Positions 1 through 64,000 of a stretch of 64,000 nucleotides of DNA are shown piece after piece (within the stretch, counting starts at the first letter, position 1; each line of letters begins with the position of its first letter). The stretch comes from Cornus controversa (lineage: Eukaryota > Streptophyta > Magnoliopsida > Cornales > Cornaceae). Both the position numbers and the translations under genes were made by a program. A model generated the notes under the pieces. That model saw only the letters and a program-made list of their open reading frames with translations. It was not told the DNA's origin and ran no database searches. Location of the stretch: contig CM048845.1 in NCBI GenBank assembly GCA_026545225.1, positions 61,446,033 through 61,510,032 of the forward strand, given 5' to 3'.

Positions 1-94
1 ACCTCGTTTCGTTTATTATAATAACACATTATACAGACGATCATTTGAAGGTCTCTTCCTTCGTTGTCTCGGAGAAGACGAAGCAACTCATGCA

Positions 95-1162
95 ATGGAG
101 GAAGCCCATTCTGGGGTATGTGGTGCACATCAATCTGGCCCTAAGCTTCACTTTCGCATAAAGAGAATGGGGTATTATTGGCCCACCATGGTCAAAGACT
201 GTATGGAGTATGCAAAAAGGTGTCAAGCTTGTCAATTCCATGCTAATTACATACACCAACCGCCAGAGCCATTATATCCTACAGTTGCTTCATGGCCGTT
301 TGATGCATGGGGATTAGATGTGGTAGGAACTTTGTGCAAGTCTTCTAAAGGCCACTTATACATCCTGGCAGCTACTGACTATTTTTTCAGATGGGCTGAG
401 GCTGCACCCTTTAAAGAAGTAAAAAAGGAGACAGTTGTTGACTTCATCAAGTGTAACATCATTTATCGGTATGGTGTCCCTCAATACATCATTACTGATA
501 ATGGGTTAAATTTTAAAAATAGCTGGGTGACTCAACTATGTGAGAAATTTGATTTCAAACAGTATAAATCCTCCATGTACAATGCTCCAGCTAATGGACT
601 TACAGAGGCATTTAATAAAACACTTTGTGATTTATTGAAGAAAGTGGTTTCTAAATCAAAGAAAGACTGGCATGAGCGAATGGAAGAAGCATTGTGGGCG
701 TACCGAACTACATACCGCACACCTACCCAAGCAACTCCTTATTCTCTCATCTATGGTGTAGAAGCTGTTCTTCCCCTCGAACGACAAATTCCTTCGTTAA
801 GGATAGCCATACAAGAAGGTCTCACGAATGAGGAAAATGCCATTTTACGTCTTCAAGAATTAGAAGCACTGGATGAGAAGAGGCTAGAAGCTCAACAACA
901 GTTAGAATGTTATCAAGCTCGGCTTTCCAGAGCCTTCAACAAAAAAGTTCGACCTCGGTCATTCCGGGTTGGAGACTTGGTACTTGCTGTTCGCAGGCCC
1001 ATCATCATGAATCACCGCACTGGAAACAATTTTTTGTCAAAATGGGATGGACCATATGTAGTTCGTGAAGTCTACACCAATGGAGCATATAAGATTATTG
1101 ATGAAGATAAAGTGTTGGTTGGTCCCATTAATGATAAGTTCTTGAAACGCTACTATCCATGA
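95..1162 (+). CDS. Gypsy pol C-terminus: integrase domain (partial, retroelement)
   Basis: About 355 residues of retroelement integrase. The zinc-binding HHCC part comes first (CQACQ near residue 43), then the catalytic core with GLDVVG near residue 73 and the second catalytic Asp in ITDNG near 135, and a C-terminal part ending in a GPYVVREVY-type stretch. It would join element cDNA to host DNA. The polyprotein continues upstream of the window. No chromodomain is seen, which fits the Tat lineage. The coding stretch ends just before the non-coding spacer of the element. This is retroelement coding DNA, not a host gene. Confidence 0.88.
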   Translation: MEEAHSGVCGAHQSGPKLHFRIKRMGYYWPTMVKDCMEYAKRCQACQFHANYIHQPPEPLYPTVASWPFDAWGLDVVGTLCKSSKGHLYILAATDYFFRWAEAAPFKEVKKETVVDFIKCNIIYRYGVPQYIITDNGLNFKNSWVTQLCEKFDFKQYKSSMYNAPANGLTEAFNKTLCDLLKKVVSKSKKDWHERMEEALWAYRTTYRTPTQATPYSLIYGVEAVLPLERQIPSLRIAIQEGLTNEENAILRLQELEALDEKRLEAQQQLECYQARLSRAFNKKVRPRSFRVGDLVLAVRRPIIMNHRTGNNFLSKWDGPYVVREVYTNGAYKIIDEDKVLVGPINDKFLKRYYP

Positions 1163-1518
1163 ATGTGTAATGCTCCTGGCCCGCATGAGCTAAAACTGTG
1201 AAAGGCACCCAAAAAAAATAAATAAATAAATAAAAAGTTTTGTTCCTTTGAACTACGTAAATGACTTGATCCCTTTTCGAGGGTACGTAGGCAGCTTGGA
1301 GATTTGTTCCAAGTTCAGTCACCAAAAAAAAAAGTGTACTACTCCTGGCCCGCAAGAGTATAAACTGTGAATGGCAGAACAAATAACTAATGACAATATT
1401 ATTTTTCAAAGTAATGATTCTTTTATTGATGAGGTTGAAGACTACAATTATACTTTGCTAGTTAAATAGATTGCTCTGAAAAAAATATATATATATAAAA
1501 AAAAAATGATGGTTCACT

Positions 1519-4500
1519 TTAAAGCTGCAAAGCCAGAATCTCTTCACGTTCTGTTCGCAATAATTCTTCTATAGTCCTCATTACTTCAAGATCCTGAGCT
1601 GCAAGAACGTTAGCTTCTTCAACCGAGGCTCGTTCTTTTCTGAGCTTGGCAACGGCCTCCTTCCTGTGAGATAATTGTCCATTGCTCTCTTCTATGGAGG
1701 CTCTAAGTTGCGTAGCCTCCTCCCTTACTTGTTGCAACTCCTTCAACAACATGGTCTCCTTGTCCTCAACGTCACTCAAAGCATCTTGAAGTGATTGCAC
1801 CTGCTTGGAATCAGTATCTTCCAAAGTAGTGGCATCAACGAGCAATGTATCAATGTGAGTGAGTTGCTCTAACTGCTGATCTGAAGTCATTATAGAAACA
1901 TAAGAAGATTTTGCATCAACATAATGAGCAACATTCTTCATATATGACTCGATTCATTTCTTTAGACCAGAGTAATCTCCAGGAAGTTTTGAGAGTTCAT
2001 TATAAAGTTTTTCAAGCTTGGGCCCCAAGGATGGAACCTTGTGAATGGGAGTGTTGATCACAATACTTTTGATACTCTCAACAAGGGCTAAAGCATTTTT
2101 GCGTCGGGCATTTATGATGATGTCTTCCGCATTAAAGGCTGATATTTCAGATGGGATAATTGGATGTGAGAATAAATCAACCTTTTGAAGTTCTTGCACG
2201 ACCGCCTGGGGCATTTGGTTACTGATTTCATGCCCTGCTAAAACATCCGAACCTTGAGGAGTCTCATTTCCTACCGGTAAGACTTGTGACAATGCATTTA
2301 TCTCAGGTATCAAATCAAATGAAGATGGCCCACAAACAGATGCTCCACTACCAGTAGGGTTATCAATGAGGACGAGATCTTCTTTAAGGTTTCCTTCTAC
2401 CTGAAAATAAATAAATATGAGTAAAAAATAAAAATAAATAAAAATAAAAATATGGCGTAAAGGGTGGGAACCTTACTCGTATTGGTTCGTTACTACTGGA
2501 AGCCATTCCAAAATATCGATCCACGCCGCGAGAAGCAATAAAATCTGTTCGCTTGGAAATACGCTTCGTCTTATCACTCATATGTTTCCAATTGCGATCC
2601 TCATCATTTTCCCCCATGTCTTCATCTGAATCTATCACTAAGTGGGTAATAGGACGGGTGTTGATTTGTAGTGGAATATGTTTGGCCACCTCTACATGAC
2701 TTTCAGAACTCTCCTCGATACCATGATCACTATGAGATTTAGAGGCTGCCCCAGAAGTTGGCCTAGAAGGGGTCGACTTAGGTACATCGTTAGTAACCTT
2801 TCTAACTTTGGCTGGTTTCCCTCTTGGAGAAATTGCACGCTTAATATGCCCCGAAGTACCTCATTTCACTGTGAATGGATCAACATAAACTTTTGACCAC
2901 CATTCAGCATAAGTTTTGGTGACAGAGAATTTTTGAAAATTAGAGTTCGAAGGAATTTGCACTTCACATTCAGTATGATAACGAATGGTCGATCTCCATA
3001 GTGTCAAAATCTCTTCCAGTGCAAATATCCTCTTTCAATTTGCCCGGAACATCCTGGTGATAACAAAACTGTCTACCGAATCTGTGTGGACTGTAAGGCT
3101 CAATAATTCGTCGGTCACCTTGGCGTAACGTCAAGTAACTGGACCGGAGGCTAGCCAAATACTCAAAGTCATAAAGAGGTAGATGTTCCTCATCCGTTAA
3201 TAATCTCCTTGTCGGTGATATTTTGGATAAACAAGATAAGTCAACACCTTTACATAACCTGAACAACTCTTGGGCCTCTGTCTCATCAAAATGTTTCGCA
3301 GACCCTTCCCTCGCGTACCGAGTCATTCGAGGCAGGTAATTACAGTTTGGGATAGAAAAGTTTGTTTTGAAGTATTCAGCTAACCAACCATATACATAGT
3401 GTATGGGAAATGACACATTAGAATTTCCAGGATCAGGGGAAGAAACAATATCATTTAAACCTCTGTAAATGCTGGCTAGAACGGGAACAAAAAGACAAAA
3501 TTTATTACCGTCTGCCATCATGCTAGAAATCTTGAACACCTCAGGACGAATTATATTTCCAGGACTGGTAGGCAAGACAAATTTGCATAACCAATACGCT
3601 ATGAATGTTGCTAAATAAGTTTTGTTCCTCATCTCTGGCTCTATTCCAAGACTGGTAAACATCTCATCTTCTTGTGGCGACCAATTATTAACAGGATCAA
3701 TTATTCCAGAAGGGTTGTGAGTCTCTTTGGGGCGTTGAGTCTTGTTTCTCGACCCTCTTCTCGGCGGTGGTTTATTATACTTAGTGGCGCCTCTGAACCA
3801 AAGCTTTGTCCATTCAGAAATTTTCACAATTCGGTCTCGTTTATATTGCTTGCAAAGCTGGTGGAAAGCTAAAAATAAGTACCGGCAACTCAAAGGAAGA
3901 AGAGAATTTCCATCTTTGTCAATAGCAGATAATTCCTTTGCACAAGGAACGACTTCTTCGTAAAATCTTCCACAAAATGGGAGACCTCCTATCAAATACA
4001 GATCGCGAAGGGAAATCGATAACTCCCCAATTGAGCAGTGGAGTGTATTAGTTGAAGGACACCAAGACTCAAGGAAGGCTCTGATTACATTCACATGTCG
4101 ATCATAGGAGAACAAAGAAGCGAACATAGCGCCATATAATTTGTTGTCTCTAAGGAATTTACCGTGACGACCCAAAACATCCTCTGACCATTCCCAATAA
4201 CCTGGTGTGTACGCCAAGTCAACAGAAGCTTTAAAAGAAACACCCCATTCCATTTCTCTAGCACGCATTTTATGACCTATGAGTGAAAATTGCTCAGCTT
4301 CTTCTTCTTCAACTTCGTGAAGCGTTGACTTTAACACTAAAACATTTGAAACTGATGCCCGTACCTTATTCTGGTTATAGCCAAGATTTACAAGCATGCA
4401 GGAAAATTCTTGGGACCATTGTGACAAGTGGTATGAAATATCAGGCGGAGGCACCCGTGGAGCAAAACGACCAACCAGTGGGGTCCTTACATCAAGAGTA

Positions 4501-4577
4501 GTGCCTTGCTCCATGACTTCGTTCTCTCGTTCTAAAATAGTTACGGTGTTTATCTTGAAACTTTTGAAGAAAACCAT
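1519..4577 (-). pseudogene. Antisense accessory gene with plant mobile domain (PMD) and C-terminal coiled coil, carried by the gypsy element
   Basis: On the strand opposite to pol, between integrase and 3' LTR. The largest block (2970-4577) encodes about 535 residues resembling the plant mobile domain (aminotransferase-like PMD, the MAIN/MAIL1 family). It has a segment like RAFLESWCPSTNTLHCSIGE followed by LRDLYLIGGLPFCG, and further on a YLATFIAYWLCKF and IRPEVFKISSMMADG region, all in the family order. Downstream blocks (about 1519-2690) are acidic, and the last (1519-1941) is a long Glu/Lys/Leu-rich coiled coil. A pyrimidine tract ending in CAG precedes the PMD block, suggesting splicing. 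PMD sequences are known both in plant silencing proteins and inside gypsy and Mutator elements. The piece looks broken or multi-exon; function in the element is unknown. Confidence 0.7.
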
Positions 4578-4686
4578 GATTGGCGGGTGTCAAAGGATAT
4601 TTACCTGAAAAAAAAAAGTGTGAGAGAAATTATAAAAAAAAAAAAAAGTCCGAAAAGAACTAACAAAAGCGTGCCAGATAATAAAA

Positions 4687-4890
4687 ATGACACCGAAGTG
4701 CATTAAGGGACTCCGAAGGGACGAAAAAGTGACACCGAAGTGCACTAAGGGACCCCGAAGGGACAATAGGAGTGACACCGAAGTGCACTAAGGAACCCCG
4801 AAGGGACGAGTGACACCGAAGTGCACTAAGGGACCCCGAAGGGACAATAAGAGTGACACCGAAGTGCACTAAGGGACCCCGAAGGGACTA
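4687..4890. repeat. Tandem repeat, about 36-42-bp unit, 5-6 copies
   Basis: A unit built on GACACCGAAGTGCACTAAGG followed by GACCCCGAAGGGAC repeats five to six times with short AT-rich linkers of varying length. It lies just upstream of the antisense PMD gene and inside the spacer of the gypsy element. Internal tandem arrays in this position are common in Tat-lineage elements. Confidence 0.9.
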
Positions 4891-5261
4891 ATGAATGGCG
4901 CCTGGAACTCCATATTTTGAGAAAGATGATTTGACCTGCAAGAAAAAAAAATTTTGAAACTTGCCAAGAAAAGTTGAGTGACTTACGTAACGTTATCTTC
5001 CTCGATGAGTTCGATAGATCTATTCGTTGTTCCAGAGACAGCACAAAATTCGAGCAGGGCCCACAAGTGGAATCTGATCCAGAAAAAAAAAAAACAGATT
5101 TGATTAATAGCAGTCACGGAAGACAAAGTTGTTACTAAAGAAAAATGTTCCTTTCAAAGTTTAGCCACATATACATTTTGTTTCAAAAGTTTATAATACA
5201 TAAGAGTGATGTAGAAGAGATGGTTTGATGTTATAATAAAGCTCCTTGAGGTCTTAAGTTC

Positions 5262-5484
5262 AACACCAGCTTCCAAGAAGAAAAGAAGAGAAAAAGAAAA
5301 AAAGAAAAAAAGGAGAGAAAAAAAAAATCCAGCAGCAGTAGGAGAAAAAGAAAGAAGAAGAAGAAGAAGAAAAAAATAAATTGCAGCGCCCAGAGAAAGA
5401 AGAGAAGAAAAAAAAAATAGAAAGTTGTCGCCATCCGTGAAAAAGCCCAGTCAGTACAAATAAAAGAAGAGAGCCTACTACTGT

Positions 5485-5527
<43 letters not shown>

Positions 5528-6180
5528 AGAATAGTACGTATGGTTTGATTGTGGTGGCTAGAGAAGTAGTAAATGAGTTTACTTGGTCTTGATTCATTTA
5601 ACTATGGAGTTTAGTTGATGCATGACACAAGTGATGTGATGATGATATACATATATAGCTTGCTGTGTGTAATCATCCTATATTGAAATTAGTCCTTTAA
5701 AATATTGAGTCTATGTGGGCTATGAAATATGAAAGGAATCCCTGGTACATCATGTGAGAGTAACAAGTAGGAAAAGCAAAAATGCAAAGAGTCATGGATA
5801 TGCGTGAATGTTGAAGCTAGAAATCTGGAAGCTATGTATACACATTATGGATTTGTTTTAAGATAACAAGTACAAACGAAAGAAAAAGAGACAGAACAAG
5901 TGATGGAAAAAAAAACAGTACGTACAAAAAAAAAAAAAACAGTGGCGTGGAAGGAAAGAAAAAGAAGAGAAGAAGAAGAAGAAAAAAAAAATTCCAACAG
6001 TGGCGTGGAAGGAAAAAAAAAAAGTGGGGGACAGTATATGCATATCTAAGCAAGAAGAAAAGAAAAGAAAAGACAAGAAGAAAAAAAAATGGTGTGTGAA
6101 AAAAAAAAAGAAAAAAGAGAAACAAACAGAAGAAGTTAATGATAGTTGAAAAAAAAAAAAAAAAAGGAGAAAAAAAAAAG
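5262..6180. repeat. Purine-rich low-complexity DNA with a (TA)n run
   Basis: Long runs of A and GA/GAA on the plus strand, broken by a TA dinucleotide run at about 5488-5525. Apparent open frames rich in Phe on the minus strand come only from this composition. It lies in the spacer of the gypsy element. Confidence 0.85.
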
Positions 6181-6519
6181 TGTGGTTGTCTACTATGTGA
6201 AATCATCTTACATGGAAATTGTTGGCAATACTTGTATTCATGACAAGTCAGTGGTATATACATCTAATAATACCATATATAAACGTGTGCTGATGGTGAA
6301 TATAAGTCTAGCATATGTCATCATGCAAGAAAAGATGTCACTTGGTGCTGCAACTTATCAAATAGTTTGGTGAGATGGAAAAAGATGCTCACTTGTTATT
6401 GGGTCTTCAAAAAGAAACGTTGTACTTTGCAGAATATGCAGAACTTGTACGAAGAGATGATGAATGAGCCTAAGGTAAAAAAAAAAAAAATTGTCATCAC
6501 ATGAGTATACGCTGACCGT

Positions 6520-6556
<37 letters not shown>

Positions 6557-6660
6557 AAGAAAAATAAAACATAGGCTTACCGGTAGTCTTCTCTTGTGCA
6601 ATTTAAGAGTATGAAAGATTTGGAGTCATGGACCGTGTATATATAAGCCAACAAAAAAAA

Positions 6661-6893
6661 AATCCTATTTGTAATAGGATCCTCAAGTCTACAATTTCAG
6701 TTGGACAAGAAAACAAATCCTATTTGCAATAGGTTGCTCAAGTCTTCAATTCCACTTGGATAAGAAAAAAAAAAAGTCCTATTTGCAATAGGATCCTCAA
6801 GTCTTCAATTCCACTTGGACAATGAAAAAAAAATCCTATTTGCAATAGGATCCTCAAGTCTACAATTCCATTTGAAAAAAAAAAAAAAATCCT
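6661..6893. repeat. Tandem repeat, about 57-60-bp unit, 4 copies, each with a palindromic core
   Basis: Four copies of a unit holding the core TCCTATTTGCAATAGGA, itself an inverted repeat, followed by CTCAAGTCTTCAATTCCACT and a short A-rich linker. The array lies about 120 bp before the inferred 3' LTR of the gypsy element. Confidence 0.9.
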
Positions 6894-7014
6894 TGCAGTT
6901 GAATTTTCGCGCAAAAAAAAAAAAAAAAAGGTTTTGCGAAAGTTAAATACTTCAAGTCCCGCTTTAGGTTCGTAACAAGCTCAATATAGCGCGACACTTG
7001 AAGTGGGAGTAATT

Positions 7015-7676
7015 TGTAGACATTAAAAAAATCTACACGATAGACCCAAAATTAATTTGGGCTTATCTTCAGTTAACCCACTTTGAAATATGGCCCAATG
7101 AGTCAGATAATTTAAAGACGAAGCCCACTACAAATAAATGAGTTATGAACTGGTTTAAATTGTTTGAGAAGTCCAAGCCCACTTGAAAATGGGTCTAATG
7201 GATAATTATATATATATATATATTATATTGGATAATTATTAAAATTATCATAAATGATAATTATAGGATAATTATCAAAAGAACAGAAAGTTACAAATCT
7301 ACCCCTCCGGTGAGCCTATAAATAAAGGTCCAGACGTGAAGAAAAGAGGACCAGAAGATTCTCAGAAAAAGCTGAAGCTCTACAGAACTCTTCACTCAAA
7401 ATCCAAAACTCCAAAGCATCTAAACCCTGAAAGAGAAGAACAACAAGCACATCATCCACGTGCCGTTCTTCACCAAAGTTTCAATCCAACTCAAAATCAA
7501 GCTCTTGCAGCCCTTGAAGCCGGATCACCAAGGAGATCGAATCAGAGGACATTATCTTCATATTTCTTTTGTAAAGATTTACAGAGGATTGTACCATTTT
7601 TCTTGAATCAATAAAAATTGTTTATTTGTCACTAATTTTCGTTCCTAGATTTTCGGACACGAAATTTGTGTGTACA
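7015..7676 (+). repeat. Inferred 3' LTR of the gypsy element
   Basis: Begins TGTAGACATT just after a purine-rich tract (GAAGTGGGAG, candidate polypurine tract) and ends in GTGTGTACA. It contains a TATA motif (CCTATAAATAAA, about 7314-7325) and an AATAAA-like signal (about 7608-7616). The partner LTR is outside the window, so both ends are inferred from these signals. Confidence 0.6.
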
Positions 7677-8910
7677 ATATATATCACAAACACTTCCATG
7701 ATCAAATTTAACCCAAATTGAATTTTAAACGGTTATCAATCAATTCAATAATATCATTAAGCAATTCAAGAATATACAAAATTATTATTTTTCCACTTCA
7801 AGTTGAGAGATTATAAAATTACTTCTTCATATTTTTACACACAAAGATAAACCAACACAAGTGTTAGAGAGAGAATCCAAGCACTTGAAGACGACTTTTT
7901 CCGGTGGATTCTTACCTTTCCGGCCAAGTTAGTCTTATTCTTGTGTTTTCCATCAAGTGCCTATCACTTAGATCAAAGACATAAAAAAAAACGCGTCAAT
8001 CCAGCTTCAATTTCTTTTGTTTTATATTTTTCGATTCACAACTTATAGATGGTATGTCTTGATAAGATTGTGCCATGTATTGTCCAATAAAAAATGTATA
8101 GAGAATAATATAAAACAATTTTAAATTTTCTTTCCTCGTTATTTAAATTTAAAATGAATATATGTCATTCTATTATTGAATTCCTACTCTAGTAAATAGA
8201 CAAACGTTGTGTTTTTGTTTTTTGGTTTATCTTATGCAAAAGCAAAACATTCGTTTTCTCTTTACTCACTATCCATATATCAAACCCGGCCACCGGTTTT
8301 CCACATGCAGTTCCCCCACACCCCCTGAACTAAAAATCTAACCAACAATAAGAAATCTAAGCGATGGATAAATAAATAATTAAAAAAAAAAACAAGTGGT
8401 TTGGAGTTGTTATGTGCCAGTTAAAAGGAGCTGTCATAAACCTTTCCTTTCCAGTAAAATATCCCTCACTAAAATTTTCCATCTTTATTCTTTCCACAAT
8501 TGTTTTATGGGGCGCCTCACCAAACACAAACAGAAAATCAATGGCTGGAGAAAAGGAGAGATGAGAGAGAAATATACCATTGCAGTAGCGATGACTAACA
8601 ACATAGGTCAGCTAATATCAATGAGCCGGAGTCTGGAATTTCTCGTCCACTGACTAACCGATAATTATCTGAAGCCGAGTCTCGAGGAAATCCGATACAT
8701 TTTTTTTTTCTTTCTGTGGAAGCAATGAACTGTTACAATTCTCTTGAAAATATTCTTGAAAGGAGAAGAGATACCATTAAAAATGCATAATGAACCAGTA
8801 AAATCAGAACTATCTCTGAATCGAATCAAATCGTTTACTACCGTTCCGTTTTTGATTTTTAGGGACCTGTTATATCTCTAAGCCCCACCCAATACAAAGC
8901 TCCCAAAATA
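7677..8910. other. AT-rich intergenic DNA, no gene seen
   Basis: No coding potential, RNA gene or clear repeat recognised. Frames are short and of low complexity. Part may be old, unrecognisable transposon sequence. Confidence 0.6.
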
Positions 8911-9174
8911 TATTTTTTTGGGAAAATTAGATTTCAGTGACCAAAATTGAAAAAATATTGCTATTTAGTGACCTTAAACTCAATAAAAGGTAAATAGTGA
9001 TCAAACTTAAAAAATAATTGCTAATAAGTGACTATTTCATCTTAAAGCCTAAAATACCCATCATTCTGTCCATAAATCCCCATCTTTTCTTCATTTTTTC
9101 AAACCCAAATATTAAAAAAATTAAAGAAACTAATGACTTGTATACAATATATGAACATATATACATTCTAAAGA

Positions 9175-9178
<4 letters not shown>

Positions 9179-9206
<28 letters not shown>
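9179..9206. repeat. (TA)n microsatellite
   Basis: TA dinucleotide run inside the Mutator-like element; similar runs are at about 9474-9500 (followed by (GA)n to 9530) and 9790-9833. Confidence 0.95.
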
Positions 9207-9208
<2 letters not shown>

Positions 9209-9311
9209 CTTGTATATTAATATCTCATTAACAAAAAAATAAAAAAAAACTTAATTTGGGTGTAATTAATTATTAGTAAGGAATATTGGAGGATATAAAT
9301 AGATTTGACTA

Positions 9312-9468
9312 ATAAACATATTACCTACTGTCTCATATTTTTCTTTTGTTTATATTAGGTATCCGATAGTTAATTCATTTCAAGTTATAACTCTTGCTGT
9401 ATCTTTGGAGCCCTAAAATCTACCAAAGAAAAAAAAATCATATATGCACATGCATTAATTGTAAGATA

Positions 9469-9536
<68 letters not shown>

Positions 9537-9786
9537 TTCTCTCTCTATATATACTTTCTTTTCTAGAATCTTTGTATGTCTTTTGAAAATTTGATATTTA
9601 GATTTGATATTACCTACTGCCTCATATCTTTCTTTTTTTTTATTTTTATTTTTTATATTAGGTATCTCATAGTTAATTCATTTCAAGTTATACCTCTTGC
9701 TGTATCTTTGGAACCTTAAAATCTACCAAAGAAAAAAAAAATCATATACGCACATGCATTAATTGTAAGATGAACATATATGTCTG

Positions 9787-9837
<51 letters not shown>

Positions 9838-10160
9838 CAGCGAGCGAGAGCGGATTGGGGGTTTTAAGAAAAAGAAAGACGAAGCTTCCTTCTTCAGCAA
9901 AGTGTTCACTTCTTTTTCGCCAGGTTTCATTCGATTTGTTGTGGATTGGATGATGGAAAAACCAGCAAGCCCCTTTACTTTCTATTAGATTAGTCAAGGG
10001 CGCAATGAACTGTAATTGTGAAAAGGTTGGAAGATCTGGCCAAAGAAGGTGATAGCCCTGTAGATTCGTTGAGAGAGAGAGAGAACGATTCTCTCTCTAT
10101 ATATACTTTCTTTTCTAGAATCTTTGTATGTCTTTTGAAGATTTGATATTTAGAATTGAG
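9312..10160. repeat. Internal direct duplication within the Mutator-like element
   Basis: A segment with TTACCTACTG, CTCATAGTTAATTCATTTCA-like, TCTACCAAAG and GCACATGCATTAATTGTAAG motifs occurs at about 9312-9475 and again at about 9605-9780. A second shared block (CTCTCTCTATATATACTTTC, then TAGAATCTTTGTATGTCTTT) is at about 9538-9600 and 10088-10150. The second copy is split by about 240 bp of less AT-rich DNA (9838-10075). Confidence 0.85.
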
Positions 10161-10354
10161 ATTGGAGAAAATGAATAAGGGATTGAGAATTTTTAAATAA
10201 AAGGGAGGGTATTTTGGACATTAAAGTTAAATGGTCACTCATTGGCAATTACTTTTCAAGATTGGTTACTATTTACCTTTTATTGAGTTTAAGGTCACTG
10301 TAAATCAAAATTTTTTAATTTTGGTCACCAAAATCTAATTTTTCCTATTTTTTT

Positions 10355-13128
10355 TCTTATATTATAAAACTTTTTTTAAAAAAAAAATTAATCTACTATT
10401 ATTAGACTCTTAAATTTTTTTCCTTTTTTTTTTATTAGACCCCAACCAATTTGATAATTTCTTAAAAAAACTTCTCTCTCCTCATTACATCCGTTGACAT
10501 GTTGTATTTAATATATACTAACTCTTAATGCTGTAATACTGATTACACTAATTGATAATTTTAGAAAATTAAAAATTTTAAAACTTTCCACCTCCTATTA
10601 ATTTTATCTTATTTTTTCCTTTACTCCACACGTTTTTGACTTTTTTTTCTCTTCTATCATTGCAACATTTATCTTTTATATTATTTCACATACTCTCCAA
10701 TCTCCATCTCTCTCCTCTCTCCGTCTTTCATTGCAAGGCATTTCTTTTCTCCACTCATTATAACCATCAATTTATTAGAGGCTTTCAAGCTATTATCTAC
10801 AAAATAATTGAAGAATTTTTGGAACATTAGATCGGATTTTTCTAATGTCAGGTTCAATTGTTCTTTAACTTAAATTATTTTGTAATCTTATTATTTTTTG
10901 TTATCATAAAATTGTATATTTTGTTTGTAATCATTGTTATTTATATTATTGAATATCAGAATATGTCTACTAGAAAGTATGAATCAGGATATGAAAATTT
11001 TAAAAAGAAAAAAAGAAACTAATTCAATCTCGAAAAGGAGCTATTGATAATTTTGTTAACTTTAATAATCAAATAATAAAAAATTTAGGTTAAAATTCTA
11101 TAAAAAAATAATATATTAAATATTAAAATTCCATTTTTATAATTTCGCAAAACTTGAATACGAAGAATGTAATTATTAATTTTGTATCTCAAAAAATAAG
11201 AAAAATAGTTTTTAAATAGGCATTATTAATTATTATTTGATATTAATATATTAAATATTAAAAGGCCAATTTTATAATTTTCGTCTAAGACCTCAAATTA
11301 TGTTGAACTGCCCTTTAGGAATCGTTTACCAGCTGCGGTTCCAAGTTCAGAAACCGAAATCGTGAGAAATATATACATATATAATAGAAAGTATATAATA
11401 TATAAATAAGATTAATAATTATCCTCTAAGCTTCTAACATATAATAATAGGAACTCTCAGTAAAATAATAACATATAATAGTGATGGTTAAAAAATGAGT
11501 TTTAACCTTTCACTTTGAGAAATTAAAAAAAAAAATTCACTGAATTAATAATCTTCGTGGTAACTCAAAAAGAAAATTCACATGATGTTAGGAGTGATAC
11601 ATGTGAGTTTTGATTGGCATGTTTGTCTCTTAGTTTCTATGCATCTATGGATTTACATTGTAATGTTCAAGATAATAACCAGCGAGCAAATTTATTTTCT
11701 TTATGGTGTTACTAATAAAATTTATATATACATACATACATACATTAACATGTGTTCTTTGTAAATTACTTGGATTTTAGGTGATCACAGATCGCTTGAT
11801 CATGTTCCCATTGGTTGCAAAGACAGTAGCAATTTTATTTATGTTGAACACAATTTGTATTATGGATAAATCATTTTGTGACCAATGTTAAAATATTTGC
11901 AATATTCCAATTATATATGCATATTTCTTTAATCCAACATAATGATAATAATAATGTTCTGTCTTCTATAGAAATTATATTTTATTTTATATGCTATAGA
12001 TTGGAGTAATATGTCTTTGTGTGGCCTTATACTTTTATATGTAGTAATGTAAAAATGGAATCAGAATCGGAATCCTAAAAAATCGAATCGAACATAATTC
12101 AATAATTCTGGTTCTCATTTTATTTTCAAAATTAAAGAATCAAATCGAATCGAACTGTATTCAATAATTCTGGTTCTCATTTTATTTTCAAAATTAAAGA
12201 ATCGTTGAGATCGATTTCGATTTCAATTTTAATAAAAATTGTAAAAAATCAAACCATGTGTACTTCTAGATACCATTACGCACCCCACGATTAGTAGGCA
12301 GTCACGTTCATTCCGCGAATATATAATCGGGTAATGAGTACGGCCCAAATAGCATTACCCACAAAAATGATCAACTGAATTCACTTAAAATCAAAATTAA
12401 AAAATAAAACTGAGCCAACTTTCAATAAACTCGTGTGATACATTGAGAGACGTGTGCATTGTGAGTTCCAAAAGTGTTTCCATGGTGGTACATATAGTTT
12501 GATTTTATTGGCGGAAATTACCAAGCTATAGGAATATGATGGCTAATCGCTCTAACACGAGGGCCGGCTTTTACAAGTTCAAGCCTAAGCCGAGAAATTA
12601 GGTCTTTTAATATTATATATATGTCGTCTTATTAGAGGTTTAAAAGAAAAAGAAAATATAACAATAATTAAGAAGAAATTTATAAGAATAAAAAATATGA
12701 AAAAGAAGGAGAAAAAATAATTGATATTCTAGCTGCTTTAAAATTTAAATTCTATTAGACTATCAATTATAATCTAATGCTGGAAAGCGTATGCATATGC
12801 AATCACCTTAATCGGAGATAATTAGGAAATGGAGACAATTTAAAACTGCAATGAGTATCATTGTATCAATGTCTTCTTTCTTTATCTTTTATTTTTTTGT
12901 AAAGAGGTCTGGTACATATATATATATATAAGAAGAAATTTACAGTCTCCAAGGAGAGAAAAAGCAACCAGGAGAACAAGGGATCAAGCTCCAGGAAGCA
13001 TCCAAGGCCATAGCCAAAAATTAAAAACAAGTTACAATGATCATCAACTATTTGAAGAAAAGCAACAGAGAGGGAGATAAGCAGCGTGTGGCATCCGAAG
13101 CTAGTGTTACTGGGAGAGATTGAAGATG
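10355..13128. other. AT-rich intergenic DNA, no gene seen
   Basis: No supported coding region. A 62-bp tandem duplication lies near 12081-12204. The last part (about 12930-13128) has a more balanced composition and continues, beyond the solo LTR at 13134-16412, at 16418-16640. The two pieces were one sequence before that insertion. I do not recognise it, though a T-rich tail near 12866-12900 weakly suggests the 3' end of a minus-strand LINE. Confidence 0.55.
12081..12204. repeat. 62-bp tandem duplication
   Basis: Two adjacent copies of a 62-bp unit containing CAATAATTCTGGTTCTCATT; the copies differ at only a few positions. Confidence 0.85.
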
Positions 13129-13133
13129 GGTGG

Positions 13134-16100
13134 TGAAATACTCTCCAGAAAATTTCGCGCATGAGGTGGCCAGTCTCATACACAAAATCTGAGAAATACA
13201 TACAACTGGTAGCAACAAGCATAGAATACATAAGATATAATGAACAATTTTCTAAAAGCAAAAAAAAAAAGTTCCTCTGAATTAAAATAACCGCTAACTA
13301 AATAAGTATATGTCCGGTAATACAACTTGGAAGTCCTGTAACCCAAGAACCCCTTAACCAAATGAACAAAGTTTTTAAATTCTAAAATTAATACCAACAA
13401 TCAAAGTCTCAAAAGTTCATAGTATGACTCTTGAAGAAGACAAGTTCCTACCCTGTAACTGATGAGATGAGACGTCTGGTACAATCAAACCCTAAAACTC
13501 TATCCTCGCTGTGGAACCTGTCTAAAACCTGAAATATCAACAAAGTGGGTTAAACCCACGAGCAAGTTCTATCTACTACATCCCAATCAGAGAACCAATA
13601 TACATACCCTCAGTATAAGGGACACAAAAGATAAATATAGGTGCAACCATTCAGAATATTCCTTATTCAGTTCATGTTTTCAAAGTAAAACTCATCTTAT
13701 ACATTATCCCAACAACCCTTATTATTTAAAACGAACACTTTCTTTAAGATAAAGAAATCAAGAATCATATGCAAGCATATTATCAATCTATGCAATCATG
13801 ATATGCCAAATATAATGTATGGATACCTTATTAGGTATGGGCGATCCTGACACGCCGGGCAATCCTTACATGCCAAAATAAAATGTATAGATACCTTACT
13901 AGATATGGGTGATCCTGACACGCCGGGCAATCCATGCCGGGTAATTTTTACATGCCAAAATAAAATGCATAGATACCTTATTAGGTATGGGCGATCCTGA
14001 CACGCCGGGCAATCCTTACATGCCAATTAAAAACGTATAGATGCATTCCAATATGAAACATAAAATAAACAAGGTGCATTATGATTTAAATTTGCACAAA
14101 CCATTATTTCAAATTATCCAACATGAAATTATTACCATAAGACAAATCGTTTACAAGTAAACTATAATCACGTATTTGATGGGCATTTATATCCTTAAAG
14201 AAAAATATATTCAAATAAACCAAATAACCCAAGCATCCATTATAGAAGCAATTTCCCAACTCAACCTTCAATGCACTCAATTCTACGAGGGAGTCTAAAC
14301 CTAACTTTTATTTAGGTTTCTGGGCCTATTCCACTTCTCAGAACCCTATTAAATCATTCTGGAATTTTCTAAAATTTTTAAAATATTTTCAACAAATAAA
14401 AGAAGGTGAAAACCTAACTTTTAGACACTTTAAAAATTAATTGAACACCAAGGGAAGCTCATTTTGAGATGAAAATTTAAACTCAAGTTTATCTAACCTC
14501 TAAAAAGTTACAGAAAAAGTTTGGGAATTTTTGAAATTATAAAAGTATTTTCTAAAATTACAGAAAGTGAAAAATTCAACTTTTAGACATTTTAAAAATC
14601 AATTGAACATCAAGGAAATATTATTTTGAGTTGAAAATTTAAACCCAAGTTTATCCAACCTCCAAAAATTTATAACAAAAAGTTGGGAATTTTTGGAATT
14701 ATAAAAGTATTTTCTAAAATTACAGAAAGTGAAAAATCCAACTTTTAGACACTTTAAAAATCAATTGAACAACAAGGAAAGATTAGTTTGAGTTGAAAAT
14801 TTAAACCCAAGTGTATTTAGCCTCTAGAGATTTACAGTAAAAATTTCGGAATTTTTAAAATTTTTTAACCATTTTCTAAAATTAAAGAGACTAAAAAAAA
14901 ACAGTTTTTAGACACTTTAAAAATTTATTTAAAGAGAATGGTAAATTATTTCGACATGAAATTTAAACCCCAAGCTCCTCAAGCTCCCAGGAAGTTGACA
15001 TAAAATTTTCGGAATTTTCAGAATTATAAAAGTATTTTAAAAAAATGATTTTTTCAGATTTTCAAGTTTTCCCAAAAGTTTCAAAAATACAAAATAAATA
15101 TCAAAACAATTCGGAATGGGCCCATATTGGACCCAGAGGTAGGGCCCCGCGAGTGGATCCCGAAAATAATTTTTTTGCCTCCGGCCGGCGCCGGCGCCGG
15201 ACGGACGAGCTCCCACTCGCCGGCGGCGCGCGTGGGGGTCACGCGCTAGCTGGGTTGTCTTCCCCAGCGCGCAGGCATCGCACTGGGGGATTTTTCGGCG
15301 CTGATTCCGGCTTCGTCCGACCTCCGTTCAGCCTGATTTTTGTACCGTTCTTCTCCTCTTGATCCCCTCTACCCATTGGTACAAAAAGCCCCATAAAAAA
15401 TTATCCGAATCAAAAACCCCTAATTCACAAGTTCTAGGGTTCTTCGCAAAATTTAAAATTTTCAACTCAAATTTCTCACGATCTATTTTATTAAAGATCA
15501 AGGGTTATTTTGTAGACAATCACAACAGAGAATGCTTACGAATTAACATATTTTCTCATCCTAAATTGATGTATAAACTGAAATCTATACAATTTACACA
15601 TACATGAAATATATATGCATATATTCTTACTTATATATATCTATATTCCTATATACAATTTAGCATAATAAATTTTCACGAAATTTATCCATAAGAAGCA
15701 ACAAAACAAAATACAATTATAAACAGATTTTCAATATAAACCAAATTCTTAAACCTAGACTATGCATACGGATTCAAAGGGGAAGAGAAGAATCAAACTT
15801 GCCTCTTTGACTAATCAACTTGTTCATCCGATCGTCACTCCCTTCTCTCTTTCGTTTACTCCCTCAGTTCTGTGCGTAAAGTAACGGCAAAAACCCTAAT
15901 TTCTTCTTTTTCCTTTTTGTCTTAATTATTATTCTATTATTAATTTTTCTAAAACTAAATAAAATCAAAATAATAATAATAATAATAACAATAATAATAT
16001 AATTGTAACCCTGGCCCAACAATTTTAACATAACCTTAGCCTAATCATTCCAGCCCAAATTCCTTCCTAGCCCAAACCAAAGCATTTAAAAGATTTAAAT

Positions 16101-16412
16101 AAAACAACACATAATAAATAACAATTCACATAAAATGATAAAAAATAAATAAACAGGGAAGTTTACATGAAATGATTGGAATCTATAAAATATAACAATC
16201 CACATAAAATGATAACATTCAAACTTATCAATTCACATGAAATGATAAAATGCATATAAAGGAAAATCAACTCACATAAAACGATAAAATATAAAGACAA
16301 TGCATTTCACATGAATTAATAATAATAAAAATAAAATAATAATAATAATATAAAGCAATTCAAATTTCTTTAAAACAATTGCCGTTGCCGTCCAAATTTC
16401 CGGGGTATTACA
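13134..16412 (-). mobile_element. Solo LTR, about 3.3 kb, of a gypsy-type retrotransposon (fossil)
   Basis: Read on the minus strand it starts TGTAATACCCCGGAAATTTG (at 16412) and ends GAGAGTATTTCA (at 13134). The two ends are imperfect inverted copies, as is usual in very long LTRs of this start type. A 5-bp duplication GGTGG flanks it (13129-13133 and 16413-16417). It encloses a GC-rich block (about 15180-15320) and a three-copy tandem array. No gag or pol lies inside, so it is the product of LTR-LTR recombination. The length and TGTAA..CCC start suggest a Tekay/Del-like chromovirus, but that assignment is tentative. Confidence 0.75.
13800..14036. repeat. Three-copy tandem array inside the solo LTR
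   Basis: Units of about 65-90 bp containing GATACCTTATTAGGTATGGG, GATCCTGACACGCCGGGCAA and ACATGCCAA repeat three times; the middle copy has an extra short insertion. A comparable three-copy array is present in the other solo LTR at 45066-45225. Confidence 0.88.
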
Positions 16413-16639
16413 GGTGGTGGGATGCTAAATCCCATTGTTTGGCTGATCAGGAGACTTCCTTGGTGGATGGAGGAGGAGTTTGGGAGATGCCAGGTTATTG
16501 CTAGGTTCCTTGCTTCTTTACTAATTTTGAAAGTTCATGAAAGAAGTCTGAGTTTGATTATCTCTATGATGGAATTGATGACTGATGGAACAAAAATCAT
16601 TTTTCTAAAAGAAATCAGATCTTTTTGCAAATAAAAAGG

Positions 16640-17260
16640 GACTTTTTTTCTTAAAACAATGTCCAAATTATTGTTTTCTTAAATCATACTTTGCAAAAAT
16701 CGTGTTTCGCAAAAGTAGAGCTTTCCAAAGTTCATTTTTTAAAGATCATAGTATCTTTAAAAAATCATATTTTCCAATTTTTCCTAGATGCTATCTTAGA
16801 AATACGATGCTTTCCTAAAAGTCTTTTCCTAAAACATAATTTTCTAAAACATGTTTTTCTAAAGTAATATCTTCTAAAGTCATTCTTTTTAGGATAGTAT
16901 TTTCCTAAATACAATAATTTTTTTAGAAGACATATTTTTCTAAGAATCATTGCTTACTATAACCATATATTCTAAAAAGATATTTTTCAAAATACATCCT
17001 TCCAAAATAATATATTCTAAAAAGTAATTTTTTCAAAGTAATATATTTCCTACATCATGATTTTTTTCAAAGTAATATCTTTCCTGAGTCATGATTTTTT
17101 CAATGTAGTATCTTTCCTAAATCATCCTTTTTCAAAAGTAATATCTTTTCTAAAATTGCATCTTTTCTTAAATTAATTTTTTCTCTAATAATATCAATGT
17201 TCTAAATCATCCTCTTTCCAAATTAATATATTTTCTAAAATCACATCTTTCCTGATGCAA
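16640..17260. repeat. Degenerate tandem repeat, about 25-35-bp unit
   Basis: Many drifting copies of a motif like AAGTAATATCTTTCCTAAAT followed by CAT and a T-rich stretch. Unit length varies and copies have diverged strongly, so the array looks old. Confidence 0.7.
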
Positions 17261-19036
17261 TATCTTCTTCATTTAAAATCAATGTTTCCAAGCATCTACT
17301 TCCAGACGTCATTGGTTCTGGAATCTATTAGGCATAGGTCATAGGAATTATAGTTCCAATTTGAGGGCTCATAAGAACACCCTTCCTTCTTCTATGTTCT
17401 TTAATAGAAGTCACATAGTCCAACTTAGGACACACAATCTTTAGAAATCTTAAGCTCAGGTTCATTAGTAATCCAATCATCCTCTCTACAATTCTAGGTT
17501 TAGTAAAACCCTAAAAGTTGATCACACTCATTAGTTTTCTTTAGGGTTCATGATGGTCCATGATAATGTTTGCCTTGTTTTAACGTCAAAAGGATTGACT
17601 CTTTATGTAAATAAGTGAGCAGTCATGCAGGTGCACTGAGCACTGGTTCCGTCCACTAATGATGTTTCGACAGATTGAAACTTGCTGGATTCAAAAGCAA
17701 CAGCTTGCCTTGTTAATATTTCTCATGCTCATTTAATCATTTTCTAAGTTCTCATGTTTATTTAATCATTTGCAGCCTATGTATCAAGGTCGCAGTCCTG
17801 CTTGTTTGCCCAAAATGCTCAAGTTTTGTTAATATTGCTACAGCAAGGGCATTTTTATCTTTTCACATTTGTAGCTGCTCTCATATTTTCCATGATGTAT
17901 AATTAAATTTAATTACATATAATGGCAACTTGAATTGATTCATATAGGTTACTGTAGCTTTATATATACAGGTATGCACTAACAATCTTTGTAAGGCAGT
18001 TTGGTATTTTTGCAGCCATTTAAGGTGGTGTGCACATGGCAGCTCCAGCTTGCATTATTCCAGAAGAATCCAAGCTGCAGAGAATGTCTTTGTAGTCCTT
18101 GGCTGAGCAAATGATTGTATTGAGAGAATATAAATGGTAGAGGACAAAAATAGCTGAAATCACACTCCTAAAGTTGTGGGACAGGTGTCCATTATATCTG
18201 TTAGGGTTGTATTTTGTTCAACTATATAATTCAACTCTGGAGGTCTGGCTATGTATGCTGGGAGAGTGAATCCAATAGCAAGAGTAGGGGCTCCATGGTA
18301 GATTTCAAATCCTTCCAGAAATCCATATATGCTCAAGAGTATGAAGCTACACTTCTTCCTAGTAGAAAAAACTCATTCTGAGTTGTAAGGAGAGGTTTAT
18401 TTGTGTTTAAAGGAGTCACGCTGAATTTAAACTAGCCAGAAAATGGTGTAAAAAAATAATATATAATGACAAGAAAATATTTGTATCAATATTTGTTTAA
18501 CAAACAAAGCTTGAAAAAGGAAGTTCTAAGCTGAAGCAATTAATATATCAGAAGGAAATGTAGCTTTACAGCATGTTTGAGATGCAAGAGCAGCTGGATC
18601 TTCATATCCCCGCCGTTGCTTCACACAAACACAGCCCATCAATGCTTTCTATATATATATATATATATATATATATTAGTGTACACATGTAGTTGAAAAG
18701 GCAGTAGTTTTTAATGAGAGTTTTGCAATAACAGTGTCCCTACACACGGAATACAGGGACTTGCTATATATGATAATGCTGTTGGACTTGCAAGTCCTTT
18801 TCACACACTAGGTGCCAAAAAGAAGGCTTCTTCAAATGTTAATAATTTACAATATTTATTCATCTCCTTGACCTTTAACCAAAACTGCACAATATATTGT
18901 ATTTTTCTGGAATATTGATAAAGGTTGTAACATTGGGACTTAATTAATTAATAAGAAATATCTTATTGATGGAATTATGCTTAAGCAATTGAATGGATGG
19001 ACGGATGTTGTTCTCTTGAACAGCCGAATAAAAGCT

Positions 19037-19242
19037 ACTTTGTTAGCATAGGGATTGATTCCTCCATGGATTTAGATATCATTATGAATTAATCCAAAAG
19101 CTTAATATGTACAAGAGGGTGGTTAATTAGTCAAACCTTACTTTGTTAGCATAGAGATTGATTCCTCCTTGGATTTTGATATCATTACCAAGTAATCCAA
19201 AAAGCTTAATATGTACGAGAGGGTGGTTAATTAGTTAAACGA
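19037..19242. repeat. 103-bp tandem duplication
   Basis: Two adjacent copies starting ACTTTGTTAGCATAG and ending near GAGGGTGGTTAATTAG; they differ at only a handful of sites. Confidence 0.9.
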
Positions 19243-19324
19243 ACAATAAGCTTTGAATTCAGAACATTTCCTATCATGATATGATAAAACTTAATCTGTT
19301 GAGTGGTATGTTATCTCAAGGGAT

Positions 19325-19462
19325 GATATATATATATATATATATAGGATTAGACAAGTACTAAAACACATTTCACAAATTGATCACGATGGGCTCGAAT
19401 CCCTCACCTCCTCTTTGAGGGAGGAAATGTTACACCATTGAGCTAATGAGCCATTGGTCACA
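19325..19462 (-). mobile_element. tRNA-derived SINE-like element
   Basis: Read on the minus strand it has a tRNA-like head with an A-box-like TTAGCTCAATGGTGTAAC and, about 30 bases later, a B-box-like GGGATTCGAGCCC. The spacing fits an internal RNA polymerase III promoter. The head is followed by about 45 bases and a TA-rich tail (19327-19347). It does not fold as a normal tRNA (a CTCC/GGAG stem sits where the anticodon arm should be), so a SINE is likelier than a tRNA gene. Ends are approximate. Confidence 0.5.
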
Positions 19463-19543
19463 CTATTTCATTTATTTTAATTTATTTTTTGGGTTCAATT
19501 ATTTCTTTATAATAATTGATTTATTTTGATTGTGTGTCATTTC

Positions 19544-19892
19544 TGATAGAGTGGTTGACTAGAAGGATGAAACGTGTAACGTAAAAGATGGGCCCAAGCT
19601 GATATAGACAGAAAGTCTATTTTTACTAGGACTTCTCTATCTCCAAGAGACAGTCTCTTACTATGACACGGCCTCATTTTCACTGCTATAAATACAGGAG
19701 CGATTCATATACCAGGTACGCGCAAAATACCCTCTGAGTTCCTCTACATCCTTTGAAACACCATTCCGATTTCTGACTTGATCGTCGGAGCGTAGTCGGC
19801 CGGCACTGCACCGGTGCCCTTTCGATTACTCTTCTCTTGTCTTTTTCACAGGTTGGCGTTTGACCAGATCGGGACGGATTTTTGCATCATCA
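19544..19892 (+). repeat. 5' LTR of gypsy element A
   Basis: Starts TGATAGAGTGG and ends GCATCATCA, 349 bp. It contains a TATA motif (GCTATAAATACAGG, about 19686-19699). It matches the 3' LTR at all but about seven positions. Confidence 0.95.
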
Positions 19893-19894
19893 GT

Positions 19895-19910
19895 TGGCGC
19901 CGTCTGTGGG
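19895..19910 (+). other. Primer-binding site of element A
   Basis: TGGCGCCGTCTGTGGG lies two bases after the 5' LTR. The first nine bases match the 3' end of plant tRNA-Asp; the rest differs, so the primer tRNA is not certain. Confidence 0.8.
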
Positions 19911-19949
19911 AAACCAACCCACGATCTGTCCTATCCAAAACATACGCGA

Positions 19950-21700
19950 AGCATGATGCACCTTCGATCTGGATTGGAGACCACGGCCATACAGGATCCC
20001 CCTGTTGGCCAAGGTCCTCCGGTACATGACCTACCTGGCCAAGGCGACCCCCCGGTCGCTCAGGATCTTCCTATCGGTACCGACCCCTCAAACGCACAGG
20101 ACCCGGTAGCCGATCCGCCCGCAAGACATGGAGGTACGCAGCCCCTTGGACAGACGGACTTCCTAGGGACTCGCCCCGAAGTCCCAAACGACCAGGGGCG
20201 TGTCGCAGCGTTGGAGCACCAGGTCTAGAACTAAAACCAAAGTCTGGTCCAACTGCTCCAACAAAATTCAGCGATTCTGCAACGCCTCCCCCCTGTGGCG
20301 CCGATGCCGTCACCAAGTTACGTAAGGACTGTTGATCCCGAGGAGGATGGCGTTCGGAGAGAAAGTGAAGTACCAACGGAGGACGCGGCTCAGAGTCACG
20401 TAAGAGGCGGGACGAATCAAGACCGTTTGGTCCCTCCTGAGAGAAGCCAACCCCATGGGGATTCAACATCCCTTGCTTACCACGATATGGAAATACAAGA
20501 CCTAAGAGCCAGGGTAGAAAGCATGGCCCACGCCATAAGAGGAAAAGGTCCTGCCACGATAGAGGATTTGGTCCAGCAAACCAACCTTCCTTTTTCTGCA
20601 GGGGTAATGAATTGTCCCCTGCCCCCCAGGTTCAAGATGCCAATAGTGGAAAGCTTTGACGGGACTAAGGACCCGCTGGATCACCTGGAAACTTACAAGG
20701 CCTTAATGCATCTTCAGGCGGTACCTGACGAGATCATGTGCAGAGCCTTTCCCACTACATTGAAGGGCTCCGCCAGGTCTTGGTTCAATAGTTTAAAGCC
20801 ATCAACTGTCCGTTCCTTTAACGAGCTGAGCCAATTATTTGTTGGCAATTTCATTGCTGCCCGGAGACAGAAAATTCGCTACCTATCTCCTGAATGTAAG
20901 GTAAGCTAAAGGAGAATCGTTGCGGGACTATATCAATCGATTTAACAGAGAAATGTTACAAGTAGATGCCTTGGATGACAAGGTGGCCGTTACGGCATTC
21001 ATGGGAGGATTATTACCCTCTAAGTTCCTATACTCTGTTTCTAAGTATCCCCCTGAAAGCATGTCCGAATTACTTGTGAAGGCCCAGAAATACATGAATG
21101 CCGAGGACGCCCTTGATGCCCGAAGGGAAAAAGGTGATAGCGACAAAAAAGTGGACAGGAAGAGGGGGGACAACCGAGCAGAGAAGAACGAAACCCCAAG
21201 TACAATAGAGTATCACAGGAACAAAGTGATAGGACCGTGCGCCGTGAAAAGGGGTTCAGTTTCACCCCGTTGAACGCTCCCATAGGCCAGATCCTCCTAC
21301 ACATCCAAGACGATCCGGCTGTGTCGTGGCCTCCGAAGTTGAGAACTGATCCTGCCAGGAGATCTCGTGACAAGTATTGTAGGTTCCATCGTGATCATGG
21401 CCATGATACCAATGAATGCATAGATTGAAAAGGCAGATTAAGAGTTTAATTCAAAGGGGCCAGTTGCGGAGGTTTGTGGCTGGTGGAGGACAGAGAACGC
21501 AGAATCAGACACAGGATATAAATGAGGGTACGGCTCGCAAGAACCCCCCAGTAGGGGAAATTAGAGTCATTTGGGGAGGAGTAGCGGGGGGCGGGGAGTC
21601 TAACGCTGCTCGTAAAACACATGCTAGGAAAGCAAGGAATTTCTCTGAAGTCGGGGAGGTGAGCCAGTCGCCCGCCAAGTGCCCTCGGTTGAGCGACCAG
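19950..21700 (+). pseudogene. gag region of element A (retroelement, broken)
   Basis: Encodes a Pro/Gln-rich N-terminal part, then a Retrotrans_gag domain (LETYKALMHLQAVPDEIMCR and LKGSARSWFNSL, about 20690-20880). A nucleocapsid-like Cys/His motif follows (KYCRFHRDHGHDTNECID, about 21372-21425). Gag would form the particle and package RNA. The frame is broken at several places; the sequence is closely similar to gag of element B. Confidence 0.85.
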
Positions 21701-21729
21701 GTCATAACTTTTTCAGAGGATGATGCCAA

Positions 21730-24700
21730 AAAAGTTCAGCAACCCCATGATGATGCCCTCGTCGTCACATTAACCATCGCCAATTTCACAATTAGGCGGG
21801 TGTTAATCGACAGCGGTAGCTCTGCAGATATCCTCTTTGTAGATGCATTTGATCAGATGAAGATTGGAAGAAGCAAACTCAAGACCACTCAGTCGCCACT
21901 TGTGGGCTTCTCTGGAGAGAAACTCCTCCCCTTGGGCACAATTGACCTCCCGGTTATAGCTAGTTCAAGTCCCAGACAAGTCACCAAGATGGTGACTTTC
22001 TTTGTGGTGGATTGCCCAACCACGTATAATGTCATCCTGGGAAGAGCCACGTTGAATGCTATGAGAGCTGTGACATCCACCTACCACCTCCTTGTCCGGT
22101 TCCCCACGGAGCATGGTGTCGGGGAACTGAGAGGAGATCAGATCACTGCCAGAGAATGTTATGCCACCTCCCTAAGGGAGAGGAAGATGACAGAAACCCT
22201 AAACATTGAGGGACAGGAGATGGAGGAAAAAGAAGAGGTCCGTTATGCAGAACCGATGGAAGAATTAATTGAGGTCAACTTAAATAAACAAGGCACGGGG
22301 AAAAAGGTGAGCTTGGGGTCATCACTCTCACTCACCTCCCGGGAGGAGATGGTGTGATTCCTCAGAGCGAACGAGGATGTGTTCGCATGGTCCCACGAGG
22401 ATATGCTAGGGATTGATCCAAACATTGCCATGCATCGACTAAATATCGACCCCATCGCCAAGCCAGTGAGACAAAAATGGAGAGTCTTTGCCCCAGAAAA
22501 AAACGTGGCAATTTCCGAGGAGGTGGAGAAGTTATTGAAGGCCAACTTTGTGCAAGAAACCAGTTACCCAGACTGGTTGTCAAATGTGGTACTGGTTAAA
22601 AAATCTAATGGAAAGTGGCGCATGTGTGTCGACTTTACCGACCTGAATAAAGCTTGTCCGAAAGACAGCTTCCCCCTCCCCCGGATTGACATGCTCGTAG
22701 AAGGGACGGCAGGGTACGAACGGCTCAGTTTTATGGATGCCTACTCAGGATATAATCAAATTCCGATGTGGCCATTAGATCAGGAAAGGACCTCCTTTAT
22801 AACAGAAAGGGGATTATACTGCTACACGGTAATGCCATTCAACTTAAAGAATGCCGGCGCAACATATCAAAGGTTAGTAAATAGAATGTTCAAGGAGCAA
22901 ATTGGCAGAAACATGGAGGTGTATGTCGATGATATGCTTGTCAAAAGTCAGGAGGCTGCCAACCATTTGGTTGATTTACAGGAAACCTTTGATGTCCTTC
23001 GAAAGTACAAGATGAAGCTTAATCCAAGTAAGTGTGCTTTTGGAGTATCTTCCGGGAAGTTCTTGGGCTATCTGGTCAGCAAGAGGGGAATAGAGGCCAA
23101 CCCTCAGAAGGTGCAAGCCATCCTGGATACGAGATCGCCCAGAACTATTAAAGAAGTCCAAAAGCTGACGGGTAAAGTGGCGGCGCTAAGCTGGTTGATT
23201 TCCCGTGCTACAGACAGGTGCCTCCCATTCTTTCAAGTCCTCAAGCGGGCCTTTGAGTGGACTCCAGAATGTGAGCAGGCCTTAAATGAGCTAAAACAAT
23301 ACCTCAGTTCACCCCCACTGCTGTCATGCGCGCGCGTAGGAGAGGAGTTGTACTTATACTTAGCTGTCTCTCCTGCAGCAGTCAGTTCCGCGCTGATGCG
23401 AGAAGAAGAAGGAGTGCAAAGGCCAGTTTATTATACCAGCAGGATTCTCCGGGGGCAGAAGAAAGGTATCCTTCCATAGAAAAGTTGGCATTTGCCTTGG
23501 TCACTACGGGTAGGAAACTCAGGCCATATTTCCAAGCGCATACCATTGTAGTGTTAACCGATCAACCCCTCCGGCAAGTCCTCTTCAAGCCCGAAACCTC
23601 GGGGCGACTGGTGAAATGGTCCATGGAGTTAGGAGAATTTGACATCCGATACAAGCCTAGGACAGCAGTCAAAGGCCAAGTGCTGGCAGATTTCATAGCA
23701 GAATTTACATACCCCCAGGAAGATGAACAGGTTCAGCAGGAAGAAGCAGAAAATACAGTCCACCAAAAAAGGGAGGACCTAATGGACCCTGGGTGCACAT
23801 GGCAATTGTTTGTCGATGGATCATCCAACACACAAGCCAGCGGAGCAGGGATACTAATCAGATCTCTAGCAGGGGAAACTTTCAAATACGCCCTGCAATT
23901 CGGATTTAAGGCAACAAACAATGAAGCTGAATATGAAGCCTTGATTGCGGGGTTAAAGTTGGCTGATATCCTCAAGGTTAGACAACTAAAAGCTCATACT
24001 GACTCCCAGTTAATTGCCCGGCAAGTTAGTTTGGAATATGAAGCAAAGGGAGCAAGGATGAAATCTTACTTGCAAAAAGTACAAGAGCTGGTTACCCGTT
24101 TCCAGAGGTTTTCAATCACGCGGATCCCCCGTAGTGAAAACTCCAATGCCGATGCTCTCGCTCGGTTGGCTACGGCACAAGAGGCCGCCCAAGGAGGGGT
24201 GCTTGTAGAGCGCATGGACCACCCGAGTATAATAGTAGCAACGTCGGGTGAAGTAAACCAAGTCACACGGGGCATGGAATGGGCGGACCCAATAGCCAAG
24301 TACATAAACAATGGTGAGCTACCGTCGGATAAAGCAGAAGCACACAGAACTAGGGTCAGGGCATCTAGGTACACCCTAATCGATGGAATCCTCTATAAAA
24401 GGGGAGTTTCCTTACCCTACCTACGATGCATGTCAGCAGAGGAAGCGCAGAGTGTTATGAAGGAAATACATGAAGAGGAGTGCAGAAACCATGCAGGAGG
24501 CAGATCCTTGGCTCACAAGGCCATTAGGTAGGGGTACTACTGGCCTTCTATGCAGCGGGACGCAATGAACTTTGTCAAGAGGTTCGAAAAGTGCCAACGC
24601 TTCGCCAACATCCCGAGGCAGCCTCCGGAAGAGCTGACACCAATAATGGCCCCGTGGCCTTTTGCCCAATGGGGAATGGATTTTGTTGGTCCTCTACCCA

Positions 24701-25519
24701 TGGGAAAGGGGCAGACAAAATTCGCAATTGTAGCAGTTGACTATTTCACTAAATGGGTAGAGGCCGAACCCCTAGCTACAATAGGGGAAAGGAACGTCAT
24801 CAGTTTCGTGTGGAAATTAATCATATGCAGGTTTGGTATCCCGAGGGTCATAATTATGGATAACGCAAAGCAGTTTGAGAGCCGACGATTCTAAGATTTT
24901 TGCACAGAGCATGGCATTAACCCACCGGTACTCTTCACCAGGCCATCCGCAGGCCAATGGGCAGGCTGAGGTAACCAATAGAACTATATTTAAAATGATT
25001 AAGAAACGCCTGGTTGACTCCAAAGGAGCATGGCCAGAGCTGCTGCCAAGCATTCTGTGGGCCTACAGGACCACTGCCAGAATCCCCACAGGAGAGACAC
25101 CCTACTTCTTAGCTTTCGAAAGCGAGGCGGTTCTGCCTGTCGAAATGAGGACGATGGCGAGCCATCGTGCCAAGCACTATGATCCAGTTCACAACGAGAG
25201 AGAACTAAGGGCCAGTGTCGATTTCATCAACGAGAATAGGGAGCAGGCGCAGGTACGAATGGCCGCATATCAATAGGCCATGTCCTGGTATTATAACACC
25301 AGGGTCAAGCATAGGAGTTTCCAGCCCAGTGATCTAGTCTTGCGAGAGGTCACTCAAGCCACCAAGCCTCACGGCACGGAAAAGCTGGCCCCTAACTGGG
25401 AGGGCCCGTACAAAGTGATTAAGACTCAAAGGCGAGGCACCTACTGGCTGGAAACGTTAGAAGGAAGGCAGCTGGCCCATCCTTGGAACGCCGAGCATTT
25501 AAGGAAGTTCTATCAGTAA
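21730..25519 (+). pseudogene. pol region of element A: protease, RT, RNase H, second RNase H, integrase (broken)
   Basis: Domains in order. Aspartic protease with active-site DSGSSAD (about 21808-21828). Reverse transcriptase with the catalytic YVDDM (about 22922-22936). RNase H connected to RT (about 23250-23720). A second, archaeal-type RNase H starting at FVDGSSNTQASGAG with NNEAEYEAL (about 23810-24190). Integrase with zinc-binding HHCC (about 24470-24610), core GMDFVGPLP and IMDNAKQFE, and a C-terminal GPYKVI stretch ending near 25519. Two RNase H domains mark the Tat lineage. The reading frame is broken at several places, so no whole polyprotein is encoded. Confidence 0.9.
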
Positions 25520-25754
25520 GGTTTTTTCCCTGACTTGATTTTTTGCCCCATCATCTTTTAGTTTTTAGATTGCATTGGTTTTAAGCAAGTATTATTGTAA
25601 AAATTGGCTGTATGCCAGACTTTAAGTATCATTTGAGAGGTTGGCGCTAATGCCCAAGACCTCGGGATATAATTCCTGTCCAGTTCGAGTTGGTCCCTTG
25701 TAATTTTTTATTATGAAATAAAACTGTTATTCCCTAGATACTGTTGCTGCAAAA

Positions 25755-26150
25755 TCCTACGGGGACAGAACCCTACGGGGGCACACCTCTACAGAGGGCC
25801 TTTAAAGGAAAAAGGCGGGATGAATGAATCCCGAGAAAGGATGAAACCCTACGGGGGCACACCTCTACGGAGGGCCTTTAAAGAAAAAAGGTGGGATGAA
25901 TGAATCCCGAGAAAGGATGAAACCTTACGAGGGCAGAACCCTACGGGAGCACACCTCTACGGAGGGCCTTTAAAGGAAAAAGGCGGGATGAATGAATCCC
26001 GAGAAAGGATGAAACCCTACGAGGGCAGAACCCTACGGGGGCACACCTCTACAGAGGGCCTTTAAAGGAAAAAGGCAGGATGAATGAATCCCGAGAAAGG
26101 ATGAAATCCTATGTGGGCAGAACCTTACGCGGGCACGCCTCTACGGAGGG
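25755..26150. repeat. Tandem array between pol and the antisense gene, element A
   Basis: About five copies of a unit containing GCACACCTCTACGGAGGGCC, TTTAAAGGAAAAAGGCGGGA and ATGAATGAATCCCGAGAAAG. Spacing is mostly about 92 bp, with one shorter step of about 76 bp. The homologous array in element B has a strict 90-bp period. Confidence 0.9.
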
Positions 26151-26318
26151 TCTCTTCAAATGAATCAAGAAATTCAAAGAGTGTGGAAGTAACCTTTACA
26201 CAATGACCCATGTTTAATAAAATACGTAATCCTTCATTAGGTAAACGATGAAAAAGGTACATGGAGCCTCTACACCGAGGAACATTACATGGATACCAAA
26301 AGAAAAAAAGACCCCAGC

Positions 26319-28266
26319 TCAAGGGTCGGGATCTCCAAGTTGCAGACCGGAGAAGTTCATGTCAGGCCATTGACCCTGCGCTACTTCACGAAAATACTCA
26401 AAACCATCAATGTATGACTGGTTGAGGGCCCTGTCAAAATCAGGCGACTCCTTGAAGTTCTCCACGGCTAGTTCTTTCTCCTCCCGTTCATGGCTGAGCT
26501 GGGAGTTGAGGGTGTTTATTTCCTCACTATGAGAAGCGCGAAGGGTCTCAAGTTGGGAGTTAAAGCCGGTGCGCTCATTGGCAAAGGAAGCGCGTTCCGT
26601 AGCAAAGGCTGCTTTTTGCTTCCCCAACTCCTCCTCTGCACATAGGAGACGGTTGGAGAGACCATGGGCAATCGTCAGGCCCTATCAAATACACAAGGGT
26701 AGCACACAGTTAAGAAGGAGAAATATCAGAGTCTCACCCAAACACGATAGATAGGTAAGGGGCATACCTGAGCCATATTGGCCAGTAAGTATCCGGTGGA
26801 GGAAACGGCATCAAGGGCGTCCACCTTTTCCAGATCACGAGGGAGAGCAAACTCCCCAGCCCTTTTTATGGCAAAGGATGTGTCACCCAGCAAAGAAACC
26901 AGTATGGCCGGCCGACAGGGTTAATAACCCGGTGTGGCTGGTGGCTAGGGAGAACGATACATGCAAGCTGTCTCCACCAAAAAGTTGAGTCGACGACACC
27001 CCAAAGGTGCCTGGGTCAGCCAGGCTACTACCCGTAAACAGAGGGGGATAAGGCATCACAAAGGGGTTGGCACTAGGAGCTGGAGTACTCATGGTGGCTG
27101 CGAGGGGAGAATTCCCAATAGAGGGAGGAGAGGATAAACCCCCACCTGTAGGTGCATCGATGCTCCTGAGAACGGGTTGGCGTCGTCTTTTCTGAGCAGG
27201 GGATGAGGACCCCGCAACACCCTTCCCTTTCGCCAACATGCGGATGTCTTGATCGGGCCTCCTCCGAGATCCTGCACGATGTGTACGATAAAGTTTATAT
27301 TTCTCAAATCCAGGAAGAGAAGGGAATGAGGGGTCAAAAAATATAAAGGTGTACTTCGCCTCTCCCCAAGCATGCGAGGGAGGTAACCTAGTGTACTCAA
27401 TCCAGCGTCGGAAGTCAAGGTCACCGCATCCCTCATCCCAAGATCATAAATAAGTTCTAACCTGTCTTCCTCCTCTTGACTTATCTCGGGCTCCACTCTG
27501 ACAGCTGGTTTATGAAAATACACCAATTTCTGTAAGCATACGTAAGAAAGAAAGAATGACTTAAAAAGAAAAGGTAGAAAAAGCTCACCACTCACGACCC
27601 CGTCGGTCCAAGTGCGGGGAATGCGGTGAGGAGAAAGCTCCCAATCACCCGAAACAAAAAAGAATCGTTCTTTCCAGTTCTTTATCCGTTGACCATTGTC
27701 GAGAATCACCAATCCTTTGGGAAGACTACCTGCACCGCGAGACCGGCCTTGAATATGACACCAGTCCTTGCTTTTTAAAATAGTATAACAAAAAGGAACT
27801 CGTTTATAGTTGGCTGAGGAGTGAGCTTGCTAGACCTCCAAAGGACCAAGGTGGCCATAATAATACGCCAAGAATTAGGCGTAAGCTGAGAAAGATAGAG
27901 GTTGATGTATCGGAGCAGTTCTTTCGCAAAGTATGGGATGGGGAAACGCAGGCCCGAAAGAAAGTGGCCTTCATAGAAACACGTTTCTCCTGGGCAGATG
28001 GAAAAGGCCCTCTCTGCCGGCAAATGAGCTCTGGCTACAACCCCGTCTGGAAAAGAGAATGAGGCAGCCAACTCTTCAACATCGGCATCCGTCATTGTAG
28101 AGCTGATATCTTGGCATTCGTTGTAGTCTGCCATTATAGAATGAAGAAAGTCAAATACTTGGACAAGGAGAGAACTGGGTGCAAAGAGCTCTGGGTCTGG
28201 CTTGTTGAAGTTATGATCAACAATGTATAGACAACGAGAAAGAGAAGGTAAAATAGTGCCGGGCAT
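26319..28266 (-). pseudogene. Antisense accessory gene of element A ('putative gypsy-type transposon' domain plus coiled coil)
   Basis: On the strand opposite to gag-pol, between the tandem array and 3' LTR. The N-terminal block has LPAERAFSICPGETCFYEGH, then a hydrophobic FPIPYFAKELLRYINL and PNSWRIIMATLVLW. I recognise this as the plant family annotated as putative gypsy-type transposon (PF04195-like). A Ser/Pro-rich linker and a C-terminal coiled coil (ERASFANERTGFNSQLETLR) follow, ending GLQLGDPDP. The blocks are separated by short gaps with GT/AG-like borders, as in element B. A TATA box lies about 80 bp upstream of the first Met. Function is unknown. This copy looks broken. Confidence 0.75.
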
Positions 28267-28346
28267 GAGCTAGAGAAACAAGTCGTAGGTAGAAAGAGAG
28301 CTGGTGATAAGATGTGGTGGAGTGAGGAGTAAATGAAGGCAGGAGT

Positions 28347-28356
28347 GCTTATATAG
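28347..28356 (-). promoter_or_regulatory. TATA box of the antisense gene, element A
   Basis: CCTATATAAG read on the minus strand, about 80-90 bp before the first Met of the antisense gene. The same motif at the same distance is kept in element B. Confidence 0.6.
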
Positions 28357-28484
28357 GCAATGGAAGCCAACCGTTGCAAACCCCCCAACGTCTCTCTCCC
28401 AACGGTCCTCAGGCACAAAAGGCACCTTTTTGTAATGTTCGCAAGCCAAACGGTCGCAAAGGGAGCTGGTACAGAGCGAATTCG

Positions 28485-28635
28485 CCGGGCGAAGACGGGC
28501 CCACCAGGCCGGGCATGGCTAGCCAGGCCTGGCCCGGCCGGGCGCGGCCGGGCCCACCCGGGCCACGCGCGGGAAAGAAAGAAAAAAGAAAAAAGAGAAA
28601 AAAAGAAAGAAAAAAGGAAAAGAAGAAAAAAATGT
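28485..28635. repeat. GC-rich block followed by a purine-rich tract, before the 3' LTR of element A
   Basis: A run of GGCC/CCGG-rich, self-complementary sequence (about 28490-28575) passes directly into an almost pure A/G tract (28570-28632). It lies upstream of the antisense TATA box and downstream of all sense coding DNA. Element B has the same arrangement at about 49340-49560. Confidence 0.8.
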
Positions 28636-28718
28636 TTATTTGTACGATAGAGAAGCCCAATCAGTAATCCAAAATGTTCATAAGGCCCAGCAGTTGACCC
28701 TCATGAACAGGGGGCATA

Positions 28719-29067
28719 TGATAGAGTGGTTGACTAGAAGGATGAAACGTGTAACGTAAAAGATGGGCCCAAGCTGATATGGACAGAAAATCTATTTTTA
28801 CCAGGACTTCTCTATCTCCAAGAGACAGTCTCTTACTATGACACGACCTCGTTTTCACTGCTATAAATACAGGGGCGATTCATATACCAGGTACGCGCAA
28901 AATACCCTCTGAGTTCCTCTACATCCTTTGAAACACCATTCCGATTTCTGACTTGATCGTCGGAGCGTAGTCGGCCGGCACTGCACCGGTGGCCTTTCGA
29001 TTACTCTTCTCTTGTCTTTTTCACAGGTTGGCGTTTGACCAGATCGGGACGGATTTTTGCATCATCA
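28719..29067 (+). repeat. 3' LTR of gypsy element A
   Basis: Starts TGATAGAGTGG directly after a polypurine tract (ACAGGGGGCATA) and ends GCATCATCA; followed by the ATTTC target duplication. Confidence 0.95.
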
Positions 29068-29072
29068 ATTTC

Positions 29073-29518
29073 TCTCTAGCCTTTTCACAGAAAAGGTGTT
29101 AAAGCTGTGGTTGTGTTGGAAGTCCCAATTGACGGTGAGAACAAATTTCTTCATACTTAGTCGTGCTTTTGTCAATGGAGAGAATCTGGTGCTTTGGTAT
29201 ATAATGGGAGGTTGAGAATTGTTCAAGACATGTAAGCTGTCACGGAAATTAAATAAGTTATATGTTTGTGCATTCGTTTTAACAAAGTTAGAATGACTCA
29301 GCAACTGTTACTTGTATTAATTTTATTTTATGATTTTAGAAATAGTTTATCAAGGAAAAAATAAATTAAAAACCGTTGCTATTGTTCTACTATAATAAAA
29401 TTTGAGTAATCTCTTGTTTTACTTTGTGATTCAAGGTTCCTTGTAGAATCAGACGTGTAGTAAATTCTAAATATATTTTTTTCCAAAAAATTCAAGTCAT
29501 TTGTATAAGGGAGCTGAT
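29073..29518. other. Intergenic DNA, no gene seen
   Basis: The right flank of element A. No coding potential recognised; continuous with 19325-19543 before the insertion. Confidence 0.55.
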
Positions 29519-30470
29519 ATTAGCGCCCTATTAATATTCTTAGGCACTCTACTTTCATCTTTTCTTAAAATCAATTTACAAAAAAATCCCCACACAGCAT
29601 GCACCATGTTTGATTCTTATTTCTTTAATATCATAATTGCCCTTCTAAACTAGGACTTAATTCCAATTCCTTTGTTTTGTCTCACAATTTCTCTCTATAC
29701 TCTTACAATTATAATTCCTTTTGAACCTTTCTTAGAAGTACAATTCATTCTCTCTCTCTCTTCGATTAATTCCTTTTTTACCTTTTATTATTGTTTTTAT
29801 CTTCCTCCGACATGAATACTCCAAGGCAATTAGAACATTTTCTCTCTCCAAGGCAACATGGTTGGGAACGTTAATATATTATGCATCATGTTCTCATCCT
29901 CTTTAAAATAAGAGCATAGTTCCATAAACATTGATGTTTTAGGTGACCTCAACTCAATTGCATGAGATGTCCACTATGATCGGTTCTTATACAAAGGTGA
30001 CTTTTATGGTTTTACTTTTCATCATGAAATTGATTACAACAGATTTGATATATTTTGAAGAATAAATTTTGATAGATTAATTTAGCAAGAAAAAAATAAT
30101 ATTTTTTTTCCGAAATTGAGATGATTTCATTCCACAAATGTTTTTTTTATATTAAGAAAAATAATATTTCAAAAGTAACTCAAAAAATATATTGAATAAA
30201 ATATAACAAAAAAAAAAAAAAAGGTAAGAAAAGTAAAAAAGGAATTAGAATTCCAAGAGAGAGAGAGAGAGAGAGAAAACCTAAATGAAAGAAAATTTTA
30301 GAAATGGAAAAAAAGAATTGAAATTGAATCCTAAATTAGAAGAGCAATTATGGTATTTAAAAAATAAGAATCAAACTTGGTATAGTGTAAGGACTGTTGT
30401 GTAATTTTATTCTTGAAAAATATAAGAGTGGAGTGCCTAAAGATATAAGTAGAGCGCAAATATCAGCTCC
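29519..30470. mobile_element. Non-autonomous TIR DNA transposon, Mutator-like suspected
   Basis: Terminal inverted repeats of about 160 bp with sizeable divergence. The left end starts GGGAGCTGATATTAGCGC. The right end, read in reverse, is GGAGCTGATATTTGCGC, and both continue with TTAGGCACTC-like and GTTTGATTCTTATTT motifs. No transposase. The flanks show only a partial 9-10-bp match, so the target duplication has decayed or the ends are off by a few bases. A second member of the family is at 48739-59810, split by gypsy element B. Confidence 0.75.
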
Positions 30471-30882
30471 TCCATGTATTAAAAATTCTATTAATCTGAG
30501 TAATCTTAATCCACCAATATTGATGAATTGTTTTACACAATTGCTATCCCATGAGTTAGGCAAGTATTTTTAGCATAAATTGATATAAGTTTGCATCTGA
30601 CAAATAGCTGTTAAATAAAATTTTACATAAGAGTAAAATCGATATAGATATAGAGTGGGTTCTTTTTATGACCCGAGCAATTTAGAATGGGCTTGTTTTG
30701 AATAGAAGTCTTCTCTTCTATTTTAGGCTTTATTTTGGGCCGGTCTATCTGGCCAGCCTAGGTTCTCTTTCTGGGCTGTGTCTCTTAGTCTATTCTCCAA
30801 TTATTTGGACCTTGTAAGCTTATACATATATACATAAAATTATACAAGAGTTCCTACAATATACATTGAATAATAATTTGAA

Positions 30883-31020
30883 GGCCGATTAGACTAGTCC
30901 AATTTTATTTTTATGTGAGTGGAGTGGTATGTCCCACCACATGATGTCAGGCTGATGTCATATGGTGGGACCAACCACTCCACTCACGTAAAATCATTCA
31001 CGACCTAATCTGATTCAGGC
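30883..31020. mobile_element. Foldback MITE-like element
   Basis: An almost complete palindrome: GTGAGTGGAGTGG with TCCCACCACATGATGTCA at 30915-30950 is matched in reverse by TGATGTCATATGGTGGGA and CCACTCCACTCAC (to 30987). A weaker outer match (GATTAGAC versus the reverse of CCTAATC) extends the arms to about 30883 and 31020. No clear target duplication was found. Confidence 0.65.
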
Positions 31021-31076
31021 TCTTTATCATTACACATCATATTTATCCGGGCCAATTTTTCTAACCCCTTCTCGAT

Positions 31077-31471
31077 CGTTTAATAATAAGTCATAAGGTA
31101 ATAATTATAAATGGAATAATAACTTGCTTTAGGATGAAATATTGATTAATGAGATGAAAGCAACACATACCTCTTTTTTTGGCATATGCCTAGTGAAGTC
31201 ACTCATAAAATAAAACTTATTTCTTTAGTTCATTTTCTTTGCACTATCTTTTTCAAATATGATAAATGATGAAACCTTCGTTTAATAATAAGTCAAAAGG
31301 TAATAATTATAAATGGAATAATAACTTGCTTTAGGATGAAATATTGATTAATGAGATGAAAGCAACAACATACCTCTTTTTTTGGCATATGCCTAGTGAA
31401 GTCACTCATAAAATAAAACTTATTTCTTTAGTTCATTTTCTTTGCACTATCTTTTTCAAATATGATAAATG
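31077..31471. repeat. 202-bp tandem duplication
   Basis: Two adjacent copies starting CGTTTAATAATAAGTCA (31077 and 31279), nearly identical across TTGGCATATGCCTAGTGAAG and ending near AAATATGATAAATG. The near identity points to a fairly recent duplication. Confidence 0.92.
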
Positions 31472-32100
31472 GTTCTCCCCTAGTTATCCAATTAAGTTTA
31501 GACATCAACACTCTCTTATTTCCTTTCTTTTCCCTTTAAAACTCACACTATCCTCTCTTTTAATTTCTTTCCCTATTAACTATACAAATGCACTCTAATG
31601 GACCAAATTGGTACATGACAAAAAAATACTTTTGAGTTTTTTTAGAATGGATGATAGTTAACATGATATCAAAGTTAAGATATCACAACTTGAAATTTTG
31701 CGGTTAACCAACTAATTATAATTGATATATGTGAGGGGACGTGTTAAAAAATATAAATTAATCAAGTTATCAATTAAGTTCCAAACATAAATCCTAAGAA
31801 GAAGGAGAAGCAAGATATGAAAATAGACCACTTCAATATATTGAAATAGTCATTGTTTTGGTTATTAACATGTTGATGTAAGGTTGGAAAAAATAAATGG
31901 GAAGTAGGTGATAATTGTTGAAGAATGGGTGGACTTGAGATTATAAAAAGCTAACCTATGAAAAATGACTTGATCTTGAGATTAAAAAAAAGCTAATTAT
32001 TGGATAACTTAGTAACCAACTTATTTATCCAAAATAAAATAAAATAAAATAAAATAATAAGCAACCAAAAAAACTTAATAACTAACTCGAGAACTGTATC

Positions 32101-32108
32101 TATAAATA
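32101..32108 (+). promoter_or_regulatory. TATA box of the germin-like gene
   Basis: TATAAATA about 100 bp before the ATG at 32202, a normal spacing for a plant promoter with a short leader. Confidence 0.6.
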
Positions 32109-32201
32109 GCCACCTCCCCCATGCTATATTTGTCACCCCTCATCCAAGCAATCCTACAAAGAATAGTCCAATTTACTTCAAACAAAGAGTGTGACATATA
32201 G

Positions 32202-33062
32202 ATGGCCAACCACTTCCTTGTAGCCACAGCTATCTTGGCTCTAGCATTCTCACTAGCACATGCCTTTGACCCCGGCCCTCTTCAGGACTTCTGTGCTGCT
32301 GGTATGATATATATTTATGTTTTTGCTCTCTCTTCCATGGTTTGCTTTCTCATTCATGCGCTGTTTTTCTCTGTGAAAATTAAAGTATAGTCCCACATTT
32401 GTTTTCATTTCTTTACGGTACATTTTCCCATTGCATGTTCTCAATTCTAATGACATTCTCATATAGCTATTTAGATAACGTCTACTATTACTTTGGCTGC
32501 AGTGTTCGTGAATGGGAAGTTCTGCAAGGACCCAATGCTTGTCAAAGTTGAAGATTTCTTTTTTCCGGGACTTAATAAACGTGGAAACACAAATAATAAA
32601 GTTGGATCAAATGTGACAATTGTAAATGTTGATGCACTACCAGGACTCAATACCTTAGGTGTATCCTTAGTTCGCATTGACTATGCAGTTAAAGGTCTCA
32701 ACCCACCCCACACGCACCCACGTGCAAGTGAAATCCTTGTAGTGATTGAGGGCACCCTCTATGTGGGCTTTGTCACCTCCAATATTAAAGGTCAAAAAAA
32801 TCGTCTATTCACCAAGGTACTAAATGCTGGAGATGTATTTGTGTTCCCATTTGGTCTCATTCACTTCCAACTCAATGTGGGGAATACTAATGTAGTGGCT
32901 TTTGCTGGCCTAAGCAGCCAAAACCCTGGGGTCAACACCATTGCAAACGCTGTCTTTGGGTCAGAACCACCCATTTCTGATGATGCTCTAACCAAGGCAT
33001 TCCAAGTGGGCATGAATGTTATTGACTATCTTCAATCACAGTCCTGGGTTGACAACAATTAA
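32202..33062 (+). CDS. Germin-like protein (cupin), two exons
   Basis: Predicted extracellular cupin of about 219 residues: exon 1 at 32202-32301, intron 32302-32502 (GT..AG), exon 2 at 32503-33062. A signal peptide ([21 protein letters not shown]) is followed by the mature start [10 protein letters not shown]. Germin box 1 is [11 protein letters not shown] and box 2 [16 protein letters not shown]; they give the metal ligands H-x-H, E and H. An N-glycosylation site NVT and two N-terminal cysteines are present. Germins form apoplastic hexamers that bind manganese; some have oxalate oxidase or superoxide dismutase activity, which cannot be told from sequence. The reading frame is intact and length is normal. 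The spacing between the two cysteines is several residues shorter than in typical family members, because the part just after the intron is missing or the splice differs. TATA box and downstream AATAAA-like signal (about 33119) are present. Confidence 0.93.
32302..32502 (+). other. Intron of the germin-like gene
   Basis: Begins GTATGATATA and ends TTTGGCTGCAG. It splits an Ala-Val junction so that DFCAA joins VFVNGKFC in frame. The position after DFC is the usual intron site in this family. Confidence 0.85.
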
Positions 33063-33208
33063 AAAAAATATGGGTGGGTTACCAATCAAATATAACGCAC
33101 AAAATGAATTGTATGCTAAAAATAAACAGATGTATCATCTGCTCAGAATCATAATCTATATAGCATAAATAAGTGGGTTGAATTGATGTCATTTTTGTTG
33201 CAAAGGCT

Positions 33209-33241
<33 letters not shown>

Positions 33242-33814
33242 GTAATTCTATTCACAGGAAGAAACGGTATAACATTACCATCAAATTAAAGCGGAACGAA
33301 CTGTTCTGTGAATTGGCTATGGATCCTCCAGCATTCAAATTATATATGAGTTGTAAGGAGAGGTTAGTATATTATGAACACTATTTTCAAGCTTTGTTTG
33401 TAATTCATCCACAGGAGTCCATTTCTGAAGCTAAAAACCTTGGTAGGTGACTGCTTCAACATTTCATGTCTCAGACCTCAACTACAACATTGTTCCATTG
33501 TTGTCAATCTATATTTACTACTGTCAAGCTTCAAATGGACCAATTAAGATACCTTCATATTTGGTATGAACAAGTCTGTCTCTTCATTTTGAAACTATTT
33601 AAACTTGTTGAGCTTGTAATATGAGGTTGCATCTCATTTCCACTTGTTAAACCTCATTTTCCAGGGCAGACTAATATGTATTTCATATTGCAGTTGTAAT
33701 TTCTTTTATGCTTTTGTACTGAACTCTTCTAGTAACAGCATGTATCTAATAATACAAAGAAATATAACTGAAGAAACTAGGGCATCATAAGCTTCATCAT
33801 AACTCCCCCTTATT
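33063..33814. other. 3' flank of the germin-like gene, no further gene
   Basis: Contains a (TC)n(TA)n microsatellite (about 33209-33241) and no supported coding region. Confidence 0.55.
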
Positions 33815-35178
33815 TTCAAGTAGAAGATTTTTCTAGTAGATATCTTGGACTTCCTTTATCTAACAGATCTTTGAGAAGTGGGGATTTCAAGCTCTTATTT
33901 GATTAGGTTAATGCGAGGTTGGATCATTGGAATACTATTAATCTGTCTTTGGCAGGCCGTATTGAACTATTGAAGTCTGTTCTTTATTCTTTTCTTTACC
34001 ACTGGGTGTTTGGCTTTAAAATTCCATGGAACTACAAAAATATGCTGGAAAAAAATTTCAATTTTTTTTTTGTGGAGTGGTAAATTGGCTTCAAATAAGA
34101 TTGCTCAAATTAGATGGAATCAAGTCACCTTACCAACTTCTGGAGGAGGGTTCAACCTTAGGAGGATTTTTGATATTGATTTTGCTGCTAAGATTTCTAT
34201 TTGTTGGGATTTTGTACATAAGAAGGACAAGCTGTGGATTAAATGGTTGCATGCTCGGTATATAAAATGTGGCTCATTTTGGTCTGTTGTGCCTAGGCTC
34301 ACAGATTTTGTCATCTGGAGACAGATTTCAGAGACCCGACAGTTCTTTAAAGCAAATATAACTTTTAAAGTGGGTGATGGGAATGTGTTTAAACTTCTAA
34401 ATGATCGATCCCTGGTGTGATGGCCAATCATTAGTCCAAAGATTTGGTGCTACACAATTCCCGCAGTTTGATAGGAATTTGTTGGCGGGTGTACTGATCA
34501 ATAATGGTAGATGGACTATCCCTGACTCGTTTCCTAATGGTGCTAAAATTTTCATTAAGGGCCTCCCTCTTCATCAAGGACCATATGTAATTTGTTGGAA
34601 TCATGGTGCTTTTTCTTTGACAGCTGCTTGGAAGGCTTGTCGTCTTAGAAGGCAACCTGTTAACTGGTCGTCTCTTTGGTGGAAGCACTGTAGACCGAGA
34701 GTTGCTGTTATGGTCGCGATCATAATGCAAAATAAGAATATCTCATTCGATAACTTGAAGAAGAGGGGCTTTCAAGGTCCTGCTATTTGTCACAGTTGTT
34801 TTGCTAATGATGAATCAAATGACCATTTGTTTTGTGACTGTTCAGTGGCAGTTGCTGTTTGGAATAATTTGTTTGAGCTGTTGCATATGCCAAAGCAAAG
34901 TTTTGGGTCCATGATGCAGTGGCTTCTTTCCTAAGTTTTTACGTTTTGTGTTCTCTTTCGGAAGATTTGGTTTTCAAGAAATGCATCTCTTCATCATGCC
35001 ATCAAAGCTGAACCTTCTCGCATTGCTACTGACATTATTTGGGAAGCACTTCATTCTCATGGCCTTTGTTTAACCGACGTGTTAAAAAGGGACTAACCCA
35101 AAGGAATAAGCAACAGAGCCGAAAGGACCTCTAAACAATGCTTTGATCTTTGCAAACTGTCTCTCCAAAAAAAAAAAA
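33815..35178 (+). mobile_element. 5'-truncated L1-type LINE, ORF2 C-terminal part, broken
   Basis: Encodes the end of a plant LINE ORF2: a YLGLPLSNRSLRSGD motif after the reverse transcriptase, then LAGRIELLKSVLYS, GGGFNLRRI and WIKWLHARYI. The zinc-binding zf-RVT region follows, with CHSCFANDESNDHLFCDCS near 34785-34845. The reading frame shifts at about 34000-34020 and again near 34400-34420, and there is an in-frame stop near 33905, so it is dead. It ends in an A12 run at 35167-35178 after CTGTCTCTCC, which marks the 3' end. Endonuclease and most of RT are missing, as in typical 5' truncation. No target duplication found. Confidence 0.85.
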
Positions 35179-35365
35179 TCTAAAAGCACTAAAAATGCAT
35201 AAAAAAAATTTGGATTTTTATTTATGTGAAAATAATAATAAAAAAACATGTAATAATCATACAAGCATAAGTATCAATCTTTCACATCAAATAGTAATTA
35301 GTTCTAAAATTTTCAAAAAAATTTAATAAAATGCATAATTTTAAAACTTTTACAAATAAAATTTA

Positions 35366-36288
35366 AGGTTAAATTCACTGACCTCCCCTGAGGTAAGGTT
35401 AAGTTACACTCGGAGAGATCGTTTGACCTTTATTTCTTTCATCTCTCCTAAATCAATTTTTTTTTTTTTTTTTTTTTGTGATCGGAATAAATTTTAAGTG
35501 TAAAAAGACAAATTTGCTCTTGCATTATAATATCACAATATATTTCAAATAAAATAAAATACAATGACCTCCCTTAAGGTTTGTTATAATTACAGTGACC
35601 TCCTCTATGATGATATAAGATCAGATTTTAGGATAATTTTGCCATTATACCCCAAAATAATTTAATAATAAAAAAATAAAAATAAAATCTGATTTCTATA
35701 ATGACTAACAATCACCGTCACTACCCATAACCACAATAATCTTTGATCTTACTCCTAACATATCTGATCATTCGGCAAAAATTCTATCACAAATTATTTT
35801 CAAAGATCTTCAATCATGGTGATATATATACACACACATATACATGATCGAATTTGTGGAGCGACTTGTTAAGTTTTGTCGTGAGTTACAAGTACGGGTT
35901 GACGAAAACGACCGAACTGGTGGTGTTGTGCATGTGGAAGTGTATATATCATTTTAGAAATTAAATTTTTTATTATTAAATTATTTGGGGTTATAATGGT
36001 AAAATTATCCTAAAATTTGATCTCAAATCATCTAAGGAAGGTCAGTTCAATTACTGCAAAATCTCATGTGATGCAATTACGACAAACCTAAGAGAAGGTC
36101 ATTGTTTTTTTACCCTATTTGAAATATAATGCTATATTATAATGTAAGGAAAAAGTTGTCTTTTAACACTTAAAATTTATTTTGGTTACTGGAAAAATGA
36201 ATTTAAGGGAGGTGAAAGAAATAAAGGACAAATGGTCTCTCCATGTGTAGTTTGACCTAACCTCAGAAGACGTGAGTGAATTTAATCC
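35366..36288. mobile_element. Mutator-like TIR element with very long arms and 9-bp target duplication
   Basis: Inverted arms of about 330 bp each (35366-35700 and 35945-36288) leave only about 245 bp between them. The left end reads AGGTTAAATTCACTGACCTC; the right, in reverse, GGATTAAATTCACTCACGTC. A perfect 9-bp duplication TAAAATTTA flanks it (35357-35365 and 36289-36297). No transposase. The arms differ clearly, so the element is old. Confidence 0.87.
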
Positions 36289-36297
36289 TAAAATTTA

Positions 36298-38887
36298 TCC
36301 TTAATTTCATGATCATTGCACGTTTTTCAATGCACAAATATTTATAAAATTTTAAAATTTATCTAATAAATTCATGTGCTTGTTCAATCCAACTTCATCA
36401 ATAATTAATCAAATTTCTTTGATTATTTGCCTAAATTATATTGGATTAAAAAATATTAAGAATAACACATGGTCAAACTTTAAACATTGAATATTATTTA
36501 TCATTTTTTTTAATTTCTAAGACGGTGTTTTTCACTCTTAAGGGTAAACAACTCTTTCCTCAAAACAACTTATTAAATTATATCTCATTGGAGACTTTGT
36601 CATAGTGGTAGCTTCGAACAAATTCTGAAGGTAGCCTTTTTCTTTTTGTCTTAGATTTTCAATAGTTTTTCTTCATTTTTTTTATTTTTTTTCTACTAAA
36701 TTCAATAAACATAGGATCTTTTCTTTTCAATCATATAAATGCTCAATTTTGCTACTCATACAATGTAATCTAGTCAACTTCACATTGGTTTTTAATCTAT
36801 TATCTCAGATTTAGACTAGTGCACAAATTGTATGAACTTAAAAGATTCATCACCAAATATCAATAAATAAAGCAATTTAGTCATCAATGTTTAAATCAGA
36901 AACTCAAGAAATTCATCCATCGGTAAACTAAGTGTCTCAATCATGCATTCATATATCATAGTGAACTTAAAAGAAATATACATAACTCATATTATATCAC
37001 AGAAAAACAAAATTTTCATATTCTCATGTTTATCCCTAAAATAAGCAAAACCTAACCTACACTACAATATATGGTCTAATGGAAAACATATAATGAACAT
37101 AATCTCAGTTCATGACTATAAGAATCCTAATGATTTCAATTAGGAGACACCCAAAGACCTATTAAGAATAGATCTCATAATATCAATAGGCACAAATTTC
37201 TCCAAATTTTTCTTTTTCATCCAAATTGTTTTAACATGCAAACTATCAGGAAAGTATAGCTGAGAATTAAAATTATTCTTCTTCTTATTTGAATTTTTTT
37301 TAGATTGAGAATTTTTGGGTTTATTATGATTATATGACTTTCTAAATTGAACTTTATTCTTAGCAAAAGAAATATGCACATGAAATTTAGAAAAATAATC
37401 ATTTCTCTTCATATAGCAATAATGTTGACTATGTCCAAATTTATCAAGAAAGTACAATAAAGCATATTGGACATAACATTAACATGCATAGACTCAACTT
37501 GAAGCTTAAGTTTGGGTGTTGACACATTCAAGTTCTTGAGTTTAACAAAGATAGTTTGACCCTTAGATGATAACACATTATAACATAAACCGGTCTGATC
37601 TTCTAATGGCTTACTAACACTAATCATGCTACAAGTTTAATCTGCAAAAAAATAAATGCTATTAATTTCTCTTATGACTTTTTAAATTCAGGTTCAAGAA
37701 AAGCAATTCTAGCAACAACCAATCCTTAAATTGAAATGTTCAACCCTAACCTGACATATGAAATGTTCAACCTAACCTGACCTTCAACCCTAATTACTCA
37801 ACCCGAGCCCAACTCATCTTTAAATTTTTAAACTTGGGTTTGTAACTGGGATTGAGATTTTTATGGTTAAAAAGTCGGATTACCCATATGACTTATCTCT
37901 ACATTGAAAATTTAAAGTGATCTTTAGTTAGTTTTAGATTAGATTACTCCTAAACACAATTTTTTTAAGTACTTAAATGCAAATTTTTAAAAATTACAAA
38001 CAATTTTTTCAGAAATTAAGTCTCCAAAGTGTTAACATATAATAAATTAAAATTTAAATAGAAGAGGTTGAAAAGAAAAAGGTGAACATAATATGAATAT
38101 TATATATAATATATTTAAAATAAATAATATCTATAAAAATAATATTACAATTCGGGTTGGGGTTGGACTCAAGTTCCTAGCACCTCAACCCAAACTCAAC
38201 TCTAATTAATTTCGAGTTGAGATTTTTTAATCCAAGCTCAACCTTAATTGTAAAAATAGTTGTCCAAGCCCATAAACAATCGAAGTGGGCTCGGATTGTC
38301 CAGCCCAAATTGCACCCCTACTTTCGGATTGTCCAAGCCCTTGATTTCATGTAAATTTATTTTTATTAATGTCAAATGGTAAGTAGGTGTTTGATTTATG
38401 AACTCATTTTCTTCTTCATTTGATTTTTAGCTTACATAAAGACGAGAATGGGAATCCAACAAATTTTTCATGAAAAGATAATTATTGACGGCTTTAAGAT
38501 TAATTCTTTATGTGTAAACCAATCCCTTTTCCTAGAAAAGTTACTATTATTAGTGGAAGATTGGAAGCACATCTTTCTTTTGACAATTTTTTATAGATAA
38601 ATCACATACATAATAACTCATTTCTTTCGCAGGAACTTCATCTTAAGAGTGAGGTATTTTAATTTAATAATTTTTTGTACAAAATAACTACTCTCATATT
38701 CAATTTTCACATTTATTAAAGAGACTTTCGCAAGATTCCCAGAAACTGAAGACCAGAGGGCTCGAGCTAACACAACTAATAAAAGTATGTATGTGTTGTA
38801 GAAAAAAAAAAAAAATCGGAGGTGTGAGCTACACGCCAGAATATTAAGATTTTGATTTTTGAGAAACTTGTGCATGATTCCTTTCCC
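36298..38887. other. AT-rich intergenic DNA, no gene seen
   Basis: No supported coding region. Lys/Asn-rich frames on the minus strand near 37140-37630 are AT-rich. They faintly resemble retroelement gag or zinc-knuckle text (HSQHYCYMK), but nothing firm can be said. A stretch near 38140-38340 has GGGTTGGGGTTGGACTC-like and reverse motifs suggesting another decayed repeat. Confidence 0.5.
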
Positions 38888-38897
38888 ATTTTCTTTT

Positions 38898-39918
38898 GGG
38901 TAAAATTACACTCACGTTCCATCATTTTTTCACTAATTACACAAACTGGTCAAAATTGGGCTTAATAACACCGATCCTTAGAAAAAAAAAAATTTGAAAT
39001 GTCATATTTATCTCTTATTTTATACTCCTTTTAAAAAAAAAATAAAATTTTATAAGCAAAATGACTAAATTGACATTTCATAATCGGGTTCGTTGCTTTT
39101 TCTTCCTTCTCTATCTATTCCAGGCTTCCAGCAAATCCAAAACCTCTCTTTCTCCTGGTTGTACTCGCCATCAGGTGCTATTGTACTCAAACTCAACCCT
39201 TGATGCACTTCACTTGGTGAACTCAACACACTGGGTCTCAACTCATCCTTTGGAAGATGAAAACAAATAAGAACACAATTTTGTGTATATACATACATAT
39301 GATCTCAAAAATTAACAAAACCCAAATTTTAAATCTCAAAGCCAAAGCCAAAACCCAAATCCATACCTATACTAATAATTTTTTTAATTGCCTATTCACG
39401 TATTCAGAAGAGAATTTCAATTAAACAAACGTTTTGTTTACAAAAATTAAAAAATGCACTCTATTTGGAAACTTAAATAATCTATTTAGAAGAAAAAACA
39501 TATGTTTTTCCAAAAAAATATATGCAAGCAAAGGGTATTCGGCTTCTCCGTCAATTCGTCAATGTCAGCATCACCTAAAAGATCTGCCACGGTGGTGTGA
39601 ACATGGTTATTATAATTATTTCTACAGAAAGGAATGACATCTGGAGATGAAAAAATGGGTCCCCACAACCCGATTCTATACAAACCGAAAACTCATAATT
39701 TTTATAATTGCTGTAAATCGGTGTGTATACACACACACAAAATATGCTCTCATATACTTTCAAAATAGGATCTGGGTTAGGAATTACAAATTAGAAGAAC
39801 TAGGTTAGAGTTACAATTAGCAAAAAAATAAAATGAAGAACACAAAAGTTTGAAGGTTTCATGTTACAACATTAAACTTTTCGAACACCCCTAACATGAG
39901 GTGTGAGTGTAATTTACC
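38898..39918. mobile_element. Non-autonomous TIR element with short TIRs, about 1 kb
   Basis: The left end GGGTAAAATTACACTCACG is matched in reverse by the right end (GGTAAATTACACTCACACC). The flanks carry a 10-bp near-duplication, ATTTTCTTTT (38888-38897) and ATTTCCTTTT (39919-39928). That fits a Mutator-like element with degraded or short TIRs. No transposase. The segment 39120-39270 is less AT-rich than the rest and could be captured DNA. Confidence 0.65.
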
Positions 39919-40196
39919 ATTTCCTTTTCTTTGCCTCTTCATTTCCATTTCAGTATAATACAGCCGTCCAAGTTGGGTTGAAAACAGTATGAACTAGAAG
40001 GAAAGTGGAAAAGTATTTTTCCAAGAACTTTCGATCAGTACCAAAAATTAATTAGATTGTTTCGCTCAACGACCTAATTGAACATTGATCGTATGAATCA
40101 GCTTACCAAAATTTTCATTCTAAATCACTATCTTAAATATATGTGACAGGCTGGCAGCAACATTTTTCAAATAAATAGGCAGTTGGGCACAGTAAT

Positions 40197-40319
40197 GAGT
40201 AAATATTGGTGCGCCGGGCACAATGTCCAAGCCGTCCGTGCGTTACACGTGCGATGGGACCTATCACGAGTGCATCGCACAGACGATCAAGATGCACCGG
40301 GCGCACCCAATATTTTCTC
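40197..40319. mobile_element. Foldback MITE, CpG-rich, 9-bp target duplication
   Basis: A 123-bp near-palindrome. The left arm GAGTAAATATTGGTGCGCCG and the reverse of the right arm GAGAAAATATTGGGTGCGCC align, and the match goes on to the centre. The flanks CACAGTAAT (40188-40196) and CACATTAAT (40320-40328) differ at one base. GC content is far above the surroundings. Derived from a Mutator-like element by size, foldback form and duplication length. Confidence 0.78.
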
Positions 40320-40378
40320 CACATTAATGCTCCTTTGTTTTAAAATGGTAGGTACCAAATCAACAATCATTTTGGTTG

Positions 40379-40408
40379 ATATATATATATATATATATAT
40401 CTATATAT
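40379..40408. repeat. (TA)n microsatellite
   Basis: TA dinucleotide run with a single interruption. Confidence 0.95.
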
Positions 40409-40528
40409 AATTTCAATAGCTGTTCATGCAAAATCAAATCACACTTTTCTACTTCCATTGCAGTTGTTGATTGCCAGTGCGTTGTTGATTCTTAATTGTT
40501 TTGTTTTTAGGAAAAACATCTATGATGT

Positions 40529-40644
40529 ACCTGGTGTAAATATATTGGGTGATTCTCATTCGAATGTGTACAATACGCACTATGAGCCTATTACATATGT
40601 ATAACACGCACGATTCAAATTTATCTAGTGTATTTACACCAGGT
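40529..40644. mobile_element. Small MITE with perfect 14-bp TIRs
   Basis: ACCTGGTGTAAATA at the left is the exact reverse complement of TATTTACACCAGGT at the right, 116 bp overall. The inner part also contains partly self-complementary motifs (TGTACAATACGCAC, TATAACACGCAC). No clean target duplication. Confidence 0.6.
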
Positions 40645-41878
40645 CTTCTCAATTTTAAGGATGCTCTTGTTCATCCCTTGAAATTGTTGTAATTTTTCCT
40701 AACTTTTTTCACATATATAATCCTGACTTACATTACCCAAAAAAATAAAAAATAAAAAAAATCAAATCACCTCATTAAACAGATAGAACTAGACAATTCT
40801 GACTGTTCAAAGCAAATAAGTCTTTGTGTTTATCTTTAGCATCCAGCTGTCTTGTTACAAGATCTCGTTTAGTTGCATTGCAATTGCGAGTATGAAATAT
40901 CAGGAATTATGAGTAGAAGAGTTCAATTCTATTGGCTCATAGGGTTCAATTATGTTGAAGTTAATGTTTTGTAGTTACTCTAGTTAGTTTACTTAACCAT
41001 AGTATTAAAAATATCATATTTTGGTTATCTTTTGTGTGATTGAAAATTGTACACATTACACGAGTCTCCTACACATATTTTGCCAAATGAAATGTCTTAG
41101 TCGCATTCAATTAGACGAAAAGAAAATGAAAGAACAAGTTGCTGCTCTTTAATTAGTCATTATTGGTTCTCAGGGTACAACTCAAATCTAAACAAGATAT
41201 GTGCACAGTCCTTTCAGAAGCTACTCCAAGTCCGGATATACAAAAAAGAACAAAATTGAGAAGAGAGCCGGGAGCCCCCACAAAGCAAAAAAAAAAACTC
41301 CGAGCGCAAAATTATGTCGTTGTGTTGGGAGTCTAAAAAACCTAACAATGCATGGATTATCAATAAACACACTCGTAAAAAAAATATTAAACTTCAAAGA
41401 AAGGGGAAAGAATATATTTTTTTTAATCGTGTAACAATTTTCTCCATTTCATGCAATTGAAATCAAAACACTAATATACTTTCTTTAACTGGGCTTCATC
41501 GGCAACCAACGCAGACAATTGAGAACGTAATTTTAGACAAATAACAAATCTCCATTTTGAACACGTATCTAATCCAATCCCACAACAACAGTGCCTGAAT
41601 TGAGAGATTTCACTCCCCAGGGCTGAAGCAGTATAGTAGTTGGTGTCTCCCTCTCTCTATATGTGTGTGCGCGCGCGCGCGTGCAAAATTTAATACGTTT
41701 TCAAAACCTTTTAATTTGTAATGGCTCTGGGCTCTGCTTGCCGAATCTGGCCTCATTTTTCATTGAGCCCTCTCTCTCCATTATCAGAGAGAGGGAAAAG
41801 CTGATAATAGGCAATATTTTTTTAGATTCCCGTGCAAAACGACCCAGTTTTACGCTTGGTAATTTTTTTCCTTCGTGT
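40645..41878. other. AT-rich intergenic DNA, no gene seen
   Basis: No supported coding region. A short CT then GT/GC microsatellite (TGTGTGTGCGCGCGCGCG, about 41660-41682) is present. Confidence 0.55.
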
Positions 41879-41883
41879 GAATG

Positions 41884-42385
41884 TGTTAGGAATTGTGACT
41901 CATATACCATGTCTAATTAGGTTTTCATTTTAGAATTGTATTGTATTTAGTAATTTCTTGTTATGCAAGTTTTGCTCTCAAGTAATTATAATCTTGTTCA
42001 ATACAAAATTGGATTTTGGGTTCTATAAATAGATACCTAGGTCATGGGTTTAGACTCAGTGAAGAAAAGATAATCGAGTGAGGGAGAAAATAAGAGAGTG
42101 GGTGGGTATAAGAGTAAAGAAATGTAGCCTCATAGAAATCGGTGAGTGTGTGAGGGTAGAGATGATTAGTGATGATGGTGTTGATAATGTTCAGAGTCTC
42201 TACTGCTGTGATTTATCATGACGTAATGTATGAGTGTTAAGTGTTTATATTCTACCATTGTAATCTTTTTTTAATGATAGTAGGATTTTTTTCTCTCCGT
42301 GGACATAGGTCAAGTTTGGTTGAACCTTGTAAATATTGTGTTATTATGTGTAGTTGTTTGTGTCTTGCTTCTACTGGCCCCAACA
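41884..42385 (+). repeat. 5' LTR of the TRIM
   Basis: TGTTAGG...CCCCAACA. It contains a TATA-like TCTATAAATAG (about 42022-42032). Confidence 0.9.
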
Positions 42386-42567
42386 AGTGGTATTAAAGCC
42401 AAAGGTTTGCCCTGGAAAGTTTGTGAGAGACAAAGATTCGTTCATTTTTCAGAGCTAAAGGTTCGCCTTCGAAAGGTCTGTCGTTATTTGATATAGGTGT
42501 TGCAAAGAGTTTTAGTTGTAGGTGGAGCAAATGATTGACTTGATGGAATTTAAGCCAAGTTGGAGAT

Positions 42568-43088
42568 TGTTAAGAATTGTGATTCATATTCCATGTTTAA
42601 TTAGGTTTCCATTTTAAAGTTGTATAGTATTTGGTAATTTCTTGTTAGACAAGTTTTGGGCTCCAAGCGCGATTATAATTCTTGTCCATCAACAAATTGG
42701 GTTTTGGGCAATAGATACCTAGGTCATGGGTTGAAACTTAGAGAAAAAAAGAATGGAGGAGTGAGGGAGAAAATAAGAGATTGGATGGATAGAAGAGTAG
42801 AGAGATGTAGCATCGAGAGATGTACCATCATAAAAATCGGTGAGTGTATGTGAGTAGAAATGATGAATGATGACGACAATGATGATGCTGATATTCAAAG
42901 TCTCTATCAATATTATTTCTCATGAGGTAGTGTGTGAGTGTTGAATGTTTGTATTTTACCATTGTAATATCTTCTTAATAATATTACAATTTCTTTTCTC
43001 TATGGATGCATGTTACGTTTAGTCGAACCACGTAAATATTGTGTTTTTATGTGTGGTTGTTTGTGTCTTGCTTCTGTTGACCCCAACA
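42568..43088 (+). repeat. 3' LTR of the TRIM
   Basis: TGTTAAG...CCCCAACA, followed directly by the GAATG target duplication. Confidence 0.9.
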
Positions 43089-43706
43089 GAATGTTATCAG
43101 CTGCTTGATTAAGCAGCGAATGGAGTTTTCCAATGTAAAGGAGTCGGATACATACAAGAGAGTATATATAAAGAGAGAACATATTGGTTCCGTTGAAAGA
43201 GAGAGAAAATACGATTCAAGAGAGAGTAAACACCAACATTTATTTTTGAGTAACGCTATCAAGAGTGCCCCTCACAACAATAGTCACGAGCTATCTATAT
43301 TTAACAACAATATTGAAACAATTTTTTAGTATATGTGAAAAGTCAAATGAGTCATTTAATAATTCAGTAGTTAAATAAAAAGAGCTCATGATAAGAGGCT
43401 CTCATGATAGCATTACTTCTTTTTTTAATAAGAGTTACATTGGGTTATTTAATTTTGAGGAGTGCTAGGGGCAATCGCTTAAGCGACAGTCCTTGCACAA
43501 TCATTTTTTTGATTGGTCTAAAAATCATGAATAAAATAATAATTAATGTATGTTTCCTATTCTAATAGAACACTAAAAATATAAATTTTAAGACAAAATT
43601 TCCCTTTTAATCCATTTTTCTCTCTCTTCACTAAACTTTGAATGCGCATACATATATACGCTCTTTTGCTGTCTGTGCTTTTATTTTTCCATCTGAGTAT
43701 ATATAT

Positions 43707-46404
43707 TGTAAAGCCTTGAAATTTCTTTTAACTTTTAATTACAATTAATTATAGTTTTAATTGTAATAAAGCATGAGAAATTTGTTTAAATGTGTGTTTT
43801 ACGTACGATAGGACCCTTCTGGAAGTTTTAGAGCTCGGGTGTGGAACCCGGGATGAGTCGGATGAGGCGGAAGACTTTTATAAGTCTTGGGAATTTATAT
43901 AAGGGCATATGTGCATAATTGAGGGGTTTAAAAGATAAGTTGGGAAGATGAAATGCTAGTATGTGATTAGTAGAGAGTTGGTAGTAACAAAGAGCAAATT
44001 AAAAGAAATAGAGAAAATTTAAATAGAATTAAATCATTTAATTCTCCACAAAAATCAGATTTTTTCTCTTATCTCTTTCATCTTTCTCTCTCTCTCTACA
44101 ATTTCATCCCAACTTCTCTCTACAATGAAGATGGCTTAGGGTGAGAATTGAAGATTGATCCAAGAGGAAGAGTGTTCTCCTCATCATTCTCTTCGAATTG
44201 ATCGGTTCAAAGCTTAATTTGGTGAAGGTTAAAGATTTGGGCAAAACTAGAGTTTGGAATTGGAGGTAGCTCAAGAAGAGAAAGTTGTTCTCCTTGCCAT
44301 GATCTATGCATCTACCATTCGGGAATCGAATTCGGAACAATTCGAACATTTAATGATTTGGGAATTTTCAGAAATTAAGCTTGGAATTGAGGTAGGGGTG
44401 TTCTATTTACCTTATCATCGATTCCTTAGGAATTGATATGGGTTTGAATTGAATAATATGTTTAGAAGTGTTAGGAAGTGAGTTTTGCATCTTTACTTGT
44501 GTTTTACTTCCAATTGAGTCTTTACATGATAATTATAGTGATAGTTATATACATTGATGTTATATGTATATGTTTTGATGATATTGTTGAATGCAAGTGT
44601 GTTAGAACGTGTATCAAAGTAAATTATGATGTGAATTGTGTATACATGTCTTATATGCTAGAAATTGAGGATACATGTTGCCTATTAGAATGATTTATAG
44701 TGCTGGAGATTATGTTATGCATGTTGCGCATTACATGTTTGATAAAATACATGAGAATGTTATTTTCTATAAAAATTTCATTTTTTTGAATACCTTGTGA
44801 AGGAATTGATATTGCATTATGATATGCAAGAGAATGACATGTTTTACCATAGAATCGAATAGCTTATGATGCACTTGGAAAATGAGGATCATTGCATTGT
44901 TATATACATGGAAAATATATGTTTTAGAATGAAAATCAAGTGACTTATGATACGTTTGGAAATGTGTGAGACGTTTGAAATTGTATGTGTTACCATACTT
45001 GAACCTATATGATTGGTTGTTGATTTTGGGAGTAAGTTGAAAATGTATAAAGGTCCTTGAGCCCGAAACTTGGCTAAGGAGGTTTGATCTGGACATTCGG
45101 GTTAATAGCCTGTAAAGTAAAATATTGGTTTGGTCTGGACCCTCGGGTTTGCTACCCGTAAAACAGAATATTGGTTTGGTCGGGACCCTCGAGTTAATTA
45201 GCCGTAAAGCAGAATATTTGGGAAGTGACTTGAAAAGCCCTTGACACATGGATTTATGACAACTTTCACCTTGTGTGATTTCAAAATTTATATGACTTGG
45301 TATTTAAGTCTTGCAATTGAATTGTGATATTTATGTCGATGCTTGTGTGGCCTTCTATTGATTAAGCATTATTGAACATATGAATTATCTATGTATTGTG
45401 TTGGGGTTCCTTGAACATGAGCATTGATGCATGCCACGTAGTGTGTAGGAATGCTATGATAGTATCTCACGAGCATTGAAAGTATGACAGTAGTACGTAG
45501 GAATGTCATGATTGCATTTCATATAGGTCGCGTCGAGTCAATGCATAAGTTGGTTTGTGTATTTCTATTGAGCATGTTGGCGCTCACTCTTTTCCCTTAA
45601 ACATTTTACAGATAAGACACCGGTGATCGACAAAGCTTGAGGTACTTGGGATTGGAGTGCTTGAACTCTTGATCAAGATGATTTATCTTGTGTTTTCTTA
45701 TGCCATGTTTAGGCATTTATTGATACTTTGTAATTCGAATATGGGACACTAATGTTTTGTAATTAAGCATGCGTTCTTAAACTTTAGAAGATAATGATGT
45801 AATAGAGGAGGAATGTATGAGGACCTCTCTACATGTTTTTCTATGCAATGGATGATTTTGGTATACAAAATGATGATATTGATTCATGTATATATATGTG
45901 TTGGTTTGTACATGAGAAACTTTGGGGATTTGAAAGGACAAAGTATCAGGTTTCTAGAACTTTCAGTCGCCTGATTTGTCTATCAGCTGACCTATACTTC
46001 AAAAGTCCCGAGAGTTGGAATATGCAGACTCTACAGCAGCCAACCGTAAGGTCTTGTCAGCCGACCGAAAGTAGTCCATCAGCTGGCCGAAGGAATCCTT
46101 TAGCCGATTGATGATGCTCCCAGGATTTAGCCAACTGGTGGAGAGTCCATCAGGTGACCGAAACTAGACTGACTAGAAATTTAATTGATTTCGAACTTCA
46201 AACAATGAATATATATGCATAGACCATTGTGGGGCCCATTGGGATGAATATTGATAAATGCACGTGCATATAAATGTGTGTGTATAATCATGCTTCCGCG
46301 GTTACAAGGTTTTGAGATAGTTCATAAGGTTAGATGAATGGGTTCACTCTCGAAATTCGGGTTCGGAATAGGGATCTCGGTGACTCGAATTTTGAGGCGT
46401 GACA
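43707..46404 (+). mobile_element. Solo LTR, 2.7 kb, of a gypsy-type retrotransposon (fossil), nested in the Mutator-like element
   Basis: Starts TGTAAAGCCTTGAAATTTC and ends CGAATTTTGAGGCGTGACA; the ends are imperfect inverted copies. A 5-bp duplication TATAT flanks it (43702-43706, 46405-46409), although the site is TA-rich. A three-copy tandem array lies at 45066-45225. No gag or pol. Similar in build to the solo LTR at 13134-16412, but not obviously the same family. Confidence 0.75.
45066..45225. repeat. Three-copy tandem array inside the solo LTR
   Basis: Units of about 58 bp sharing GGTTTGGTCTGGACCCTCGG and CCGTAAAGCAGAATATT repeat three times with moderate divergence. Confidence 0.85.
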
Positions 46405-46553
46405 TATATAGTAGATATATAAGAGTATATATTATAAAAAAAAATACTTTCCTTTTAATGGGATACTAAAAATATAAATTTTTAAGATAAAATTACTCTT
46501 GTAGCCCTTTCTCAATCCCTTTACTCAATAGATCGCTTATGCATATATAGTGC

Positions 46554-46591
<38 letters not shown>

Positions 46592-46916
46592 AGTTATGTT
46601 CCTTTCGTTCTTCTTTTTTGTTTATTTTTTTTCCTTCTCACTTGATTCATATGTGTATGTATAGTGCGTATATATGAACTACTTTACTTTTCTTTCTTTT
46701 CTTCAATATATAGTGTGTATATATATATAAATAGTTATGTTCCTTTGTTTTTCCTTTCTTGTTTGTTTGTTTGTTTTTTTTTTCCTTCTCACTTAATCCT
46801 TATGGGTACGTATAATATATGTGTATATATAAACAACTACTTTAATTTTCTTTCTTTTTTTCAATTGTTTTCCCTTTCCTTTTTTTCTTTCAACAAACAT
46901 ATAAAGCGCTATGGTG

Positions 46917-46952
<36 letters not shown>

Positions 46953-47030
46953 CAACTAAAAAAATAATTGAAAGAATTAAACAGAAAGTATTTTTTTATA
47001 ATAAATACTCTTATATATCTACTATATATA
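46405..47030. mobile_element. AT-rich inverted-repeat element nested in the Mutator-like element
   Basis: TATATATAGTAGATATATAA and the following GAGTAT, TATTATAAAAAAA and ATACTTTC (46403-46451) are matched in reverse at about 46985-47033, giving TIRs of about 45 bp and a length near 625 bp. The interior holds (TA)n runs (46558-46587, 46921-46950) and duplicated TTTCTTTCTTTTC blocks. Low complexity makes the call uncertain. Confidence 0.45.
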
Positions 47031-48341
47031 TATACGCTGATGGAAAAAGAAAAACATGTGAGATATAAATTTGTAATTGGCATATTTCGGTGATCAAAAT
47101 TTGATTGCTCGAGTTGTAATTTTTGATTTATTCCTTGTATCGATCATCGACAACTTCAAACTGATATTCAAGTGAATGAAAGCCAACAAATCAGTTAGAA
47201 CACCATATAGTACAGGTAAGTATGGTGAGGACATTTTGCACTTTTTATTTCCGAGCCTATTTTGAAAAACCAGGGTTTAAATGCAAAAATTAGGATTTTT
47301 CAAAGTAGGACCGGTCCAACTTTTCTCGGCAGTTTAGTTTTTGCAGGTTTTTACAAAGTTCCACCGGTCCTGAATATTTGGCATCGATCCAACTTAGCCT
47401 GTTCCAAATAGGAAACAAAATTTGATGAAAATTCTGATTCCTATTGGGTTTGAAACTTTTAGGAGAGTTCTATTTTGGTATTCAACTTCTTTTTCAAGTA
47501 GAATTAGAACTTCCTTACCTATATATATGTATTCATATTTTCTCTACATATGTGCCTGAAAAATTAATATTTTTAGAGAGAGAAAGTATATACAGTACAA
47601 TTAGGGCTATTTATTTTGAAGAACACACATCCATACTACACGAGTAATATTTAGGATCGTGTTCTATTTCTGATTAGCTGCTCAGAAACTGCATCAAATC
47701 TATTTGCTGATTAGAACATTGGATTGATGGTTCTTCGCTTGCTGAGAAAGAAAGGTGACCAGATTGCATTATGAAGGGAACGAAATACTTGCTGAGTATT
47801 TTGGTTCTTCCAGCAACCTTTCTGTAAGGATGGTGACGTTAGCCGAAAGTCTGCAGCAGTTGGACGTGTTGTCGCAATCATAAGCCTGAGGTGTTCCACA
47901 TCAGATCCTTGACAGAGTGAAGAAGGGTGTGAGACTGAGACAGAGTCTGTTGTACTTTGCTTCATCATAGTGAATTGGTTTCCTGAGGAGTGCTGCCTCT
48001 CTCCGTGGTTTTTTTCGTCTTGGGTTTCCACGTATATTTGGTGCATTCTTTTCTTTACTTGCACTTTATTTATTTGGTTGTTTTAATTGTTTGATTAATT
48101 GGACTTAAAATTGAATTAATTAAAAATTAAGCAAACGAGCAAGTGATCCTATTCACCCCCCTCTAGGTTCTAAAATATTTTTCGCAACTGCTTCTGTATC
48201 GCGCAACTCACAAAACACAAACAACAAAGGAGCATATATGTATACACGTTCAAAATTAAGTGGAGAGAGAAAAATGGGTTAAAAGGGAAATTTTGCCTTA
48301 AAATTTATATTTTTAGTGTTCCATTAGAATAAGAAATATGC

Positions 48342-48660
48342 ATTAATTATTGTGTTACTTTAGATCTTTAGACCAATAAAAAAATGACTATCCCTAGCAC
48401 TCCTCTTTAATTTTTGAGATTTGCTGGCAACAGTAACCGCAACTCTAGCAGTCATAGTTTTCATTGGCCAAAAATAACATGCGTGTTTTCTTTTTAATAT
48501 GTATTAATTATTGTGTTACTTTAGATCTTTAGACCAATAAAAAAATGACTATCCCTAGCACTCCTCTTTAATTTTTGAGGTTTGCTGGCAACAGTAACCG
48601 CAACTCTAGCTGTCATAGTTTTCATTGGCCAAAAATAACATGCGTGTTTCCTTTTTCTTT
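48342..48660. repeat. 161-bp tandem duplication spanning the end of the Mutator-like element
   Basis: ATTAATTATTGTGTTACTTT at 48342 recurs at 48503. Each copy carries the last 64 bp or so of the right TIR, the 9-bp target duplication and the flank (CAACAGTAACCGCAACTCTA). It therefore happened after the transposon inserted. The copies are nearly identical. Confidence 0.9.
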
Positions 48661-48890
48661 CTAAATCAGTCTTAATTATTATATTGAATAGAAATAGCTG
48701 TACAATTCTCTCAAAAGAAAAATACCTTCATTTTTAATGGGAGCTAATATTGACACTCCACCAATATCCTCTGGCACTACACTTCCATCCCTTTTTAAAG
48801 TAAAATTACAAAAATGGTCTTATGTTATACTATCTTTGATTTTTATATTTTTAATACCCTAATTGCTCTGCTAAATCAGGACTCAATTCT

Positions 48891-49240
48891 TGATGATGCA
48901 AAAATCCGCCTCGATCTGGTCAAACGCCAACCTGTGAAAAAGACAAGAGAAGTGTGATCGAAAGGGCACCGGTGCAGTGCCGGCCGAACACGCTCCGACG
49001 ACCAAGTTAGAAATTGGAATGGTGTTTCAAGGAATCTAGAAGAACTCAGAGGGTATTTTTTTGCGTACCTGGCCTATGAACCGCCCCTGTATTTATATCA
49101 GTGAAAACGAAGCCGTGTCATAGTAAGGGACTACCTCTTGGAGATAGAGAAGTCCTGGTAAAAATAGACTTTCTGTCCATATCAGCTTGGGCCCATCATT
49201 TACGCTACACGTTTCATCCTTTTAGTCAACCACTCTATCA
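48891..49240 (-). repeat. 3' LTR of gypsy element B
   Basis: 350 bp, reverse of TGATAGAGTGG...GCATCATCA. A polypurine tract (ACAGGGGGCATC on the minus strand) lies beside it at about 49241-49252. Confidence 0.95.
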
Positions 49241-49339
49241 GATGCCCCCTGTTCATGAGGGTCAAATACCGGGTCTTATGAACACTTTGGATTACTGATT
49301 GGGCTTCTCTATCGTAAATATTTTTCCCTTCCTTTCCTT

Positions 49340-49350
49340 TCTTTCTTTTC

Positions 49351-49381
<31 letters not shown>

Positions 49382-49560
49382 CTTTTTTCTTTTTTCTTCG
49401 CGTGGCCCGGGTGGGCCCGGCCGCGCCCGGCCAAGGCCGGTCGAGGCTGGCCGGCCAAGGCCAGGCAGCGCCCGGCCAAGGCCAGGCGAGACCGGCTAGG
49501 CGGCGTCCGGCCTGGTGTGCCCGTCTTCGCCCGGCGAATTCGCCCTGTATCGGCTCCCTT
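49340..49560. repeat. Pyrimidine-rich tract and GC-rich block in element B
   Basis: A T/C-only tract (about 49322-49397) leads into GGCC/CCGG-rich sequence with repeated GGCCAAGGCC-like motifs (about 49398-49540). Homologous to 28485-28635 in element A. Confidence 0.8.
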
Positions 49561-49664
49561 GCGACCGTTTGGCTTGTGACCGTTACCAAAAAGGTGCCTT
49601 TTGTGCTTGAGGACCGTTGGGAAAGAGACGTTGGGCGATTTTGCAACGGTTGGCTTCCATTGCC

Positions 49665-49672
49665 TATATAAG
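49665..49672 (+). promoter_or_regulatory. TATA box of the antisense gene, element B
   Basis: TATATAAG, about 82 bp before the first Met at 49754, conserved in element A. Confidence 0.65.
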
Positions 49673-49753
49673 CACACCTTCCTTCATTCACTCCTCACTC
49701 CACCATACCTTGTCACCAGCTCTTCTTCTACCTACAGTTTGTTTCTCTAGCTC

Positions 49754-51701
49754 ATGCCCGACACTAATTTACCTTTTCTCTCTCGTTGTTTATACATTGT
49801 TGATCACAACTTCAACAAACCGGATCCAGAGCTCTTTGCCCCTGGTTCTCCCCTTGTCCAAGTATTCAACTTCCTCCATTCCATGATGGCAGACTACAGC
49901 GAATGCCAAGACATTAGCTCTACAATGACGGATGTTGACGTTGAAGAGTTGGCTGCCTCATTCTCTTTTCCAGACGGGGTTGTAGCCAGGGCTCCCTTGC
50001 CGGCGGAGAGGGCCTTTTCCATCTGCCCAGGAGAGACGTGTTTCTATAAAGGCTACTTTCTTTCGGGCCTGCGTTTCCCCATCCCAGACTTTGCGAAAGA
50101 ATTGCTCCGATACCTCAACCTTTGCCCTTCTCAGCTTACGCCTAATTCTTGGCGTATTATTATGGCTACCCTGGTCCTTTGGAGGTCCAGCAAGCTCACT
50201 CCTCAACCAACTATGAACGAATTTCTTTCTTGTTATACTATTTTAAAAAACAAGGACTGGCGTCATATTCAAGGCCGGTCTCGCGGTGCAGGTAGTCTTC
50301 CCAAAGGATTGGTGATTCTCGACAATGGTCAACGGATAAAGAACTGGAAGGAACGATTCTTTTTCGTTTCGGGTGATTGGGAGCTTTCTCCTCACCGCAT
50401 TCCCCGCACTTGGACCGACGGGGTCGTGAGTGGTATGCTTTTTCTACCCTTTCTTTTCAAGCCATTATTTCCTTCTTACGTATGCTTATAGAAATTGGTG
50501 CATTTTCATAAACCAGCTGTCAGGGTGGAGCCCGAGATAAGCCAGGAAGAGGAAGACAGGTTAGACCTTATCTTTGATCTTGGGATGAGGGATGCGGTGA
50601 CCTTGACTTCCGACGCAGGATTGAGTACACTTGGTTACCTCCCTCGCATATTTGGGGAGAAGAGAGGTACACCTTTATATTTTTTGACCCCTTATTCCCT
50701 TCTCTTCCTGGATTTGGAAAATATAAATTTTACCGTACACATCGTGCAGGATCTCGGAGGAGGCCCGACCAAGACATCCGCATGTTGGCGAAAGGGAAAG
50801 GTGTTGAGGGGTCCTCGTCCCCTGCTCAGAAAAGACGACGTCAACCCGTTCTCAGGAGCATCGGTGCACCTACAGGTGGGGGCTTATCCTCTCCCCCCTC
50901 TATCGGGAATTCTCCCCTCGCAGCCACCATGAGTACTCCAGCTCCTGGCGCCAACCCCTTTGTGCTACCTTATCCCCCTCTGTTCACGGGTAGTAGCCTA
51001 GCCGACCCAGGCACCTTCGGGGTGCCGTCGACTCAACTCTTTGGTGGAGACAGCTTGCATGTATCGTTCTCCCCGGCCACCAGCCACACCGGGTTATTGA
51101 CCCCCTCGGCTGGCCATACAGGTTCGTTGCTGGGTGACACATCTTTTGCTATAAAAAGGGCTGGGGAGTTTGCTCTCCCTCGTGATCTGGAAAAGATGGA
51201 CGCCCTTGACGCAGTTTCCTCCACCGGATACTTACTGGCCAATATGGCTCAGGTATGCCTCTTACCTATCTATCGTGTTTGGGCGAGATTCTGATATTTC
51301 TCCTTCTTAACTCTGTGCTACCCTTGTGTATTTGATAGGGCCTGACGATTGCCCATGGTCTCTCCAACCGCTACCTATGTGCAGAGGAGGAGTTAGGGAA
51401 GCAAAGAGCAGCCTTTGCTGCGGAACGCGCTTCTTTTGCCAGTGAGCGCACCGGCTTTAACTCCCAGCTTGAGACCCTTCGCGCTTCTCACAGTGAGGAA
51501 ATAAACACCCTCAACTCCCAGCTCAGCCATGAATGGGAGGAGAGAGAACTGGCCGTGGAGAACTTCAAGGAGTCGCCTGATTTTGACAGGGCCCTCAACC
51601 AGTCATACATTGATGGTTTTGAATATTTTCGTGAAGTAGCGCAGGGTCAATGGCCTGACATGAACTTCTCCGGTCTGCAACTTGGAGATCCCGACCCTTG
51701 A
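49754..51701 (+). CDS. Antisense accessory gene of element B ('putative gypsy-type transposon' domain plus coiled coil)
   Basis: Runs against gag-pol, between the 3' LTR and the tandem array. The first block holds LPAERAFSICPGETCFYKGY, FPIPDFAKELLRYLNL and PNSWRIIMATLVLW, then KERFFFVSGDWELSPHRIP; this resembles the plant PF04195-like family. The next block begins after an intron-like gap (RVEPEISQEEEDRLDLIFDL). A Ser/Pro/Gly-rich linker with a basic QKRRRQP patch follows, and a C-terminal coiled coil ends at GLQLGDPDP. Gaps are short with GT/AG-type borders, so the gene is probably spliced on its own transcript from the TATA box at 49665. Product role is unknown; a nuclear DNA- or chromatin-linked role is only a guess from the basic patch. 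Confidence 0.72.
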
Positions 51702-51924
51702 GCTGTGGTCTTTTTTCTTTTGGTATCCATGTAGTGTTCCTCGGTGTAGAGGCTCCATGTACCTTTGTCATTATTTACCTAATGAAAGATTGCGTGTTTT
51801 TATTGAACATGGGTCATTGTGTAAAGGTTACTTCCACGCTCTTTAAGTTTCTTGATTCATTTAAAGAGACCCTCCGTAGAGGCGTGCCCGTGTAAGGTTC
51901 CGCCCACACAGGGTTTCATCCTTT

Positions 51925-52365
51925 CTCGGGATTCATTCATCCCACCTTTTTCCTTTAAAGGCCCTCCGTGGAGGTGTGCCCCCGTAGGGTTCTGCCCACA
52001 TAGGGTTTCATTTTCTCGGGATTCATTCATCCCGCCTTTTTCCTTTAAAGGCCCTCCGTGGAGGTGTGCCCCCGTAGGGTTCTGCCCACATAGGGTTTCA
52101 TTTTTTCGGGATTCATTCATCCCGCCTTTTTCCTTTAAAGGCCCTCCGTGGAGGTGTGCCCCCGTAGGGTTCTGTCCACATAGGGTTTCATTTTCTCGGG
52201 ATTCATTCATCCCGCATTTTTCCTTTAAAGGCCCTCCGTGGAGGTGTGCCCCCGTAGGGTTCTGCCCGCATAGGGTTTCATTTTCTCGGGATTCATTCAT
52301 CCCGCCTTTTTCCTTTAAAGGCCCTCCGTGGAGGTGTGCCCCCGTAGGTTTCTGCAGCCACAATG
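51925..52365. repeat. 90-bp tandem array, about five copies, element B
   Basis: Exact 90-bp period (GGCCCTCCGTGGAGGTGTGC starts at about 51960, 52050, 52140, 52230 and 52320). As 90 is a multiple of three and no stop falls in one frame on each strand, both strands read open for about 170 codons with a 30-residue repeat (plus strand SFKGPPWRCAPVGFCPHRVS). It lies between the end of pol and the end of the antisense gene. Confidence 0.93.
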
Positions 52366-52595
52366 TCTAGGGAATAACAGTTTTATTTTATGATAATAAA
52401 AAATTAGAAGAAACCAGCTCGAGCTGGACAGGAATTCTATTCCGAGGTCTTGGGCATTAGCGCCAACCTCTCAAATGACACTTAAAGTGTGGCGTAGAGC
52501 CAAATTTTACAATAATACTTGCTTAAAACCAATGCAAGCTAAAAACCAAAAGATGATGGGGGCATAAAATCAAGTCAGGACAAAAAAAGAAAACC

Positions 52596-55500
52596 TTACT
52601 GATAGAACTTCATTAAATGCTCAGCGTTCCGAGGATGGGCTAGTTGCCTTCCTTCTAACGTTTCCAGCCAGTAGGTGCCTCGCCTTTGAGTCGTAACCAC
52701 TTTGTATGGACCCTCCCAGTTAGGGGCCAGCTTTCCCGTGCCGTGAGGCTTGGTGGCTTGAGTGACCTCTCGCAAGACTAGATCACCGGGCTGAAAACTC
52801 CTGTGCTTGACCTTGGTGTTATAATATCGGGACATGGCTTGTTGATATGCGGTCATTCGTACCTGCGCCTGTTCCCTATTCTCATCGATGAAATCGACAC
52901 TGGCCCTTAGTTCTCTCTCGTTGTGAACTGGATCATAATGTTTGGCACGATGGCTCGCCACCGTCCTCATTTCAACAGGCAGAACCGCCTCGCTTCCGAA
53001 AGCTAAGAAGTAGGGTGTCTCTCCTGTGGGGATTCTGGCAGTGGTCCTGTAGGCCCATAGAATGCTTGGCAGCAGCTCTGGCCATGCTCCTTTGGAGTCA
53101 TCCAGGCGTTTCTTAATCATTTTAAATATAGTTCTATTGGCTACCTCAGCCTGCCCATTGGCCTGCGGATGGCCTGGTGAAGAATACCGGTGGTTTATGC
53201 CATGCTCTGTGCAAAAATCTTGGAACCGTCGGCTCTCAAACTGCTTTGCGTTATCCATAATTATGACCCTCGGGACACCAAACCTGCATATGATTGATTT
53301 CCACACAAAACTGATGACGTTCCTTTCCCCTATTGTAGCTAGGGGTTCGGCCTCTACCCATTTAGTAAAATAATCAACCGCTACTATTGCGAATTTCGTC
53401 TGTCCCTTTCCCATGGGTAGAGGACCAACGAAATCCATTCCCCATTGGGCAAAAGGCCACGGGGCCGTTATTGGTGTCAGTTCTTCCGGAGGCTGCCTCG
53501 GGATGTTGGCGAAACGTTGGCACTTTTCGCACCTCTTGACAAAGTTCATTGCATCCCGCTGCATAGAAGGCCAGTAGTACCCCTGCCTAATGGCCTTGTG
53601 AGCCAAGGATCTGCCTCCTACATGGTTTCCGCACTCCCCTTCATGTATTTCCTTCATAACACTCTGCGCTTCCTCTGCTGACACGCATCGTAGGTAAGGT
53701 AAGGAAACTCCCCTTTTATAAAGGATTCCATCGATTAGGGTGTACCTAGATGCCCTGACCCTAGTTCTATGTGCTTCTGCTTTATCCGTCGGTAGCTCAC
53801 CATTGCTTATGTATTTGGCTATTGAGTCCGCCCATTCCATGCCCTGTGTGACTTGGTTTACTTCTCCCGATGTTGGGGTTATTATACTCGGGTGGTCCAT
53901 GCGCTCTACAAGCACCCCTCCTTGGGCGGCCTCTTGTGCCGTAGCCAACCGAGCGAGGGCATCGGCATTGGAGTTTTCACTACGGGGGATCCGCGTGATT
54001 GAAAACCTCTGGAAACGGGTAACCAGCTCTTGTACTTTTTGCAAGTAGGATTTCATCCTGGCTCCCTTTGCTTCGTATTCCAAACTAACTTGCCGGGCAA
54101 TTAACTGGGAATCAGTATGAGCTTTCAGTTGTCTAACCTTGAGGATATCAGCCAGCTTTAACCCTGCAATCAAGGCTTCATATTCAGCTTCATTGTTTGT
54201 TGCCTTGAAACCGAATTGCAGGGCGTATTTGAAGGTTTCCCCTGCTGGAGATCTGATCAGTATCCCTGCTCCACTGGCTTGTGTGTTGGACGATCCGTCG
54301 ACAAACAATTGCCACGTACACCCAGGGTCCATTTGGCCCTCCCCTTTTTGGTGGACTGTATCTCCTGCTTCTTCCTGCTGAATCTGTTCATCTTCCTAGG
54401 GGTATGTAAATTCGGCTATGAAATCTGCCAGCACTTGGCCTTTGACTGCTGTTCTAGGCTTGTATCGGATGTCGAATTCTCCTAACTCCATGGACCATTT
54501 CACCAGTCGTCCCGAGGTTTCGGGTTTGAAGAGGACTTGCCGGAGGGGTTGGTCGGTTAACACCACAATGGTGTGCGCTTGGAAATATGGCCTGAGTTTC
54601 CTAGCCGTAGTGACCAAGGCAAATGCCAATTTTTCTATGGAAGGATACCTTTCTTCTGCCCCCCGGAGAATCTTGCTGGTATAATAAACTGGCCTTTGCA
54701 CTCCTTCTTCTTCTCGTATCAGCGCGGAACTGATTGCTGCAGGAGAGACAGCTAAGTATAAGTACAACTCCTCTCCTACTCGCGCACATGACAGCAGTGG
54801 GGGTGAACTGAGGTATTGTTTTAACTCATTTAAAGCCTGCTCACATTCTGGAGTCCACTCAAAGGCCCGCTTGAGGACTTGAAAGAACGGGAGGCACCTG
54901 TCTGTAGCCCGGGAAATCAACCGGCTTAGCGCCGCCACTTTACCCGTCAGCTTTTGGACTTCTTTAATAGTTCTGGGCGATCTCGTGTCCAGGATGGCCT
55001 GCACCTTCTGAGGGTTGGCCTCTATTCCCCTCTTGCTGACCAGATAGCCCAAGAACTTCCCGGAGGATACTCCAAAAGCACACTTGCTCAGATTAAGCTT
55101 CATCCTATACTTCCGAAGAACATCAAAGGTTTCCTGTAAATCAACCAAATGGTTGGCAGCTTCCTGACTTTTGACAAGCATATCATCGACATATACCTCC
55201 ATGTTTCTACCAATTTGCTCCTTGAACATTCTATTTACCAACCTTTGATATGTTGCGCCGGCATTCTTCAGGCCGAATGGCATCACCGTGTAGCAGTATA
55301 ATCCCCTTTCTGTTATAAAGGAGGTTCTTTCCTGATCTGACGGCCACATCGGAATTTGATTATATCCTGAGTAGGCATCCATAAAACTGAGCCGTTCATA
55401 CCCTGCCGTCCCTTCTACGAGCATGTCAATCCGGGGGAGGGGGAAGCTGTCTTTCGGACAGGCTTTATTTAGGTCAGTAAAGTTGACACACATGCGCCAC

Positions 55501-56420
55501 TTTCCGTTAGATTTTCTAACCAGTACCACATTTGATAACCAGTCTGGGTAGCTGGTTTCTCGCACAAAGTTGGCCTTCAACAACTTCTCCACCTCCTCGG
55601 AAATTGCCACGTTTCTTTCTGGGGCAAAGACTCTCCGTTTTTGTCTTACTGGCTTGGCGATGGGGTCGATGTTCAGTCGATGCACGGCAATGTTTGGATC
55701 AATCCCTGGCATATCCTGATGGGACCATGCGAACACATCCTCATTCGCTCTGAGGAATCGCACCATCTCCTCCCGGGAGGTGGGTGAGAGTGATGAACCC
55801 AAACTCACCTTTTTTCCCGTGCCTTTTTCATTCAAGTTGACCTCAATTAATTCTTCCATCGGTTCTGCATGACGGACCTCTTCTTTTTCCTCCATCTCCT
55901 GTCCCTCAATGTTTAGGGTTTCTGTCATTTTCCTCTCCCTTAGGGAGGTGGCATAACATTCTCTGGCTGTGATCTGATCCCCTCTCAGTTCCCCGACACC
56001 ATGCTCTGTGGGAAACCGGACAAGGAGGTGGTAGGTGGAGGTCACAGCTCTCATAGCATTCAACGTGGCGCTTCCCAGGATGACATTATACGTGGTTGGG
56101 CAATCCACCACGAAGAAAGTCACCATCTTGGTGACTTGTCTGGGACTTGAACCAGCTGTAACCGGGAGGTCAATAGTGCCCAAGGGGAGGAGTTTCTCTC
56201 CGGAGAAGCCCACAAGTGGCGACTGAGTGACCTTGAGTTTGCTTCTTCCGATCTTCATCTGATCAAACGCATCTATAAAGAGGATATCTGCAGAGCTACC
56301 GCTGTCGATTAACACCCGCCTAATTGTGAAGTTGGCGATGGTTAATGTGACAACGAGGGCATCATCGTGGGGTTGCTGAACTTTTTTGGCATCATCCTCT
56401 GAAAAAGTTATGATCTGGTC
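52596..56420 (-). CDS. pol region of element B: protease, RT, RNase H, second RNase H, integrase (retroelement)
   Basis: Reading leftwards: aspartic protease with DSGSSAD (about 56290-56315), reverse transcriptase with YVDDM (about 55183-55198), and RNase H (about 54420-54900). A second, archaeal-type RNase H follows with FVDGSSNTQASGAG and NNEAEYEAL (about 53930-54320). Integrase has the HHCC zinc site (CEKCQRFAN, about 53510-53640), core GMDFVGPLP and IMDNAKQFE, and a C-terminus ending NAEHLMKFYQ at 52596. Gag and pol appear to share one long frame, as is common in this lineage. The region looks nearly whole. Nearly identical in layout to element A, but far less damaged. Confidence 0.92.
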
Positions 56421-58200
56421 GCTCAACCGAGGGCACTTAGCGGGCGAATGGCTCACCTCCCTGACTTCAGAGAAACTCCTTGCTTTCCTAGCATGTGCTT
56501 TGCGAGCGGCGTTAGACTCCCCGCCCCCCGCTACTCCTCCCGAGATGACTCTAATTTCCCCTACTGGTGGGTTCTTGCGAGCCGGACCCTCATTTATATC
56601 CTGTGTCGGATTCTGCGTTCTTTGTCCTCCACCAGCCACAAATCTCCGCAACTGGCCCCTTTGAATTAAACTCTCAATCTGCCTTTTCAAATCTATGCAT
56701 TCATTGGTATCATGGCCATGATCACGATGGAACCTACAATACTTGTCACGAGACCTCCTGGCAGGATCAGTTCTCAACTTCGGAGGCCACGACATTGCCG
56801 GATCGTCTTGGATGTGTAGGAGGATCTGGCCTATGGGAGCGTTCAACGGGGTGAAATTAAACCCCTTTTCACGGCGCACGGTCCTGTCACTTTGTTCCTG
56901 TGATAATCTATTGTACTTAGGGTTTCGTTCTTCTCTGCTTGGTTGTCCCCCCCTCTTCCTGTCCGCCTTTTTGTCACTATCACCTTTTTCCCTTCGGGCA
57001 TCAAGGGCGTCCTCGGCATTCATGTATTTCTGGGCCTTCACAAGTAACTCGGACATGCTTTCAGGGGGATGCTTAGAAACAGAATATAGGAACTTAGAGG
57101 GCAATAATCCTCCCATGAATGCCGTAACGGCCACCTTGTCATCCAAGGCATCTACTTGTAACATTTCTCTGTTAAATCGATTGATATAGTCCCGCAATGA
57201 TTCTCCTTTAGCCTGCCTTACATTTAGGAGATAGGTAGCGGGTTTTCTATGTCTCCGGGCAGCAATGAAATTGCCAACAAATAATTGGCTCAGCTCGTTA
57301 AAGGAACGGACAGTTGATGGCTTTAAACTATTGAACCAAGACCTGGCGGAGCCCTTTAATGTAGTGGGAAAGGCTCTGCACATGATCTCGTCGGGTACTG
57401 CCTGAAGATGCATCAAGGCCTTGTAAGTTTCCAGGTGATCCAGTGGGTCCTTAGTCCCGTCAAAGCTCTCCACTGTTGGCATTTTGAACCTGGGGGGCAG
57501 GGGACAACTCATTACCCCTGCAGAGAAAGGAAGGTTGGTTTGCTGGACCAAATCCTCTATCGTGGCAGGACCTTTTCCTCTCATGGCGTGGGCCATACTT
57601 TCTACCCTGACTCTTAGGTCTTGTATTTCCATATCGTGGTAAGCAAGGGATGCTGAATCCCCATGGGGTTGGCTTCTCTCAGGAGGGACCAAGCGGTCTT
57701 GATTTGTCCCGCCTCTTATGTGACTCTGGGCCGCGTCTTCCGTTGGTACTTCACTTTCTCTCCGAACGCCATCCTCTTCAGGATCAATAGTCCTTACGTA
57801 ACTTGGGGGCGGCACTGGCGCCACAGGGGGGAGGCGTTGCAGAATTGCCGCATTTTGTTGGAGCAGTTGGACCAGACTTTGGTTTAAGTTCCGGACCTGG
57901 TGCTCCAACGCTGCGACACGCCCCTAGTCGTTTGGGACTTTGGGGTGAGTCCCCATGAAGTCCGTCTGTCCAAGGGGCTGCGTACCTCCATGTCCTACGG
58001 GCGGATCGGCTGCCGGGTCCTGTGCATCAGGGGGGTCGGTACCGATGGGAAGATCCTGAGTAACCGGGGGACCGCCTTGACCAGGTAGGTCAGGTACCAG
58101 AGGACCTTGGCCAACAGGGGGATCCTGTATGGTCGTGGTCTCCAGTCCAGATCGAAGGTGCATCATGCTTCGTGTTTGCTTTGGATAAAACAAATCGTGG
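56421..58200 (-). CDS. gag region of element B (retroelement)
   Basis: Pro/Gln-rich N-terminal part, Retrotrans_gag domain (LKGSARSWFNSL, about 57260-57420), a basic stretch, and a nucleocapsid-like Cys/His motif (KYCRFHRDHGHDTNECID, about 56690-56745). Gag passes into protease in the same direction. Nearly whole. Confidence 0.88.
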
Positions 58201-58208
58201 GTTGCGTT

Positions 58209-58224
58209 CCCACAGACGGCGCCA
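58209..58224 (-). other. Primer-binding site of element B
   Basis: TGGCGCCGTCTGTGGG on the minus strand, two bases inside the 5' LTR, identical to that of element A. Confidence 0.8.
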
Positions 58225-58226
58225 AC

Positions 58227-58576
58227 TGATGATGCAAAAATCCGCCTCGATCTGGTCAAACGCCAACCTGTGAAAAAGACAAGAGAAGTGTGATCGAAAG
58301 GGCACCGGTGCAGTGCCGGCCGAACACGCTCCGACGACCAAGTTAGAAATCGGAATGGTGTTTCAAGGAATCTAGAAGAACTCAGAGGGTATTTTTTTGC
58401 GTACCTGGCCTATGAACCGCCCCTGTATTTATATCAGTGAAAACGAAGCCGTGTCATAGTAAGGGACTACCTCTTGGAGATAGAGAAGTCCTGGTAAAAA
58501 TAGACTTTCTGTCCATATCAGCTTGGGCCCATCATTTACGCTACACGTTTCATCCTTTTAGTCAACCACTCTATCA
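58227..58576 (-). repeat. 5' LTR of gypsy element B
   Basis: 350 bp; one difference from the 3' LTR by eye. TATA-like TATAAATACAGG on the minus strand (about 58423-58434). Confidence 0.95.
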
Positions 58577-58581
58577 ATTCT

Positions 58582-59650
58582 AATTCTATTTTATCTTTCT
58601 TAAAAAAAATGTTTTTTCAATTGCATCCTTGTTATTCCAAGTAATTTTTGATTGATTTTGTTTTTGCTTTAGGTTTACAATAGAAAAATCCATTTATTGT
58701 CACTTAGATACTATAGTTTAGACATTTTTCCATTGAAACTTGTTGTTCGTGTCTCTATCCTATATAACTAAAAGAATCCAAAATTCAAAATTTTTTTTTC
58801 TACTCACTAAATGTGTAATTTATTTTTCATGTGTTTTCTTTATAAAGTAACATAAATTAATAATTAGAAACATACCGTCAATTTGTGAACAAACAAAACA
58901 AAAAGGAAGGGGGAGAAATAAAAAACAAAGGAAGAAAAACATCATATTAATTTTTTTTTTTAAAATTTTGATGCAAAAGCTCCTTAGCTAAATTAAGACA
59001 ACTATAATTGGAAAATGATTTCATAGAGTTATGTTTTTCTTTTTTCATCTTTTAATTTCTAAACGTTCCCTATTAAAATAAAAAAGTTTTTCTTAGTTTC
59101 CTTAAAGAGCTATATATCATAATTTTTATTTAAGTAAAATTAAACTTTCTTTTGATTTTAAATATAATTAATTTTTTCTAAATAGGTTTTATTCATTGAT
59201 ATAATGTTTGTTTCCAACTCAAATATATATATTTTTAATATTTCTCTAGGTAATCTATTATTAACAACTTCTTCCTAACTTAACTAATCACGTAACTTTT
59301 ATTATCCTAATCACATGCATTTGATCGATACTCTTTAAATCATTATATTTAATCCTAAAATTTTCTACTTCTAAAATAAATATTGATAAATTGATTTAAC
59401 AAGAAGAATTAATATTTTTAAAATCAACTTAAACAATATAGTCTGAAGAATAAAGTAGAACAAAAAAAATCACATTACTATGAAAATTAGGGTTGATTGA
59501 TTAATAGATTTCTGAAATCTCTTTAATAATGTTTGTCTTAATAATTTCAATGACTTCCTCTAATTTAAACATTGAGGGGAGAGGGAAAGTGAAAGAGAAG
59601 AAGCATTTTCACGCCAAAAAAAGAGAGAACGTGAGAGAAAAGTTGCAATT
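58582..59650. other. Interior of the split TIR transposon, AT-rich, no gene
   Basis: No coding potential; A/T-rich text only. It belongs to the TIR element interrupted by gypsy element B. Confidence 0.65.
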
Positions 59651-59810
59651 TGGAACAAAGAATTCTAACCTTATCAAATAAGGGCAATTAGAGTATAAAA
59701 ATATAAGAATCAAAGATTGTATAGTAAATGAACACCTTTGTAATTTTATTTTAACATAAGATAGGAGTGGAGTGCCAAAAAATATTGGAGGAGTGCCAAT
59801 ATCAACTCCC

Positions 59811-60185
59811 TTTAAAAATATTACCACAAGTGTCATCACAAATTTAGGTTATAATTCTGCACTGTACGGGCTAATAATCCACTCAAAAAACTTCTCTCTT
59901 ATTTATTTATGCCGGCAAACCTTCCAAAATAGACTTACAGCACTACTTTTACAAAGCAATCACCCAGAATTTTAAAAGTTTTTTTTTTTTGACAAGTTCC
60001 TCCCATTTTAAAGTAGATAACTCGAGTTATGGATAAATTTTTTTAATAAAACAAATTTCATTTAAAAGAAACTTTTGAGGCCTTTAATTTGAGTACCAAT
60101 ATCACTAATTTTTTAATTCAAGATGAAAAAATTATAAAATTTAAAAATTTAAAAAGATGAGAAGAATTTTAAATAATATGTACAA

Positions 60186-60223
<38 letters not shown>

Positions 60224-60334
60224 TTATTTATATTATACTCTTATCACATACAGATACATCATAGAGATACAATATGTAAATAGTAAATACTTAATTTAGA
60301 TTTTAATAGAAAGGAAAGATGTAATAAAGAAGTG
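59811..60334. other. AT-rich intergenic DNA with a (TA)n run
   Basis: A long TA run at about 60188-60219. No gene seen. Confidence 0.6.
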
Positions 60335-60343
60335 AAATTTTTT

Positions 60344-60556
60344 GAGTAATGTTATACGTCATGAAATTATTTTATGAATTTGTATCATGAATGATGTAGC
60401 AGGTAACGTGGAGAGTTAGTATTGGTGGGATTCCCCCCATACACATAGTCCTATGATATTATCACTAAATCCCACCAATATTAATCATCCATGTTACCTG
60501 CCACATCGTTCATGATACAAATTCATAAAATAATTTCATGACGTTTAGCATTTCTC
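60344..60556. mobile_element. Foldback MITE, 213 bp, perfect 9-bp target duplication
   Basis: Starts GAGTAATGTTATACGTCATG and ends, in reverse, GAGAAATGCTAAACGTCATG. The arms (AAATTATTTTATGAATTTGT, ATCATGAATGATGTAGCAGG and so on) pair over about 95 bp each. AAATTTTTT flanks both sides (60335-60343, 60557-60565). Mutator-derived MITE by duplication length. It lies about 500 bp upstream of the ankyrin gene. Confidence 0.88.
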
Positions 60557-60565
60557 AAATTTTTT

Positions 60566-61050
60566 ATCTTGTGATAGAAAAGAATAAAAAGTGCGACTGG
60601 CTAGCAGTCGCAAGCTCACGCTGTATGCCACTCTTTTGAGGAACGGACAGCAGCAGCGGATAGCAACCCCAAACCTAGAGGAGCCGGATCCATAAAAGGG
60701 AGACATAACACTACGGTCTTAAAATTGGTGAGTAGGTAAGTGTTGTAATCACATTAAAACCTAAAGAAGCAGAGTGTACGGTCCATATGCTAACTTCCTT
60801 GTAGATTCAGCATCAAACCAGCAAACATACAGCTACGCACTTTATTTGCTTATATATATATAGTTGTCTTGTTGGCTTGCATGGCTATAAGAATCTCAGT
60901 AATTAATTTACTTGCGTTTGTGTGGTATGCCAGATATTTGAGTAGAAGAGTTCAATTCTAGAATTCATATATATGTGTGTGTGTCATATATTACGAGTAC
61001 GAATAACTGTTCAATCCTAGAAGTTACTCATAGCTAGAGAGAATTAATAT
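60566..61050 (+). other. Upstream region of the ankyrin gene
   Basis: No coding region. TA-rich motifs (TATATATATA near 60853) could serve as a TATA box but none is clearly placed. Confidence 0.45.
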
Positions 61051-63173
61051 ATGGATAGAAGACTCTATGAGGCTTCACTGAGTGGGAGTGTACCAACATT
61101 AAACACATCGATTGAAGAAGATGAACTCATTCTCGATAGAGTTTCAGTCACATGCTTCCATGAAACTCCTTTGCATATAGCAGCCATGCGTGGCCACTTA
61201 GGCTTCACAGAAGCACTTCTGAGCCGAAAGCCCAAACTCGCTACTGAGTTAGACTCACTTGGACACTCACCTCTTCACTTGGCTTCCGCTGAGGGACATG
61301 TTGAGATAGTACGCGAGTTGTTACGCGTAAATAGAGATGGATGTAGCACTCGTGATCAAGATGGGAGGACTCCTCTCCACTTGGCGGCGATGAAAGGCCG
61401 AGTTGGAGTTATAGGAGAGTTGATTAGGACTCGACCTGAGTCTGCGTATGAGAGACTTGACCGAGGAGAGACAATGCTGCACTTGTGTGTTAAGTACTAC
61501 CGTCTGGATGCCTTGAAATATTTGGTGGAATCCATAAGGAACAATGAGTTTGTCAACTCTAAAGACCACGATGGCAACACCATATTCCATCTAGCTGCAA
61601 TCTTCAAACAGATGCAGGTATGTTTTGAATTTGTTTTAAAACAATGGACTTTCCTTAAAAAATTTAAAAAGAATTATTTACATTTATGTTTTTTTAACAA
61701 TGGGACTTTTACCTTGTATGCTATTTTTAAAACTTAGTACGCTTTTACCTTAATTGCTTTTATTTGGTATGTTTTTACCTTCTACAATCTAGATTTTCTC
61801 TGGTTCACTAATCAATGTACTTGAGAGGATGAATATCACCTCGCATTCCTATCAAATGATCTCTACACCCTCTTTGTGCACCAGTGCACATTAATGGATT
61901 TAAATTCTCACACGGTATACTTTTTGGAAGTGGTAAAAATTTGAAAAGTAGTGTTACCTGAGTCGAAGAGTTGAATAGAATTCATTGGCGGAACACTACT
62001 AATTGGCAATATATAAGAAAGTGGAGGGTTCCACTTTCTTATATTTTGAATATATGACCAATCAAAAGTGTTGGTCAACTAATTTTATTCAATTTCTTGA
62101 CTTTAAAAGCATTTTTCAAACTCGGATGGTTGAGCATCCATTTTTAAAAACTTGGTACATAGGCGGCTGAGGAATTTTATTATTATTATTATTATTCTTG
62201 TTTTTCTTGTTTCCTCATAATTTTACTGAAGCTAGGTTTGTGCAGACCATAGAGTACTTGTTTTCTAGGGAGGAAGTGAAAGAAAACGTCAATGCCAAGA
62301 ATGTGAATGGTTTTACAGCTTTGGATGTTTTAGATCACTGTCCAAAAGATGTAAAAGTCATGGAAATAAGAGAGTTTCTTCTGGAAGCCGGTGTTCGAAG
62401 AACAATTAATCATGGAACTGATCATCTAAACCCTCTATCAAAAAATATTTTCCCAACGCCAAGTACTAGTGAATTAGACAGTGTTCTCCTCCATAGATCA
62501 ACATCACAAATTCCTGTGAGGGTGCTACCTAGTAGTACTACTGAAGTAATTAGAGGAATTTATATGAATTTTCCCTTAGCTCTCAAGAAAGCATGGCGAT
62601 TTCTATCTGAGATTTGGAACAAGTATCTAAAGACTAACAGCCAATGGTTGGAAGAGTCCCGTGGTAATTTAATGGTTGCAGCGACTGTGACATCAACCAT
62701 GGCTTTCGAAGCCGGACTAGATCCGCCAGGAAGTGTTTGGCAAGACCGTCACAATCGTGCTGCTGAACCTGGAATCGCTATTATGGACACTGAATGGCCA
62801 GACGCTTTCAAACGATTTCTAAAATATAACACGGTGTCTTTAGTCGGTTCTCTGAGTATCATTCTTCTTATTGTAAGTGGATTTCCTCTCAAGAATAAAC
62901 TTTCGTTGTGGCTATTAATGGCTGCCGGCCATGAGTACTTCAGTGACATTCATGGCACTTACATATGTACAATCAATATATATGATATCGTTGAAGACAA
63001 TGGATGAAACACTCCTAATGTGTAACATATCAGTTTACATATGGATAGGGTTGTGCGGGATTGTCATACTGATTCATTCCATGAACATTTTGGTGTGGGT
63101 GGTGAAGAGGTTGCGAAAGTTTTTAATTCGGAAAAGGAGGATAATGGTGTGTGTTAGTGGGTGTGCAAGTTGA
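61051..63173 (+). CDS. BDA1-like ankyrin-repeat protein with PGG membrane domain, two exons, frameshifted near the C-terminus
   Basis: Exon 1 61051-61617 and exon 2 from 62246, joined in frame across a GT..AG intron. Exon 1 (189 residues, start MDRRLYEASLSGSVPTL) has ankyrin repeats ETPLHIAAMRGHLGF, HSPLHLASAEGHVEIV, RTPLHLAAMKGRVGVI, ETMLHLCVKYYRLDAL and NTIFHLAA. Exon 2 continues the last repeat (NGFTALDVLDHCPKDV) and then the PGG domain (NLMVAATVTSTMAFEAGLDP, then PGSVWQD) with membrane segments. The family includes Arabidopsis BDA1, a plasma-membrane protein in defence signalling. Near 62921-62935 the frame shifts: one frame ends at 63007 after about 443 residues. The expected VTFMALTYVQSIYMI and the last membrane helix lie in another frame that stops at 63173. 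Either a real loss of the C-terminus, a sequencing error or a pseudogene. Confidence 0.85.
61618..62245 (+). other. Intron of the ankyrin gene
   Basis: Starts GTATGTTTTG and ends GGTTTGTGCAG, 628 bp, phase 0. It contains a short TTA microsatellite near 62176-62193. Confidence 0.85.
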
Positions 63174-63789
63174 AGGCTAAGTAATGAGAATATTCAACGT
63201 ATTATACATGTATGTATATCTTCTGTTGTTATGCACTTCTTATTTCATTGTTTTCATGTTATTAATTGTTAATTTGTTGACTGAATGTTATTCTATTTAT
63301 GTTTGCTCTGTGCTTATATATGAATAATTCGATTCATAGCTACAAACATAGATGTTATACCTTCAAAGGTGGTAAATGTAGGAGAATTCTTTTCTTTTTT
63401 CAAAGCTATGGGCAAGTCCATGAAACTGTGATTTTGCCATTGATTGGAAAATTAGGCTGGCAGAAGCTAGGGATATGCCTGGCCAACATACTGCTATTAT
63501 GGACTGTAAGCCATGGAGTAAACTTGCACCTGGGAATTGAAAAATGGTTCCAAACAAATTAAAGTGATGCCATTATCATGGCAACAGTGGTGGGGAAAGC
63601 AAGTTAATTGTGTGATTCAAAGCGAAGATTTCATTGGGTGAAGATTGTCATCATTTTATTCAATTATAACCACAAGCAAACAGTGCATCCAATACCACAG
63701 TGAATGGTTCACTTAATTTGGTGTTTCACACGCATGCTATATTTTTGTTTGATTTTGGAACATTCCATTCATTTATAGCATTGTCATTT
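63174..63789. other. 3' flank of the ankyrin gene
   Basis: No further gene seen. The stretch 63370-63560 is less AT-rich and has a short open frame (residues like GWQKLGICLANILLLWTVSH) that I do not recognise. Confidence 0.45.
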
Positions 63790-63907
63790 GTTGCATTATT
63801 TAGTTTGTGTTCGGAACTACTGAATGATTTTTTTGTGGTTGAGAATCAGTTGCATTATTTAGTTTGTGTTCGGAACTACTGAATGATTTTTTTGTGGTTG
63901 AGAATCA
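63790..63907. repeat. Perfect 59-bp tandem duplication
   Basis: GTTGCATTATTTAGTTTGTG...GTTGAGAATCA occurs twice head to tail (63790-63848, 63849-63907) with no differences seen. Confidence 0.95.
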
Positions 63908-63948
63908 GTTGGGGGGAACAACAACGTGAAAACATGTGTCGTTTGGTT

Positions 63949-63990
63949 GGCTAGGTGGTTCGCTGGATTGGGCAAACCACCTAGCTAGCC
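63949..63990. repeat. Short inverted repeat
   Basis: GGCTAGGTGGTT pairs with AACCACCTAGCTAGCC across a 13-base loop. It may be part of a MITE end cut off by the window edge. Confidence 0.5.
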
Positions 63991-64000
63991 CTATTCACTT

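Follow-up and report, generated by a model that had tools for sequence, protein, structure and literature searches.

The window, a 64,000-nucleotide stretch of DNA, derives from a genome of 771.7 Mb whose gene and repeat content are those of a plant. It holds a young Ty3/gypsy retrotransposon of the Retand type which carries, in the interval between pol and the 3′ LTR, a predicted gene on the strand opposite to gag-pol, with its ATG at 49754 and its TGA ending at 51701. The Pfam matches place gag-pol on the minus strand and the gene on the plus strand, as the preliminary description of this DNA had it. We put the probability that this is the TRP28 accessory gene carried in antisense by an element of the Retand lineage at roughly 80%, judging from sequence comparison. 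The features of the element, and of an older element in the same window, are as follows.

48891–58576, minus strand: young Retand-type Ty3/gypsy element (blastn self comparison; termini and flanks read)
48891–49240 and 58227–58576, in the minus-strand element: 3′ LTR and 5′ LTR, 350 bp each
49664–49672, plus strand: TATA box of the antisense gene, CTATATAAG, identical in 31 of 31 copies
49754–50432, plus strand: predicted exon 1, TRP28 (PF04195) domain at aa 98–142 (Pfam; copy comparison)
50433–50516, plus strand: predicted intron 1, 84 nt, phase 1; donor in 31/31 and acceptor in 30/31 copies, also in 9 other loci
50517–50666, plus strand: predicted exon 2 (gene model, locus comparison)
50667–50749, plus strand: predicted intron 2, 83 nt, phase 1; GT in 31/31 and AG in 31/31 copies
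50750–51252, plus strand: predicted exon 3, basic NLS-like start (SRRRP...KGKG...QKRRR), then Ser/Pro/Gly-rich
51253–51338, plus strand: predicted intron 3, 86 nt, phase 0; GT in 31/31 and AG in 29/31 copies
51339–51701, plus strand: predicted exon 4, Glu/Arg-rich stretch, TGA stop
51856–52355, no strand: tandem array of a 90-bp unit (5.5 copies) separating pol from the antisense gene (Tandem Repeats Finder)
52596–54332, minus strand: second RNase H and integrase frame (Pfam RVT_3, Integrase_H2C2, rve)
54396–57908, minus strand: gag-RT-RNase H reading frame (Pfam Retrotrans_gag, RVT_1, RT_RNaseH_2, RT_RNaseH)
19544–29067: older element, 7 differences in 349 LTR positions, target-site duplication ATTTC
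26319–28266, minus strand: homologous antisense gene of the older element, broken by one −1 and one +1 frameshift

The LTR pair of the young element differs by one mismatch in 350 (blastn self comparison), in agreement with the youth earlier claimed for it, and a 5-bp target-site duplication, ATTCT on the plus strand, flanks the insertion. For LTR dating, substitution rates of 1.3e-8 and 7e-9 per site per year are assumed, which give an age of approximately 0.1–0.2 My for the young element and 0.8–1.5 My for the older one. The older copy had been described as having the same layout; the layout is indeed alike, but the gene there carries the two frameshifts. In the young copy the antisense gene is intact while the pol frame is interrupted at 54333–54396, between its two RNase H domains, and this copy may depend on others. 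Directly beyond its 3′ LTR lies a 161-bp direct duplication (48335–48656, 98% alike).

The left edge of the window holds part of a second element (95–4577). Its integrase frame, on the plus strand at 95–1162 (Pfam rve, Integrase_H2C2), faces a gene on the minus strand, at 2970–4577, that has a Plant mobile domain (PF10536); a further downstream frame at 1519–1941 has no Pfam match. The PF10536 gene seems to contain intron-like gaps and appears to be a further antisense accessory gene, of another type; TATA[AT]A was not found within 400 bp upstream of it, and four short repeat copies, 38–43 bases apart, lie directly upstream at 4729–4870. Elsewhere in the window a unit of approximately 162 bp is repeated four times in tandem at 14360–15061 (the others being 63–83% alike to the reference copy), and there are host-like genes with cupin-domain and ankyrin-repeat frames, at 32493–33062 and 61051–61737 respectively.

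Identity of the element and its known relatives

RT_RNaseH occupies aa 1046–1145 of the first pol frame, while RVT_3 occupies aa 11–129 and the integrase domains aa 219–389 of the second (all by Pfam), which places a second, archaeal-type RNase H after the first and before integrase. This arrangement is reported to mark Ogre and Retand elements (PMC6317226). The antisense TRP28 gene in the interval from pol to the 3′ LTR, itself a Retand trait, and the 90-bp tandem array point to Retand (PMC11963269). The dimensions also fall within the ranges given for Retand in a recent survey (PMC11963269): the LTR is 350 bp (range 315–1,194 bp), the internal region 8,986 bp (49241–58226; range 7,380–12,869 bp) and the pol-3′ LTR interval 3,355 bp (49241–52595; range 2,933–6,566 bp).

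That survey (Vicient 2025, PMC11963269) describes antisense TRP28 genes for 97% of the Retand clusters with recent activity; they make up 57 of 104 antisense ORFs longer than 600 bp, and when shorter ORFs are counted all clusters but two have one. In an earlier survey the figure for Transposase_28 was 23% of Retand elements (PMC6317226). The present element shares with the surveyed ones an antisense PF04195 ORF in the pol-3′ LTR interval, tandem repeats in the same place, and its sizes, but the survey describes uninterrupted ORFs, whereas here there are four predicted exons, a TATA box and a test for selection. In the Retand element of Silene latifolia, another plant, an antisense ORF4 with Transposase_28 is reported to show weak ubiquitous expression (PMC7264820), and an amplified tandem repeat is named in the title of the work cited there. 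Maize Grande gene23 is similar in being an antisense accessory gene in the 3′ internal region with its own promoter; its transcription from that promoter and a nuclear product are reported (PMC7264820), whereas for the present gene the TATA box and an NLS-like stretch were read from sequence. Retroviral antisense genes such as those of HTLV are a works-like analogy, as they too are expressed in antisense (PMC7264820, PMC11963269), but the HTLV promoter is reported to lie within the 3′ LTR (PMC7264820), while the candidate promoter here is internal.

The class of feature is thus already known, and the additions made here are the gene model and the selection test. The interpretation given in the preliminary description is supported in part: the locus is a protein-coding gene in antisense, it has a core promoter box of its own and predicted introns, and its dN/dS among copies lies under 1. 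Novelty is not claimed for introns in antisense TRP28 genes: the word "intron" is absent from the available text of PMC11963269 and PMC7264820, and Steinbauerova 2011 and Gomez-Orte 2013, outside the scope of this comparison, are likelier sources.

Predicted exons, introns and product

The final gene model joins four predicted exons (49754–50432, 50517–50666, 50750–51252 and 51339–51701) into a product of 564 aa. Its TRP28 domain was found with the 570-aa product of our first model (PF04195, E 3.2e-7, 30.9 bits against a cut-off of 26.2, aa 98–142), and the matched stretch lies within exon 1, in the part common to both models. No other Pfam family matched at E ≤0.01. Exons 1, 3 and 4 had no match in NCBIfam, whose models are mainly prokaryotic, and no PDB sequence relative of exon 1 was found below E 0.17; PDB matches to MBD4 at E 0.17 and above were treated as chance. 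The coiled coil proposed for the end of the protein was not established, a crude heptad count reaching at most 0.46 hydrophobic a/d positions.

Intron 1 was placed by comparison with other loci. The first model had it at 50426–50491, with an acceptor AG that is present in just three of 12 other loci (L001, L004, L005), absent in seven (L002, L003, L008, L039, L040, L041, L043) and misaligned in L006 and L007; a still earlier donor gave a frame with stops. The 50433/50516 pair is present in all nine other loci read by eye (L001–L008, L041), and for this reason it was adopted. The choice depends on these other loci since the close copies hardly discriminate, the rejected donor and acceptor being kept in 30 and 31 of 31 copies respectively. 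The adopted sites are conserved down to approximately 53% amino acid identity (L006). For introns 2 and 3 an automatic alignment of the 12 other loci gave GT..AG in 10/12 and 9/12 respectively, with L040 lacking one acceptor and L002, L006 and L007 truncated or misaligned.

The intron-like gaps described earlier correspond to these three T-rich introns of 84, 83 and 86 nt, in which GT..AG is kept in 90 of 93 cases across the 31 copies. It is conceivable, given that exon 1 with read-through forms an ORF of 245 codons, that the "introns" are never spliced and that short ORFs are translated separately. We consider this very unlikely in view of the retained splice sites, including those of intron 1 in the distant L006 locus, and because divergence is lower at the splice dinucleotides (0.016) than in the intron interiors (0.064; 31 copies), the T content is 40–44% in the introns against 23–30% in the exons, and a single frame through all four exons arises only after the predicted splicing.

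Spliced forms were also sought as DNA. Exon-exon junctions 1, 2 and 3, with up to three mismatches allowed, were found 0, 0 and 0 times genome-wide, while the unspliced boundaries at the intron 2 acceptor and the intron 3 donor occur at 79 and 89 places. This is the pattern expected if sense RNA alone is the template for new copies, and it fits the earlier idea that antisense orientation allows introns to outlast retrotransposition; the absence of junctions is not in itself proof of splicing.

Conservation and selection across copies

The best 150 of 1111 candidates in a genome search for PF04195 were scored and all 150 exceeded the cut-off, whereas 14 control genomes gave no PF04195 matches. 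At one locus (L042, contig C11) an apparent 1877-aa frame at the TRP28 match was an artefact of masked N bases; what this locus encodes looks like an ordinary copy of the family. Searching the genome at the DNA level with the gene region, with the best 40 of 543 candidates scored, gave 30 loci. As one of these is a window copy, the set used for comparison consists of 29 non-window loci and the two window copies, 31 in all, among which old copies are under-represented because the set was picked by DNA similarity. All 29 non-window loci have the 3′ LTR upstream and integrase in antisense downstream, and the ATG and TGA are kept in 31/31 copies. Fully intact antisense genes are found in 15 of the 31. 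Among the 16 broken copies, four are frameshifted, the older window copy being one of them, and the other 12 carry in-frame stops, three of these having also lost a splice site.

The core promoter box is conserved beyond its surroundings. Exactly 82 bases separate TATATAA (49665–49671) from the ATG, matching the earlier figure of about 82 bp. The nine-base CTATATAAG is invariant in 31/31 copies, compared with a mean pairwise divergence of 0.046 directly upstream and 0.084 in the 5′ leader; of the 375 overlapping 9-mers in noncoding sequence, 12 show no variation at all. A 26-base promoter stretch, with up to three mismatches allowed, had 125 matches genome-wide against 0 for the backwards control, and TATATAA was intact by eye in 99 among the 100 matches listed (the exception being L005), a search biased to TATA-keeping copies because the pattern includes the box. 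At 12 other loci with 53–92% amino acid identity, TATA[AT]A occurs within 200 bp upstream of the start in ten (the start at L006 being extrapolated) and was not found within that distance at L005 and L041. Between the 3′ LTR and the promoter, at 49322–49487, a pyrimidine-rich tract is followed by GC-rich 21-bp repeats, which are possibly promoter-proximal control DNA.

To describe selection we separated variants shared by at least two copies, which mostly reflect replicating lineages, from those private to one copy, which are mostly post-insertion. Shared variants in the antisense gene comprise 65 nonsynonymous and 124 synonymous changes, giving an omega-like ratio of 0.27, and private variants comprise 148 and 104, giving 0.71 (Fisher p 5e-7 for the contrast); in this ratio each site is counted once and base type is corrected, with CpG context and relatedness ignored. 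In the integrase C-terminus, used as a control in the same 31 copies, the private variants are 63:31 (0.996) and the shared ones 16:43 (0.19). The private variants of the antisense gene, unlike those of integrase, are thus below neutral, which may be due to very recent shared ancestry or to CpG effects.

Other measures were taken on the first gene model. The mean pairwise dN/dS (ratio of means) was 0.168, against 0.141 for integrase, and the codon-model omega was 0.35, against 0.48. Broken down by region, the shared nonsynonymous and synonymous variants numbered, for the TRP28 region, 5:15 (ratio 0.18); for the N-terminus, 12:26 (0.22); for the remainder of exon 1, 7:10 (0.36); for exons 2–3, 31:46 (0.36); and for exon 4, 14:28 (0.26). 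The preliminary description had proposed a dN/dS below 1 among copies as its own test, and both the pairwise value and the ratio for shared variants lie well below that. Comparison of the copies indicates that the antisense gene is under purifying selection in replicating lineages at a level close to that of integrase.

With more than half of the copies broken, one could regard the gene as a decaying passenger, a captured or nested sequence retained just by hitch-hiking. This reading is contradicted by the ratio for shared variants, which is near that of integrase, by the layout being constant in 29/29 loci and by the recurrence of gene and TATA box in other subfamilies, and we give it practically no weight.

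A further alternative places the function in the antisense transcript itself, which would pair with the 3′ portion of the genomic RNA, tuning or triggering small-RNA silencing, the protein being incidental. Such a transcript would be complementary to approximately 2 kb of genomic RNA, and RNA pairing has also been raised as a possibility in PMC7264820. The differences between copies, however, concentrate at codon position 3 (divergence of 0.033, 0.021 and 0.096 at positions 1, 2 and 3; 31 copies, final model), and the shared nonsynonymous to synonymous ratio is approximately a quarter of the neutral expectation, a pattern that pairing alone does not give. A purely RNA role is therefore improbable, and the purifying selection on codons argues for function as a protein and not just as antisense RNA, although RNA and protein roles could coexist.

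Possible role of the protein

The mechanism that we favour would begin with transcription of the antisense gene by Pol II from the integrated copy and splicing of the mRNA. The protein would then enter the nucleus, as suggested by the basic NLS-like stretch across the exon 2–3 border (KRGSRRR...QKRRR; a crude pattern for it matched 7 of 11 loci tried) and by the nuclear product reported for Grande (PMC7264820). There it may bind element DNA or chromatin and regulate transcription or integration, in the manner of a retroviral accessory protein; TRP28 is predicted to be DNA-binding with a possible regulatory role (PMC11963269). Placement in antisense would hide the introns from splicing of the sense genomic RNA, in which they are reverse complements and would go unrecognised, so that they could be copied at every transposition. 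A nuclear regulatory protein is our leading inference, the regulatory step taken by itself having roughly even odds.

The preliminary description had suggested a product acting on host silencing, that is, an anti-silencing factor directed against host DNA methylation or small-RNA pathways. The basic NLS-like stretch and the selection on the gene would suit this, as would expression solely from integrated copies, but the protein has no Pfam match at E ≤0.01 other than PF04195, no NCBIfam match in the three exons searched and no clear PDB relative of exon 1, and nothing here separates anti-silencing from self-regulation. We regard an anti-silencing role as possible but unlikely, and a self-regulatory nuclear protein as the likelier of the two, while recognising that the data do not separate them.

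A more speculative reading, to which we attach a little less likelihood than to anti-silencing, is that the protein can be produced by splicing from integrated copies alone, packaged sense RNA never yielding it, and would act as a sensor of integrated copy number that regulates new transposition. If so, the introns would be safe from loss, since the spliced mRNA is not the template.

Antisense TRP28 genes are a recognised trait of this group of plant retrotransposons. Surveys based on ORF length can cut a gene model such as this one short. What had been an "ORF in antisense" can be viewed, with integrase as a yardstick, as a gene under selection that has three predicted introns and whose core promoter box is conserved.
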